From Amphiura filiformis (lineage: Eukaryota; Echinodermata; Ophiuroidea; Amphilepidida; Amphiuridae), in the NCBI RefSeq assembly GCF_039555335.1, contig NC_092641.1, positions 31,866,848-31,930,847 of the forward strand: a stretch of 64,000 nucleotides of DNA, written 5' to 3'. Below are positions 1-64,000 of this stretch, piece after piece. Within the stretch, counting starts at the first letter, position 1; each line of letters opens with the position of its first letter. Both the position numbers and the translations under genes were made by a program. The notes beneath the pieces were generated by a model. The model was not told where the DNA came from and did not search any database. It saw only the letters and a list, made by a program, of their open reading frames with translations.

Positions 1-224
1 AAAAAGTAAAGATACAGATACCTGTTTTTATAAGAATTAGACAATCCGGGACAAAATTATTGGATCACTTTAGCATGTGCTTTGTAATTGATCCCCCTTT
101 CCCCTATCAATGTTGAATGTTGTGGAAGTACCCAGCATTGACTGGGGAAAGGGGTGAGTGTTAGACCCCACCAATTACCAAACCGTCTCGAGCTGTGACC
201 CTATTGCCGAACAAAAAGTTATAG
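1..224. other. unassigned intergenic sequence
   Basis: I see no gene, splice-supported exon or clear repeat here. Confidence 0.5.
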
Positions 225-411
225 TTACATTAAGGGCTGTGCAATAATTATGAGCCTGGATGGAAGGGTAAAATGGGGGGTGTTGGCGAGCCGAAGGGGG
301 GGTAATTTTGGCAATCCGAGAGTAAGGGCAAGCGATTTTTGGCACACATTCATGTGGCGCCTTTAAAAAACGCTCTAAAAAGGCTTAGGAAAACTGTACG
401 GAAACGCTTTA
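225..411. repeat. G-strand-biased MITE family, one-ended copy
   Basis: It begins with the family terminus GGGCTGTGCAATAATTATG and continues with G-rich text and the family motif GCAAGCGATTTTTGGCA. It ends in a block (about 361-411) that reappears in inverse orientation at about 34466-34510. Other members are at 53521, 54813 and 55573. The opposite inverted terminus is not visible, so this is a truncated or variant copy. Confidence 0.7.
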
Positions 412-687
412 ATATGCTAATTAAACGTTTGTTTTATTAGGCGCCCCAAACTTGGACTCGAACATAAAAGGAGTCCGACTTGGCTCGGACTCGGATACAA
501 ATGGACTCTGGTGCTAATCTCGGGGTCAGAACTAGCGTTAAATTGTGAATATGTGACGATGTTTGAACGTTTTCCTGTTTGTGTTATTGAAAAAGCTCCC
601 CCCCAAAAGCTTGTCAGCAAATACTCCCCCCTGAGCCTTACATATAATATGCCCCAACAATTGGCCTTTTAATAGTTTGATATAGGC
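412..687. other. unassigned sequence
   Basis: It has C-rich patches at 599-630 that may belong to the G-strand family. Short reading frames here show no family signature. Confidence 0.4.
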
Positions 688-1103
688 TCCACAACTTATA
701 AGTTCCCCCCTAATACATTTTAAAAGAAATGTAAAAATGTAAAAAGGTATGTATAGCCCTATTTGTTTGACACATGTAATTATTGCGTTCAGACACAACG
801 GTTAATTGTGTAAGAAAAGAAACCGTTTTAAAAGTTGCACCTGCGTCCATAGCATTTAGGATTTCTTTAACAATCACATGAATAGTCCTGGCCAACTGTA
901 TTGTTTAAGACTGTTTAAACCGGTCTCTTTTTTTACATAATGAACCATTATGACCGAACGCAATGACGCTATAATTTGGTTGATGGTCCATATGTGTAAA
1001 ACAAATAAGGCCACCCATATCTTTTTACACCTTTGCATTTCGTCAAATATTTTTTGTGTTATTCTAAAAAGTATTTAGAGTGGAACTTATAAGTTGTGGA
1101 CCC
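688..1103. repeat. imperfect inverted-repeat element
   Basis: CCACAACTTATAAGTTCC near 690 is matched in inverse by GGAACTTATAAGTTGTGG near 1083. Weaker inverse matches follow inward, for example GCGTTCAGACAC near 785 against a related block near 955. This is consistent with an old MITE of about 415 bp. Confidence 0.5.
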
Positions 1104-1489
1104 TTTATTTTAACTTAGATCATTGCAGAAAGCACATTTCCGGAGATTGGAGATAGTGAAGGTATATGCTTTTATTTGTGTACCATTGGGAGCTAAATGG
1201 ATCCGATCGTGAACTCACAGGTTTGTATATATTATAAGGCAAGTCATAGGGGAGTGGGATAAAGCTGTTCTGGAATATTTCATAATAGTAACAAAATATG
1301 CTCTTACTTACTCCATAGGATGTAATTATTCATATGCCATGAATGATAACTGAATGATGGGGACAAACAATCGAAACTGTCCACGTTTGTTTTTAAACTA
1401 TGGTTTCTAGTTTCTCCCCATTAATTGATACATCCAATTCATCGTTGGACCCCATTCTCATGACTTAACTTGTCTATGCACTGCGTTTT
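1104..1489. other. unassigned sequence
   Basis: Nothing supportable. A possible 43-nt mini-exon ends at a GTATAT near 1160, but it has no phase partner. Confidence 0.4.
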
Positions 1490-1990
1490 GCACCCTTATA
1501 TTGTTGTCAGTGTGCTCTGTTCTTCTACCTGACCTGCAACCAGATCTATGCCGTCAGCAAATCGAAGGTTGGTGATGGTTCTTCCACCAATGCTGACTGA
1601 CCCTTCAAAACCATCCAAGGCTTCCACCATGATATATTCAGGAAAGATAGTGGATAGTGCCTCCAACACGTGTGCAGAACCCAATCACTAATTTCGTCTC
1701 CCAAACAGGGATAAACAATTTTACTGAAACTGCTTTAACATTTCCTGAAAATGTGTATTTCCCTATACTTTGTACAATGAAGATCCAAGCAGAAATCAGG
1801 AAATTTGCTGAAGATTTACAACCCTGCCCAACAATTTCTCTACTGATGTTGAACATTCTCATAATAGCACTCCTTTCTTCCTGGCCATGCAGTTGTGATA
1901 GAGTGGCTTCTGGTCTGTCCAGAGTTTCTCACTCGGCATTCTCAGATCTGCTCTGCCATAGGACGTCCCTTCCTGAACCCTGCTTATTCC
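1490..1990 (-). pseudogene. non-LTR retrotransposon reverse transcriptase remnant
   Basis: On the minus strand, 1684 down to about 1496 translates to a segment containing SIGGRTITNLRFADGIDLVA. That is the palm region of a LINE-type reverse transcriptase, normally ...RFADDIDLLAG.... The catalytic FADD motif reads FADG here, so the copy would be inactive. Upstream sequence out to about 1990 carries further decayed fragments in shifted frames. The clade (RTE/CR1-like) cannot be fixed from this piece. It may lie in the 5' flank or an intron of the repeat-protein gene that follows. Confidence 0.75.
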
Positions 1991-2079
1991 ACTGCCAAGA
2001 ACTACTTACCAACCCAAAGTGTTACAATTAAATAACAAATAAACAAAAATCGGTGTTCGCAACACATATTGGCGTAGTA

Positions 2080-2290
2080 ACTATACATGATGCAGTTATG
2101 TCTACAGTAGAATGTGTACGATGGTTAAATCCACACTACACATGTTTCTGATTTACCTGTGCGATATTGCAATGAGCTGGTATTATAGTTTCAGTTGGGT
2201 GAACGATTATAAAGCAAACGCAAGGTAACAATACTGTGTGAGGCTTTGTTGCCCAACTGGAAGCTTGAATTTTCATCTGCATGGGGCCTG
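2080..2290 (-). repeat. end fragment of a dispersed TIR element
   Basis: CATGATGCAGTTATGTCTAC near 2087 and the following 200 bp match, in inverse orientation, 5755-5985 and a shorter block at 23430-23486. It is one end of an element family described under 5131-5985. Confidence 0.6.
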
Positions 2291-2395
2291 CCCCTGGCTC
2301 CACCGTGTCTGTTTTTTTTAAAAGTTATCTATTGCAATTTTACTATCAGCTAAAATGATTTGGGGTTTGTGTTTTTTTATATTGATTCCTTTTAG

Positions 2396-2570
2396 AATTG
2401 GTGGCTGGGAAATGGCGTCACTCGAGTGCCACTGACGAGCATCTCCAATGACCGGAAGCCACGTAGTATTAGCCGCTCTATGGTCGTGTGTATGGCAGTT
2501 TCTATGATAGCCGTTGTGTTAGTGCTAGCTGAAATCGGGATTATTATTAGCCTTACTCTTCCAAGTCCAA
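2396..2570 (+). CDS. exon encoding cytoplasmic stub plus transmembrane segment
   Basis: The acceptor ends in a pyrimidine-rich ...GATTCCTTTTAG and the donor is CCAA|GTAAGA. The exon is 175 nt, open in phase 0 and ending in phase 1. The product starts [11 protein letters not shown], then has a basic Arg/Lys/Ser-rich stretch, then a hydrophobic run ([20 protein letters not shown] and on), then TLPSPS. Positive charges precede the hydrophobic run, which favours an N-in type II anchor. Joining to 7533 creates an Asn codon and keeps the frame. An internal ATG at 2480 could start a shorter form with a signal-anchor. Linkage to the repeat exons is inferred from phase only. Confidence 0.55.
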
Positions 2571-5500
2571 GTAAGATGAATGTAAAAGTTTTAATGCTTT
2601 TTATAATTAACTTATTCGTTATATCAAAGGAACGTCGTCGCATTGAACGCAGACAGTCCAGTCTGCAAGAGTTACAGTAGACAGAGTCCTACAAACAACT
2701 TAATGGAGTATAGAGGAATCCAAATCCACGCATTCCTACACCTGACTAGCAGCCTTTAGTTGGGTAGCCGTCGGCTACAATGCACTCAAAATGTGAAATG
2801 ATTCGGCCTTGGCGGAAATTTTAAACTGCATTCCATCACCCGTTTTACACCTTCCGCGAAAACACAGGTAGACAAAAGAATGATTAAAGTTTACAAGCTT
2901 CTACATGGTCTATTCGCTGTTGAAGTGACATAATAATCGGATTAACTACACGCGGTATCTATGCATTCATGTACTTGCGAACAAAAGGACTATGTATGAA
3001 TAGATGCGACGGGACTACCTGCGGAATTATCTCTATTGTATTATTCTATAAACCCTCCTCGTCCTTGCATCTTCTCTAGGTGTTAGGCGGCTTTTATTTG
3101 CACAATTGAGCGCTCAAAACACCAGGTTGGTGCTAGCGGCTACCCAAAGATGGCCGAACAAATCCTGACCATGACTTGGCTCGTTGGATTCGTCTATAGC
3201 CAGATATTGCTCGTCTTGAACACTATTATAGGTTTAGCTATCTATAGGACCCATGTGACGTGACCTTTGTATATGTTGCATTCATTCCAAGATTATACAC
3301 AGGGACTGACGACTCAAGTTTCGAGTTCAGACATACATGTATTCAGCGAGAGGTTTGCCGACGATATTGCTTCCGACTATTACGCGTACGCGAACATGTT
3401 GCACTCAACCAGAAAAAAATGTGTTGACTTGACATCACAATAAACTTCGTGGTACTGGTTCTATGGTATGTCGATTATTACTGTATTGAAGTACGTGGTA
3501 ATTTGACAACGGGGTACACCGTGCCCATACATATGCTGTAATAGCACTTTGTAGCAGTCAAGTTAGCTCAATCGATAAGGCGTTCGACTATGGTGCGAGA
3601 GGTTGCGGGTTCGAACCCTGGCGGTGCCTAGTACGCTCTCGTGGAAATAATTGAGTAAGCTTGAAATTCCCCTGGACAAGGAACTTACTGCTAATTTGTC
3701 TTGTTGTAACCCGTACGAAACCCGGGGAGCTGATCCTGGTTGCGAAGGTTATTTGTGGAATGTCTAGGGTGTGCGCTCTTGAAGCAGCAAAGTCCCTGAA
3801 TTGTTGTTTAATGGTTTATGGAATGATGTGGGCATGGGGCCGTAGTGGTCAGCGACAACCTGTAAAGTGTGCTGAGGCTTGTGGATTAACGTCTAGGCGT
3901 TGTGCCTGTGCGTAGCGCATTATAAATCACTGCGCATTTTTTTTTAAATATCCATCCCAGCACGGCATTTACCGTGACAATACGACCGTATTGACACAAT
4001 GGGTTACGTGTACATATGGGTGTACTGGGTCCTGCTTCACAGGTCATCACTCCACATATCTGACATGCATTAGACCTATGTTGGAGTTTTGTTTAAACAA
4101 TGCTTTACTTCATGGGATGGGATCGCCCATCTCTCCACCAGTGGCCGACCTTTTCTTTGAATATGAAGCTCTTCTGACCGCTCCTAATCCCGCCTTGGGA
4201 TTTGAAAACGGTATGTTGACGACACATGCTATGCTATCAAATGCGATCACTTAGCTTGTTTCATGACCCACGTCAACAATCTTCAAAAGGAAGTTATCAA
4301 ATTCACTAATGAGGAGACGACCAATAACCAGTTTGATTTCCTTGCCATTCTCAGCAAGAGAATGTCTGACATTTCGCTTACTACAGTTGACAGGAAGAAA
4401 ACTCACACTGACCATGCTGACTTAACTTTGACTCGCACCATCCAGAATCAGCCAAATGTTCAGTGCCGCAATATTCATTAGGCCAAGAGCATAAGTCAAA
4501 AGGTGGAAATAGCTCATAACAAGCTACATTTTCAGGGTCCAGGAATATGGCCGCCGTTTTCCATTGCAACCATATACAAGCTAGAAATAATATTTTAATA
4601 TTAAAATATTAACACTTTAAAAAGTGTCTAAACATATGTTTCAAGGTACTAGGAATCTAATAAAAACAAAACTAAGATTGCTCCAAAAATGACCGCCATT
4701 TTTCAATGTTTACATTATTTTTTCCACCCGGCATGTTAGATTCACAAATTCAATTCCTATACATTATGTTTAAAGACACAAATTATCTAAGTTAAGTTTA
4801 AAGTCTGTTATCATAGATCCTCTTGAGGTGCCTCACCAGGATCTCCGTCTACAGCTAGACTAGACAGTTTTTAAAATATGCTTGGACGCCATCTTAGTTA
4901 CTGCTACTTGTGAGTAAAGGAGACTCTATGCAATGTTTTTATTAGATTCCTTGTACCTTAAAACATAATTTTTTAGTAAATTGTCTGGTTGCAAAGTTAT
5001 GATGAAATGGACAATGACGGCTATTTTGGACGCCATCTTGGATTTCCGAGAGAGCACAAGGGGGAATTTTGGGGAATTTCAGTATGTTATTTTACACATA
5101 TTCTTGGACCTATCCTGAAAAATTCAGCGTCTTACATACTGCAGTTACTGTCCGTTTTCCTATACACAATACACAGTGCTCTCACCATTGACGCGTGACC
5201 TTTACAAATGATGTATGTTGGAAGAATGGACACTTGCCTAGTTAACATCACTGTGTGAAAAATAACCAGCCAATATTTTATTTATTCTCCAAAACTTCTA
5301 GCAAATATATTTCTCTAACATGACCTAAAATTACAGCTAGGTTAGATGTTCAGAAATGGTCGCACTTTTGTAAAATATGAGTGAGGGCAAGGCATAGCTA
5401 GCCAACTCCCCGTGTTAATTGAATGGAGATTTGACCGAAAATATTGGTATCGGACCGCTCACTTCTGAAGGATGCCACAAAAACCGGTAAAAGCTACATT

Positions 5501-8500
5501 TAAACTATTCTAAATAGGTTCTAGAAAATATAGTTTTGTAACATGTCCTAAATTTTAGCTAATTTAGATGTTTGGAGAGGGTCGCACTTTTGTGTTTTAG
5601 GAAGGATATGTAAACGACAGATAACACCAAAAATATGAAGAAATTATTTCCAAACCGTGTTAAGTCAACAATCATTATGTTGCTCATTTTGAAGAATGCT
5701 GGTTAACAAAAAGCAGGTCTTTGTCTCATTTCGTGAACAAAGATACACATACCATTGTTTGCTTTCGTTTCCTTTATAATCGGTTACCCAACTGAAGCTA
5801 TAATACCAGCTTTATTGCGATGTCGCACATTGAAAACAGACACTTGTGCACAACCAGAGAAGATCTGATTTAATCAGTTGAGCTGCTTCAATGAGTGTTA
5901 TCTTGGTTTAATAGCTTTTAATGGGGTTTAAGTCCTGCAAAGGTCGAGATGAATTCTACTGTAGACATGACTGCATCATGATGAGCTATTTTCAGGTTAT
6001 AGCTAATGTTCTTGGCCTTTATTTCAAAGAGCTGACAATGATCCTCAAACATTGAGAATAAACGATACGAAAATACTCACATCTGACAAGCATTGAAGCT
6101 AAACAAGTACCCTTCTAAGTTTGTTCATGTCTTTACATCTCACCTATACGCAATGTTTATCAGAACGACCAATATTGTGAGACAGCTACGCGACTTGCCC
6201 TTAAAATTCATGGAGTGATGAGCACATAATATCAGTTTTCCATTGGCTCATAATAAAGCAAAGAACAACCGTCGTGGTCAGTGAACGTCTACTCAGCGAT
6301 GAGTGAATGTCACTCATCATGTGACATTATGTTTCTGAACTTTTCCAGCTGTAGACTCTAGTCCACTGTTTACATTGATGTGTCCACTAATGTTCTGATC
6401 AGTTTAAACGCCTTTGCGTTAGGTCTGGGTAGACATTGTCACTTTTAGGCCTATATTTAAATTTTGTTCTTGCTTTGTGCTTTTTATTAATTTTACTTTT
6501 GAAGGTTATCTTGACTAGACTTTCGGAGACCCGCTCACAGTAATTTGGTTCGCTTTGGGGTATCCGCCGGGAGTCGGGTTGGCTGTTTTCTGATTTGATT
6601 TAAAACAAATTATGTTGTGATATATTTTGATTGTGTGTTTTTGCCTGGAATATTGAAAATCAAATCAAAATCAAATGAAACCATTCATCACCTAGAATCT
6701 TATGACCATCTGCAAATGATCTGGTTGCCAATTGAAAGCAAATGTCAAGTATTCAGTCCTCAACAAAGTTTTATGGTGCGATATAATGTCTTTTGACAGC
6801 ATAATGTATGTTTATTTATACCATTTATCTAATATTGACATCCACAATAGAAAAATTATTACACATGTGGGGATTCCGAATTTGTAATATGTCATCAAAA
6901 ACAACATTTTGAAAGTATTTGACGATGGCAAAAAAGCTGTTATGGCAGCGCGGAGGTGGTCACGTGCGTATTTATAAAAACGTATATCGAAGCATACTGG
7001 AAACAAAGTTTTCAGGAAAGACTAAAATGTTATGAGCAAGGGGGTTATGACCCCACGACCCCCCATTGACAAAAAGGTCTGAATTATGAATAGAATTAAC
7101 AAAGGATCACTTGTTCATGTTAAACAGTTCACTTTTTGCATGTCGAAGGCATGTTACTATAGATATGCTTCTGTATACAAAAGACATAGAATAAGGTCGG
7201 AATTTTAATCAATTCATTTTATTTCAACCGCAAATGGGAAGATAAGATATGACCAGAGGAATACTTTGGCGTGTTAATTTACAAAATCTGAGCAATTTTG
7301 AAATTTGAATCCTGTTTTATGAAGCTCGACCCCTGTTGACTTCTAGCCACATTGTTGAGCTTATCGTTTACGCATTTTTTTCTGATCTACAGTCGTCGAT
7401 TAGAAGTTTATTTCCAAGAGTGCCCGATCATGCCGATATGCTCCTCTTCCAACTTAACTACACATATGCGCTAATCGAGTATCTTCACTTCGAGGCAAAA
7501 TTAAAAGAATCATGATGCATTTTCATTTTTAGATACCGTTGGGGATACAGTGGACGATTCAATAGATAACTGTCCTCTTATATCGAATCCTGGCCAGGAG
7601 GATGCAGATGGCGACGGTGTTGGAAACGTGTGTGACAATTGCGTCAACGCCGCCAACGCCGATCAAGCCGACGCAGATGGCGACTTGATTGGAGACATAT
7701 GTGACAATTGCGTCAACGCCGTCAACGCCGATCAGGCTGACGCAGATGAAGACTTGATTGGAGACACGTGTGACAATTGCGTCGACGCTGTCAACGCCGA
7801 TCAGGCTGATGCAGATGAAGACTTGATTGGAGACATGTGTGACAATTGCGTCGACGCCGTCAACGCCGATCAGTCTGACGCAGATGAAGACTTGATTGGA
7901 GACATGTGTGACAATTGCGTCAACAGCGCCAACGCCAATCAGGTTAGTTAATTATAGGCCGATAAACTACAATCAAGGAAAAAATTAATATAGTTGGCAT
8001 ACATACTTTGACAATGTTGGAACTCTTCATTGCCGCCCTGAGAATTCAGTGAAATTAGCATAACTATGTTTTGTTGATGAGAAGTACAAACCACCCCCTT
8101 TCCTCTTCCCTCCCCCATTTACCGTCAACCAATGTTGGCAAGACTAGAGAGCCCAATGTCAAAATTGCTTTTATCAACATTGAATGGGGGCGGCGATTTA
8201 CAGTTATTATGCATGAGTGTGGCAACATTAAATTCCTTGATTGTAGATATGCTGTTAAGTCCAGCCATGACCTTGAAAGACCTTTTATGACATTGAAATT
8301 ACCTTGAAGTTACCTAAGAATAGACTTTTCGCGAAGAATGTTGCACTACTTTTCATAACAATCAATCTAATAACAAATCCATCTAAATAACAAATCTCTA
8401 AAAACGCATGCATTTTAGCAAAAACTATTCATGAGTGAAATTTGACCCTAATTGAGTCATGTCAAGACTAAAGTCTGGGGTAGCAAAGCTTTTGCCCAAG

Positions 8501-11500
8501 TTTGATATTAAATTGGATCAATTCGGCTTATATTTTAAAACTCATAGCGATACCAATAAATATTGGGCCTAAAGCATTCACTTTTATCATTATTATGTTC
8601 TGGATCCAATATTGTCAAATATTTGTATTCATCAAAACGCATAATGGGCGTAATATGCCCGGTAATATGTGTGTATAGATGCAAAACATAATAATGATAA
8701 AGTTTGAAACTTTATGCCCGATATTTATTACTTTCGCTCTGAGATATAATAATAATGGACTAGGATACATCTCGTCCAATAATGTAAAACTCATAGCTGG
8801 ACCATAACAATAAATAGTGCTTAACCATAGAACTACTGAGCCAAATTTTGTAATATGGACTACGAGGGGGTTGTTATTACAACCCCCAATTTTCAATTAT
8901 AAACGTCATATACCGTTATATTTGATACCAATGTATAGCTATGGGTCTCCTCTATACAGTGATACCAAAATAAGTACAAACACCCCACATAATGCTGCTA
9001 TGACGTCATAATATGAGGGCGCCCAGGCAAATTTTGGAAATGTACAAAAATATAGGCAAAATTGATTTTCGGCTAAAAATTAAACGAATATGCGATCTTC
9101 GCCGAATTTTCTCCTACATATAAAAGGCAACGACTGTTTCAACCTAACAAACAAGTAAAAAGTCAGTAGCTCTTGGAATAATTCGACAATAGCGAAATGA
9201 AAATCATGGATTTTACTGTAGAAACCAATGGTGGGCCTCACCAACACCCTTCTATGGTCATCATTGATGGTAGGTCCTACCCCCGGGTAAGGTGCTGGGG
9301 GGAAAATGAGCGCAAAATATGGATCTACGATTAGCTTAGGTCGTTAGGGCGTAAACACGCGCATTGGTTATGACGGATAAAAAAAATCAACCCCCTTCGT
9401 AATTCAAACTTGGGCAAAAAGCTTCATTATCCCAGACTTAACATTTGACGTGACCCATTTGGAGTCAAATATCGCTATGAATTTATCTGAATAAAATAAT
9501 TACAGGTTGACGCAGATGGCGACGGGATTGGAAACGTGTGTGACAACTGCGTCAACGACGTTAACACCGATCAGGCCGACAAAGATGTCGACGTTATTGG
9601 GGATGTGTGTGACAACTGCGACGACGTCAATAACCCCGACCAGGTTAGTAATGTTAATTTCAAGATTTCTCTAAACGTGTGAAAAACCGAATTTGTCAAA
9701 TTTGCAATTTGTGATTTGTATTTTTAATTTAATTATCTTATCCGAATAAAATTAATTAATTACAGGCTGACGTAGATATCGACGGAATCGGAGACGTGTG
9801 TGACAACTGCGTCAACGACGTTAACACTGATCAGACCGACACAGATGGCGACAAGATTGGAGACGTGTGTGACAACTGCGTCAACGTTGCCAACGCTGAC
9901 CAGGTTAACTCAGATAGAGATGATTTTGGAGACCCGTGTGACAACTGCGACGATAACGACAACGACGACCAGGTTGGTAATATCAATTTCAAGATTTTTT
10001 TTACACATATGAACCGAATTTGTCAAATTTGCAATTTGCTATTCGTGATTTGTATTTTTATAGTAATTATCTTATTAACATTAATCTCGTTAACATTGAT
10101 CAGACCGACACAGATGGCGACAAGATTGGAGACGTGTGTGACAACTGCGTCAACGTTGCCAACGCTGACCAGGTTAACACAGATAGCGACGTTTTTGGAG
10201 ACGCGTGTGACAACTGCGACGATAACGACAACGACGACCAGGTTGGTAATGTCAATTTCAAGATTTTCTTTACACATATGAACCGAATTTGTCAAATTTG
10301 CAATTTGCTAGTCGTGATTTGTATTTTTATAGTAATTATCCCGGGTAATTATCTTATTAACATTAATCTCGTTAAAATTGATCAGACCGACACAGATGGC
10401 GACAAGATTGGAGACGTGTGTGACAACTGCGTCATCGTCGCCAACGCTGCCCAGGCTAACACAGATAGCGACGTGTTTGGAGACGCATGTGACAACTGCG
10501 TCAACGTCCCCAACGCTAACCAGCTTAACACAGATAGCGACGATTTTGGAGATGCGTGTGACAACTGCATCGACGTCGCTAACGCTGACCAGGTTAACAC
10601 AGATAGCGACGACTTTGGAGATGCGTGTGACAACTGCATCGACGTCTCCAACGCTGACCAGGTTAACACAGACAACGACGGTATTGGAGACGCGTGTGAC
10701 AACTGCGACGACTTCGACAACGACGACCAGGTTAGTAAATTCAAATTCAACATTTCTCTATACATGTGGAAAACAAAATTTGTCACCTTTGGATAATAAT
10801 TAAACAAAAAGTAAACCCAGAGAAGTGTGTGTGAGAGCAGCGTGCAATTCTTCATTCTGTGATATAGCAATATTTTACGTTACATTTTTTTGCTTTGAAT
10901 ATAGACCTACATTCTTGTCAATTTCAACGTCGGTCTTTTAATGAACCTCATTAGAAAAAAAGTTTCTGCAACTTTCATAGGTGATCTTAGTTTTAAAAAC
11001 ATGTCGTTTTTTATTATTTTTATAGAATTTGTAATATTATTAATTTTGTTGAAAACAGGCATTTGTTTTACTCTACCTCTGGGCAATAAATTCCTTTTAA
11101 ATGCGTTTTATTTGTATTCTTACCATAATTTATGTATAACATTAATTGCAATTTGTTATTTATATTTTTTAAAATTATTATCCTATCTGAATAAAATAAA
11201 ATAACAGGCTGACGTAGATGGCGACGGTATTGGAGACGTGTGTGACAACTGCGACGACGTCGCCAACCCCGACCAGGTTAGTAAATTCAATTTGAATCCT
11301 ATCTGAATAAAATAAATTAATAACATGCTGACCGTTTTATTTGTATTCTTATCATAATTATGTATAACATAAATTGCAATTTGTTATTTATATTTTTTTA
11401 AATTATTATCCTATCTGAATAAAATAAAATAACAGGCTGACGTAGATGGCGACGGTATTGGAGACGTGTGTGACAACTGCGATGACGTCGCCAACCCCGA

Positions 11501-14500
11501 CCAGGTTAGTAAATTCAATTTGAATCCTATCTGAATAAAATAAATTAATAACATGCTGACCGTTTTATTTGTATTCTTATCATAATTATGTATAACATAA
11601 ATTGCAACTTGTTATTTATATTTTTTTAAAAATTATTATCCTATCTGAATAAAATAAATTAATAACAGGCTGACGTAGATGGCGACGGTATTGGAGACGT
11701 GTGTGACAACTGCGTCAACGACGACAACGACGACCAGGTTAGTAAATCCACATTTGTCACCTTTGGATAGAAATTAAACAAAAAGTAAACCCAGAGAAGT
11801 GTGTGTGAGAGCAGCGTGCAAGTCTTCATTCATTATAGCAATGTTTTTTTGCTTTGAATATAGACCTAAATTCCTGTCAATTTCAACTTTGGTCTTTCAA
11901 TGAACCTCATTAGAAAAAAGTTTCTACAAGTTTCATAGGTGATGCTGGTTTTAACAACATGTCGTGTTTTACTGTATGAAATCTGTAATATTGTTGAAAA
12001 CTGGTATTTGTTTTGATCTATCTCTGGGCAATAAATGCCTTTTAAATATCGTTTTATTTGTATTCTTACCACTGTATAACATAAATTGCAATAATATTTG
12101 TTATTTATATATTTTTTAAAATTCTTATCCTATCTGAATAAAATAAATTAATAACAGGCTGACGTAGATAGCGACGGTATTGGAGACGTGTGTGACAACT
12201 GCGTCAACGTCGCCAACGCTGACCAGGTTAGTAAATTTAATTTCAACATTTCTCTACACACTGACACATGTGGAAAACCAAATTTGTCACCTTCGATTCA
12301 AAATGAAAAAGAATGCAGAAAGTAAATTTGGAGACGTGTTTTGGGACAACAGCTTGCATTTCGTCATTCAATATTATATAAGCGCACCACCATTAAACGC
12401 GCCCACTGAAATACACTGGAAAAGACACACGTACGTAAAATGTGGTATCAAATTAAAGCTGAGCATGTGTTAAATATTATTCTTTTAAAAGTATAATATC
12501 GATGCCCATATTCTACTCTCTTTGCTATTATGCCGCAAAGAAAAAAGGTACAAATTTAACCCTAATTTTTCAACGTATTTTGGACTATATATAACTTGGC
12601 TTCTGTAGCCTTCTGAGCTCCACATCAAACTGAAAATGGTGCAAATACCCATGTTTATAATGTCAAGGAAAACAATAAAGGCATTAACAATGTTATACGT
12701 TATTTCGTTTGGTGGCCATCTTGGATTTCAAAATGGCTGCCATCATCAATATATTTTTGACTATAGCTGTGAGCCACGCAGCAAGCTTAAAATGGTGACA
12801 ATACCCATGTTTATGATGCCAAAGATTGCAAATAAACAATATATACAAAGGTACAGGGCATTTTGTTTGGCAGTTCTGTGAGATTTCAAAATGGCTGCCA
12901 CTAACAACATAATATTAACAACACATTTCGGACTACAAGGTTTATCTTACATTCAGAGTTATTTTATAATCCGATAGGACTACTAGTAATACCCATGTTT
13001 ATAATATAATGCCAAGGATGACAAAAAACACAGTTTCAAGAAGGTTACATTTTTGATGGCTACATTAGATCTCAAAATGGTCACCATTATTAATATAATT
13101 TGGCCTGTACTTCTTGACATTCTGTAAGATACGGCATTATATAATGTTCTTTGAATCTTTTCCACCGCAGGCTGCTATATCTTTGTTACTAAGCAACATT
13201 GTACATAAATTCCTTGCAGCCAATTATAACTCCAGATGATGGTACGTTCCCTTTGCCGAGAGCATTTATAACATTGTCCGGCGCTTCTAATAATTTTAAG
13301 AGGGCAGATTTGGTATTTCAAGTAGTATCACTGCCAGTCAGTACATGGACATCAGGCCGGACGATAGCTCTTGATGTTCCAAGTTCATAAATAGGTTTCA
13401 AAGCTATGACCCTTCTGTTGTCTGATATTCCTGTGATTATGTGAATGTCAAGCCCTACTTCAGGGAGTCTCCTCAATAGAAGAACCACCAGTCTGTGTCT
13501 TCGATGAAGACGTCGACCTCAATACCAGACTTCACAAGTTCAATACCTTGGAGGATCATCAATGTGTCTGCCTCCTCCTGTGTGCTATGGCCAGTACTGT
13601 ACTTCAGGTCTGGTACGTGTGTTTGTTAAGACATGTCTTCTGGTGACAGTAACTGCAGGTTTTGTGTTGTTAGAAATGATTTTATCAGCCAGGAATAGAG
13701 TCAGGCTATCCGTGGACTTCATATTGGCCATCGCCTTCTAAAGCAGGACGTGTCATCATGATAACTACAGCAAGAAGCTGACCCTCAAAGATGACATACG
13801 TCATGAGACAGAGTGTGTTTAGACTGTATAACAGACAGCACTCATGTTAAAGACTTAATCTTGAGGAGTGATATGTATTGCGGAATGTATTGCTTAGAAC
13901 ACTAACGATTGCCTGGACCATGGAAATAAGAGAATATTTCCATGCCTGGACAACGTCCTGCCATTGCATCGTTTATCAAGTTGTTAAAGTGATTTAGAGT
14001 TAATTCTGGGGATATATTACCACTTCTTTGTAGTGACTGCTGATCTCTGCTCGGGTTGACTTCTTCAGGGACTATTTCATCAGAGGTCATTTCAAGGTTT
14101 ACGGCTAGACTTTGTGGTCTTATAAGGCCGCAACATATAGTTCTTGTTCTTTCGGCCAAAAACGTGAATTTAACACTCAAAATGTTTCTTCTTCTACAAA
14201 TAACATAGCACAGTTACGTCACTTGCACACATGCTTAGGCGTCCCGGTTTGGGGTTATTTCTGGTCTGAAATTGAAAACAAAAATCAAAAATCCAATTGT
14301 CTTAAGTTACACAGTACAATAACGCCACTTGCACATAAACATTGTTATTAGTCTATGTCTTTAAGAGGTTAACAAATTACATTTGGGTCAAAGGTCAATA
14401 AGGGGTCACTTCCAGTCCGAGACAAAAAATCTTCAAATTCTTCTTCCACAAACACAATAGCAGAGTGACGCCACGTGCACACATGGATTGATATTAGCCT

Positions 14501-15859
14501 ATGTTTATGTGTTCATAGATTTAGGGGTCAAAGGTCATTAAGGGGTCACTTCCGGTCTAAAACTAAATACCCTCAACAAATTTTATTAGCCTGGAAAAAC
14601 ATAGCAGATAGCTGGAATGTTCACACACGAATTGTTGTTACCAAATTTACACGTGACACTTTTTATTTTGGGTAAGAGGTTATTAAGGGGTCATTTCGGT
14701 CTAAAACCAAATAGGCCTACGGTCAATAATCTTTCATCAGCTTGGTAAGCAGAGAGCCAGTATGATAACACATGAATTGTTGTTACCCAGTCTAAATGTG
14801 TTTTTTATTTGGGGTCAAAGGTCATTAAGGGGTCACTTCCGGTCTAAAAACAAATATCTTCAAAATTCTTATTAGCCAAGAAAACACACCACATGCAGTG
14901 ACGCTATGTTCACACATGAATTGTTGTTACCACATTTACATTTTTATTTGGGGTAAGAGGTTATGAAGGGGTCACTTCCGTCTAAAACCAAATACCGTCA
15001 ATAATTTTAATCAGCCTTGTAAAAATAGAGCCAGTATGTTCACACATGAATTGTTGTTACCCAGTCTATATGTGTTTTTATTTGGGCTCAAAGGTCATTA
15101 AGGGGTAACTTCCGGTCTAAAACAATTCTTATTAGCCAAGAAAACACAGCATCATCTTTTATACTGTGTTTTTGATATTTTGTGGTAATTATGTGTTTTG
15201 TTGGTATGAGCACTCATGAATGTAATTTCCCTTGTGGATTTTAATAAAGTTTTACTTGACTTGACATGCAGTGACGTTATGTTCACACATGAATTGTTGT
15301 TACAAAGTGTAAATGTGACATTTGTTTTAATTTCGGGGCAGAGGTTACATCTGGTCTAAAATCAAATGCCGTCAACAATCTTTATTAGCCAGGAAAAACA
15401 TAGCAGAGAGCCGATATGTTCATGAATTGTTGTGACTTAGAAACTGAAAAATATTTAGGCTCATATAATTAATCCACTAGCCTGTTATTGTAAGTTTATA
15501 TGTATACATCTTACTACACACCAAGATTACTATTGTATTTCGTTGTGTTGATTCTCATCATGTCCATATCTCACATTATTTTGTCTTTATTACACAATCA
15601 TGACAATAATAATAATAAAAAAAATCCGGGGCAAAAAATGACAAACTTTAATACAATTAATTTTATATTCCCTTCAACATACAACCCGCACCTTTCGAGA
15701 TTCTGTCGAGCTTGTTAATATAATTATCTTATCCGAAAAAAATTATTGCAGGATGACACAGATGACGACGGTTTTGGAGACGTGTGTGACAACTGCGTCA
15801 ACGTACCCAACCCCGATCAGGATCCGAGCGCGTGTACAGGTGCACCTGCCTCTCCGTGA
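2396..15859 (+). CDS. predicted membrane-anchored thrombospondin type 3-like repeat protein (gene span)
   Basis: This gene model is built from splice sites and reading phase. The 2396-2570 exon ends in phase 1 and the 7533-7942 exon starts with the matching 2 nt. All later junctions are phase 0. The joined product is about 600 residues: a basic 28-residue segment, a hydrophobic anchor (about residues 29-53), then one partial and 22 complete 23-residue units of the form (A/V)DxDxDxIGDxCDNCxxxxNxDQ, ending in a 12-residue tail and a TGA. The acidic positions match the calcium-coordinating DxDxDG pattern of thrombospondin/COMP type 3 repeats, and CDNC supplies the disulfide cysteines. No EGF-like, coiled-coil or L-type lectin C-terminal domain of true thrombospondins is present in the window. 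A start codon is not secured, because the first exon seen is open through its acceptor. The protein is probably a type II membrane or secreted calcium-binding protein. Its function is unknown. Confidence 0.7.
2700..3260. repeat. dispersed repeat, inverse of 21650-21970
   Basis: Blocks at 2705-2850 and 3140-3200 (for example GACCATGACTTGGCTCGTTG) are found inverted at 21650-21970. A segment near 2915-2960 resembles the termini of the element at 18309-20480. It looks like an old transposon lying within a long intron. Confidence 0.6.
3553..3945 (+). mobile_element. tRNA-derived SINE
   Basis: The head is tRNA-like. Box A-like TTAGCTCAATCGATAAGG is near 3564 and a perfect box B GGTTCGAACCC is near 3608. 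The body contains CCCTGGACAAGGAACTTACT, which resembles the conserved central domains of widespread animal SINEs (V/Meta-type). The 3' end is GCGCATTATAAATCACTGCG followed by a T-run. The head retains internal Pol III promoter elements, but cloverleaf pairing is poor, so I call it a SINE and not a tRNA gene. Confidence 0.75.
3990..4480 (+). pseudogene. Penelope-like reverse transcriptase remnant
   Basis: The + strand encodes [20 protein letters not shown] near 4116-4180, parallel to AMGSPVSPIVANLFMEWLEQ in the fuller element at 40738-43227. After a frameshift near 4260 comes a segment aligning with the following RT connection region ([18 protein letters not shown]). The YVDD motif is lost. 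It lies inside the long intron of the repeat-protein gene. Confidence 0.75.
4490..5130. other. intronic repeats with ATGGCCGCC / GCCATCTTGG motifs
   Basis: Several degenerate units carry a GACGCCATCTTGGATTTC-type motif, shared with 12590-13110 and 20820-21415. A reading frame at 4989-5198 is probably incidental. Confidence 0.45.
5131..5985. mobile_element. dispersed TIR-like element (CATGATGCAGT family), long copy
   Basis: It starts CATACTGCAGTTACTGTCC near 5136 and ends ...GTAGACATGACTGCATCATG near 5980. The ends form imperfect inverted termini. A deletion derivative of the same element is at 23251-23486, and an inverse end fragment is at 2080-2290. No transposase frame is seen, so it is non-autonomous. 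Confidence 0.6.
5986..7532. other. intronic sequence without recognised features
   Basis: This is the remainder of the predicted 4,962-nt intron 2571-7532. It is AT-rich with no recognisable coding or RNA feature. The acceptor at 7531-7532 follows a T-rich TTTTCATTTTTAG. Confidence 0.5.
7533..7942 (+). CDS. repeat exon A: TSP3-like units 1-5
   Basis: The exon is 410 nt with acceptor TTTTTAG and donor CAG|GTTAGT. It starts with 2 nt of a split codon and ends in phase 0. It begins with a partial unit containing [12 protein letters not shown], the only place with the canonical CP of thrombospondin type 3 repeats. Five full 23-residue units follow. Units 3-5 read DADEDLIGD, so the third acidic/glycine position of DxDGDG is altered. 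DNA of the last three units is nearly identical, so they expanded recently. Confidence 0.85.
7975..8230. repeat. copy 1 of the sequence flanking the repeat array
   Basis: It is alignable to 16360-16590 in the same orientation. Shared landmarks are TTTGACAATGTTGGAA, CTTCATTGCCGC, CCCTCAACAAGAGACT-like text and AATGTCAAAA. Copy 1 follows the first repeat exon and copy 2 follows the last. Confidence 0.75.
8231..9505. other. intronic sequence
   Basis: This is the rest of intron 7943-9505. It is AT-rich. No exon or element is recognised. It ends ATCTGAATAAAATAATTACAG. Confidence 0.5.
9506..9643 (+). CDS. repeat exon B: two TSP3-like units
   Basis: 138 nt, phase 0-0, acceptor TTACAG, donor CAG|GTTAGT. 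The two units read [15 protein letters not shown]... and [15 protein letters not shown]..., the second ending NNPDQ. Confidence 0.85.
9766..9972 (+). CDS. repeat exon C: three TSP3-like units
   Basis: 207 nt, phase 0-0, acceptor TTACAG, donor CAG|GTTGGT. Units start [20 protein letters not shown] and [10 protein letters not shown]. The middle and last units are the source of the duplicated exon D. Confidence 0.85.
10104..10241 (+). CDS. repeat exon D: two units, acceptor formed from coding text
   Basis: 138 nt if the acceptor is the GATCAG at 10098-10103, donor CAG|GTTGGT. The sequence is a copy of units 2-3 of exon C. The acceptor GATCAG corresponds to coding GATCAG in exon C, so a duplication breakpoint inside a unit seems to have turned coding text into a splice site. 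There is no pyrimidine tract, so acceptor use is uncertain. Confidence 0.7.
10386..10730 (+). CDS. repeat exon E: five TSP3-like units
   Basis: 345 nt, phase 0-0, with the same unusual GATCAG acceptor and donor CAG|GTTAGT. Units carry GDVCDNC, GDACDNC and similar. Units 3 and 4 are almost identical ([15 protein letters not shown]). The last unit ends DDFDNDDQ. Confidence 0.8.
11208..11276 (+). CDS. repeat exon F: one TSP3-like unit
   Basis: 69 nt, phase 0-0. The product is [20 protein letters not shown] then PDQ, the closest to a canonical calcium-binding unit. Acceptor AACAG, donor CAG|GTTAGT. Confidence 0.85.
11436..11504 (+). CDS. repeat exon G: one TSP3-like unit
   Basis: 69 nt, phase 0-0. 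The protein is identical to exon F, with one synonymous GAC/GAT change visible, so it is a very recent copy. Confidence 0.85.
11669..11737 (+). CDS. repeat exon H: one TSP3-like unit
   Basis: 69 nt, phase 0-0. The unit starts [15 protein letters not shown] and ends VNDDNDDQ. Confidence 0.85.
12158..12226 (+). CDS. repeat exon I: one TSP3-like unit
   Basis: 69 nt, phase 0-0. The unit starts [15 protein letters not shown] and ends VNVANADQ. A 3.5 kb intron follows. Confidence 0.85.
12227..12589. other. intronic sequence with MITE fragment
   Basis: 12375-12435 (GCGCACCACCATTAAAC, CACTGAAATACACTGGAAAA) resembles an end of the GCGCACACCACTAAAT MITE family at 33312, 35862, 37269 and 57226. The rest is unassigned. 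Confidence 0.5.
12590..13110. repeat. dispersed repeat (GCCATCTTGGATTTCAAAAT family), copy 1
   Basis: It aligns in direct orientation over about 500 bp with 20870-21415. Shared blocks are CTGAGCTCCACATCAA, ATACCCATGTTTAT, CATCTTGGATTTCAAAATGG and AAATGGCTGCCACTAACAAC. It lacks the insertion present in copy 2. Confidence 0.8.
13210..13840 (-). pseudogene. decayed ORF with EEADT / DTD / LTGSDTT motifs
   Basis: Reading the minus strand from about 13735 gives [18 protein letters not shown], then (frame changes) [20 protein letters not shown] and a DTD segment, then [11 protein letters not shown] and HVLTGSDTT followed by a stop. The order EADT...DTD...LTGCDTT is one I associate with uncharacterised multi-copy proteins in invertebrate genomes, probably transposon-related. 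At least three stops or frameshifts interrupt it. It lies antisense within the last long intron of the repeat-protein gene. Confidence 0.55.
13893..14180 (-). other. 92-codon minus-strand reading frame, unknown
   Basis: It runs from 14180 to about 13905 with no known family. It could be another piece of the decayed element immediately to its left, given the same strand and adjacency. No splice or promoter support. Confidence 0.25.
14380..15450. repeat. degenerate tandem array, about 135-155 bp units
   Basis: About seven units share AAAGGTCATTAAGGGGTCAC, TTCCGGTCTAAAA, TATTAGCCAGGAAAAAC and CACACATGAATTGTTGTTAC, at about 14390, 14525, 14665, 14815, 14955, 15085 and 15340. It is satellite-like and lies in the intron just before the last coding exon. 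Confidence 0.85.
15150..15268 (+). mobile_element. 3' tail of a non-LTR retrotransposon inserted in the array
   Basis: About 118 bp interrupts one unit between ACACAGC and ATGCAGTGACG, which are contiguous-like in another unit near 14885. It ends TTAATAAAGTTTTACTTGAC plus a repeated TTGAC tail, typical of the extreme 3' end of a LINE. Confidence 0.65.
15500..15718 (+). other. intronic open frame, probably incidental
   Basis: A 72-codon frame has a hydrophobic start but low-complexity Asn/Lys text. It lies inside the last intron (12227-15751) with no splice support. Confidence 0.2.
15752..15859 (+). CDS. terminal exon J: last TSP3-like unit and stop
   Basis: Acceptor TTATTGCAG, phase 0. It encodes one unit ([15 protein letters not shown]...NPDQ), then [12 protein letters not shown] and TGA at 15857-15859. 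A possible GT donor exists at TGTACAG|GTGCAC just before the stop, which would skip the tail. I see no exon for it to join. Confidence 0.8.
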   Translation, partial: DDTDDDGFGDVCDNCVNVPNPDQDPSACTGAPASP

Positions 15860-16272
15860 GCTAGCATTATGTAAACCAAAGTGAGGGCATTATTCTATAC
15901 TATATGTACAATGTGAGGACAGTAAAAATGTGAGAACAATTCTTATGTCCTCACATTTCTATGGTGTAAAGGTCACTGTGCTTTCTTGTTCTTTTTTGAT
16001 GAAACTGGGCCCCTAGTATCAACTAAAACATCAAGGCTGCAGGGCCGGCATGCCCGAGGCCGGAGACTCCCATACGACGACTAAACACTCCATGTGAGTT
16101 CCAATATATATAGAAGGGTCCCGCAGGGTAAGAAAGCAACAGCGACCTTGACACCATAGAATAATAGAATATATATTCTACTTTTTAAAAACTTTAACCC
16201 TTTAATTTGCCTCATTCTTCAAACCCTGCCCTCTATTAGGGCAAATTTATGTGGTGTGTGTGGTGTAATTTT

Positions 16273-16278
16273 AATAAA
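16273..16278 (+). promoter_or_regulatory. candidate poly(A) signal of the repeat-protein gene
   Basis: AATAAA, 414 nt after the TGA. It is the first canonical hexamer noticed downstream. Confidence 0.4.
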
Positions 16279-16359
16279 AAATAATGTCGGTTACGGTTTC
16301 CATTAAAAAAGTAAGGCAAAGTGTAAAAGTAGATGCTCTTTATAACAATCAAAGAAAAA

Positions 16360-16590
16360 AACCAGTTGGCACGCTTTGACAATGTGTTGGAATTCTTCAT
16401 TGCCGCTCTCAGCTGCTAGCTCAGTGAGATAGCACTGTATAATTATGTTTGATGAGATGTCCCTTTCCTATTCACGCCCCCATTCCCCCCTCAACAAGAG
16501 ACTGGAGAACTCAATGTCAAAAGTACTTTTTTCAATATTTAATTGGAGTAAAGGGGTGGTTTTACATTTAGTATGCCAGAGTATACTTTA
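16360..16590. repeat. copy 2 of the sequence flanking the repeat array
   Basis: Direct-orientation paralogue of 7975-8230, located downstream of the terminal exon. Confidence 0.75.
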
Positions 16591-16598
16591 TTTTTTAG

Positions 16599-16890
16599 TG
16601 ATGCAATCAAGCAAAATGAGTCGGATGTCGGGAATATTGCTTTTGAGATATAGCCAATAATAGCATTCAACTCCCTTTGTATTTTAGTGTTCTGTTCTGA
16701 GCAACACTACAATGGCCATATCTCTGAAACCGTAACTCTAATTATGATGGGGTTTACAGCAAAATATAGCTCTGAGAATGGCTCATGTAATGAGATTAAA
16801 AACTGAATTGTGATTTTGATCGACATCAAACCCATTTAACTTGATATGGGTTTTATGATCAATGTAAAATGTCGGGAAAATAATTATGCT
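16599..16890. repeat. relative of the MITE at 46376-46638
   Basis: TGATGCAATCAAGCAAAATG and the next 40 bp, including the start of a 'GGAATATTG' stretch, resemble the left terminus of the 46.4 kb MITE. The right terminus is not recognisable. Confidence 0.45.
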
Positions 16891-16904
16891 TGTATTATGT
16901 AGGG

Positions 16905-17556
16905 AGCAGTCACAAAAACGCTGACCATGATATTATATTTCACGCACAATAGTATCTACTCAAAAAAGTTTCGAAACCTAAAAGAGGTGCCAAAGTTGCA
17001 AAATGCTTTCCTCTGTGTCTCTTCACCATTTTTAAAACTTGGTCCCATTTAATTGAAAAGTTACTTTTGTTTTAAAAGACGTACGCATATATTTATTTGG
17101 ATTTTTTTTTTCGCAGTGTTCACGGAAAAGCATTGTGTGACCATGCCTGCAGTGAAAATGATTAATGTTTTTTGTTGTTGTTTTGAAAACAAGTTTAATC
17201 TTGTAAAACATTTTAGGTGTTCTGGACATATAACTTGCCTACAGAGCTCTTGGCAATTTTCCTAAATGCATAAAAGGTTGAGCATGTTGAATAACTTTCC
17301 ATTACTGAATATACTAAATTTATCAGACTGATAATAAATGGCCGTTTTGCGGTTTGGCTCATGCATGTACCCGTAGTAAAATTCTTATTTAAGCGATTGG
17401 TAATCAGCCCGTTTTTGTTAACGGTTGATACGACTTTTCTAAATGGGAAATGCGACTAAGTTTAAAAAATGATGAAAAGACACACAGGAAAGCATTTTCA
17501 AACTTCGGCGCCTCTTTTACGTTTTTGGGTAGACGAATGCTTTTTGTGACAATGAA
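16905..17556. mobile_element. non-autonomous TIR element, about 650 bp
   Basis: The arms at about 16964-17050 and 17440-17530 are inverted copies sharing AAAATGCTTTCCT, GTGTGTCT, TCACCATTTTTAAACTT-like text and AAAGAGG.GCC. The similarity extends outward to GTCACAAAAACG and CTTTTTGTGAC. The interior has no convincing transposase. Confidence 0.7.
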
Positions 17557-17782
17557 CAACCATTATAAATAAATAAATGCATAATAGATGAGATAATAAT
17601 TTATTTATTCATTTATTAATAATACTAGATAAGTACAATGATGCCATCATAAAAGGTTGACAACCACTCAGAACCTTGGTTGATTGCGGAGCAAATTGAT
17701 TAGTTGAAAATCAAAACAAGGAACTTTGTTTGATAAAGCTATTTTAACAACTGCTCTTAAGAAATGGTATATTACACAGCAG

Positions 17783-18187
17783 CCCCCCCGGGGGGGGGGG
17801 GGCACTCAACACAAATGATCATACGGGTATTCTCCCCCGGAAAGACCCCCCTTTTTGGGCTTCGCAGCTCCGAAAGACCCCCTATATTTGACCAAAATAA
17901 AACTCCGAAAGACCCTTGATTTTGATAATTTCAGCTCTAAAAGACCCAAAAATTGCTCATTCCTCATATTTCTTGTTTTTTCAGGCGATTTTCAACCAAC
18001 CAGCCAAGAAAGACCCTTGATTTTGACTTTTCGCAGCTCCAAAAGACCCCATTTTACTTGTTCACAGCCCGGTTCGCAGCTCCGAAAGACCCCCTTTTAC
18101 TGGTACGCCGTCAGCTCCCAAAGACCCACCACCTCAAAATTCCGGGGGAGCATACCCACCAAAATTTTTGATGTGCCCCCCGGGAGC
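17783..18187. mobile_element. C-strand-biased MITE (CTCCGAAAGACCCC family)
   Basis: Termini are GGGGGGCACTCAACA...GGGTATTCTCCCCCGGAA on the left and the inverse of GGGGGGCACATCAAAA...GGGTATGCTCCCCCGGAA on the right. The interior is a degenerate repeat of CAGCTCCGAAAGACCCC. It keeps an open frame of 143 codons by repetitiveness, which I do not take as a gene. A second member lies at 23131-23515 and a related unit at 38895-39062. Confidence 0.8.
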
Positions 18188-18308
18188 AGCCCCTGTGAGA
18201 AGTCGTGCCACTCCCTCTTTTCACCCAGAGATTCTTGTCGCCCTTATGATCAATATTTACCGGCCTTAATTCTTGTCATGAAGTAAATATAATATAAAAT
18301 CACGTATA
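18188..18308. other. unassigned sequence
   Basis: No feature seen. Confidence 0.4.
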
Positions 18309-19118
18309 ATTGTAAGAGTATTCGCCGTAGAAGTGACGTCATAATCGGATTAACTACCATAGCAATAGATTAATATAATTTTTGAATAGATCGCCCTACA
18401 CCACATTTCGCCATACTGCATTTTAGAAACGCTTGCTGTTAGAATAAGACAAATTTTAATTGTAATTATTGCACAGGTCACGGCGACCCTGTGACCTTTC
18501 CGGAAAAAGCCGAGTGGCAGGTTTTTCAAATAAATATTTTCTGTGTAAAAACTGTACCATCAGATAGGTAATGGAATATATGAATATTAACTGTACATCT
18601 ATCACAACAATTTTTGATAACAACTTGCGTCACAATTGATCTAGTATAGAAGGTAGAGAATTTATTTCAATCTTATATACGCCATTTTTTTTTGGAATTA
18701 AGTGAAAATTAATTCTGTAAAAACTGTAATTTTTTAATGTAATTTTCACATTAGACCCGACAAAAGATTACTGGTTTGTTGTTATGATAATCTAATCTTT
18801 TGATTTCGTAAATAAAATTAGGGGTCTAATGTGGATTTAGGATGCAAACTGGAACAATCCAATGCCTTGTCAAAAGCATTTGCTTCAAAATGGAGTTCGG
18901 ATGCACTTCGTAATACAACTTCCGCCACTGCGGGAAACCACATGTACAGCAGAGAACGTGGGCCGATATCAAAATTGATTTTATGTATTGTGTATGTAGG
19001 CCTATTCATAGGACCCTCGTATTAATTGTCTCTATGCACTTGAGAATTCAACAATATAAATAATGGTAGCTTTATTATAATACACATCAATGTTTTAAGC
19101 AGATAAAGTTCCAAAATA

Positions 19119-19988
19119 CAGGGTGAGTCAAAAAATGTGGAATAGAGAAAGGAATCCATTTTTATTTAAGAACCGAGTTGAACCTGTTGGGTTTCAAAAC
19201 ATTTTATAAATGATATACCCATTTGTGACCTTGTGTGAAAAAATCAAGGAATTAGCATTTACCGTTTTGTTTTTATGACACATTTGATAGCGATATCCAA
19301 TTTTAATGTTTGTCCAAGAGACAACTTAAATTTGAATGTCAACTCAATCTGTGTGAGGTAGATTTGGAACAACTGCCATTGTCTTAATCTCATTGGCATT
19401 GAAATAAAATGTAACACCCAAAGTGTTATTACCTTTGGTTTTGTTTAAGGAGAAGAAACAAGATTTTTTGGTTATTTTCATTTTACCTTTACTCTAAAGA
19501 TGTTTATACTCTATCAAAAACATACAAATTTGTAGGCGGGTTTTTCAAATGTCGAAATAAAATTGCAAATTGAAGTGGAGTGAATTAAAAAATATCCAGG
19601 AAGTTGGACAAAAACTGGAGTAGGAGTCGAGTGTGGTATGAAGGGCTTAAAGTAATGTTAGAAAGACTGTTTGAAAAGAAAAACATTAAAATAGCGCAAA
19701 AAATCAAACTCATGTAAATTAAAGTCAGTTTCAGAGCTGGTGCCTTTATCGTGCATTTTGTGCTTTCATTCAAAATACATGGTACCTCGTGGACAAATAA
19801 TGAAATTGGGTATCGCAGCAAAAGGACTCATACAAATTAAACGGCAGTTGTGATTCACTTCGTTTTTTTCACAGCAGGTGACTATTGAGTGTGGGATTTA
19901 TAGAAGCGTTCAATAATGGGAAAATTCAACTTGATTCTTACATAAATATCGATTCTTTGCTCTATTGCACTTTTTTTGACTCACCCTG
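19119..19988. mobile_element. Tc1/mariner-type non-autonomous element with TA duplication
   Basis: The termini CAGGGTGAGTCAAAAAA and its inverse, with similarity continuing through GTG.AATAGAG.AA.GAATC (about 37 bp in total), are each flanked by TA (19117-19118 and 19989-19990). It is 870 bp with no transposase frame. Confidence 0.85.
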
Positions 19989-20055
19989 TATGATGTAGTA
20001 ATGAAGTTGCGATTTATTAATATTATATGTTTAAATTTTCACGATGACACTATCA

Positions 20056-20148
20056 AGTCCTTCGTGGTCGAGCGGTCTAAGGCGCTGGTCATATGATATA
20101 CGTGATAGCGGCGCAGTGCAGCGTGGGTTCGAGCCCCGCCTCTGCCTA
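20056..20148 (+). tRNA. tRNA-like sequence (Leu-type, probable pseudogene or SINE head)
   Basis: Box A-like TGGTCGAGCGGTCTAAGGCG matches the D-arm of type II leucine tRNAs. Box B is GGTTCGAGCCC, and a T-run that could stop Pol III follows. Acceptor ends (GTCCTTC versus CTCTGCC) do not pair, and the anticodon arm cannot be placed with confidence. I therefore doubt it is a functional tRNA and assign no anticodon. Confidence 0.4.
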
Positions 20149-20480
20149 ATTAAATTTCCTTCTTTTTTTAAAATTTCATATTATGTTAGGGAAATGTGGC
20201 TGGGAGAATGTATGTATGGCGAAGAGTGGTGTGAGATCGCCCTGAACTACAAGCAGATTACACTATCACCTGTGCATGTCAGCAAAAATAGATTGAATAC
20301 AATACCGCTCTTTTTAAGATACTAATCTTACAGGTGCGAGTGATCAGCCTTTCTTTGACATTTAATGGTTCACTGCATTGGTACCGCGTGAGCGTTGTAG
20401 TATATAGATATAGACAAAAGTGTATTCAGCTATTGCTATGGTAGTTAATTCGATTAACTACGTCACTTCTACGGCGAATT

Positions 20481-20819
20481 GGAGAATTTTAATGTTAAAA
20501 CTCCGGCGGTAGAGAAAGTTTGTAAAGGTGTGTTTATGTTTTATGAATAGAATGCAATGGTGGATTTTAATAAATTTGAAGTGTTTTAAGACGTCGCGCC
20601 AATAAACTTGGTTGCGTTGCTTAAATTTCATGTTCTTTTCTGCATGCATTTCCTTTATTAAATGTCTTTTTTAAATTTAAAGACCTTGTCGCAAAACTGC
20701 GGCCACGGTTTTTAATTAACATTATAGTGGGGTTATATGGCTTGTTATCTGTGGGAGGTAATGGAACATTTTGAGATTTTGGTCTTAAATGATAGATAAG
20801 GGTTCCAGGAACTCAAATA
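20481..20819. other. unassigned sequence
   Basis: AT-rich with no supportable feature. Confidence 0.4.
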
Positions 20820-21415
20820 AAATTTGGCGGCCATCTTGAATTTCAAAATGGCCGCAATTTTCTACAAATTTTGGAATATAACTTGGTTTCTGAGCTCCAC
20901 ATCAATTTGCTGACAATAATGGCGATACCCATGTTTATGATGTCAAGGTTTACAATAAAGGTAAATACAAGGTCATGCGTCATTGACCTTTTTGGTAATT
21001 CTATAAGCCTTTGCAAGTAGACCTGAGATTTCATCGTTTGACGTCAGGCCGATCTGCGCCGATGCGCACATCGTTTAGCGAACATCGTTACTGCGCATTA
21101 CAAGTCGGCGTGACGGCAAGTGAAATCTCAGGTCTACCGTCGTAAAAGCTTATGGGATTTACCGAAAAGGTCATTCGTTTGGCCGCCATCTTGGATTTCA
21201 AAATGGCTGCTATCATCAACATATGTTTGGCTATATCTGAAGTTGTGAGCCACACAGCAATACCCATAATTATGATGCAAAAGATTGCAAAGAAAACATA
21301 TACAAAGGTATAAGGCATTACTTTTGACAGCTGTCTATTATTTCAAAATGGCCTCCACTAACAACATATTACGGTCTACAATGTTTATCTTAAATTCAGA
21401 GTCACTTAAGGGCAT
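20820..21415. repeat. dispersed repeat (GCCATCTTGGATTTCAAAAT family), copy 2
   Basis: Direct match to 12590-13110, interrupted by a hairpin-forming insertion at 20986-21177. Confidence 0.8.
20986..21177. mobile_element. MITE inserted in a repeat with a recognisable empty site
   Basis: The ends ACCTTTTTGGTAATTC...GTAGACCTGAGATTTCA and TGAAATCTCAGGTCTAC...CCGAAAAGGT are inverted copies. CATT flanks both sides. The uninterrupted counterpart near 12700 reads CGTTATTTCGTTTGG, so the insertion is about 190 bp with a 4-5 bp target duplication. Confidence 0.75.
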
Positions 21416-21649
21416 TTCGTTAAAATATATGCTCAGAAAATGAACCTACAAATGTGTAAATATGATACACCAAATGACTCCATGGGGCTTTCACACCGAT
21501 GTTTACCTTGATACGTTAAACCTTGCTGCGTCGATGTTAAACCTTTCTACGTTTTTCCTTCATACTTCAGCCCCCTCCCCCGGGTCCGACATCTCCAAAG
21601 ACACAGTTCAATGACCTCTATAGGCATCCATTCAACAAGAAAGATAGTT
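21416..21649. other. unassigned sequence
   Basis: Contains repeated CCTTGATACGTTAAACCTT-like text near 21510-21560. No gene. Confidence 0.4.
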
Positions 21650-21970
21650 GTGGAGTAGACGAATCCAACGAGCCAAGTCATGGTCAGGATTTGGTCGGCC
21701 ATTATGGGGTCCCCGCCACAGATGTCCCCGCATGCATCAAACAGGTGTTGTGAGTGCCCAATTGGGTGGATTAAACCCGCTTAAAATTTGATGTTAAGAT
21801 TCTTTTGTGTTGTAAACTGTCATAAAGTTGTCTACGTGTAACACGGGTGATAGAATGCAGTTTAAAATACCCTTCAAGGCCGCATCATTTCACATTTTAG
21901 GTGAGATAGCTGGGTCCCCGTCGCAGCTATGGCTACCATTGAGGTGTAGGAATGCGTGAAATTGGATTCG
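21650..21970. repeat. dispersed repeat, inverse of 2700-3200
   Basis: Shares AACGAGCCAAGTCATGGTC, GATTTGGTCGGCCAT and GCATCATTTCACATTTT with the region at 2700-3200 in inverse orientation. Confidence 0.6.
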
Positions 21971-22211
21971 TCTATACCCAATACATTCAGATGTCAATTT
22001 ATGAGTGTACATACATTCCATGGTCAACCAACTATGTCTCTATAATTCGAACAGCATGTATTCATATTTTCTTCAAGATCAAACTAGGTCAAACCGACTT
22101 TTACAATAAAGAGATATGCAAATCTAGAAGACAAGAGGTCAAATTTTTAAGTTAAAATAGAATTATATGCTAGGCATGTTTGTTCCTCTTTGTGTATTAA
22201 TTATCATTATC

Positions 22212-22446
22212 AACATCATCATCATCATCATCATCATCAATTATCATAATAATAAAATTAAAAACATATACATATCTCCACCTGGAGAGCTGGTTGATGG
22301 AGATTTGTAGACAACAACACAATATCTTAAACTATAACAAAATATAAAGCACCAACCTAATTAAGCAAACGCATCAAAATCAACATCATCATCATCATCA
22401 TCTGTCATCAACATCATTCATCATCATCATCGTCGTCATCATCATC
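22212..22446. repeat. (ATC)n microsatellites
   Basis: Two interrupted CATCATCATCATC runs, at about 22212-22240 and 22383-22446. Confidence 0.95.
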
Positions 22447-22450
22447 GTTA

Positions 22451-23130
22451 CTTATAGCAACACCACCACACCAACAAAAATATAATAAGATCAATCAATT
22501 TGCTGCAAATCATGTTTTATTACAACGTATCTAATTGCAATTACAAACACATATCTGCTAAATTAAGCCGAAATGAAAAAAAAGACCATAAGTCTATTTT
22601 GAAAATAAATATTGTTACTGCTTACTTGTAAATAAATGTTTAGATTCTTCCTCTATCATTCAATTTCGATATGATACATGTAAATATGCCATATTGTAAC
22701 ATTTACTGAGGAGACCGCTCTCAATATTTTTCAAAATCTTTTGTTTTTTTGCATGATTGTAATGTACTTTAGTAAACTAATATAGCCTGCAAAAATCAAG
22801 GCTTTATGTGCTGTAGTTTTGTTAAAATCTCGGATTTTGAATAAATCGTCATACGATGGAAATATTTGTCGAACGCGTACACGATATGTTCATAACACAG
22901 TACGTACATAGCATTCGGATGGTTGTGACATAGCAAAAGAACCGACCCGACTCACATTCGAATACGCATATGCGCTGCTATTAAACACTAATTTACTTTA
23001 TACTACCTCATCTGGTTGCGCCAAAATTAAAAGAGGATAGGGCTATATGGCAGTGAAAACTAACATTTTGTGAAAAGAAAATGGAAATGTTACAATATAT
23101 GGCTTTAAAACGAGACCTGTATTTCATCTG
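22451..23130. other. unassigned AT-rich sequence
   Basis: TCTTCCTCTATCATTCAAT near 22648 and CGAGACCTGTATTTCATCTG near 23110 resemble text at 29650-29720, so it includes parts of another dispersed repeat. Confidence 0.45.
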
Positions 23131-23515
23131 TCTCTATTTGACCAAAATAGAAGGCTAATAGAGCTCCGAAAGCCCCTTGATTGTTTATAATTTAGCTCTA
23201 AAAGACCCCAAAATTGCTCATTCCTCATATTTCTGGGTTTTTCAGGCGATTCATACTGCAGTTACTGTCCATTTTCCTATACATAATACACAGTACTCTT
23301 ACCATTGACGCGTGACCTCTACAAACAGTGCATGTTATAGGTAGGCCTATATGGGCATTGCCTAGTTAACATCACTGTGTGAAAAATAACCGGCTAATAT
23401 TTAAAGTACTCTCTTGGTTTAATAGCTTTAAATGGGGCTAGTCCTGCAAAGATCGTGGTGAATTCTACTGTAGACATGACTGCATCATGTTTCAACCAGA
23501 AAGCCAAGAAAGACC
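23131..23515. mobile_element. CTCCGAAAGACCCC-family MITE split by a second element
   Basis: 23140-23250 and 23487-23515 match contiguous sequence at about 17885-18010 (CATATTTCT..TTTTTCAGGCGATT then TTCAACCA..AGCCAAGAAAG). The intervening 23251-23486 is a short form of the CATACTGCAGT...GCATCATG element at 5131-5985. It is a clear nested insertion. Confidence 0.8.
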
Positions 23516-23934
23516 CTTGAGAAATCCTACAATGGGTTTATATTTTGAAGAAAAAACAATCCTTAGATATGTGTCTCCTTTTAAAAAATTTCCACGCTAC
23601 GCCCGAAAAACACATTATTTTAAAGCCATTTGCAGCGACGCCCTCAATTTTTGCATGATTGTAATGCCCAGTGGTGTACTAAAATACCACATGAACGACT
23701 AAGTCTGAAGTGCTTTCAGTACAGATAAAATTAAAAAACTCGTAGATATGGGGCTTAGAAATGGGTAAGCATGGTAAACAGGGATTTTTCTCAACACGGA
23801 CTTAAAAAATCCACCTTTTTTTCTTAAATTAAAAAAGGGGGAAAAATGGAGAAAAAAAACATCTGCAAATTGCAACAGATTTTGATGATTTAGGCTACTA
23901 GGTCTAGAGTTTTGGCTATAAGACATAAGTTTAG
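23516..23934. other. unassigned sequence
   Basis: Low-complexity A/T tracts and no gene. Confidence 0.4.
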
Positions 23935-24052
23935 GGTTTGAAATTATGATTTAGGGTTAGGGTTTAGATTTAGGGTTATGTCATAGAGTTAGAGTGTAGG
24001 GTTATGATTTAGGTTAGGGTTTAGATTTAGGGCTCAATGCTCTAGGGTTAGG
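23935..24052. repeat. degenerate telomere-like (TTAGGG) tract
   Basis: Multiple TTAGGGTTTAGATTTAGGG-like repeats mixed with variants. Confidence 0.8.
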
Positions 24053-24420
24053 ATAACACCCCCACCCCCCTGTATAAAACATTGTTCCATGCATCTCACA
24101 GGTACATGTATGCATGGCTGCATATTGCCTGGCTACAGGGCTATGTAAACAATGACATGTATCTGTGTGTTGACACTGCACGAAAAGGTGTGAAGTGGCT
24201 AGAGTTCATGTTGGCTATTACATAACAAAGCTAATACTGATATAAATTATGGGAAAGTCAATGACTTTGAAATGTAAAATTTTAAACTTGGAACAATTTT
24301 GTTGGTTTTCATTTTGTGGCAAATTTGCACTCATTTTAAAATAATTGTCACTCTGACTGTGTGTGTTTTTTTGTTGTAAATCCACAGGCCTTTTGCCAAT
24401 GACTGGTACGTCAATGTTTT
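24053..24420. other. unassigned sequence
   Basis: No gene. Ends in GT/T-rich text before the minisatellite. Confidence 0.4.
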
Positions 24421-24848
24421 CCGAGTCGTAACATTATGCGGCATGTTGAACCGTAAAATTGTGCGTATTTTCTACAGAATGGCGCAGCACCTTTAAACGA
24501 GTCGTAACATTACGCGGCATGTTGAACCGTAAAATTGTGCGTATTTTGTACAGAATGACGCAGCACCTTTAAACGAGTCGTAACATTACGCGGCATGTTA
24601 GACCGTAAAATTGCGCGTATTTTCTACAGAATGACGCGGCACCTTTAAAAGAGTCGTAACATTACGCGGCATGTTGAACCGTAAAATTGTGCGTATTTTC
24701 TACAGAATGACGCAGCACCTTTGAACGAGCCGCAACATTACGCGGCATGTTGAGCCGTAAAATTGTGCGTGTTTTCTACAGAATGACGCAGCACCTTTCT
24801 TGAGTCGCAACATTACGCGCGGCATGTTGAACCCTTGAATTGTGCGTA
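24421..24848. repeat. 76-bp minisatellite, six copies
   Basis: Units begin GAGTCGTAACATTACGCGGC at 24423, 24499, 24575, 24651, 24727 and 24802. The period is exactly 76 bp except the last (75). Units are CpG-rich and share CATGTTGAACCGTAAAATTG and TACAGAATGACGCAGCACC. Confidence 0.95.
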
Positions 24849-25862
24849 TTTAGCAGATATGCTCATTATGCACTTACTCGATTTCACATTGCTATGGCAA
24901 GCTATTAATAGCATTTATAGGGGGGTCAGAAACCTATAAGCTTACCAAATATTTGTGTTCAGCCCTGTCATACCCCTACACGATCCTAGTTTATAATACT
25001 CACATGCCTATAGCAGACTTCCAAATGTCCATAAATCTATCATGAACATGGAATTAAACAGGCTTTTATAAATATAATGGTTATCCTATCTGATATCACG
25101 TCCATGTTCATACACTTTGTCATGGAGCTGAATTCGGCAGCCGCGACCTCCACAACCGTATCAAAATAAATTTTAATTTTCCAACTGAAAAATATTATGT
25201 CAGTCTGATCGCAAATAATTATAATCATGCATTATAATTAAAAGCAAAACAAAATCAACAAAATGCAAGTTGTGCTTCAATTCAATGAGTTTAAATTTTG
25301 CACTATAACGAGTTGCACAACTTTTGCATTTCCGGTGTGGAAGCTTGCCCATTTCACCCCCCCCCCTTCACTTGCTTTTAATACGCTACGCACACCATTA
25401 AATTCTTTAGAGTAATTGCAAAGATTTGTGCCAAGTCTACATATTTTACAATAAGCAATGAACTTTTTAGACTGCAACAAGCCTGTTTTAGGCTGATTAC
25501 ACGTCTGTCCTTTAAAAATATAAACTTTTTTTCATTTTTATATGATCAAAATAAATTGCAATTTTTAGGTAATTTTTTTGTTTCGATTTCAAATCTGGAC
25601 ATTTTTGAGTCCGTGTTGAGAATAAATTCTGTTGGTAAGGGTTCGGAAGCTCGAGCCGTAGTACATACCCGTCGAAAAATAATTCAATGACCCCCCCCCC
25701 CCCCGCATACTACCATGGTAACAAAACACCCCGGGCAAAACAAAACACGAAGACAACAGTAACACGGCCGCTAAACTACAACATTAATATAGATATCCCC
25801 ATCTTACCTTCAAATATGATATGAAGTTCTTGCTCGGTAGCGAAGACGTATTTTACTAAAAC
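24849..25862. other. unassigned sequence
   Basis: Homopolymer C tracts at 25362 and 25691. No exon or element recognised. Confidence 0.4.
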
Positions 25863-26434
25863 AGAATCTTATTCACCTGTGAATTTTGTTCATTTTGAAC
25901 AATTCCAAGTAAAAACGAAGTTGTTTTACTCACGTTTTTAGTGACGTTTCACCACTACACTAGTGGCTTCTTCAGACTGGCAACTCATCACATCTGACTG
26001 CTTGCTTTTATAGGCAACAGGAAGCACCGTAGAGGGCGTGATGAGTTGGTCAAAGATGTTGTTGAGTGAGTAGGCCCCCTCGTCCTTGTTTAGAGTGTCT
26101 TGTCCTTTTCGGCGGATCCAGATGGCTTCTTTCAGCCACCTGGTGGTCTTGTCTGCTTCACGATCAATCACTTTTGAGTCCTCCCAATTGATGGAGTGAT
26201 TTGTAGAGGCTACATGATCAGTGATGGCGGATTTGTGAATGTCTGTGACAGATGATTGGCGTTTTGCTCGAGTGAATGGTTTTGATTCAAATTTCTCCAC
26301 CTCTTTAACGTCACTAAAAATGTGAGTAAAACAACTTCGTTTTTACTTGGAATTGTTCAAAATGAACAAAATTCACAGTTGATATCAACATTCCTAATGA
26401 ACTTGTTCAAAGAAAAGAGAATCTTATTCATCTG
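25863..26434 (-). mobile_element. truncated Penelope-like element with inverted arms
   Basis: Arms of about 72 bp at 25876-25947 and 26309-26380 are inverted and nearly identical (one mismatch seen). The minus strand between them (26300 to 25938) encodes the C-terminal part of a Penelope-like protein: HKSAITDHVASTNHSINWED, REAIWIRRKG and LNKDEGAY, matching the element at 40738. The likely target duplication is AGAATCTTATTCAYCTG, at 25863-25879 and 26418-26434. Some 36 bp separates the right arm from its duplication. The GIY-YIG core and RT are missing through 5' truncation. Confidence 0.8.
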
Positions 26435-26583
26435 GTACATGACTCAATGACTCTTTAATACAATAAATTGCTTTATACCAGCACGTATACCTCAGTATTT
26501 CTTTTTACTAATCAAACGTAATGAGAGGAATTCATCGAGATACATTATAACATTCACTGATTAATACAAAACATAATTCGCTG
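26435..26583. other. unassigned sequence
   Basis: Short AT-rich spacer. Confidence 0.4.
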
Positions 26584-27598
26584 ATAGAGTACCGAAGTGT
26601 GACGTCATAAATTTTCTTTTTTGCATTTCAGCATTTTCATGACCATATTTCAGTAGAACATGATGAAAAACATCCACAGTCCAAATTTGATGGGAATCGG
26701 ATCATGAGGGCCCGAGATATGGCCGCATGAATACCTAATTAGCCACATCAGTGTAAATTGGCCTGGTTCATAGCTGTTTGGAACCAGGCCAATTTACACT
26801 GATTTCAACGGGGCTATTAGGTATTCATGCGGCCATATCTCGGGCCATCATGATCCGTTTCCCACCAAATTTGGACTGTGGATGTTTTTCATCATGCTCC
26901 ACCGATATAAACACCTCAAAAGAAATAAGTCCCCCTCTCAACATGTCGTCATAACATCGTAAGGTTTCATTTTGTACCAACAAAACTAACTTTGAAATAA
27001 TTATATGACTGTTTACTAAGTGCTGTGTGAAAATGAGAGATTTCCATGACTTCAGGGCTGAATGAGCCTAAATTGAAGGCAAAACTGCCCTTTTCAAAAG
27101 TCACAAAGTAGGCCTATGCTTGTCACAAAAGTTGATTCATGGCTTGTTACTAATGGAAAACCCCATGTGTTTGAGTGCAGTTTAAAATCCTCACCAAGTG
27201 AACATTTACTGTAATGTGTATCGATTCTTGATCATTCATGCAAATCCCCTTGGTGCAGAGTTCAGCACAGTGAGTTGTAAGATGGTCAGTTCCATTCCTT
27301 GTCCCAATACGCTTTGCAGTTAACAAGCATAGGCCTACTTTGTGACTTTTGGAAAGGGCACTTTTGTCTTCAATTTAGGCTCATTCAGCCCTGAAGTCAT
27401 GGAAATCTCTCATTTTCACACAGCACTTAGTAAACAGTCATATAATTATTTCAAAGTTAGTTTAGTTGGTACAAAACGAAACCTTACGATGTTATGACGA
27501 CATGTTCAGAGGGGGACTTATTTCTTTTGAGGTGTTTACATTCAAAACGCTGAAATGCAAAAAAAGTTTTCGGTGACGTCATCACTTCGGTACTCTAT
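26584..27598. mobile_element. foldback element with a nested hairpin insertion
   Basis: Perfect outer termini ATAGAGTACCGAAGTG and inverse, with TA in flanking position. Long inner arms (about 26912-27122 and 27327-27540, about 210 bp each, sharing GAAATCTCTCATTTTCACAC in inverse) enclose a loop of about 200 bp. A second palindrome at 26650-26905 interrupts the left arm only. Confidence 0.85.
26650..26905. mobile_element. palindromic MITE nested in the foldback element
   Basis: Arms of about 120 bp are centred near 26780 (CATGATGAAAAACATCCACA, TATGGCCGCATGAATACC, GGCCAATTTACACTGAT and inverses) with a short loop (ATAGCTGTTTG). The uninterrupted right arm of the host element provides the empty-site comparison. 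Confidence 0.8.
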
Positions 27599-29392
27599 AG
27601 AGGATTACCGTTGTCACGTGATACCAACACAAAAGCAGCACATTTGCGTAAATAGACAATCTGAAGTACCAAGCTTTTAGTTAGTAAACTAAAGTCGTAT
27701 GCAGACTCCGAGTATTGTACGTAAAATATTGTATGTAACCTATTATAATAGCTTATAATCCATTATATGCGCGCATGTTTAGCGAGCAGGGAGACATTAT
27801 ACGGAACGCACCTTGCATTGGCTGGCGACATGGAGGAAAATGGATATGCATAATCAGCTATATTGTTTTATACTTTCTAGGCATGTTATAAAAAGCAACT
27901 CCTAAGTATAAGTTAGATTAATAAAAGTCCTTTTTTCCTGACGAAACAAGTCTGAATACGACTTGAAACTATGGGCGACACAGGTATGACATTTTGAACA
28001 CTTCATCGGAGAATGGGCCATTCATCAGTTCCCACCAAAATATACTCGTGCGGTAGATTCTTTTCATGCTCATCCATCTGTATAGAAACGGCCTTGGAGT
28101 ACTGTGAAATATGGAAAGATTTTAGCAAACCTCGAAATCTCAGTATAAAAGCTACGGATAACAATGACCAACTTTAAAAAGAGCCAACGCCCTTTATAAT
28201 CAAGTTAGTTGATACCTGGTTTCTCATGTCCAATGATAAACTAGAATTGGTACCATTTTTTCTTCCCACGAGGGGTCGAAGGTCATAATGGGGACAAAAT
28301 TTAAAATTAGATCTATCATAATTGTGTTGCAATATACATCAAACTGTTACCCTCATTGCTAGGAATAAAAAAAAGTCAATTGCCATATTGTGCTAGGGTG
28401 CTTAGTTCAGGAGCTAAATAGTTTGTCGAATGTCTATATCTCATGCCAAATATCAAATTAATATTATTAATCAAATATCCCCGGAGGGGGTTCTTCCTGG
28501 TTGAAGGTATACGAGGATGTGCCACGGTTTTGGGGTCCCTTTTCAGCGATTTTGGTATATCGATGGTATGGGTGGGTTTTCAGTAGAGACCAATGCACCC
28601 AATTGGGCGCATTTTGGCAAAAGTGCCCTTAAAGCGCCCAATTATGGCAAATTTGGGTGCTTTTTCTTGCAAATTGGTATACTGATGGGTAGCAAAAACA
28701 GCAAAAAGTAGGTACAGAGAAAATCAGCATCCGAAAGTCTGCGTGGCACACCCCCGTACAAAATCTTTCGAAGAACCCCACCGGGCAAATATCACGGAGG
28801 TCAAAATTTCAAAATGCACCAATTCAATCGTAACATGTCTTATTACGCCTACTATTTTCGGCAATTTGGCAAACGAAATAGGAAGATAATTTGCTTGAGA
28901 AATGTATAACCTCACAATAGGATGAAATTATGGGTCAAATGTTAAGCATACGACATATTTCTATTGGACTTTAGCTGCATTAACTCTGAAGGGGATATGA
29001 CAATACAAATATTGCACCAGAATTGTGAATTAAGAATGTGGTAAGATTTCTTAAGCATGTTAAGTTTAGGGGAGTATAAACTTGAGACCAGTTTTGATGA
29101 AGGACCATTTAAAAAAAAATACCTCTTTATACATTTTTGATATTCTGATTGGTGATGTCACATTGTGCAACTTTGTTGCTATGCCAATTATTCCCTGTAA
29201 CTCAAAACACAATACAACATGAACATCTTTGAAGAACATGTGGTCGGCATACAGAAGAAGTCAAACATAAAAATTTATCTTGTATCTTAACAGCTAAATA
29301 CAGATTATTCCAGAAATGAATATTATTTTCATTGATTGAGAGCACTCGTGGTAATTTATAGATAAGAAAGGTATGTTGGAAGGAACATTTCA
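27599..29392. other. unassigned sequence
   Basis: A TTATAAAAAG near 27896 and ATGGGCGACACAG|GTATGA at 27971 could be a promoter and tiny first exon, but this is too weak to call. 28500-28700 is G/T-rich with an incidental frame. No known gene. Confidence 0.4.
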
Positions 29393-29507
29393 CCCTTACA
29401 AGCAGGGTTCGATTTAGGTGATGTTCTTATGATATTGGCATATATCTTTACATTGTAAAAAACTGCAATACAAGCTTATATCCGTTAAATCGAACACTGC
29501 TTACAAG
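29393..29507. mobile_element. short MITE, about 115 bp
   Basis: AAGCAGGGTTCGATTTA on the left and TAAATCGAACACTGCTTA on the right are near-inverse copies. Confidence 0.6.
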
Positions 29508-30199
29508 ACAAGATACTTACTTGGTGCATACGCACCAATATGAACCTCGCGCCAATCGATCCGTGTTCAACGTTACATAGTGACGTATATTTTATGCACT
29601 GGAGAAATAGGTAACCCTGAAAATAGTATTTGTTCCTTATGAGGAATAAATGTTTAAATTCTTCCTCTATCATTAATGATATATTATGCTTAAAACGAGA
29701 CCTGTATTTAATCTGTCTATTTTACTATTAATATGGTGATATTTGATGATATTGATTATTGAATATTATCATATCATGCCTTCCATAGTTTTTTCCTCTA
29801 TCTCCGCCATAGCACATTATCAGGAACATTACGTCCCGGGCATTACGTTCTGTTAGGTCAGTTCAAGACAAGTACATGCCACGACCATGTGACTTTTGAT
29901 ACTGACATCATAATCGCGTAAAACGTCACAGGGGCATCGGTTAGAACATTTTCCTGGCGTATTGAGCTAACTCCTCAGCTACTTGGTTTTTCACAATATG
30001 ATAGTAATGGAAAGAAACGACCAAATGTTCGCCGTTTTTCGTCATTTAATTTTTTTTTAACGACGACATAAACATGCATCACCTCTTACACAGGTCAGTC
30101 TCTTACACAGCGCATGCCACCACATGCATGATCGCGCATTGAGTGTATGACTGACTTCATTTGCGCAAACATGTGGCTTACCCTATAGTGTATTACTCG
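29508..30199. other. unassigned sequence
   Basis: No gene recognised. It lies 3' of the decayed zinc-finger copy. Confidence 0.4.
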
Positions 30200-30480
30200 A
30201 GAATCCTTGGCATTCCTGACAATATTCATACTGATAAGGTTGCTCTGTATGAGTTCCGAACTTCTGCTGCGTCATTTGTGCAAATCATTTCTGGCAATAT
30301 TCACACTGCGTTCTTTCATATGAGTGTTAATGCGAGTTTTAAGAGACGAATTTCTGACAAAACTCACACAGATAAGGTTTCCTCTTTCATACAGGTATGA
30401 GTGTTAAAAGATGTCTTCCAAGAGTATTGTTTCGTGAGAAGGATTTCTGAAAATACCCAGTGGAATACTGACAATATTCC
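30200..30480 (-). pseudogene. decayed C2H2 zinc-finger remnants
   Basis: Minus-strand text gives broken fingers such as KPYLCEFCQKF and RTQCEYCQK, with stops and lost histidines. They lie downstream of, and on the same strand as, the frameshifted gene at 30723-31759. The ancestral gene therefore had more fingers at its 3' end. Confidence 0.7.
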
Positions 30481-30722
30481 GCTTCACACTCCACTTAACA
30501 ATAGAAGCGAAAGTAATTTTAATTGTACAACTTTATCCAACTTTGAACAAAAAATAGCATTATTTTGTAGCAGTATTTCTCCAGTTTCCAGCCTTGAATA
30601 ACAAGTAATTTAGGGCTTATAACTTCTTCTTTTTTACAATTTTTGTAAAAAAAATCAAAAAAATCGGGTACCCGGATTTCCGCTCGAATATTCAACCGGG
30701 TACCCGAGTACATAATTACCCG

Positions 30723-31759
30723 TTAGTTGAACACCCTAATGCAGTGTTTCTCTGGAATGAATTTCTCCTTATTGTGAGTACGCATATGCCTTTTCAAATT
30801 ACCTGCAAAGTATTTCTGACAATACTCACACTGATATGTTTTTGTGTGAGTTCCGATATGATATTTAAGAGCACAAGAGTGTGCAAAGCATTTCTGACAA
30901 TGTTGGCACTGATAAGGTTTCTCATTTGTCTGAGTTCTGATGTGTCTTTTGAGATCACCATTTTGAGCAAAACATTTCTGACAATGCTCGCACTGGTAGG
31001 GTTTCTCTTTTGTGTGAGTTCTGATATGATATTTAAGACCGCCTGTCTGTTGAGGTCACCATTTTGAGCAAAGCATTTGTGGCAAAATTCACACTGATAT
31101 GTTTTGTCTTTTGTATGAATGTTAATGTGAGTTTTAAGAGTACTTTTGGTTGAAAAGGATTTCTGACAGAACTCGCACAGAAAAGATTTCTCTTTTGTAC
31201 AGGCAGGTCTGTGAGTGTTAACGTGAACTCTAAGAGTATTGTTTCGTGTGAAGGATTTCTGACAAAAGCCACACTGATAAAGTTTTTCTTTAGTGTGAAT
31301 TCTCATGTGGGATTTCAGGTTGCTAGCTTGTGCAAAGCATTTCTGACAATACTCACACTGATAGGGTTTCTCTTTAGTGTGAGTACGGATATGCTTTTTC
31401 AAATTAGCACGTCCAGGAAAGCATTTCTGACAATACTCACACTGGTAAGGTTTCTCGTTGGTATGAGTTCTAATGTGTTCTTTAAGATACACTGATTTTG
31501 AGAAGCATTTCTGACAGTATTCACATTGATAACGTTTCTCTTCGATGTGAGTTTTGATGTGGTAAGCAAGAATAGAAGAATCTGCGAAGAATTTCTGACA
31601 GTACTCACACTGGTAGGGTCTCTTTCTAGCCTCCTTGCTTCTATAAGCCCGTGTATATTTGATCATATGTCTGTCAACATGATACTTTAATCTGTCGAAA
31701 GAGTGAAAGTAGATGCCACAATGCATACAAGTAAATAGTTGCACAAGTCTCACCTTCAT
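30723..31759 (-). pseudogene. frameshifted C2H2 zinc-finger gene
   Basis: It starts at ATG 31757-31759 (MKVRLVQLFTCMHCGIYFHS), the same N-terminal plan as the three plus-strand genes. Seven complete fingers are read (CX2CX12HX3H, linkers like HTKEKPYQ). In finger 8 the frame is lost near 31045: QNGDLNR runs straight into the helix of another finger (GGLKYHIRTH) in a different frame, as if finger DNA was deleted. In the shifted frame three further finger-like units follow. One has its last His replaced by Gln (HIRTQ) and one is two residues short (CQKYFAGNLKRH). A stop follows at 30723. If transcribed, the uncorrected product would carry seven fingers plus an unrelated tail. Confidence 0.8.
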
Positions 31760-32085
31760 CGTTCTTAAAAATTGTATAAGAGTTTAGCTATACGTAAAAG
31801 ATGTGTTGAACTTATTGCCCCATCCACCACTGGAATATATAGACAGCTGCATTAAGGTCCACTTCAGTCACGTACATAAACATATTTGAACTGAATTTGT
31901 AGCGGGCGGGCAAGTCAATACCTCAGTACTACCGGAAATGTCACGTAATAATTTATAATCTGGTGCATCTTCTCACTTAGCCAACATGGCCAATAGTACA
32001 TGTACATGTACAGTCCAAACAATATTTGTTGTCGTCCGGTTGTTTTCCATATGATCCACTTGCGCGAGAAGTGCTTCAACTTAAA
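31760..32085. other. 5' flank of the minus-strand zinc-finger copy
   Basis: No acceptor-leader block like that of the other family members was found here. Confidence 0.4.
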
Positions 32086-32574
32086 CTAAAGTCTGCACAA
32101 AAAGCAACTCAGCTGTTGTAAATACGCCTATAGCTTCAGAACTAATAATTGTTTCCACAATATTTCAGCATAGAAAGAAGGACGATTTATTTACGCGGAT
32201 TTTGATACCCCATGTCCAATTTTGTTCAATATTAACATCACAGCAGTGTTTTGAAAGAAAATTATCCGAATTTAAAAGTTGCAGCTATTTGTATTGATTT
32301 GAAGTCAGCGCGAAGATAAATGGAGGGTGTTACGTGCTACAATGCTTGCGTAAAAACCATTGATCGCTGTAAACTGCAACTGTTAAATTCGGGTATTTTT
32401 CTTTAAAAGCACTACTGTGTTGATAATATTGAGCGACATTTGACAAATGGGGTATCAAAATGCGCGTAAATAAATCGTCCTTCTTTCTATGTAGAAATAT
32501 TGTGGAAACAATTATTAGTTCTGAAGCTATAGGCGTATTTATAACAGCTGAGTTACTTTTTGTGCAGACTTTAG
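32086..32574. mobile_element. foldback MITE, about 490 bp
   Basis: Two arms of about 210 bp are inverted copies (CTAAAGTCTGCACAAAAAG, GCCTATAGCTTCAGAACTAA, GAAAGAAGGACGATTTATTT and inverses) around a loop of about 65 bp near 32300-32365. Confidence 0.85.
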
Positions 32575-33311
32575 GCCGTATAAAATTAATGTTTTTGTTC
32601 TCGTCCAGAGGAATTTTTTTTTCAATGTAAAATTAGCATTGTCAGTAGTTTCGGTCTTCTCCAACAGTGCTCGAGGAAACGATGAGGCCCTTTTTTTTTT
32701 TTTCAAATTTGATATTCTGAGGATAAACCCCCTAGAGTACCACAAAAATACTTGGAAGTGATGCTTGTTCTCTAATAAACTTATTTATATGTATGAAGAT
32801 TTCATAAATCATTCCAAAGTCTAAAAAATTGAAAAATCTAAAAAATCCCAGAAATTGAGAAGGGAGGGGACGAGAACCAAAATATTAATTTTACACGGCC
32901 TTACTTTGCCAACACGGAAAGTGAACGGTCATTGAAATTGGTTATATTTATCCTTCGCTGAGATTTTAAAAGTTTGACATAGTATATTTAATTTGAGTTG
33001 TGTGACAGCTTACCAACCAAACAAACAATGAGCATAGGCCTATATAGCCGGACTGACTATGCTGGTCTCAGATCGATGCCGTACGTAGCTAGCCTACTCG
33101 GGAGCCTACTGCTTGGAGACCTGGACTTGAGGATCGCTAGTAGGCTACTGCAAATCACTTGATGTTCGAAATATATGTTCTATCGTGTTTTAAGTCTTGA
33201 GATTATACTCCATAAATTACTCCAGAAAATAATGTGTTCCAAACAATGTTTAAAAATTTACATTACAACACTGACTGAGGCAACATTGCATTACTACAGT
33301 TGGTTTCATAT
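32575..33311. other. unassigned sequence
   Basis: Contains T- and A-runs and a small palindromic patch near 33065-33150. No gene. Confidence 0.4.
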
Positions 33312-33780
33312 GGGCGCACACCACTAAATAATCGTCCCATTGAAATACACGGGAAAATACAAGAAAGTAAGTTTGTTTTTCTACCCCACGTAACAACATT
33401 TTTAATATTTTGATCGAATCAACGTCTTAAATAAAGATTAAACTTTTATTTAAATTTGATTTTTGGGACAAGTTGAGACAAGCTTAAAAGATACGAACTC
33501 CTGAACAGCGCCATCCCGAATTTCGGCCGACACTCTCGCCTCCTTACCAGTTCCGACCATGATATTGTTCCGAGGGCCTATTGCCCATGTACATTCGATT
33601 CGGAACATTTTCTGAACAGATTTGAAATGTTGAGCTCCTATTCTATCGTTTTATCAAAACAACCAAGAGTCTCTCAAATTTGGTTCCCTTGGGACGCCGA
33701 TATATTTCGCATAGGCGCTATTTTTTACCGGAACTATGAAAGGTTACACCAAATGCGGAAGGATTTAGTGTAGTGCACTC
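33312..33780. mobile_element. MITE, GCGCACACCACTAAAT family, copy a
   Basis: Left terminus GGGCGCACACCACTAAAT, right terminus ATTTAGTGTAGTGCACTC. Interior landmarks shared with the other copies are GAAAGTAAGTTTGTTTTT, ACAAGTTGAGAC and CTGAACAGCGCCA. Confidence 0.8.
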
Positions 33781-33804
33781 ATATCATAGAATGTAGATTG
33801 CTTT

Positions 33805-34020
33805 AGGGCACACACCACTAAATAAAGTCCCATTAAAGTACACGTAAATAATGAAAGTAAGTTTGTTTTTTACCCCGTGTAAAATCTTTTTTCATATTTT
33901 AGTGACACCGATGTCTTAAATAATGATTTCAATTTAATTTAAAACTTGTTCTTTGATACAAGTTGAGACTAACTTTTGAGCTACGGAGACCTGAACAGCG
34001 CCACCCTTATTTTCAGCAAT
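33805..34020. mobile_element. MITE, GCGCACACCACTAAAT family, 3'-incomplete copy b
   Basis: It starts GGGCACACACCACTAAATA and follows the family for about 215 bp to CTGAACAGCGCCACCC. The other terminus is not found. Confidence 0.75.
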
Positions 34021-34465
34021 TTCGGCATAAACTTCAATTTCAACAAACGTTAACATGGTCAAGGAATGATCTTATATTCTTACCATGGTGACTTCTCTCT
34101 TATCTCTTTATATATGATGAACACTGTCACCAAATGTGCATTTCTTTTACTGACATAACATAGCATTTTCGCTTCAACACATATATAATTTTCTGGAGTA
34201 TAAACATATCATCTAGGCCGCTCCTGATAAGATAACACCTGAGAAGGTCTCAGATAAACACGTGTCGGCCATTCCTTAAAATGCATGGTCCAGCTATGGT
34301 TCAATTTAAAGTACACACGCTACATCTGCATCCAAGAAATTACCAACTTTAAGAGTTGAGCTCCACTAGTATCAAAATGCCATTTTTCGGCATTCTTACT
34401 ACAAACTACTTTTGTATTCAATATTCACAACGGGGTCTCACAACAAGGAAAATGCATGTTATGCC
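34021..34465. other. unassigned sequence
   Basis: No feature supported. Confidence 0.4.
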
Positions 34466-34650
34466 GTTTCCGTACTGTTTTCCTAAGACTTTTAGAGCGG
34501 TTTATTTAAAAGGCCCCCCATGAACGTGTGCAAAAAATCGCTTGCCCCCCCCCCCGACTGGCCAAAAATTGCATGCCCCCCTTTCGGCTCGCCAAATATT
34601 TCTTGCCCCCCCCAACTCCCCAGGGCTCATAATTATTGCACAGCCCCAGT
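34466..34650. repeat. G-strand-biased MITE family copy (C-rich on + strand)
   Basis: Inverse of the copy at 225-411, including the shared terminal block TTTCCGTACTGTTTTCCTAAG. It ends CATAATTATTGCACAGCCCC. Confidence 0.75.
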
Positions 34651-35090
34651 ATCTGTCATTGAATTGACCAGATCACCTGAGGCTGTATGATACACATGGG
34701 CCGGTCAATGAGTTACATAAAAATGAAGTTAAGTTCCCGTGGAGGGAATTTTTGCCTGAGGCAATGTGTGGTTAAATGTTGAACACTCACAATAAGAGTT
34801 ATTACCGTCTATTTGGTTGAAAAAGGAGGTGAGACATGATCAATTCTGTTCAGGCAGTGAAACCTAATGCATATATATTTTCTCATTCTGTATTTTCTTG
34901 ATAATTATCTTTACTTGACTACTTAGGCCTACTATATATGGGCCTAGTATTATGCATATTTTGTTCTGTCTCTGAACGAAGGAACTATGTCTAACCCCAT
35001 TATCACTTTATGAACTTTGCACCTCCATCTATGACATTATTCTTTATGACTTTTAGCGTCTATGAATAAAGGGACTGAATCCAGCCCCAT
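34651..35090. other. unassigned sequence
   Basis: No gene. Small direct repeats of CTATGAATAAAGGGACT-type text near 34975 and 35060. Confidence 0.4.
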
Positions 35091-35815
35091 TATAAAAAGC
35101 AAGGATATTTTCATCAGTTTGAAATATTTTCATTTCGTATGTATTTATTAAATAGAAAAAAATCATCAAAAAATTGCAAAGTGATGAAAAATAATAGGAA
35201 ACATAAAAAATAAGAAAAATAACAAATGAAATAAAATAAAATTGGCGAAGTGAAAAATCCTCACTTACGAAATAATAAGAAACATGACAAATAAAAAATT
35301 TCAAAAGTGATAAAAAATTCTCACTTGTTCTCTCACAAAGTAATAAGTAAAAATTTGCAAAGTGATAAAACATCCCACCTTTTACCTCATAAGAAATGAA
35401 ATATTTGTGAAGTGATAAAAAAATCCTCACTTTTTTCCTCACAAAATAGCAGAAACATAAGAAATGAAAATTTTCCGAAGTGATAAAAAAAATCCTCACT
35501 TTTTTTTTTTTATCACAAAATAACAAGAAACATTTGAAAATTGAAAATTAAAATAATATTAAAGAGTGAGGAAAAAAGTTAGGATTATTTTATTTCTCAT
35601 TTTTAACTTCTCCTAAATCGTGCCTCAGCAGAATATAAGAAACATAATAAATGAAAAGTTTCCAAAGTGATAAAAATCCTCACTTTTTTCATCACAAAAT
35701 AATAAGAAACATAAAAATAATATACGCCTAAAGCATACTCAAATAAAAGAGTGAGAAACGAGTGAGAATTTTTTTATCACTTTGGAAACTTTTCATATAT
35801 TATGTTTCTAATTTT
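35091..35815. repeat. AT-rich minisatellite with inverted segments
   Basis: Many units of AAAGTGATAAAAAATCCTCA plus CACAAAATAATAAGAAACAT, about 60-80 bp apart. Near 35755-35810 the unit runs in the opposite orientation. The 157-codon minus-strand frame here is a low-complexity artefact. Confidence 0.85.
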
Positions 35816-35861
35816 TAACCCCTAAATTGTACCTCAGCTGTCCTTAGCTAAAATGTACTTT

Positions 35862-36312
35862 GGGCAGCACACCACTAAATCCTTCCGCATTTCCCGGTAA
35901 ACATAGGTCGGTAGTGCAAACAAGTGGGTGTCCCTTGGGAGCAAGATGAGTAGCCATGATTGTTTATTATAATTAAATTAAAAGATATGCAATTGGTAAA
36001 TGTTCAGAATATCACAAAATGGTGCATCTTGATCTGGTCAAAAGTTTGGCTCCCAAAACTAATCCGCGTACGGACATGGTAAGGAGGCATTCGTGCAAGC
36101 TGAAAATAAGGGTGGCGCTGTTCAAGTCCCCGTAGCTTAAAAGTTAGTCTCAACTTGTGTCAAAAACCCATTTTAAATTAAATTTTAATCTTTATTTAAG
36201 ACATTGGTGCTACCAAAATATGAAAATGGTTTTACATGGGGTAGAAAAACAAACTTACTTTCATGTATATTTACACGTATTTCAATGGGAGTTTATTTAG
36301 TGGTGTGCGCCC
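35862..36312. mobile_element. MITE, GCGCACACCACTAAAT family, complete copy c
   Basis: It starts GGGCAGCACACCACTAAAT and ends ATTTAGTGGTGTGCGCCC, 451 bp. It is nearly identical to copy d. Confidence 0.9.
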
Positions 36313-37268
36313 TTCGAAGACTCATTTTTTTAGGCTATGGGCATGATTGATACCTGATTTTAAGTGCCAAAAAGTTGAGATTTTTGCCTGAAACTTTTCT
36401 ATTTGCAAAGAAAAAATGTCTGTTTTCTGTTACCGTCTACAAATACGCGATTTCATTCTTAAACGCACACAATATTGTCTTCAAAACAAAGGTTCCCATC
36501 GAATTGACAATTTAAGACCGTGCTATAGAAATGAGCTATTTTGGCCTTAACATCATAGGAGTGGTCACTTTTGATTATACCGACGCAGAAAAAGTGAAAC
36601 ATCTTTGAAATTATTTTGATGCAAAATGTAATTATAAGAATAAAACTCGTATGTTAACGTTTTTAAAATAATCACTGACAATTTAATTGGGTCGCAATAG
36701 ACTTTGAAAGTCAATGCATGCTTTTTTCGTAATACACGGCCCAAAATGCCGGTATTTTAAAGATGTTGTCAAATATTCAATTCCCAAGAGAGAAATATAT
36801 CAAACAATTTGAATGATGGGTTTTCTTAATTTTAGATCTTGCCACAATAATACACACAACTTGGAAAATGAACATTTTAAAGTGCCAAAATGACGTTCCA
36901 TCTACCCATACCCCCAAACTTTAGAACATAGGCCTTTGGCATATCCGTATATACTGCATGATAAACACTGTCACATACTGTTTGTCCACCATGTCATATT
37001 TATGATTGTGAATATTTTTGAAAGAAATCAATCACTTTTCTGATATCAATGGGAATATAAATACAGTTTAACATGGCCTACTATGTTGCTCTGGCCCTAG
37101 AATTCTAAAAAGGGCAAAAAGTAGTACATTTTTCACTAGGTGCGAACTTGTTTGAAGCGCTGTTTTATAACTTTGGAGCGACTAGCAATAAAAAGAAATG
37201 ACACTTTTTTAAGATGTTTAACACTGATTCCAAAAATAAAGAAAAACAAAAATATTTTGTTCTTAGAA
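36313..37268. other. unassigned sequence between two MITE copies
   Basis: Unique-looking, with no gene recognised. Confidence 0.4.
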
Positions 37269-37822
37269 GGCAGCACACCACTAAATCCTTCCGCATTTCC
37301 CGGTAAACATAGGTCGGTAGTGCAAACAAGTGGGTGTCCCTTGGGAGCAAGATGAGTAGCCATGATTGTTTATTATAATTAAATTAAAAGATATGCAATT
37401 GGTAAATGTTCAGAATATCACAAAATGGTGCATCTTGATCTGGTCAAAAGTTTGGCTCCCAAAACTAATCCGCGTACGGACATGGTAAGGAGGCATTCGT
37501 GCAAGCTGAAAATAAGGGTGGCGCTGTTCAGGTCCCCGTAGCTTAAAAGTTAGTCTCAACTTGTGAAAAAAAACCCATTTTAAATTAAATTTTAATCTTT
37601 ATTTAAGACATTGGTGCTACCAAAATATGAAAAATGGTTTTACATGGGGTAGAAAAACAAACTTACTTTCATGTATATTTACACGTATTTCAATGGGAGT
37701 TTATTTAGTGGTTTTGGGTAACATGATAGACCCTGAATCTGATGCTATGCACCCGGGTTCGGGCAGTGCACCTGTATGCGTATTTTATGGTGTACTCCAT
37801 AAAATTTAGTGGCGTGCGACCT
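37269..37822. mobile_element. MITE, GCGCACACCACTAAAT family, copy d with internal insertion
   Basis: 37269-37711 is nearly identical to copy c. A 93-bp insertion at 37712-37804 is bounded by TTTAGTGG on both sides, after which the family terminus CGTGCGACC resumes. Confidence 0.85.
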
Positions 37823-38894
37823 TATGGTATACGAGCTACCTTTAACGACGCCATCGCCAAACCCGGAAATAATACCAGCTGCACAATGCCTTGTCTGTTT
37901 GACCGGACTAGTGCCTAATCACAAGGCAAATTGATTCTTAAATTTACGGTAAATTTGTAAATGAACTCATCATTCGTCATCTAAGAAGCGTACGGCGCGG
38001 GGTAGGTAAACAGTTGTACATAATTGACAAATTGTAATTGCACTTCAGACGAGCTAATAATTATGTTTGTTAATGGTAATATCCGGGGGTAATATAATAA
38101 ATATCGCCAGCGCAGCGAGCAGAATAAGCCCTTTCGCAATTACAACTGCGCATGTGCAGAAACAAAGTCGCCAAATAAATATAGCGATAAACACAACGAG
38201 GCTACTGTACATTTTCAATGGGGTGAACTTTGACGTTTCCGTAAAAACGTTTTGTACTGGAATTTCGCTGACAGTTTGGGCTTCGCAGGAAATTTATATT
38301 TGTATTTCACAGGAAATATTAACATATGTAGGAATGAATAAAAAATGTTTTACAAAAATATGTTTTTGAAGGAAGTGCAAAGTTCGCCGCCATTGGAAAT
38401 GCACTGCAGCCTCCTCGTGTTTATCTCCAAAAAATCGGCAAATATTACCCACAATGCATCATGATTCTGAATTTGCGAACTGGCTTATTAGTCATGTTAG
38501 TCCACCGCGTAAACTTGTATGGCTCAAAATTCGGGCCGATAGTATCAGTTTGTGAATGAGGACATCGATAAGTTCTTTGTACTAGAGCAGAATCTTGGTC
38601 AGAAATCAAGCTACCTCCACACACAGGTTAAATCAATTCCTATTGTGGTAACTTCCGGGGTAACTTGATCGCTGATTCATCTTTCTGCATCGCCAGCGGC
38701 CATGTTCGAAAGATAAAATACAGTAACAATACATGTAAATGATGAATGATGTATAGCATGTATATAGTATGGATAGCAAATATAGTATGACTAAGATATG
38801 AGCAAGGGAGCAATTTGTTTAACGACTGAGGAGCTGATATCATGAAAACCCGAGCTCTTCCTAAATTTGTTAGTGATGTCTGTGATTTCCTTTG
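37823..38894. other. unassigned sequence
   Basis: A 100-codon plus-strand frame at 38067-38369 has no family signature or splice support. Confidence 0.35.
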
Positions 38895-39062
38895 AGTTCC
38901 ACCCGGGGTGAGGGCACTCCCACTTTGGAGGTGACGCGAATGTAGGGCTGTTAAAAAACCCCTTTTTTCAGCGTCGCTGTCACCCAAAGACCCCATATTT
39001 TTTATGAACCCATGCTCTGTCACCCGAATACCCCCTATTTTTCCATTTGATCTGTCACCCAT
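38895..39062. repeat. C-rich CACCCAAAGACCCC repeat
   Basis: Units of GTCACCCAAAGACCCC / GTCACCCGAATACCCCC type, architecturally like the 17783 element. Its open frame is incidental. Confidence 0.65.
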
Positions 39063-39944
39063 TGCTCGAGAAGTCTAGCCAAGAATTTGCTCACAGATAG
39101 CTTCACATTCTAGGCTAGAGACCGTAGCATTCAAAATGTAGTCAGATTCGCTGAAGCATAACACCGTGTAAAGCAATGGAAGTTCAGAAGTAAACACAGC
39201 CGATCACAACAGGCGAACAAAAATGTTGCTAAAATTACACTTCAGCAAAATTTTAGACTGCCCAAAATAGGCCAATCTTGCTGAAAAGATGCAGTTGACT
39301 CATCAAAATAACTTTCATCCAAATTTCAACATTACCAGAATAAATAACCTCCGTACAAAAAATTGCACCGGTGTCCTAATCGAAAAACCATAGCAAAGCA
39401 CTCTAGCTTTGAATGCGTTACTATGGTGTGCAAATTCGAAGCTAGAGTTCTTGAGTAAGTCACCCAAAGATCCTTATTTTTCAATTTGAACAGCAACTTT
39501 TATTTATCACTGATTTTGTTACTTATTTTGAAAAAATTAAGAAATTTGAAGCCATTTAGAACTAGAAATTCAATGTTCAAGGTTTCTGTTGACGTTTCGG
39601 CTCTCACCCAAAGATTCTGTTTGTGTTTGGATCAAAAGTTTCAAATGAAAATCATGATTTATACCAGCACAGATGAACTTTCATGAACGAATTCAAATGA
39701 TTTGTAAACGGTTGATTACAACGCATGCTTAAGGGATTAAAAAGCTGTGAAGTGTTTCCATGTGCTTCTTTTGTCCAGTTGGCCAACAATATAAGAAACA
39801 AAACAGTTCAGGTTAGTTTGATATGTGCTCTAGTCTTATCTGAAATTTACAATCTGCCATTTTTTACAGTATTTCAACTACAGCGCCGTATGTCAAAAGC
39901 ATCTAGGGCAAAATGGAACAGCAATTCTATACTCTGTATTGCAT
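39063..39944. other. unassigned sequence
   Basis: GAAGCTAGAGTTC and inverse-like patches near 39405-39445, and one more CACCCAAAGAT unit near 39460. No gene. Confidence 0.4.
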
Positions 39945-40128
39945 AAGCAGTCCAGGGCCGTAGCAAGGTTGAAAAATGTGGGGCGGCCATCACAAATGTG
40001 GGGCGACCAAATTACAAATATATGCCCAAATTGAATAAAGGTATGAAGAAAAACATAACAAATTTCTCAAAAAGTGGGGCGGCCATGGCATCCCCGGCCG
40101 CCCTGCTTGCTACGGTCCTGAAGCAGTC
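39945..40128. mobile_element. hAT-type MITE with perfect 8-bp target duplication
   Basis: The element at 39953-40120 (168 bp) has 15-bp termini CAGGRCCGTAGCAAG in inverse orientation, flanked on both sides by AAGCAGTC. Terminus style and 8-bp duplication fit the hAT superfamily. Confidence 0.9.
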
Positions 40129-40737
40129 TATTCATAACTTCATCATGGCGACCTCGATGTCCGTTGTTTCTATTCACCATGTTCATTCTAGGTGATCAAG
40201 GTTTCAATGACCAGCAGAGAATGAATGCACACCCATTGTTTAGAAATAAAACTGCCCCACGTTTATGGGAATTAGGCCCAGAACACAATCATGTAGGCCT
40301 ATATTTTGTTCTGGGACTGAATTATTTGTACTACATTGTAGCTGCTATACTATGCACACATAGGTTAAATGTGTGACCTCTTAACTAGCACTGTGAAGTT
40401 GGACCAAATCGTTAGCCTGCTATGATAATTGCCTACCTCTTTTTGTAATTTTTGAGAACAAATTACAAAATATGCGGAAAATATGGTTTCAAGCATGCAT
40501 GTAAACATATATTTATTCACCGATCTTTCACAAGAACACATGATATTGACTAATGAGACAAAGGGATTAATCAGAAATAATAAGGGCGATTTTGTAATAC
40601 ATACTTAAACCATATTTTGTACTTTGTTGGAATAAGTGGCTTGTAGCAAAATTCTACAAATTTTATAAATTTGCTACACAATTTTGGAATTGAATAGGAT
40701 TTGTATGTCATAGACTAAGACACTGAAAAGTGTGAAT
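40129..40737. other. unassigned sequence
   Basis: No feature supported. Confidence 0.4.
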
Positions 40738-40866
40738 ATACCAAGAGATAGCAAAGAGATTCATTTGGTAGGATTGTTGAGATCATAAACTGGTTAATTA
40801 TGTTAGCCAAATCCAATAAATATTACTCACGGAACTGAGCTTTCGCCATCTTGGCTGATGGCTTGA

Positions 40867-41625
40867 TCACAGATGAACTGGTCCACTGCTTTTCCCGCGA
40901 AACTTGGTTGCTATAGACGCATCCTCGTTACCCGGAAGTGATGTTGATTTAAGCAGTGGGTCATATACATGATCTAGAAAGTACGCACCCTCGTCGCGGT
41001 TAAGTGAGTTCTTCCCCTTTTTTCTGATTTGGATGGCCTCCCTGACTCTTCTTGAGAAGGCGTTGGAGTCTCTATCCAGTAATTTGGCCCCCTCCCAGTC
41101 GATGACGTGATTTTCTTGTGCTACGTGGTCGGTTATTGCGGACTTGTGCTGTTCAGTGGTAGAGAGCTTTCTGCTGGCTCTGGTGAAATTTTTGGTGGCG
41201 ATCTTTTCAGTGTCTTTCTGATGCTCCTTCTTCCTTACCCCAAATGGTCTACCAGTCTCACCTATGTATGATTTATTACACCCTTTGCACGGGATGTCAT
41301 AAACAACTTCACTGGTCTGATCGATGTCTTTTTTATCTTTCGGGTGGACAAGGACACTTTTTAGAGTGTTGGTTGGCTTCATGGCTGTTGTAAAACCATG
41401 CTTGCGGAAAACTCTTTGCAATTTTTCAGAGGTACCCTCCACATATGGTATAACCACCATGCCTTTGATTGGAGTCTCCGTTGTCTTCTTCTGAGGTTTT
41501 GCTGTTGTTTTGTCCTTCATTTGTTGTTTCACCTTGTCCATCGCCCACTTGGGGTATTCACAAACCGCCAATGCCTTTCTGATTCTTTTGTTCCTCGTCT
41601 TTCTTGTCGTCTTCCTCCGTAACAA
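40867..41625 (-). pseudogene. Penelope-like C-terminal GIY-YIG endonuclease region
   Basis: A 252-codon open stretch includes a basic linker (RRKTTRKTRNKRIRKA), a VVYDIPCKGCNKSYIGETGR core with the Y...YIG and downstream Arg of a GIY-YIG nuclease (plus the cysteine pair CKGC seen in Penelope-type proteins), and the conserved tail HKSAITDHVAQENHVIDWEG...NRDEGAYFLDHVYDPLL. This domain itself is intact, although it is cut off from its RT by upstream frame breaks. Confidence 0.85.
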
Positions 41626-41639
41626 TCTTGTCTTTTCTG

Positions 41640-42770
41640 TCCATTAATGTCCGGATCACCCCTAATTTCTGGTGAAGGGGTGTTGAGATTTGAAGCTTAA
41701 ATATTGGTCGGTGTGGGTTTTTTGCGATACACAAGAAGTTTGACTGTACCATCTTGTTTACGGATGAGTAATGTGTCCAAGAATGGTATTTGGCCCTCTT
41801 TCTCTTCTTCATACGTAAACTTAATGTTCCCAGATTGATCAGTGGTGTTGAGATGATCAGTAAGCTTTTGTGTGCTGTCTTTGTTGATAATTTCCAAAAT
41901 GTCATCAACATATCTCCTCCATAGCTTGGGCTTGCAATCTAGCGGCGCAGTTGTTATTGCTTCCTGCTCCAGCCACTCCATGAAGAGATTTGCTACGATC
42001 GGACTGACGGGACTACCCATCGCGGCTCCAAACACCTGGCGGTATATTGACCCGCGGAAGCTAAAATATGTGGTAGTTAATACAAATTGGAGGAGTTGGA
42101 TGATGTCATCTGGAGTGAGATTTGTTCTTGTATTGAGCGTCTTGTCTTTTTCCAGCCTGTCTTTGATGATGTCAAGTGACTTGTCAATGGGCGTGTTCGT
42201 AATAATGCCACCACGTCGTGGGAATTAAAGATGTCATTTTCCTCTATAAGCACACCTGTCATCTCTTCAGCCAGTTGCTTTGAATTGACAACATGATGAT
42301 CTGTGTTGCCAACTAAGGGGCCCAGAATTTCCGCAAGAGCTTTGGAAGTTTGGTAGCCTAACGACCCAGTATAATCCACAATAGGTCTGATGGGATTTCC
42401 TTCTTTATGGATTTTGGTGGTACAATATAGTCTTGGAACGCTCTCTGCCGTGGGATACAGCAACCTATATTGCCCCTCGTTGATCTTTTTTTTTTTTCCT
42501 TCAACCGCTTTAAATTTTCTAACAATTTGCGCTTGTATATTTGGGTCGGGTCTTTCTTAAGCTTTTCATAAGTACGCTCATCGCTTAACATGGCATGCAC
42601 TTTGTTTTCATACTCGGTTGTAGTCTGGACAACGGTGCATCTACCTTTATCTGCACCCATTATAAGCAGATCTTTTGACTTTTTCAACTCATTCATTGCC
42701 AATCTTTCTTCCTTTGTGATATTAGATTTTGGAACTTTAGCTGATTTAAGCATACCTGTTACTTCTGCAC
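41640..42770 (-). pseudogene. Penelope-like reverse transcriptase region
   Basis: Reading right to left, the N-terminal part (NITKEERLAMNELKKSKDLL, MGADKGRCTVV) runs to about 42500. There an A-run (T-run on +) shifts the frame. The next segment has TKIHKEGNPIRPIVDYTGSL. A second frameshift is near 42205. AAMGSPVSPIVANLFMEW and the catalytic YVDD (RRYVDDILEI, about 41915) then follow in frame. A stop interrupts near 41697 before the linker. All core RT motifs are visible, but at least three frame breaks make the copy non-functional. Confidence 0.9.
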
Positions 42771-43227
42771 GAAGAAGGAGCATCAGAAAGACACTGAAAA
42801 GATCGCCACCAAAAATTTCACCAGAGCCAGCAGAAAGCTCTCTACCACTGAACAGCACAAGTCCGCAATAACCGACCACGTAGCACAAGAAAATCACGTC
42901 ATCGACTGGGAGGGGCCAAATTACTGGATAGAGACTCCAACGCCTTCTCAAGAAGAGTCAGGAGGCCATCCAAATCAGAAAAAGGGGAAGAACTCACTTA
43001 ACCGCGACGAGGGTGCGTACTTTCTAGATCATGTATATGACCCACTGCTTAAATCAACATCACTTCCGGGTAACGAGGATGCGTCTATAGCAACCAAGTT
43101 TCGCGGGAAAAGCAGTGGACCAGTTCATCTGTGATCAAGCCATCAGCCAAGATGGCGAAAGCTCAGTTCCGTGAGTAATATTTATTGGATTTGGCTAACA
43201 TAATTAACCAGTTTATACCAAGAGATA

Positions 43228-43857
43228 TTTTGACAGCAGATTTTGCTATGCACAAAAAATTCTAAATTCCAACGCAAAAAATGACAATATCTTAGATGCC
43301 CAGCAAACACAAAAATATTAAATATTAAAAGCATGTTAATTGTTATATGACATTCGTGGCACCCTGTATAGAAAAATTTGTTTTACTAGCTTACATTTAC
43401 ACAATGATAATGGTTCGTAGGGTTATCACTTAGGCCAAGAAATTGTTTTATTGGAGTAGCCTGACTGGCCCTAAAAGTAGGCCCGACCCAGACTTTTTTC
43501 CCCTCCCCACAAAAAAAATGAATTAACAAAAAGAAGAAGAAAAAGTTCCAAGGCATTTAATATCAAATGCAATTTACAGCTTTAAAAGTGAAAAAAAAAA
43601 GAAAAAAAAAAGAAAAAGAATCCCTACCTACCAACCTACCTTTTTTATGTTGTGCCAATCAAACAATTTTTTAGGCCTAATATGTGGTGAATGTAAATCA
43701 TTTGTAATGAAACACGTTATTTTTCTATTTTTGAGCATTTAACTTTTTTTTTTTATCTCAGACTATTGATCATGCATGATGGGGCATGGTCACATGTTAA
43801 CCCGGGCATGGTAATTGTTAACTTAATTTCCCGCTTAATTTCCATTTTACCTTTCAG
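43228..43857. other. 5' flank/intron of zinc-finger gene 1
   Basis: CCCAGCAAACACAAAAATATT at about 43299 resembles the terminus of the MITE at 59564. A-rich low complexity lies at 43505-43620. It ends with the acceptor TTTTACCTTTCAG at 43857. Confidence 0.5.
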
Positions 43858-44045
43858 ATACTGTGATCATTCGTCAATCTGCAGCGACATAACTATTATC
43901 ACAACCTGCAAAATCATTACCAAGATTCCTGGTCGGGATTTGTTCAGGATAAAGCTATAGCACCATTTCAGACTTGTCTGCTTCTTCACAGCTGACTGAT
44001 CCACGCTGATTACAACATATCCAGTTCATCCATCACTACGATGCA

Positions 44046-45149
44046 ATGTCGAAAACAAGTAATTTTAATGTAAGACTTTTAAACCCATTCACTTGTATAT
44101 TTTGTGGACTCAATTTCTACTGTTTGAATAGATGGAAACGTCATATTGGGAGACATATGATGAAATATGTAAGAGCTCATAGAAACACACAGAGTAGAGA
44201 GAAACCGTATGGGTGTGAATATTGCCAGAAATGTTTTCCACATGCTGGTAATCTTAAACGACACATCAGAACTCACACCAAAGAGAAACCCTATCAGTGC
44301 GATTATTGTCAAAAATGTTTTGCACTTAACGGTAATCTTAAAAGACACATCAGAACTCACCACAACGAGAAGCCGTATCATTGTGATAAATGTGACAAAT
44401 GTTTTTCGGAATCTGGGAATCTTAGAAGACATGTCAGAACACACATGAAAGAGAAACCCTATCAGTGCGTGCATTGTCAGAAATGCTATACACAAAAGAG
44501 CGATCTCAAAGGACACATTCTAATTCACACCAAAGGTTGCCCTTACCAGTGCAGCTATTGTCAGAAACGCTTTGGCCGAAATTGTGATCTCACAAGACAC
44601 ATCAGAACTCACACTAAAGAGAAACCGTATCAGTGCGAGTATTGTCAAAAATGTTTTGCTGATTCTGGTTATTTGAAAGTACACATCAAAATTCACAAAA
44701 AGAAACCATATCAGTGTGTGATTTGTCACAAACGTTTTGCACAATCTGATGATCTCAATGAACACAACATAACTCACATCACGGAGAAACCAAATCAGTG
44801 TACGTATTGTGAGAAATGCTTTACACGAAATTGTGATCTCACAAGACACATCAGAACTCACACTAAAGAGTATCACTGCCAGTATTGTCCCAAATGTTTT
44901 GCCGATTCGGGTAATCTAAATGTTCACACCAGAACACACACACAAGAGACGCCGTATCAATGCGAGTATTGTCAGAATTACTTTTCAACACGTGGTAACC
45001 TTGAAATACACACCAGAAGTCACACCAAAGAGAAACCATTCAAATGTGATTATTGTCAAAAATGCTTTGCACAAAGTTCACATCTTAAGCGCCACATGAA
45101 AACTCATGAACATCCAGAACTGAGGTCTACTTCTCAGATTGTAGAATGA
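44046..45149 (+). CDS. C2H2 zinc-finger protein, 12 fingers (family member 1)
   Basis: The exon is open from ATG 44046 to TGA 45147-45149, 367 residues. Finger 1 (CIFCGLNFYCLNRWKRHIGRH) is set apart by a 19-residue linker from eleven tandem CX2CX12HX3H fingers joined by H(T/N)KEKPYQ-type linkers. These are typical of DNA-binding nuclear proteins. There is no KRAB, BTB or ZAD domain in the exon. A splice acceptor TTTCAG|ATAC at 43857 is conserved in position and sequence in the two downstream paralogues and gives a leader of 188 nt, so at least one upstream non-coding exon is expected. Compared with members 2 and 3 it lacks one finger, the third. The C-terminus is longer and diverged (HPELRSTSQIVE). 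Target unknown. Confidence 0.9.
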   Translation: MSKTSNFNVRLLNPFTCIFCGLNFYCLNRWKRHIGRHMMKYVRAHRNTQSREKPYGCEYCQKCFPHAGNLKRHIRTHTKEKPYQCDYCQKCFALNGNLKRHIRTHHNEKPYHCDKCDKCFSESGNLRRHVRTHMKEKPYQCVHCQKCYTQKSDLKGHILIHTKGCPYQCSYCQKRFGRNCDLTRHIRTHTKEKPYQCEYCQKCFADSGYLKVHIKIHKKKPYQCVICHKRFAQSDDLNEHNITHITEKPNQCTYCEKCFTRNCDLTRHIRTHTKEYHCQYCPKCFADSGNLNVHTRTHTQETPYQCEYCQNYFSTRGNLEIHTRSHTKEKPFKCDYCQKCFAQSSHLKRHMKTHEHPELRSTSQIVE

Positions 45150-45153
45150 AAAA

Positions 45154-45159
45154 AATAAA
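45154..45159 (+). promoter_or_regulatory. candidate poly(A) signal after zinc-finger gene 1
   Basis: AATAAAC lies 5 nt after the stop, the counterpart of AATAAACGATGGG in members 2 and 3. It is very close to the stop codon. Confidence 0.4.
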
Positions 45160-45455
45160 CCTGCCCCGATTTCCTTGAAATTGGCATGAAATTGTTCCAT
45201 CTACTTGTGGGGATTCAGAAAATGAATAGTTTGCACTATCTACAATGTCAAATTACTGAGATGTGAGATACAAATTTGTTCAAATTTTGACCATTTGGTA
45301 GACATATTACGGAATTGCCCGTTTGTTTCTCTGCACTGTAACAAATTGATACCAAATACAGAAAAAAGTATTAAAACCTGATGGATAATCACGTTTTTTA
45401 AGCTTTTAGATAAAAAGTTTCTTAAATGAAAACACCACTTGAGTTCTGGTGCTCA

Positions 45456-45640
45456 CTAGTACTGCTCTGTGTTTCCGATGAGCGGATTGAGTAAGTGGGC
45501 TAGTGCCTTAGATGTTTCATAACCGAGAGAGTCTGTATTATCTACTAGACATGCTAGAGGTCTTATCGATCGGATTACCCTGCTTGTGAATTTAGTGGTC
45601 ACCCTGCTTGTGAATTTGGTGGTCGTGCAATACAATCTAA
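45456..45640 (-). pseudogene. Penelope-like RT fragment
   Basis: The minus strand gives IRPLACLVDNTDSLGYETSK and LAHLLNPLIGNTEQY, matching the RPIVDYTGSLGYQTSKALAE region of the element at 40738. A 24-nt tandem duplication (TTKFTSRV twice) lies upstream in the reading direction. Confidence 0.75.
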
Positions 45641-46375
45641 ACCAAAAGAGACTACGGAACATGTGAAGGAAACCACTCAAACTTGTTTGCCTGGAAAGTG
45701 GTCCAGATGACCATATCAATCATACATACCTGATGACGTCCTCTGATGAATAGGACAAAATATTGTAGTGAGTAGAAATTCACTTGGTTTTGTCAAACAA
45801 AAATCTAAAATATGTATTCACTGATCAAACCTGATGAATCTATACAAAAAAGAAAGAAAGAAAGCTATTGTTTTACATGTAACCTCTGTCATCTGAGAAC
45901 AGCTAGGCACGTTGTTACAAAATTTATTCATTGACAGACATTCTAAAGCAAATCTGTCAGAAATTTCTGCATGAGAGTCGAACCATTGTATCTTCGCTAT
46001 AAGTTCCCTTCTATCCTCGCACTATAATTTAATCAGTGATTTGATGCTCTCTTCACTGACCGAGCCACTAAATAGGTGAATGATTACCTCATTATCATGA
46101 ATTTGGTTGTTTGGATGTTGGTTGTAATTAAATGTGTCGATATGTTTCACGCTTTAACTACACGTATCCATAATTATCAGTGATGATAGTGGGCTTTTAT
46201 ATTACAGAAGGGTGCTCTCTCATTTCTATATACTTCATAGCGCCAATAGGCAAACATTTACGGTATGTGAGGGTGAGGACCCAGTCTAAAACTTAAGGGC
46301 GTTTATTGTTGGTGTGGGTTACAAGACAACATGACAGAAAGGATTTTCTAGACTGTTCTGAACATTTTGATAATT
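45641..46375. other. unassigned spacer between zinc-finger genes
   Basis: No feature supported. Confidence 0.4.
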
Positions 46376-46638
46376 ATGTGTGATGCGATCAAGCAAAATC
46401 AGTCTGAACTCGGAAATATTGATTTTGAGATGCAGCCAAACAAAGGCAATTTTTCCTTTTATTTCCCATTGTTTTGGAAACTCTTTACTTGCTCATATCT
46501 TTAAAACTTTTTGTTCAATATCAATGGGGTTTTCTGCAAAATCCAGCTTTGTAAATGTGTTTTACTATCCTTTAATTTAAGAAACTAAAGATGTAATATT
46601 TCCGAGTTCCGACTGATTTTGCTTGATCGTATCACATA
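46376..46638. mobile_element. MITE, about 263 bp with 43-bp termini
   Basis: The left end GATGCGATCAAGCAAAATCA...CTCGGAAATAT and the right end ATATTTCCGAGTT...TGATTTTGCTTGATCG are inverted copies. A relative is at 16599. Confidence 0.85.
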
Positions 46639-46877
46639 TGATTTGCGGGGATTGTTCGTCCATTTTAAATATCTAACCTACGAAACGAAACCGTTAAATA
46701 GAACACCTTTGGCTGCATGACCTCGGGCATGACCTCTATACTGATATAGTTTGGCGAATCTGTGGTGTACATATGCAAATCATTTAATTTTGAGCATGTA
46801 ACAATTTTTACTCCCTATTCATTTCACATGGCCGCATGTTATTGTTAACTTAATTTTATTTTTATTTTACATTTCAG
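46639..46877. other. intron 3' part before zinc-finger gene 2
   Basis: The last 50 bp (TTGTTAACTTAATTT...ATTTCAG) parallel the corresponding intron end of member 1. Confidence 0.6.
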
Positions 46878-47069
46878 ATACAATCTCCAGCAACATAACT
46901 TCTTTCACCACCTGTGAAATCATTACCAAGATTCCTGATCAGGATTTGTCCAGTATAGAGCTATTATTTAGCACCAGTTCAGACTTTTCCGCTTCTTCAC
47001 AGCTGACTGGTCCATGCTGATTATAAATCCAGTTCAGCCACCAGTGAATCCATTTCATCCACCACAAGT

Positions 47070-48212
47070 ATGAACGTAAGATTTTTTAAACCACTTACTT
47101 GTACATTTTGTGGAATCTACCTCTGCTCTCTGAATAGATTGAAACGTCACATTGGGAGACATATGATCAAATATGTTAGAGCTCATAGAAACACACAGAC
47201 TAGACAGAAACAGTATCGGTGTGAATATTGCCAGAAATGTTTTACTCTAGCTGGTAATCTTAAACGACACATCAGAACCCATACGAAAGTAAAACATTAT
47301 CAGTGCGAGTATTGTCAAAAATGCTTTTCACAATCTGAAAATCTGAAAGCGCACATCAGAACTCACACCAAAGAGAAACCCTATCAATGCGAATATTGTT
47401 ACAAATGCTTTACACTTAGCGGTAATCTTAAAAGGCACATCAGAACTCACCAAAATGAGAAACAGAAACCGTATCATTGTGATCAATGTGAAAAATGTTA
47501 TTCAGAATCTGCGAATCTTAGAAGACACATCAGAACCCATACTAAAGAGAAACCCTATCAATGCCAGTATTGTCAGAAATGCTATACACAAAATGGCGAT
47601 CTCAAAGGACACATCCTAAGTACTCACACCAAAGGTGGCCCTCAGTGCAGCTATTGTCAGAAATACTTTGCACGAAATATGGATCTCAGGAGACACATCA
47701 GAACTCACACTAAAGAGAAACCGTATCAGTGCGAGTATTGTCAAAAATGTTTTGCTGATTCTGGTTATCTGAAAGTACACATCAACATTCACAAAAAGAA
47801 ACCCTATCGGTGTGTGATTTGTCACAAACGTTTTGCACAATCTGAAGATCTCGATGAACACAACATAACTCACATCACGGAGAAACCAAATCAGTGTACG
47901 TATTGTGAGAAATGCTTTACACGAAATTGTGATCTCACAAGACACATCAGAACTCACACTAAAGAGTATCAGTGCCAGTATTGTCCAAAATGTTTTGCCG
48001 ATTCGGGTAAACTAATTGCTCACACCAGAACTCATATAAAAGAGAAACCCCAATGTGAGTATTGTCAGAAATACTTTACAACACCCAGTAACCTTAAAGT
48101 GCACATCAGAATTCACACCCAAGAAAAACCATTTAAATGTGATTATTGTCAAAAATACTTCACACAAAGTGGACATCTTCAGCGGCACATGAAAACTCAT
48201 AAATCCTTTTAG
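47070..48212 (+). CDS. C2H2 zinc-finger protein, 13 fingers (family member 2)
   Basis: It runs from ATG 47070 (MNVRFFKPLTCTFCG) to TAG 48210-48212, 380 residues. It starts nearer the first finger than members 1 and 3, which have a 7-8 residue extension (MSKTSNFN.../MLKTSNLN...). It has 13 C2H2 fingers. Finger 6 has one extra residue between the histidines (HILSTH), and the finger 4-5 linker is lengthened (HQNEKQKPYH). Fingers 8-10 are almost the same as fingers 7-9 of member 1, suggesting recent exchange. The acceptor ATTTCAG|ATAC at 46877 gives a 192-nt leader. Probably a nuclear DNA-binding regulator with unknown target. Confidence 0.9.
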   Translation: MNVRFFKPLTCTFCGIYLCSLNRLKRHIGRHMIKYVRAHRNTQTRQKQYRCEYCQKCFTLAGNLKRHIRTHTKVKHYQCEYCQKCFSQSENLKAHIRTHTKEKPYQCEYCYKCFTLSGNLKRHIRTHQNEKQKPYHCDQCEKCYSESANLRRHIRTHTKEKPYQCQYCQKCYTQNGDLKGHILSTHTKGGPQCSYCQKYFARNMDLRRHIRTHTKEKPYQCEYCQKCFADSGYLKVHINIHKKKPYRCVICHKRFAQSEDLDEHNITHITEKPNQCTYCEKCFTRNCDLTRHIRTHTKEYQCQYCPKCFADSGKLIAHTRTHIKEKPQCEYCQKYFTTPSNLKVHIRIHTQEKPFKCDYCQKYFTQSGHLQRHMKTHKSF

Positions 48213-48343
48213 TATGAGTCAGAAACACTTTGTAGAAAATCAACCTATATTTCTAACCTAAAATGTATATACTTTTGAGTCATGGCCCTGAACAGGTCGT
48301 GTACACTTTTCGTTGGATTCGACCATATACATGTAGCAACGAA

Positions 48344-48349
48344 AATAAA
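48344..48349 (+). promoter_or_regulatory. candidate poly(A) signal of zinc-finger gene 2
   Basis: AATAAA in AAAATAAACGATGGG, about 130 nt after the stop. The block is conserved after member 3. Confidence 0.6.
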
Positions 48350-49660
48350 CGATGGGATATTACTTATATGTTTTTCTTTACATTCATATGTTTGTGATCA
48401 ATGAATTACTTATAATCTTTGACAGGAGATCAGTATTTGTTTTTATATAACTCATACAGTTTCTTGTCATTTGATTGATTTGATTGCCCAATTACTATTG
48501 ATTATTTCTGCTATTTGTAGCGGCTAAGTGCGAGTGCAATAGTCATTCTTCCATTTGCACTGACGCAGAGCTACCATAGCAACGCTGACAGACGTCCGGG
48601 CGTATAGCGTGAGGTTTCCACCTCGATTATAGGTGCGGGCGTTGCTTCTAAAATAAATACACATTTTATAGAAATCTTTTAATTTATTTTGTTTTCCTGG
48701 TGATTTATAAAAAAAATTAAGTGGAAGCAACTTATTTATGAGTTATATAAAACAAATATTGATCGTTCAATGGAAAGAATATTTCCATTCGGTGACGGGT
48801 GACGGTGGTACATTTTTCCGAATGGAGTCGTCAATAAAATAATAATAACAACCCCTTGGCCTATTGAGCTGGTTGATACATCATTTTACAGTTGAAAGAT
48901 GAGTTGAGTTTATGACTGAGAAGTTTTATTGATATATGAATTCAAATAACAGAATAAGTTAACAGCAATTTGATTCTAAAAACTCGGGAGGGGGGGTGGG
49001 GTGACGGCGGCTCGGATGGTGCGGGTATTAATGTATTTTAGCATATGAAAATGTTAGATTTCCGATTTTGGCTCAAATTTTTTCGGTCAACGTAACAAAA
49101 GAATTCTTAGGTCAAAAATTTTTAATTAATTTTTAAAAACTAGATACAAATGTTTGGAAACTTTTGGGCCTCATAACAAAACATCCTAGATGGTGGAATC
49201 CTATCCTTATTTGAATTGCTTTATCAAAACGAACAATTATTGACACCTATAGCTCGTTTGCCAAATCGGAGCACTTTGATGTATTTGACCCCCATAGAGC
49301 AAAAAATGCCACCGAGCCGCCGTCACCCTCCGAGACGCCGTCACCCTCCGAGACTTGACCTTTTCGGTTATAACTCAAGAACGGTACGGCCTTGATAGGC
49401 CAAACTACATTTTCTGAATCCTTGTGACTAGCGGAATACATTGGAATGGTTTTTAACATAATTCGAGCAACTTTGAAATTTAACCCTGTGTATTAAAGGT
49501 TCGATGACCTTTTCCGGCCAAAAGCTACTAACATGCATTTTTGGGTAGCCCATGATGTCAACTATCTCTGGTTGCAGTGCAGCATTGCCCCACCAACTGG
49601 TACCAAACACCCATCCGAGTGGTCAGGCTCATACGCTATTATTTTCATTTTACCTTTCAG
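48350..49660. other. spacer and intron before zinc-finger gene 3
   Basis: G-rich GGGAGGGGGGGTGGGGTGAC near 48990 and a tandem CCGTCACCCTCCGAGAC at 49318-49355 are the only notable parts. It ends TTTTACCTTTCAG at 49660. Confidence 0.5.
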
Positions 49661-49849
49661 ATACATTCGTCAATCTGCAGCAACATAAAATACTATCACC
49701 ACCTGCTAAATATTACCAAGATTCCTGGTCCGGATTTGTCCATGATAGAGCTATACCAATTCAGACTTGTCTGCTTCTTCACAGGTGACTGGTCCACGCT
49801 GATTACATTACAGCGTTTGTAAATCCAGTTCATCCACCATAACAATACA

Positions 49850-51007
49850 ATGTTGAAAACAAGTAACCTTAATGTAAGATTTTTTAAACCACTTTCTTGT
49901 ACATATTGTGGAATCTACTTCTGCTCTTTGAATAGATTGAAGCGTCACATTGAGAGACATACGATCAAATATGTTAGAGCTCATAAAAACACACAGACTA
50001 GAGAGAATCTGTATCGGTGTGAATATTGCCAGAAATGTTTTACACAAGCTGGTAATCTTAAACGACACATCAGAACTCACACCAAAGAGAAACCCTATCA
50101 GTGCGAATATTGTCAAAAATGCTTTGCACAATCGGATAGTCTTAAAGTACACATCAGAACTCACACCAAAGAGAAACCCTATCAGTGTGAATATTGTTAT
50201 AAATGCTTTGCACTTTGCAGTAATCTAAAAAGACACATCAGAACTCACTTCAACGAGAAACCGTATCATTGTGATAAATGTGAAAAACGTTTTTCGGAAT
50301 CTGGGAATCTTAGAAGACACGTCAGAACGCATTCTAAAGATAAACCATATCAATGCGAGTATTGTCAGAAATGCTATGCAGTAAAGAGCGATCTCAAAGG
50401 ACACATCCGAACCCACACCAAAGGTAGCCGTTATCAGTGCAGCTATTGTCATAAATGCTTTGCAGGAAATTGTGATCTTAGGAGACACATCAGAACTCAC
50501 ACTAAAGAAAAACCGTATCAGTGCGAGTATTGTCTTAAATGTTTTTCAGATTGTAGTAACCTGAAAGTTCACATCAAAACTCACAAAAAGAAACCATATC
50601 AGTGTGTGCATTGTCTGAAACGTTTTGCACAGTCTGATAATCTGACAGAACACATGAGAACGCACACCATAGAGAAACCCTATCAGTGTATGTTTTGTCA
50701 GAAATGTTTTGCACAACCCCGTTATCTTAAAGACCACACCAAAACTCACACTAAAGAGTATCAGTGTCAGTATTGTCCAAAATGTTTCACAGATACAGGT
50801 AAACTAATTATGCACACCAGAACTCACACGCAAAAGACGCCATATCAGTGTGAGTATTGTCAGAAATACTTTTCAACACCTACTAATCATAAAAGACACG
50901 TCAGGATTCACACCAAAGAGAAACCATTTAAATGTGATTATTGTCAAAAATGCTTTACACAAACTTCAAATCTTAACCGCCACATTAAAACTCACAAATC
51001 CTTTTAG
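49850..51007 (+). CDS. C2H2 zinc-finger protein, 13 fingers (family member 3)
   Basis: It runs from ATG 49850 to TAG 51005-51007, 385 residues. Finger 1 (CTYCGIYFCSLNRLKRHIERH) is followed by 12 tandem fingers with HTKEKPYQ-type linkers, all retaining CX2CX12HX3H. The helix position -1 of finger 2 is Q here but H in member 1 and L in member 2, and several other helix positions differ, so DNA preferences may have diverged. The acceptor CTTTCAG|ATAC at 49660 gives a 189-nt leader homologous to those of members 1 and 2. It shares the C-terminal HKSF with member 2. Confidence 0.9.
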   Translation: MLKTSNLNVRFFKPLSCTYCGIYFCSLNRLKRHIERHTIKYVRAHKNTQTRENLYRCEYCQKCFTQAGNLKRHIRTHTKEKPYQCEYCQKCFAQSDSLKVHIRTHTKEKPYQCEYCYKCFALCSNLKRHIRTHFNEKPYHCDKCEKRFSESGNLRRHVRTHSKDKPYQCEYCQKCYAVKSDLKGHIRTHTKGSRYQCSYCHKCFAGNCDLRRHIRTHTKEKPYQCEYCLKCFSDCSNLKVHIKTHKKKPYQCVHCLKRFAQSDNLTEHMRTHTIEKPYQCMFCQKCFAQPRYLKDHTKTHTKEYQCQYCPKCFTDTGKLIMHTRTHTQKTPYQCEYCQKYFSTPTNHKRHVRIHTKEKPFKCDYCQKCFTQTSNLNRHIKTHKSF

Positions 51008-51073
51008 TGTGAGTCAGAAGCACTTTGTGTAGAAAACCTATATTTCGAACTTAAAATGTATATAGTAAAAGCA

Positions 51074-51079
51074 AATAAA
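51074..51079 (+). promoter_or_regulatory. candidate poly(A) signal of zinc-finger gene 3
   Basis: AATAAA in CAAATAAACGATGGG, 67 nt after the stop. The block is conserved with member 2. Confidence 0.6.
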
Positions 51080-51332
51080 CGATGGGAAACTGACAGTATT
51101 TACATATCTTTCTTTACATTCATATGTTCTTGAACAATAAATTACTTGGTAATCTTATTGACGGGAGTTCAGTATTTGTTTCTCTATACAAACGGCAGGT
51201 GTAAAAAACTGATCACTGATTACTGATTTTTCATTGTTCTGGGGTGGCCAAATATTCTCGAGCTGTGCTCTCTTTTGACCATCCTTCCATTATATATTTA
51301 TATTTATATTTTGTATGACTTGATGGAAAAAT
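51080..51332. other. unassigned spacer
   Basis: No feature supported. Confidence 0.4.
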
Positions 51333-52531
51333 AAATTATACTAAAATGTGACCGTACAGCACGAATGAGCCGTAAATTCCCTAAATTGTATTCTGAGTTA
51401 TGTGCATGAAGGTCGTATTCATCGGTAACTCTAGCTGGCGCGACATCTATCTCATTTTGATAGAGAAACACCAATCAATAATCCTATTGTTGAAGAGGAT
51501 AATAAGCTTCCACTTTAGATGGCTATTGAATTTTTAATAGCTCTGGTCTTTGTTTGCTTTGGCTAAATCCTTTTCAAGTGGTGGGTTACCAGGTATTGTA
51601 TTTTGTATAACCAACAATTGAATATATGAATACAAAAGCCACCTAAGTCCATACTTTGGCCAAATTGAGTTAAGCATGGGAAATTGTTGCTATACATAGA
51701 CCTGTCATATGCATGAAAGAACAACTCAAATTCATTCTCTGTGTCTATTGGGCATGTGAAAAATAGCATGTATGAAAGAATCACCCAATTCCTTGATTTG
51801 AGTCTTGTAACACATTGATTGAAATCCAGTATGTATAAAAGTCCACTTGTAACACATTCATTGCTAGAGAATGACTTTTGAACAAAAAATGGGTTTAATA
51901 AAGGAAAGTGTGTGGTTTATATTACATGGCAGAATGCTTATCAACATTATACATACCTGTGTGCTTTATTTTGTATTATCTTACTAGTGGTAATCTCATT
52001 CTAACATTGTTGTCTTTGTATATGATTCAAAAAACCACCTAAGTCCAAAATTTAAAATGACCCCCACGAAGTCCCTGAAATGCTAATCGTCATACCTAAT
52101 ACAGGTTAATCCACTCATTTGCACGTAAAACTTACCATATTGACCAGGTAAATCTAACTGAAGGAATTAAAATGATACACGGGTTTTTCTCTCAAAATAA
52201 CTTCGCATGGACTTAGGTGGCTTTTGTATTCATGTATTCAATTAACAATGAGAGAACTTTCTTGAACCTCGTTGACTTGGGGATGATTTGAAATGACCGC
52301 CAATTATGACTGTTTGATATTTATTGCCAGCAATGTAGAAACGAAAAAAGCTACCATTTTGTTGAAGGAGGAAAGTTCAACAAACCATAACCCCGCTTCT
52401 GGATATCGTTAGAAGTCAAATAATATACCATTTTAAAGCTTATGATGTATATTTTCTAAACACGAAATAAAACAAAATTGACCGGGGAGGAATTTACGGC
52501 TCATTCGCCGTGTACGGTCACAAATTATACT
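51333..52531. mobile_element. TIR element of about 1.18 kb with 10-bp target duplication
   Basis: The termini TGTGACCGTACAGCACGAAT and inverse of TGTGACCGTACACGGCGAAT (similarity over about 34 bp, through GAGCCGTAAATTCC) are flanked by AAATTATACT at 51333-51342 and 52522-52531. A 9-10 bp duplication suits a Mutator-like origin. No transposase frame. A second copy starts at 63738. Confidence 0.8.
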
Positions 52532-53518
52532 GATTGTTTAGTCAATGACCACTGATTGTTCAGTGATTTCTGAATAGTTAGTAGCTGATTACTGATTGGT
52601 AAGGAGCCGATTACTGTATGGAATCCCAACTTGCTGAATGGCATGTTTAAAGTATTTTGAAACTTTGGAGTTAATCAAAATTAAAGAAACATTAAATGAA
52701 TTGTTGATTGGCTTGTTTAAAACATTATATAAAAGTTACTGATTGATAGATTAAATTTAGTTTGAAGTTAATCTGAATTAAAGTAACATTAAATGAGTTA
52801 GTGATCAACCGATAAAAGAGGTATCAGCAGTTCAAAATCTTCTGATATTTTGCACTCAGTGGTAATAATACGGCCCAATGAATTTTACTTGGGCCATAAA
52901 AGCAAAGTGAAGTAATCATACCCTTGCCCATGTTAGAGTTGCGAATTCCCCTTTCCCGGGGGGGTGGCACCCAACTTTTGAAGTGACATTTTCAGAAATT
53001 GTAGGCACCTTTGCAGAGTTTGTATGCAATATTGCATTCTGATAAACATTTTTTAAACCATAATATCGTTTAATATCAGTAAACTAGTTACAGCTAGGTA
53101 AAAAAATTACTATTCAATTGTAACACTGTATAAGACATGCCATTTTAAAACATTTTTATAAACGTGATATCGTTAACCTGACGTGAGCCAGGTATGTACT
53201 TTCATTAAGCTGTAGCTAAGTTAAAATAATGTTAAGTCAATTAAATGGATAATGAAGAAGGAGGCGGCCTATATATTATACCATTCGGTATCGTATTGGT
53301 GGATTTAGTGCTGCAATGAAGATGTAGTATTAAGTGTCCCACTTTAATACCTCAATGTAAGCTTTTGTCCTGAATATCTACTGAAAAATGTCATAAAAAG
53401 TGGATGCTAGGATCACGAAATACTCCTTTAAATGTTTAAAGTCAAAGTTTCAAAACTAGTTGTGGTGTACCCCTTCGACCCTTTTTTATTATATGTAAAA
53501 TGATAATACTGTATACAG
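52532..53518. other. unassigned sequence
   Basis: Repeated ACTGATTGTTCAGTGATT-like text at 52530-52620 and TTAAAGTAACATTAAATGA-type direct repeats at 52680-52795. No gene. Confidence 0.4.
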
Positions 53519-53683
53519 TAAGGGGTGGTGCAATGATTATGTTTACCCCGGGGTGGTGAATTATAGGGGGGGGCAAAGATTTTTTGCCACGGCCAAGGGG
53601 GGGGGGGGGAGCAAGCAATTGTTGGCAGACCATTTTGAGAATTCACCACCCCGGGGGTACGCATAATTATTGCACATCCCCTA
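53519..53683. mobile_element. G-strand-biased MITE, short copy with TA duplication
   Basis: AGGGGTGGTGCAATGATTAT...GGGGTGGTGAATT on the left and its inverse on the right, flanked by TA. It is 161 bp and contains homopolymer G runs. Confidence 0.85.
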
Positions 53684-53938
53684 AGAATTATTGGTAAGGT
53701 ATTTTTAAAAGCATTATAAAGATGGGTGACCTGATCGGCAGCATCATCCCCCCACTTTCCTATCAAAATGGAGATTTTGGCATCAGAAGAAGCTCATATT
53801 TTTCTCATAATCCCAGTGATATTTTATGCCTAAGATATATTCCGTTTAGATGTTATGAATGAAAAAGTGATAACCTCATCCCCAATTGTGGTATACCACA
53901 CATACCGATCTATAGACCATCACGGAACATATTTTCAC

Positions 53939-54452
53939 TTAAAGCCTTAATGTACGATCTTTTTTCAGAATATACCTTTATTTTTTCAAAACCGATTTTT
54001 GGCATATTTGTAATACTTACACATGTTTCAACTTAAATCTATGAGCAAACTGTCAAATTCCCCCTATTTGTAGTAAAACATGATGATTTTCTGTTGTTCC
54101 GTCATATTATCATATTTTTTCAGATTATGATTATAATATCGGAACGGTCGCAAATCGTAGTCTCCTACGAAACCATTTGGTTACGCTCCCTCCGAACATG
54201 TGCAGGGGGCGTACAACCAATCTGGCGGAGACTAACTCTACGGCCGCACTCGCCGTCCTAATCCAAAAAGTGCGAGATATTTCGAGCGATAGAGGTGAAG
54301 TTTATGATGTTGTTTCTTTGCAAATTTCCAATGTTTTTCGCATCCAAATGTATTGGGAACTTTCATAATGATTGCATATTAACTATTTTATCATTTCGGA
54401 AGAAAAAAAGAAAAATCTAAAAATTTAAAAAGATCGTACATTAAGGCTTTAA
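53939..54452. mobile_element. MITE with TTAA target duplication
   Basis: The element at 53943-54448 (506 bp) has termini AGCCTTAATGTACGATC in inverse orientation, each adjoining TTAA. TTAA duplication is characteristic of piggyBac-type transposition. A 63-codon frame inside is not a transposase. Confidence 0.85.
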
Positions 54453-54810
54453 CATCAAAACGGCTAGTGCAATTTACCTCAACATTTGGGAACTGGATTA
54501 TTTTGGTACAGGCCTCAATGTGAGGTATAAAACACAATATGAAAAAATCTGATGACCTACCTTTCGTACCCCCTCACGTTTGATGGTCATAGCATGCAAT
54601 TTTAAAGAAGGAGTAGTATTTAGAATAGTTTTACAAAATGACCGCTACGTGATCTTTGAGCGCTACTTGAACACACGCTATTAGGAGCTTGGGTCAGTGG
54701 CTCTTGTGGCCGAGTTTTGTCAAGAAAATAGGGTTTGACAGACGCATTGGACGAAGAAAAGTGTAAGAAAGAAGGTTTTGGAAGACGGCAGTATATCAAG
54801 AAAGAGCCTG

Positions 54811-55118
54811 TAAGGGTGGTGCAATAATTATGTGTACCCCCGGGGTGGTGAATTCTCAATATGGTCTGCCAAAAATCGCTTATACCTCCCTTTAGCCGTG
54901 TCAAAAACCTTTGCCCCCCCCTTGACGTGCCAAAATCCTTTGCCCCCCCTTTGGTGTGCCAAAAATCTTGCCCCCCCTTACACATTCTCTTATCATATAA
55001 AGTGCCCAAAATATCTGTGCCAAAAATCGCTTGCCCCCCTTCGACCTGCCAAAAATCTTTGCCCACCCCACAATAATTCACCACCCCAGGGTACACAATA
55101 ATTATTGCACCACCCCTA
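54811..55118. mobile_element. G-strand-biased MITE, medium copy with TA duplication
   Basis: 304 bp with inverted termini of about 40 bp (GGGTGGTGCAATAATTATG...GGGGTGGTGAATT) and TA on each side. The interior consists of about six units of TGCCAAAAATCTTTGCCCCC. Long stop-free frames across it are artefacts. Confidence 0.9.
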
Positions 55119-55208
55119 AAGGAACAAAACAAAATAAAAACAAAACAAAAACAAACAGACAAAAAAGAAAAGAAAATCAAAACAGCCGTAACTATATGAT
55201 GTAACGGC

Positions 55209-55217
55209 TATATATAA
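55209..55217 (+). promoter_or_regulatory. TATA-box-like sequence
   Basis: TATATATAA, 36-44 nt before the ATG at 55253. Plausible core promoter only if the following exon is real. The leader would be very short. Confidence 0.3.
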
Positions 55218-55252
55218 TTTGTTCTAGTTCACGGAAATTTACAGAGTAAGAA

Positions 55253-55446
55253 ATGGCACATTTCGAGACGTGTCTTGCTCTGGAGTCTATGAGCAGGAAC
55301 GAAAAGCATATAATTACCGATTTCGCTCATAACGCGCGATCACGGCTTACGTGCAACATATCTCGTATGCCACTTATGATGTTCAGAATTGAAGCATATG
55401 GAACTGGAGCTGTGTGCAATATTTTACGTTATATACAGATAATCGA
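55253..55446 (+). CDS. candidate first coding exon, unknown protein
   Basis: ATG in a good context (AAGAAATGG) opens 64 codons plus 2 nt, starting MAHFETCLALESMSRNEK. It ends at a consensus donor ATCGA|GTAAGTA. The in-frame TAA lies inside the donor, so the frame is open exactly up to the splice site. The text is of mixed codon composition and rich in CpG compared with its AT-rich, G-strand-repeat surroundings. I recognise no family, and no matching downstream exon was found in the window. It could be chance. Confidence 0.4.
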
Positions 55447-55570
55447 GTAAGTATGGTACATTATGATGATGTGAGGGTGTGTGTGGGGTGTGTGGGGGTG
55501 TGTGTGTAGTGGATAGGTATGTTATTTGATATGTAGAGGAAGGGGGTGGGGTGAGATGTTTTGCGTTGCT

Positions 55571-56069
55571 TAGGGGTGGTGCACGGTGTACCCACGGGGT
55601 GGTGAATAGGGAAGGGTGACAAAGATTGTGTGGCAAGCCAAAAGGGGGGGCGGGCAAGCATTTTGGCAGGTCGAAGGGGAGGGTCAAGCGATTTTGGGCA
55701 GGTCGAAGGGGGTACGGTGGGCAAGCGATTTTGGCACAAATATTTTGGGCACCGTTTCTATATTACGCCCTAAAAGATGTAGCTAAACATTAGGAACACG
55801 TTTAAATATATAACATTTCCTGCTCGCTGCGCTCGCTTTATTATTATAAGGCAATTTAAGGTTTTAAATTTATTGGGGTTTCCCAAAATATTAGAGTGTA
55901 AAGGGGGGGGGGATTTTTTGGCACGTCAAAAGGGGGCGGTTTGGCACGTCAAAGGGGGGGGGGGGCAAGGATTTTTTGGCACGGCCAAAGGGGGGGGGCA
56001 AGCAATTTTTGGCAGACCACTTTGAGAATTCACAACCCTGGGGTACACATAATTATTGCACAGCCCCTT
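55571..56069. mobile_element. G-strand-biased MITE, long copy
   Basis: It starts AGGGGTGGTGCACGG...GGGGTGGTGAAT and ends with the inverse TTCACAACCCTGGGGTACAC...TTGCACAGCCCCT. About 495 bp with two clusters of GGCAAGCGATTTTGGCA-like units separated by AT-rich filler (55745-55890). Confidence 0.75.
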
Positions 56070-56659
56070 ATGGTGAAACATTGTAGTTTTAATCAATAAG
56101 GAAAAAAGAAAAATTTCAGAAGTGTGCGACTTTCATAAGGTGGGAATTGTCTTTAGATATAGTTAGGATGTAGTAGCTGGTATTTGTGGGAGGCGGGAAT
56201 GGGGTGTGGGGTTACTGTACATAGGTGGTGGCGAGGGTGTTTTGGTGTGAGTATGCCTTTGTATTGGGAAGAGAGTTGCCCGGAGAGTTGATTAAGTGGG
56301 GATTAAGTGCTTACCAATTAAATCTAAGTGACGGCTTAAAAACTCGACCGCTGGTCAACCGGCGGTTGAACGCATATCATTCTTCAGAACAAGAAGACCT
56401 ACCGGCTCTAACCTGACGGAACCGGCAATTGAGTTTTGAAGCCGTCCCTATAGTAAATATTTACAATCCCCGACTACAAAACGACGAAAGGACTGGTAAC
56501 ACTAGTTCCCGTGGTAACAGAGCTTCACAACTAGAATTCGACTGAGCGGATACAAACGGACATATTAATATACTTTCATACAATATTAGTCATTATTCTT
56601 TGTGCATTTTGTCTAGTAGTACCATATTCTATACTATAGACTAAACCAAGGCATAAACC
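56070..56659. other. unassigned; possible leader of the following exon
   Basis: No gene recognised. It may include the promoter and 5' UTR of the exon starting at 56660. Confidence 0.35.
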
Positions 56660-56763
56660 ATGGCAGAGAACGGACATACTTGGGTTTCACCTGAGACGCC
56701 ATCAAAATGCACTTGGCATGCTGAGAAGGATGTGTCCTCCAGTCCACACTACCAAAGCACAAA
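56660..56763 (+). CDS. candidate first coding exon, unknown protein (MAENGHTWVSPE...)
   Basis: ATG lies in an optimal Kozak context (AAACCATGG), followed by 34 codons plus 2 nt and a perfect donor AAA|GTAAGT at 56764. The peptide begins MAENGHTWVSPETPS and has a hydrophilic, coding-like composition with Cys, Trp, His and Ser-Ser-Ser. No family is recognised. A downstream exon is not found. The next 4 kb is a repeat composite, and the gene would continue beyond it or out of the window. Confidence 0.5.
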
Positions 56764-57225
56764 GTAAGTATAAAAATGTAATAATATTTAAAAACAGTAA
56801 TATTAAATCGATTAAATTTCACATAAATCGTTTATATATGTTATTACTTATTGTTGGCAATGTCCCCATGCAAGCTTGTTGATTTTGATGATGAAATTTT
56901 CTCCCATTTACACGGGTACATTGTACAATCATATTACAGGGGCTATTTTAACGTGCCTCCTGGCACGTTTGTGCAGTGAGATTAGGAATCCGTGCAGTGA
57001 GAATTCGAAATCCGTGCTTAAGATTTATATACGCCATTAAGAGTCAACACTGTGTTTGGGCCAAAATAAAGTAAAATTGCTAAATTTTGCACGCTTCGCG
57101 CACACTACTGGTCCATAATACCAGCCGTCACCTTGCCCTCTAAATATTAATGCTTCAGCATCTTATTATGTTACGGTTTGAGGCCAAAATCATGACAATT
57201 GTTCAAATTTTTAAACCCATTTTAA

Positions 57226-57650
57226 AGAGCACACCACTAAATTAATGTGCCATTCGTGTAACCCTAGTGTTTTGAGGTATTTTGGGCTGCACTTTGGACT
57301 AATAACCAGAGAGAGTAGCGTGTTATGGCTTTAAAAAAATATATAAGTGTAAAGCCTATGCATGAATTTGAATCGCTATCGCCAAAGTCGCATTTGTATA
57401 ATTTATTTAAAAAGTGGGCAGAAACAAGTTTGCAGCCTTGAGAGCAAGCCAAAAAAGCGGGCGTTGCGGGGCTCGTACCCGGAAAACGAGGCTACCCATG
57501 CATTGCAACATAATGTAAAACTTTCATCGATTTGTAATCGACTGGTTATTAACAAATATTTGAGATATTGCCCAAAAGGCCTCAAAACGAGCGAAGAAAA
57601 CTAGAATTTTAGTGTATTTCAATGGGGGCGATTATTTAGTAGTGCGCTCC
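57226..57650. mobile_element. MITE, GCGCACACCACTAAAT family, divergent copy
   Basis: Left AGAGCACACCACTAAATTAA, right ATTATTTAGTAGTGCGCTCC. The interior is unlike copies c/d except near the ends (TATTTCAATGGG). Confidence 0.75.
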
Positions 57651-58438
57651 CATTAGTGTCAAAAATCAATTTTTGCGCGTATTTCTCCCGGTTAAGTAAT
57701 TTTAGTTCATGTAGCAGGTCATTGGGTCGGATTTTGACATTTTATTGTGCTCCCCTTGGCCCGACGACCCGACGAGAGTCCAAAAGCAAGGACGCAGCCT
57801 GGAATGGCATGTAGGCGATAATGAGTCAAATTGATAACCCTTCCGGCTCAATATCAGGACAATATCAATAAATCTTTTAGGCCCATTTAAGCTCATTTAG
57901 GCCTATGACAAACATTCACCATAATTATGGAAAACTTGGTGTGAAAAAGGCTTAACATAATTTAAATTAATGGCAAATGCGCCTTTCCTCACTCTTATGC
58001 TCAGGGGCTATTGTAGGGGGGAAAAGACAATGCACGTTGGCAAATGGAAAGTTCTGGATACATGTACTTTACAATGCCCAATCGGGCTATACTCTGATCA
58101 GCTCTTAATATTTTTTTTATATGGAGTTTACACTGATATTTGTTAACTCGTTTATAATCTGTACTTTTAATTGAAACACATTAGGTGGGTTAAACCGTCC
58201 TTTACTCTTATTATATTTAAAATTCAGTATCCTCGTGTATCATTTATGATCCCGATGTGTTTGTTTGTTCCAGTACACGATGCGTAACTTTATTTCTTGC
58301 TTTGAAAAATACCTTACTAATAATATTATTATTGTTAAATGTATTATTATTATTTTATATATACTAAAAAGGGTCCAAGAATTCAACCTTGGTTAAACTA
58401 GTTTTGAAACTTTGACTTTGAACATTTAATATCATTAT
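57651..58438. other. unassigned sequence inside the 4 kb composite
   Basis: No gene. A TATTATTATTATT microsatellite lies near 58320-58360. Confidence 0.4.
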
Positions 58439-59802
58439 TTATATTATCTGCAATTCTCATTTACAATTTTTCAAAATGTTGGCGTATCAGGACGTGTTGT
58501 TGTTACTAAGAACATTTTACATGATTGATCACACGATTAAGAATATTGCAAATAATAAGCATATTAACCAAACGGTTCGTTAGTCCACCATTCTCATTAT
58601 TTTGTGATGCGACGTTTTTTCTGCCAAAACTAAATATCTACAAAAATATATAGACTTTGAAAGCGCATTTGATTTGATTCGATTTTATTTTTATTTTTAA
58701 ACCTAGCTACAGCTCGATGAAAGTACACACCTGGTTCATTAATATCAAGTTAATGCTATTATGTTTTATTTTGTTATGTGTTATTCAGAAAATATATTAG
58801 TGGGAGTTATTTAAATAGGTAGGTTTTCATTCAAAATGTAAATCCATTTTATGATGAAAGTACACACCTGGCCCACTAATCCCAGCAAACACAAAACGTT
58901 TTCGACATTATTCGCAAAAGGTTACAAAAAGGTTGTCAGAAAACGTTTAAATTTCGGGTTATATAAAAGGTATATTAAGGGTATAAAACGTTTTCATAAC
59001 AATAAAAAACATTTTCTGATAATCTACTGCCCAGCTCACACAAAATGTTTTACAGAAAACGTTTAAATGTCGGGTTATATAAAGAGTATAAAAACGTTTT
59101 AATAACATTCCAAAAACATTTTATATTATCTGCAATTCTCAAATACAATTTTTCAAAATGTTGGCGTATCAGGACGTGTTGTTGTTACTAAGAACATTTT
59201 ACATGATTGATCACACGATTAAGAATATTGCAAATAATAAGCATATTAACCAAACGGTTCGTTAGTCCACCATTCTCATAATTTTGTGATGCGACGTTTT
59301 TTCTGCCAAAACTAAATATCTACAAAAAATATATAGACTTTGAAAGCGCATTTGATTTGATTCGATTTTATTTTTATTTTTAAACCTAGCTACAGCTCGA
59401 TGAAAGTACACACCTGGTTCATTAATATCAAGTTAATGCTATTATGTTTTATTTTGTTATGTGTTATTCAGAAAATATATTAGTGGGAGTTATTTAAATA
59501 GGTAGGTTTTCATTCAAAATGTAAATCCATTTTATGATGAAAGTACACACCTGGCCCACTAATCCCAGCAAACACAAAACGTTTTCGACATTATTCGCAA
59601 AAGGTTACAAAAAGGTTGTCAGAAAACGTTTAAATTTCGGGTTATATAAAAGGTATATTAAGGGTATAAAACGTTTTCATAACAATAAAAAACATTTTCT
59701 GATAATCTACTGCCCAGCTCACACAAAATGTTTTACAGAAAACGTTTAAATGTCGGGTTATATAAAGAGTATAAAAACGTTTTAATAACATTCCAAAAAC
59801 AT
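58439..59802. repeat. 682-bp tandem duplication
   Basis: 58439-59120 and 59121-59802 are nearly identical (offset 682, then 683 after one extra A in a CTACAAAAAATAT run). The same 71-codon frame is encoded twice. The duplication breakpoint lies within a MITE, so its left part occurs twice (58881-59117 and from 59564). Confidence 0.95.
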
Positions 59803-60257
59803 TTTTGAAAACTTGATACAAAACATTCTACACATAATGTTATTTTGGGGTTGAAAAATATTTTGCGAAAAATGTTTGCCCACAATATTTGCAATAACGT
59901 TTTAAAAACGTTTTCATGACCTTTATATAACCCGACATTTAAATGTTATTAAAACGTTTTATAAAAAACATTTTAAGAATATTTCTGTGTTTGCTGTTTG
60001 CAAATATTTTAACATAATGTTATTTAAGTGTTGACAAAATATTTGCCAAAAAATGTTTGCAAAAATAGTTTACAATAGCATTTTTAAAACATTTTAAAAA
60101 TATTGTTGTAGTATGTTTTCATACAAAACGTTTTAAAACGTTTTCATGACCTTTATATAACCCGACATTTTAATGTTATTAAAACGTTTTTACCTGAACC
60201 AAAAGCCAAAATATAACTTACTTAAAACGTTTTTAAAACGTTTTTGTGTTTGCTGGG
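59564..60257. mobile_element. MITE with CCCAGCAAACACAAAA termini
   Basis: CCCAGCAAACACAAAACGTTTT-type left end and AAAACGTTTTTGTGTTTGCTGGG-type right end, about 694 bp. The interior is dense in the palindrome AAAACGTTTT and in TAACCCGACATTT / AAATGTCGGGTTA inverses. Confidence 0.85.
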
Positions 60258-60939
60258 ATGTTAAGTTAACGATATTATGTTTAGAAAATGTTTAAAAACG
60301 GTATGTTTTATGTTCATCGTATAAGAAATTGGTTGGATAGTGTTTTTAGATATCTGTAACTTTCGCAACTTTAGTGACATGCAAAGGTGCATATAAGGTA
60401 TCTGCAAATTATATACAAAAATATTACAAAAAATTAAACGCACTGTCTAAGAACTATATAAATATCCAAACAAACGTAAAACATAATTACTAAGATGTTC
60501 AGTTAAGATGTTAAATTGTCTACAAGCAATACACAAAAAGGTAATACCCAAATGATTTGTTGAGTTTATCATTTATATAGTGTTCAGGAGCGTCTACCAG
60601 ACAATTCAATGTGGATTGGAGACTTAACTTAAAATATCGGCAGTAAACCTAAAACGTTCGTGAAAATTCCAAAACCATAAATGTCTTCTTTACAATGTTG
60701 CAAAAATCATCAAAATCATTGATCTGCGTGTCCCGAGGCTTATCCTTACGAGTGACCAAAATATCATGGAGTAAAAGGCGTTGTACGGCAATAATATTGC
60801 TTGATTTTTTTTTTGCAAAATGAATATATGACTGATTACCACAAGCTATACCCATTATGTAGAGGACTCGATCATCGTACTTTGTAAAGGAACTTCTTTA
60901 ATATCCTGGTCATTTGTCCTCACTGCACCTCACTTGTTT
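60258..60939. other. unassigned sequence inside the 4 kb composite
   Basis: No gene recognised. Short frames on both strands lack support. Confidence 0.4.
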
Positions 60940-61125
60940 TTATCCTCACTGCACGAACGTGCCAGGAGGCACGTTAAAATAGCCCATGACTTATGCTCGA
61001 GAAATCCCATTTTAAGAAAATATACACATATTGAAAAAGTGAAAGATTTTGTTAATGCGCAAATTTACCCACCTTATTGCCATATTAAATTTAGTATTAA
61101 AGTGTGGGAAGTTTCGAGCGCTACT

Positions 61126-61227
61126 CGCGTAATGAATTGTAGGGTATGAGCCTCCGGCACATGTGTTAATGGATTGTCTTCAATCCATTAACACATGTGC
61201 CGGAGGCTCATCTACAATTCATTACGG
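61126..61227. repeat. near-perfect hairpin
   Basis: Arms of about 48 bp (GTAATGAATTGTAG...ATGAGCCTCCGGCACATGTG...AATGGATTG and inverse) surround a short TCTTC loop. The left arm carries a 3-nt insertion (GGT). It may be a whole small MITE. Confidence 0.9.
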
Positions 61228-61389
61228 GCTCAAGACAAAAATTAACCAAAAGCTGTAATGTGCATCTTTCTTTGGCATGGTTTTAGGCCACAATAATTGT
61301 CCACATTTGGGTCATTTTAGCATTAAATTTACAAATTTTCGCGCATTTGTCCTGGTAAACTAATGTTAGTGGGGGTATTTAGAGGGTCA

Positions 61390-61495
61390 ATTTGAAAATC
61401 CCCACCTGGCTGGTCCACCTAAAAGAAGTCTACGTGAGGTCACAAATGTGACTGGTCTGCCTAAAAGAAGTCTACGTCAGGTCACAAATCTGTCA
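61390..61495. repeat. tandem duplication of about 47 bp
   Basis: CCTAAAAGAAGTCTACGT plus AGGTCACAAAT occurs twice. Confidence 0.85.
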
Positions 61496-62240
61496 CCCAA
61501 ATGAGCGATTTTAAAAATCTCGAGCATAGGCAGCGGAAGCGGGGAGGGGGACTTCCCTAAACATAAATAAAAGAAAAATTAAAGTAATATTTTCCCTGTG
61601 CATCTTCTGTTTTACGGAAATTCTTCTGAAACTTAATAATCATGGAAGAAATTAGTCCAGATTTAGAAGCACTGTTGCATGTTCGTAACTAATTTAAAAC
61701 AAAACCACAAAAATGTATTGTGCAAAAGATCCTTCGCAATATTGTCTTCCCGCCCGCATCCACAATATTGCGAAATATGTATTTGATTTTTATTTGACAC
61801 TTTCTATGACCGTTGATGATGCTGAACAAACAAAGCACAATCATTGTATGAAATCAACCATAATTGCAATATAATTAAATCCGTTTCAAAATAAAAAATA
61901 ATAAGTATAATTAATAATTAAAAGTTACCGCGACCTTTTTTACAATACCCAACTGTAAACTCGGAATCAATTGTGAAGGACCTAATGTGTACAGAGTGTT
62001 TGAATTTATTACTATTTCTTAACCATGTTAACCTTAGCATTGTGATTTCTCGCACTTTTCTAGTTAAGTATTTAAATTGTGTCACCATGATTGGTATACA
62101 TGTACATATAGGTTATATTCTCACATATAGTCAGGAAGGTCATGGTAATGCTCACGTCAGCATGGATATTCACAATGTGTAATCTATTCATGGTATTAAG
62201 TTCACATCCGCACGTATACATTGTGTAATCTATTTGTAAC
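61496..62240. other. unassigned sequence
   Basis: ATTGTGCAAAAGATCC..CGCAATATTGT with inverse CACAATATTGCG near 61730-61775 forms a weak hairpin. The 69-codon frame at 61973 is unsupported. Confidence 0.4.
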
Positions 62241-62244
62241 CGGT

Positions 62245-62325
62245 AATAAATATAATAATAATATAAAATAATATAATATAATATAATATAATATAATATA
62301 ATATAATATAATATAATATAATATA
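62245..62325. repeat. (ATAAT)n pentanucleotide microsatellite
   Basis: A run of AATATAATATAATATAAT. Confidence 0.95.
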
Positions 62326-62604
62326 CAATTGTTATTAACCATGATTAATGTTAGATATTTTGCTGCATTGTTCAACCTCCATACTTGGAAATAGAGAGAT
62401 TGCGATTTCCAAACGCAGTCATTACTGGTCGAACACGATAGGATTTCAGGTGTAAAAACTTTTCTGATTTTCTGATAGCTTCTTATAGCTTCTGATAGCA
62501 CGTTAGATTTGTTTGCAGCCCTCACTAGCTATAGCTTTTAATTCAACAAGCTACTTGGGGGAGGGGGCGATGTCCAACCTTCAACTTCAAGTAATTATTT
62601 TGTG

Positions 62605-62662
62605 TAAGCTAACCCTAAGCCTATTCATAACCCTAACTCTAACCCTAACCCTAACCCTAACC
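62605..62662. repeat. interstitial telomeric repeat (CCCTAA)n
   Basis: CTAACCCTAAGCC at 62608, then about five near-perfect CCCTAA/CTCTAA units at 62632-62662. The motif is the TTAGGG telomere repeat of deuterostomes and many other animals. Confidence 0.9.
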
Positions 62663-63737
62663 AATCAATGGCAGTGCCTGTTTCAAGCCTATAAGCCTGC
62701 ATGCAGGAACGCCTGCCGAATTCGACTACCAGTTCCAGACCCCGGCTCTATTGGGTAGCTGTGATAACGTGCCTATGACCGAAATCTTATCGTATTCGAC
62801 AAGCAATGGTGCTTGGACGCATCGAAGTGAGGTCGCGTATTAAGCCAGTTTTAAAGATTTTGCACGTGCGAAATTAACGTAGGTACATCGCTGAAAACGC
62901 ACAGAATTGGTCCATTTCTCAACTTATAAAGACAGTCAAGGATAATTAACATACGTAGAAAAGTCTAATTATAATTATGATCCTTTTTGATTGTAACAAA
63001 TCATTATACTAAAGCAACAGCGATATGTTAAAAACCGACTTCATTTATACGCGATGTTCATACGAAGAGATTGTCCATTGAAATGTGTGTGATACTTTCC
63101 GTATAAAAATGACATTGCGATTTCACATTTTGGACACCAACGTCATATAAAACGCAGGTGTTACGTAAAAATATGCTGATTTTACGATATGTCGAAGTTC
63201 GTGCAACGCGCCTAAGTTCAGAACGAAAAAGTCTCATTTTGAAAGTAAAGTCATGATAATGGATGTAGTGATCCCTAATCTACCAAAATATATGTTTTTG
63301 GGCAACTAATATTTGGGGAGCACAAAAATACAATTAAGTTTATGCAGCATGTTAACCTTTTTTTGGTTTTTACCGGTTTTTTTTAGTCAAAATCAAAAGC
63401 GCGCTGTTTTAATTAGGCAGAGACTCGGTAGCCTGCGGTATCTTTTCAATCACTATGCCCTCTATCGACCTATTATAGTCTTTGTTCCAGCCGCATTGCT
63501 CTCCTTCGTGACGAATGAGCACAATCCAGTTTAGAACCGAGACTAGCAATATTTAACACCGTATTAACGTACGTAAAAACGTACGTTAAAACGGAATTTC
63601 GACAGAGTGTGCCAAGCGTTCCAAGTACTTTTTTTCCAAGATTGTAGATGTAAGAAGTCATATTGTAACATAGTGTTACCTGACCTGAGCACGAGTTTAA
63701 AGTCAAAATATTATGCCGGGTAACCCACTTCATAATA
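62663..63737. other. unassigned sequence
   Basis: GTACGTAAAAACGTACG near 63570 is a small palindrome. No gene recognised. Confidence 0.4.
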
Positions 63738-64000
63738 TGTGCCCGTACACCACGAATGAGCCGTAAATGTCCTAAATTGTATTCTGAGTTACAGTGTAAA
63801 ATGCGCATGAAGGTCGTATTCATAGGTACCTTAAGTTGGGGCGACATGTATCTCATTTTAATAGTCAAACACCTTTTAAACCAATCAATAATCCTTTTGT
63901 TGAAGAGGATAATAACATTCTACCTTAGATGTCTATAGAATTCTTAATAGCTCTGGTCTTTGTTTGGCGTTTGGCTAAATCCTGTTCAAGTGGTGGGTTA
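63738..64000. mobile_element. second copy of the 51343-52521 element, cut by the window edge
   Basis: Direct-orientation match to 51347-51592 (GAATGAGCCGTAAAT, ATTGTATTCTGAGTTA, GAAGGTCGTATTCAT, TTGAAGAGGATAATAA, TTCAAGTGGTGGGTTA). Divergence of roughly 10-15 percent by eye, so older than its flank or than copy 1. Confidence 0.85.

Follow-up and report, generated by a model that had tools for sequence, protein, structure and literature searches.

The 64,000-nucleotide stretch of Amphiura filiformis DNA analysed here (the window) contains an array of 22 near-identical thrombospondin type 3 repeat units spread over ten in-register exons on the plus strand. We consider it probable that this is an animal gene for a stand-alone array, comprising the 22 units and a half-unit cap, which was built by duplication and would encode a calcium-loaded extracellular rod, maybe anchored at the cell surface. 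If this is true, animals use type 3 repeats beyond the thrombospondin architecture, and the birth, death and re-bordering of exons would be directly readable at one locus, since its splice sites coincide with the unit borders, the codon phase and the cysteine register.

The ten repeat exons were rebuilt between positions 7533 and 15859 (table), with an AG 5′ of each and a GT 3′ of exons A to I. The array consists of the half unit followed by 22 units of exactly 23 residues each, and there was no stop or frame break across its 506 codons, in agreement with the ten exons, 22 units and 69-nt modules of the original prediction. That prediction had also described the internal repeat exons as phase 0-0, which held for all eight of them (B to I, 69-345 nt). 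Exon A was refined to phase 1-0, not 0-0, and opens with the half unit, 22 residues long once joined to the exon at 2396. All 22 units are identical at D4, D6, G9, C12, D13, N14, C15, N20 and Q23. The ten-exon array is therefore a real observation.

Features of the array and its surroundings (positions are those of the window)
Feature	Position	Strand	Remarks
Candidate anchor exon T: basic stretch, then hydrophobic segment (27 residues)	2396..2570	+	175 nt, exits phase 1
Repeat exon A: half-unit cap and units 1-5	7533..7942	+	410 nt, phase 1-0
Repeat exon B: units 6-7	9506..9643	+	138 nt, phase 0-0
Repeat exon C: units 8-10	9766..9972	+	207 nt, phase 0-0
16 nt similar to the last part of unit 8, at the 3′ end of predicted intron C-D	10088..10103	+	Alignment to intron B-C and unit 8
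Repeat exon D: units 11-12	10104..10241	+	138 nt; a truncated unit's CAG as predicted acceptor
Repeat exon E: units 13-17	10386..10730	+	345 nt; a truncated unit's CAG as predicted acceptor
Repeat exon F: unit 18	11208..11276	+	69 nt
Orphan acceptor-like copy with 6 nt of exon start	11296..11332	+	AT in place of the AG of live copies
Repeat exon G: unit 19	11436..11504	+	69 nt
Second orphan acceptor copy	11524..11560	+	AT in place of the AG of live copies
Repeat exon H: unit 20	11669..11737	+	69 nt; unmatched by Pfam when searched alone
Repeat exon I: unit 21	12158..12226	+	69 nt
Terminal exon J: unit 22 (69 nt), 12-residue tail, stop TGA	15752..15859	+	

The joined protein matched Pfam TSP_3 (PF02412) with E = 1.8e-28 and 98.4 bits in 12 stretches, above the curated cut-off of 25 bits, in support of the type 3 identity proposed originally. 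When the exons were searched singly, 9 of 10 had a TSP_3 match at E <= 0.1, all except exon H, and exon A alone passed the 25-bit cut-off. Four PDB sequences were matched, namely COMP 3fby (5e-36), TSP-2 2rhp (7.4e-30) and 1yo8 (9.5e-30), and TSP-1 1ux6 (1.3e-08).

For the calcium ligands and disulfides, we mapped onto the 23-residue unit the ligand spacing DxDxDxxxDxxD and the bond between cysteines 20 apart, both given for a mega-TSP model and 1UX6 in PMC6526912. The ligand positions 2, 4, 6, 10 and 13 were D or N in 110 of 110 cases (102 D, 8 N), as the calcium-binding reading had anticipated. Each unit would then give one such ligand set (D or N), and its second cysteine would bond with the first of the next unit. 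The array has 46 Cys, to which the half unit and the C-terminal tail contribute one apiece, so that a sequential disulfide ladder can close; as these two parts would supply both end cysteines, the array would be self-contained. Very probably, the product is a calcium-loaded, disulfide-laddered, acidic extracellular rod. In thrombospondin structures, there are about two calcium ions per unit. AlphaFold2 returned no usable model of the array (mean pLDDT 46.2).

Of the 540 residues of the array, 158 are D, and its net charge is -157. Such an Asp-rich composition and, weakly, the echinoderm host would suit a bulk calcium-binding acidic protein of matrix or biomineral, acting by charge and calcium concentration and not as a tethered surface rod. 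We regard this as unlikely, since the ligand spacing and cysteines are strictly conserved, which points to a folded structure. As for the host, the matches listed for a zinc-finger ORF included, alongside many other animals, A. filiformis P0138 (42% over 95%) and P0173 (33% over 95%); N-terminal modules were compared for these two of 120, so the pointer is a weak one. Among the units, pN/pS was 0.027 at 10 structural columns versus 1.05 at the other 13, the low value being partly circular because the structural columns were picked as conserved ones. Third codon positions were no more variable than first and second positions.

The array apparently lacks the remaining thrombospondin parts. Three-frame Pfam scans of plus-strand positions 1-36002 gave no EGF, TSP_N or TSP_C match at E <= 0.1, and TSP_C was also absent at E <= 0.1 from the three-frame scan of plus-strand positions 36001-48002; short exons can escape such scans, as exon H did. 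This agrees with the earlier statement that neither an EGF nor an L-lectin domain is seen, as far as the scan of 1-36002 is concerned. Thus, the EGF-like domains that precede the repeats in the thrombospondin family were not found in the scanned stretch, where the search 5′ of the array covers the 7.5 kb of upstream DNA in the window, nor was the C-terminal L-lectin domain (TSP_C); instead, a stop follows unit 22, with an AATAAA ~414 nt 3′ of it. A thrombospondin proper is not supported, since EGF and TSP_C are missing from the scanned stretches. An Rfam scan at gathering thresholds and a tRNA scan each gave 0 matches.

Like thrombospondins/COMP and the mega-, sushi- and poriferan-TSPs, as described in PMC6526912, the array has type 3 repeats, the DxDxDxxxDxxD pattern and cysteines 20 apart in neighbouring units. 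Unlike them, it has no EGF or L-lectin/ConA domain in the scanned stretch and consists of 22 uninterrupted 23-aa units, all 22 of which have V, D or I following CDNC where thrombospondins have Pro. Long runs of 23-aa CDNC units also occur in bacterial and protist TSP3-only arrays (e.g., P0001, P0004, P0014 and P0019), which likewise show no TSP_C among their listed Pfam domains. The longest run among the best 120 of 7690 relatives was 16 units, compared with 22 here (counted by CDxC spacing, with only proteins of about 297-945 aa as candidates). Unlike the bacterial and protist arrays, the present one lies in animal DNA and is divided among ten exons. Bacterial contamination was ruled out, as the array is interrupted by GT...AG introns and 7 of the 9 introns from A to J contain stops. 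A horizontal origin from prokaryotes was considered, because the organism names among the best 120 of 7690 relatives, where given, were bacterial and only 2 of the 120 entries came from EukProt; however, most of these 120 are nameless, so animal relatives may be hidden among them. In the literature collection searched, we found nothing on type 3 repeats in hemichordates, brittle stars or echinoderms.

How the array would reach the cell surface depends on its 5′ end. Exon T is preceded by an AG, its hydrophobic stretch has a mean Kyte-Doolittle value of 2.71, and its donor GTAAGA lies in phase 1 and fits exon A, so the claim of a hydrophobic upstream exon that is phase-compatible with the first repeat exon was upheld. 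It was the sole hydrophobic frame (mean Kyte-Doolittle 1.8 or more) among the 25 found before phase-1 GTRAG donors on the plus strand, and the codon formed at the T-A junction is N, a residue that occurs at position 2 in 6 of 22 units. It is plausible that exon T holds the array at the cell surface as a type II anchor. When GTTRGT donors, the array's own type, were allowed, a second hydrophobic phase-1 frame with a mean of 2.49 appeared, its donor at 1567, and with any GT allowed, 13 of 93 frames in 1-7532 passed 1.8. The second candidate with an array-type donor slightly lowers our confidence in the anchor and in the reading as a whole.

Almost as credible as not is the alternative that the array forms a secreted protein or a segment of a larger one, exon T belonging to another gene and a different upstream exon, perhaps beyond the window, giving a signal peptide. 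Consistent with this, exon T had no detectable homologue, ends 4,962 nt 5′ of exon A and requires an internal start or an upstream partner. Only 2.4 kb of the window precedes it, and the gene may already have started before the window does. In addition, exon A starts at position 2 of the half unit, so further repeats could lie in an upstream exon. The singularity of exon T before GTRAG donors and the junction codon speak for the anchor instead.

Turning to the borders within the array, the unit-end codon is a phase-0 CAG in 21 of 22 units and CAA in one. Three zinc-finger ORFs had CAG and CAA at 46 and 30 (Fisher p 0.0014, a value that is not fair because the units are copies of one another). 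As exon borders are unit borders at a phase-0 CAG, whole units could be added, lost or skipped with frame, cysteine pairing and calcium sites intact. Exons D and E are preceded neither by the usual acceptor nor by most of a unit, and the acceptor predicted for both is the unit-terminal CAG, which would thus act as a splice acceptor. In intron C-D this CAG is the sole frame-keeping AG; in intron D-E another in-frame AG lies 123 nt upstream. Block 9819-10122 matched 10088-10404 at 92.7%, and the array was built by duplicating both units and exon-plus-intron blocks. These D and E borders, the two orphan acceptors and the closed cysteine count are new relative to the original prediction.

The D and E borders, the orphan acceptors and the pyrimidine-poor acceptors suggest gain and loss of modules at splice sites. 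The sequence would fit intron gain by tandem duplication, in which a duplicated segment spans an exon-intron border and formerly exonic sequence becomes intron and splice site; unlike there, the former unit sequence would here give an acceptor, not a donor, within a repeat array. A deletion is equally compatible with the D and E borders.

The acceptor tracts of exons B to J, those of F to I included, are pyrimidine-poor, with fractions of 0.28 to 0.61, versus 0.72 for A and 0.78 for T, which may mean weak use or decay of some exons. Together with the acceptors missing 5′ of D and E, the orphan acceptors and the drift-like pN/pS outside the structural columns, this could indicate a decaying or unexpressed array (a pseudogene) with some exons turning into intron. 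We think this improbable: the reading frame is intact throughout, 5 of the 9 invariant columns contain silent changes, the borders of A to J all have GT and AG, and both orphan acceptors depart from the live ones exactly at the AG, which one event may explain for both, given the duplicated blocks.

For a presumably expressed array, exon skipping without frame change, as first suggested, is arithmetically possible, and pyrimidine-poor acceptors would fit it. More tentatively, and with less than an even chance of being right, the repeat may itself be a splice module whose unit borders are latent acceptors: once an acceptor is lost, the next unit border would be used and one whole unit dropped, so that a tethered, calcium-stiffened rod would be adjusted in length over evolution and maybe also, via weak acceptors, by alternative splicing. 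A donor-like CAG/GTTAAC occurs at 4 of 12 internal unit borders. Intron D-E (144 nt) is itself open and in frame, which we treated as chance.

The ten repeat exons were rebuilt on the + strand with GT and AG at their borders and coded for a half unit followed by 22 units, each of exactly 23 residues and in register, with nine columns invariant among all 22 units. The original prediction had counted 22 units, which the rebuild bears out; its exon sizes and internal phases also held, except that exon A, the first repeat exon, differs and begins in phase 1. Similarity searches using the exons with 150 nt of flank as queries found no further repeat units elsewhere in the window and returned two short flank matches outside the array. 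In the joined protein, the thrombospondin type 3 repeat (TSP_3) was the sole Pfam family at E ≤ 1, and four PDB sequences were matched: COMP, thrombospondin-2 (two), and thrombospondin-1. When exons were searched singly, nine of the ten matched TSP_3 at E ≤ 0.1, the curated cut-off was passed by exon A alone, and exons A and C had additional sub-threshold zinc-finger-like matches. Three-frame Pfam scans of + 1-36002 detected no domain besides TSP_3 at E ≤ 0.1, although short domain exons can escape such scans, given that exon H alone had no Pfam match.

Positions of the repeat exons and other features in the window
Feature	Position	Strand	Remark
Repeat exon A	7533-7942	+	
Repeat exon B	9506-9643	+	
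Repeat exon C	9766-9972	+	
Repeat exon D	10104-10241	+	
Repeat exon E	10386-10730	+	
Repeat exon F	11208-11276	+	
Repeat exon G	11436-11504	+	
Repeat exon H	11669-11737	+	
Repeat exon I	12158-12226	+	
Repeat exon J	15752-15859	+	
Candidate hydrophobic exon (T)	2396-2570	+	mean 2.71
Rival upstream-exon candidate	1430-1567		hydrophobic open frame, 46 codons; phase-1 GTTGGT donor at 1567
Duplicated block	9819-10122, 10088-10404		92.7% match
Intron D-E	10242-10385		144 nt, open, in frame
Flank matches	16345-16460, 16130-16161		
Tandem repeat	14381-15123		period ~144 nt
C2H2 zinc-finger ORFs	44010-45149, 47007-48212, 49823-51007	+	
C2H2 zinc-finger ORF	30794-31783	-	
Transposon-like ORFs	40867-42957	-	reverse transcriptase-like and GIY-YIG-like segments

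Unit border, phase 0, cysteine register, and splice border coincide in the array, so that whole units are free to come and go. When intron C-D was aligned to intron B-C plus unit 8, shared intron sequence gave way to a gap spanning the acceptor and the bulk of a unit, leaving a 16 nt remnant that ends in GATCAG directly 5' of exon D. The border preceding exon E is almost identical, and either a deletion or a duplication break point inside a unit would be compatible with both borders. The sole in-frame AG of intron C-D is its terminal CAG; intron D-E has, besides its terminal CAG, another in-frame AG 123 nt upstream, and its retention would add a hydrophobic stretch of 13 residues to the array. 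An orphan acceptor followed by the first 6 exon nt is present in each of introns F-G and G-H; in a 37 nt comparison with the live acceptors of H and I, the sole difference is AT for AG. The pyrimidine fraction of the acceptor tract was 0.28 to 0.33 for exons F-I, 0.61 for D, 0.56 for E, 0.72 for A, and 0.78 for candidate exon T. The donors of exons A-I read CAG/GTTAGT or CAG/GTTGGT, and internal unit borders read CAG in 11 of 12 cases and CAG/GTTAAC in 4 of 12. We predict that the CAG acceptors are used in splicing and that array exons are alternatively included. The published mirror case is a potato gene (PMC4974935) in which a formerly exonic segment provided the donor, whereas here the CAG would be an acceptor.

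The 22 units have an overall pN/pS of 0.62; the ratio falls to 0.027 in the ten structural columns and is 1.05 in the remaining 13, a split that is descriptive because the ten columns were chosen for conservation. Silent changes were present at invariant columns 4, 6, 9, 14, and 23 and absent at 12, 13, 15, and 20. Variation at third codon positions was no greater than at first and second positions, as might be expected in recently copied DNA. GC3 was 0.644 in the array exons, while three of the window's zinc-finger ORFs gave 0.348; since the units are copies, the high value may stem from the founder unit.

According to PMC6526912, one calcium site of a mega-TSP (thrombospondin) model comprises aspartates 171, 173, 175, 179, and 182, equivalent to 1UX6, and cysteines 161 and 181 correspond to a 1UX6 disulfide. 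By our own mapping, these ligands would fall at unit positions 2, 4, 6, 10, and 13, and the disulfide would link C15 in a unit with C12 in the following one. Over the whole array, the mapped ligand positions hold D in 102 and N in 8 cases (110/110). Of positions 12 and 15, only the latter is a cysteine in the half unit, and the tail DPSAC after unit 22 contributes one more, which brings the total to 46 and makes a partner possible for every cysteine; the spacing would be 13 in the last pair, compared with 20 in the others. The 540 residues include 158 D, 4 E, 4 K, and 1 R. For the units of exon A, AlphaFold2 with an alignment of 12 rows reached a mean pLDDT of 46.2, a value that speaks neither for nor against the fold.

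The protein search scored 7987 candidates, those with the most shared words and a length of about 297-945 aa, and 7690 reached E ≤ 0.001. The best 120 of these 7690 were bacterial wherever named, with two rows from EukProt eukaryotes, and their longest repeat run was 16 units (CD[NDST]C motifs 23 apart), compared with 22 in the array. Pro was the commonest residue after the motif in these 120 relatives (755 cases, V next with 101), whereas all 22 array units have V, D, or I.

For the upstream anchor, phase-1 GTRAG donors preceded by at least 25 open codons were scanned over the whole window. A hydrophobic 19-residue stretch (mean hydropathy of at least 1.8) was found at 1 of 25 donors on the + strand, that of exon T (2.71), and at 2 of 32 on the minus strand, one above 2.3. 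In ten triplet shuffles, the number of such frames ranged from 0 to 2 at the 1.8 threshold and was zero at 2.3. With the donor type widened to the array's own (GTTRGT), 1 of 5 frames qualified (mean 2.49), the rival candidate in the table, and with any GT as donor, 13 of 93 frames in 1-7532 reached 1.8, several overlapping the exon T frame. These further frames, from scans that, like the GTRAG scan, imposed no acceptor requirement, weaken the case for exon T. No homologue of it was found among 69 word-sharing candidates, and the sequence before it is limited to 2.4 kb by the window start. Exon T could be a signal peptide if its internal methionine is the start; if coding extends upstream, the basic residues that precede its hydrophobic stretch would point to a type II anchor.

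On the 3' side, an AATAAA lies ~414 nt beyond the stop codon ending the unit 22 exon. Pfam scans of + 36001-48002 and - 1-24000 gave zinc-finger-type families and one CEP104_N match (0.0052). The clustered C2H2 ORFs have N-terminal modules that are alike (e.g. IKYVRAH) and similar to the start of Amphiura filiformis P0173, and their named relatives are animals. On the strength of these ORFs and the multi-exon gene, we regard the window as animal DNA. The transposon-like ORFs resemble a Penelope-type element. The tandem repeat lies within the long I-J intron.
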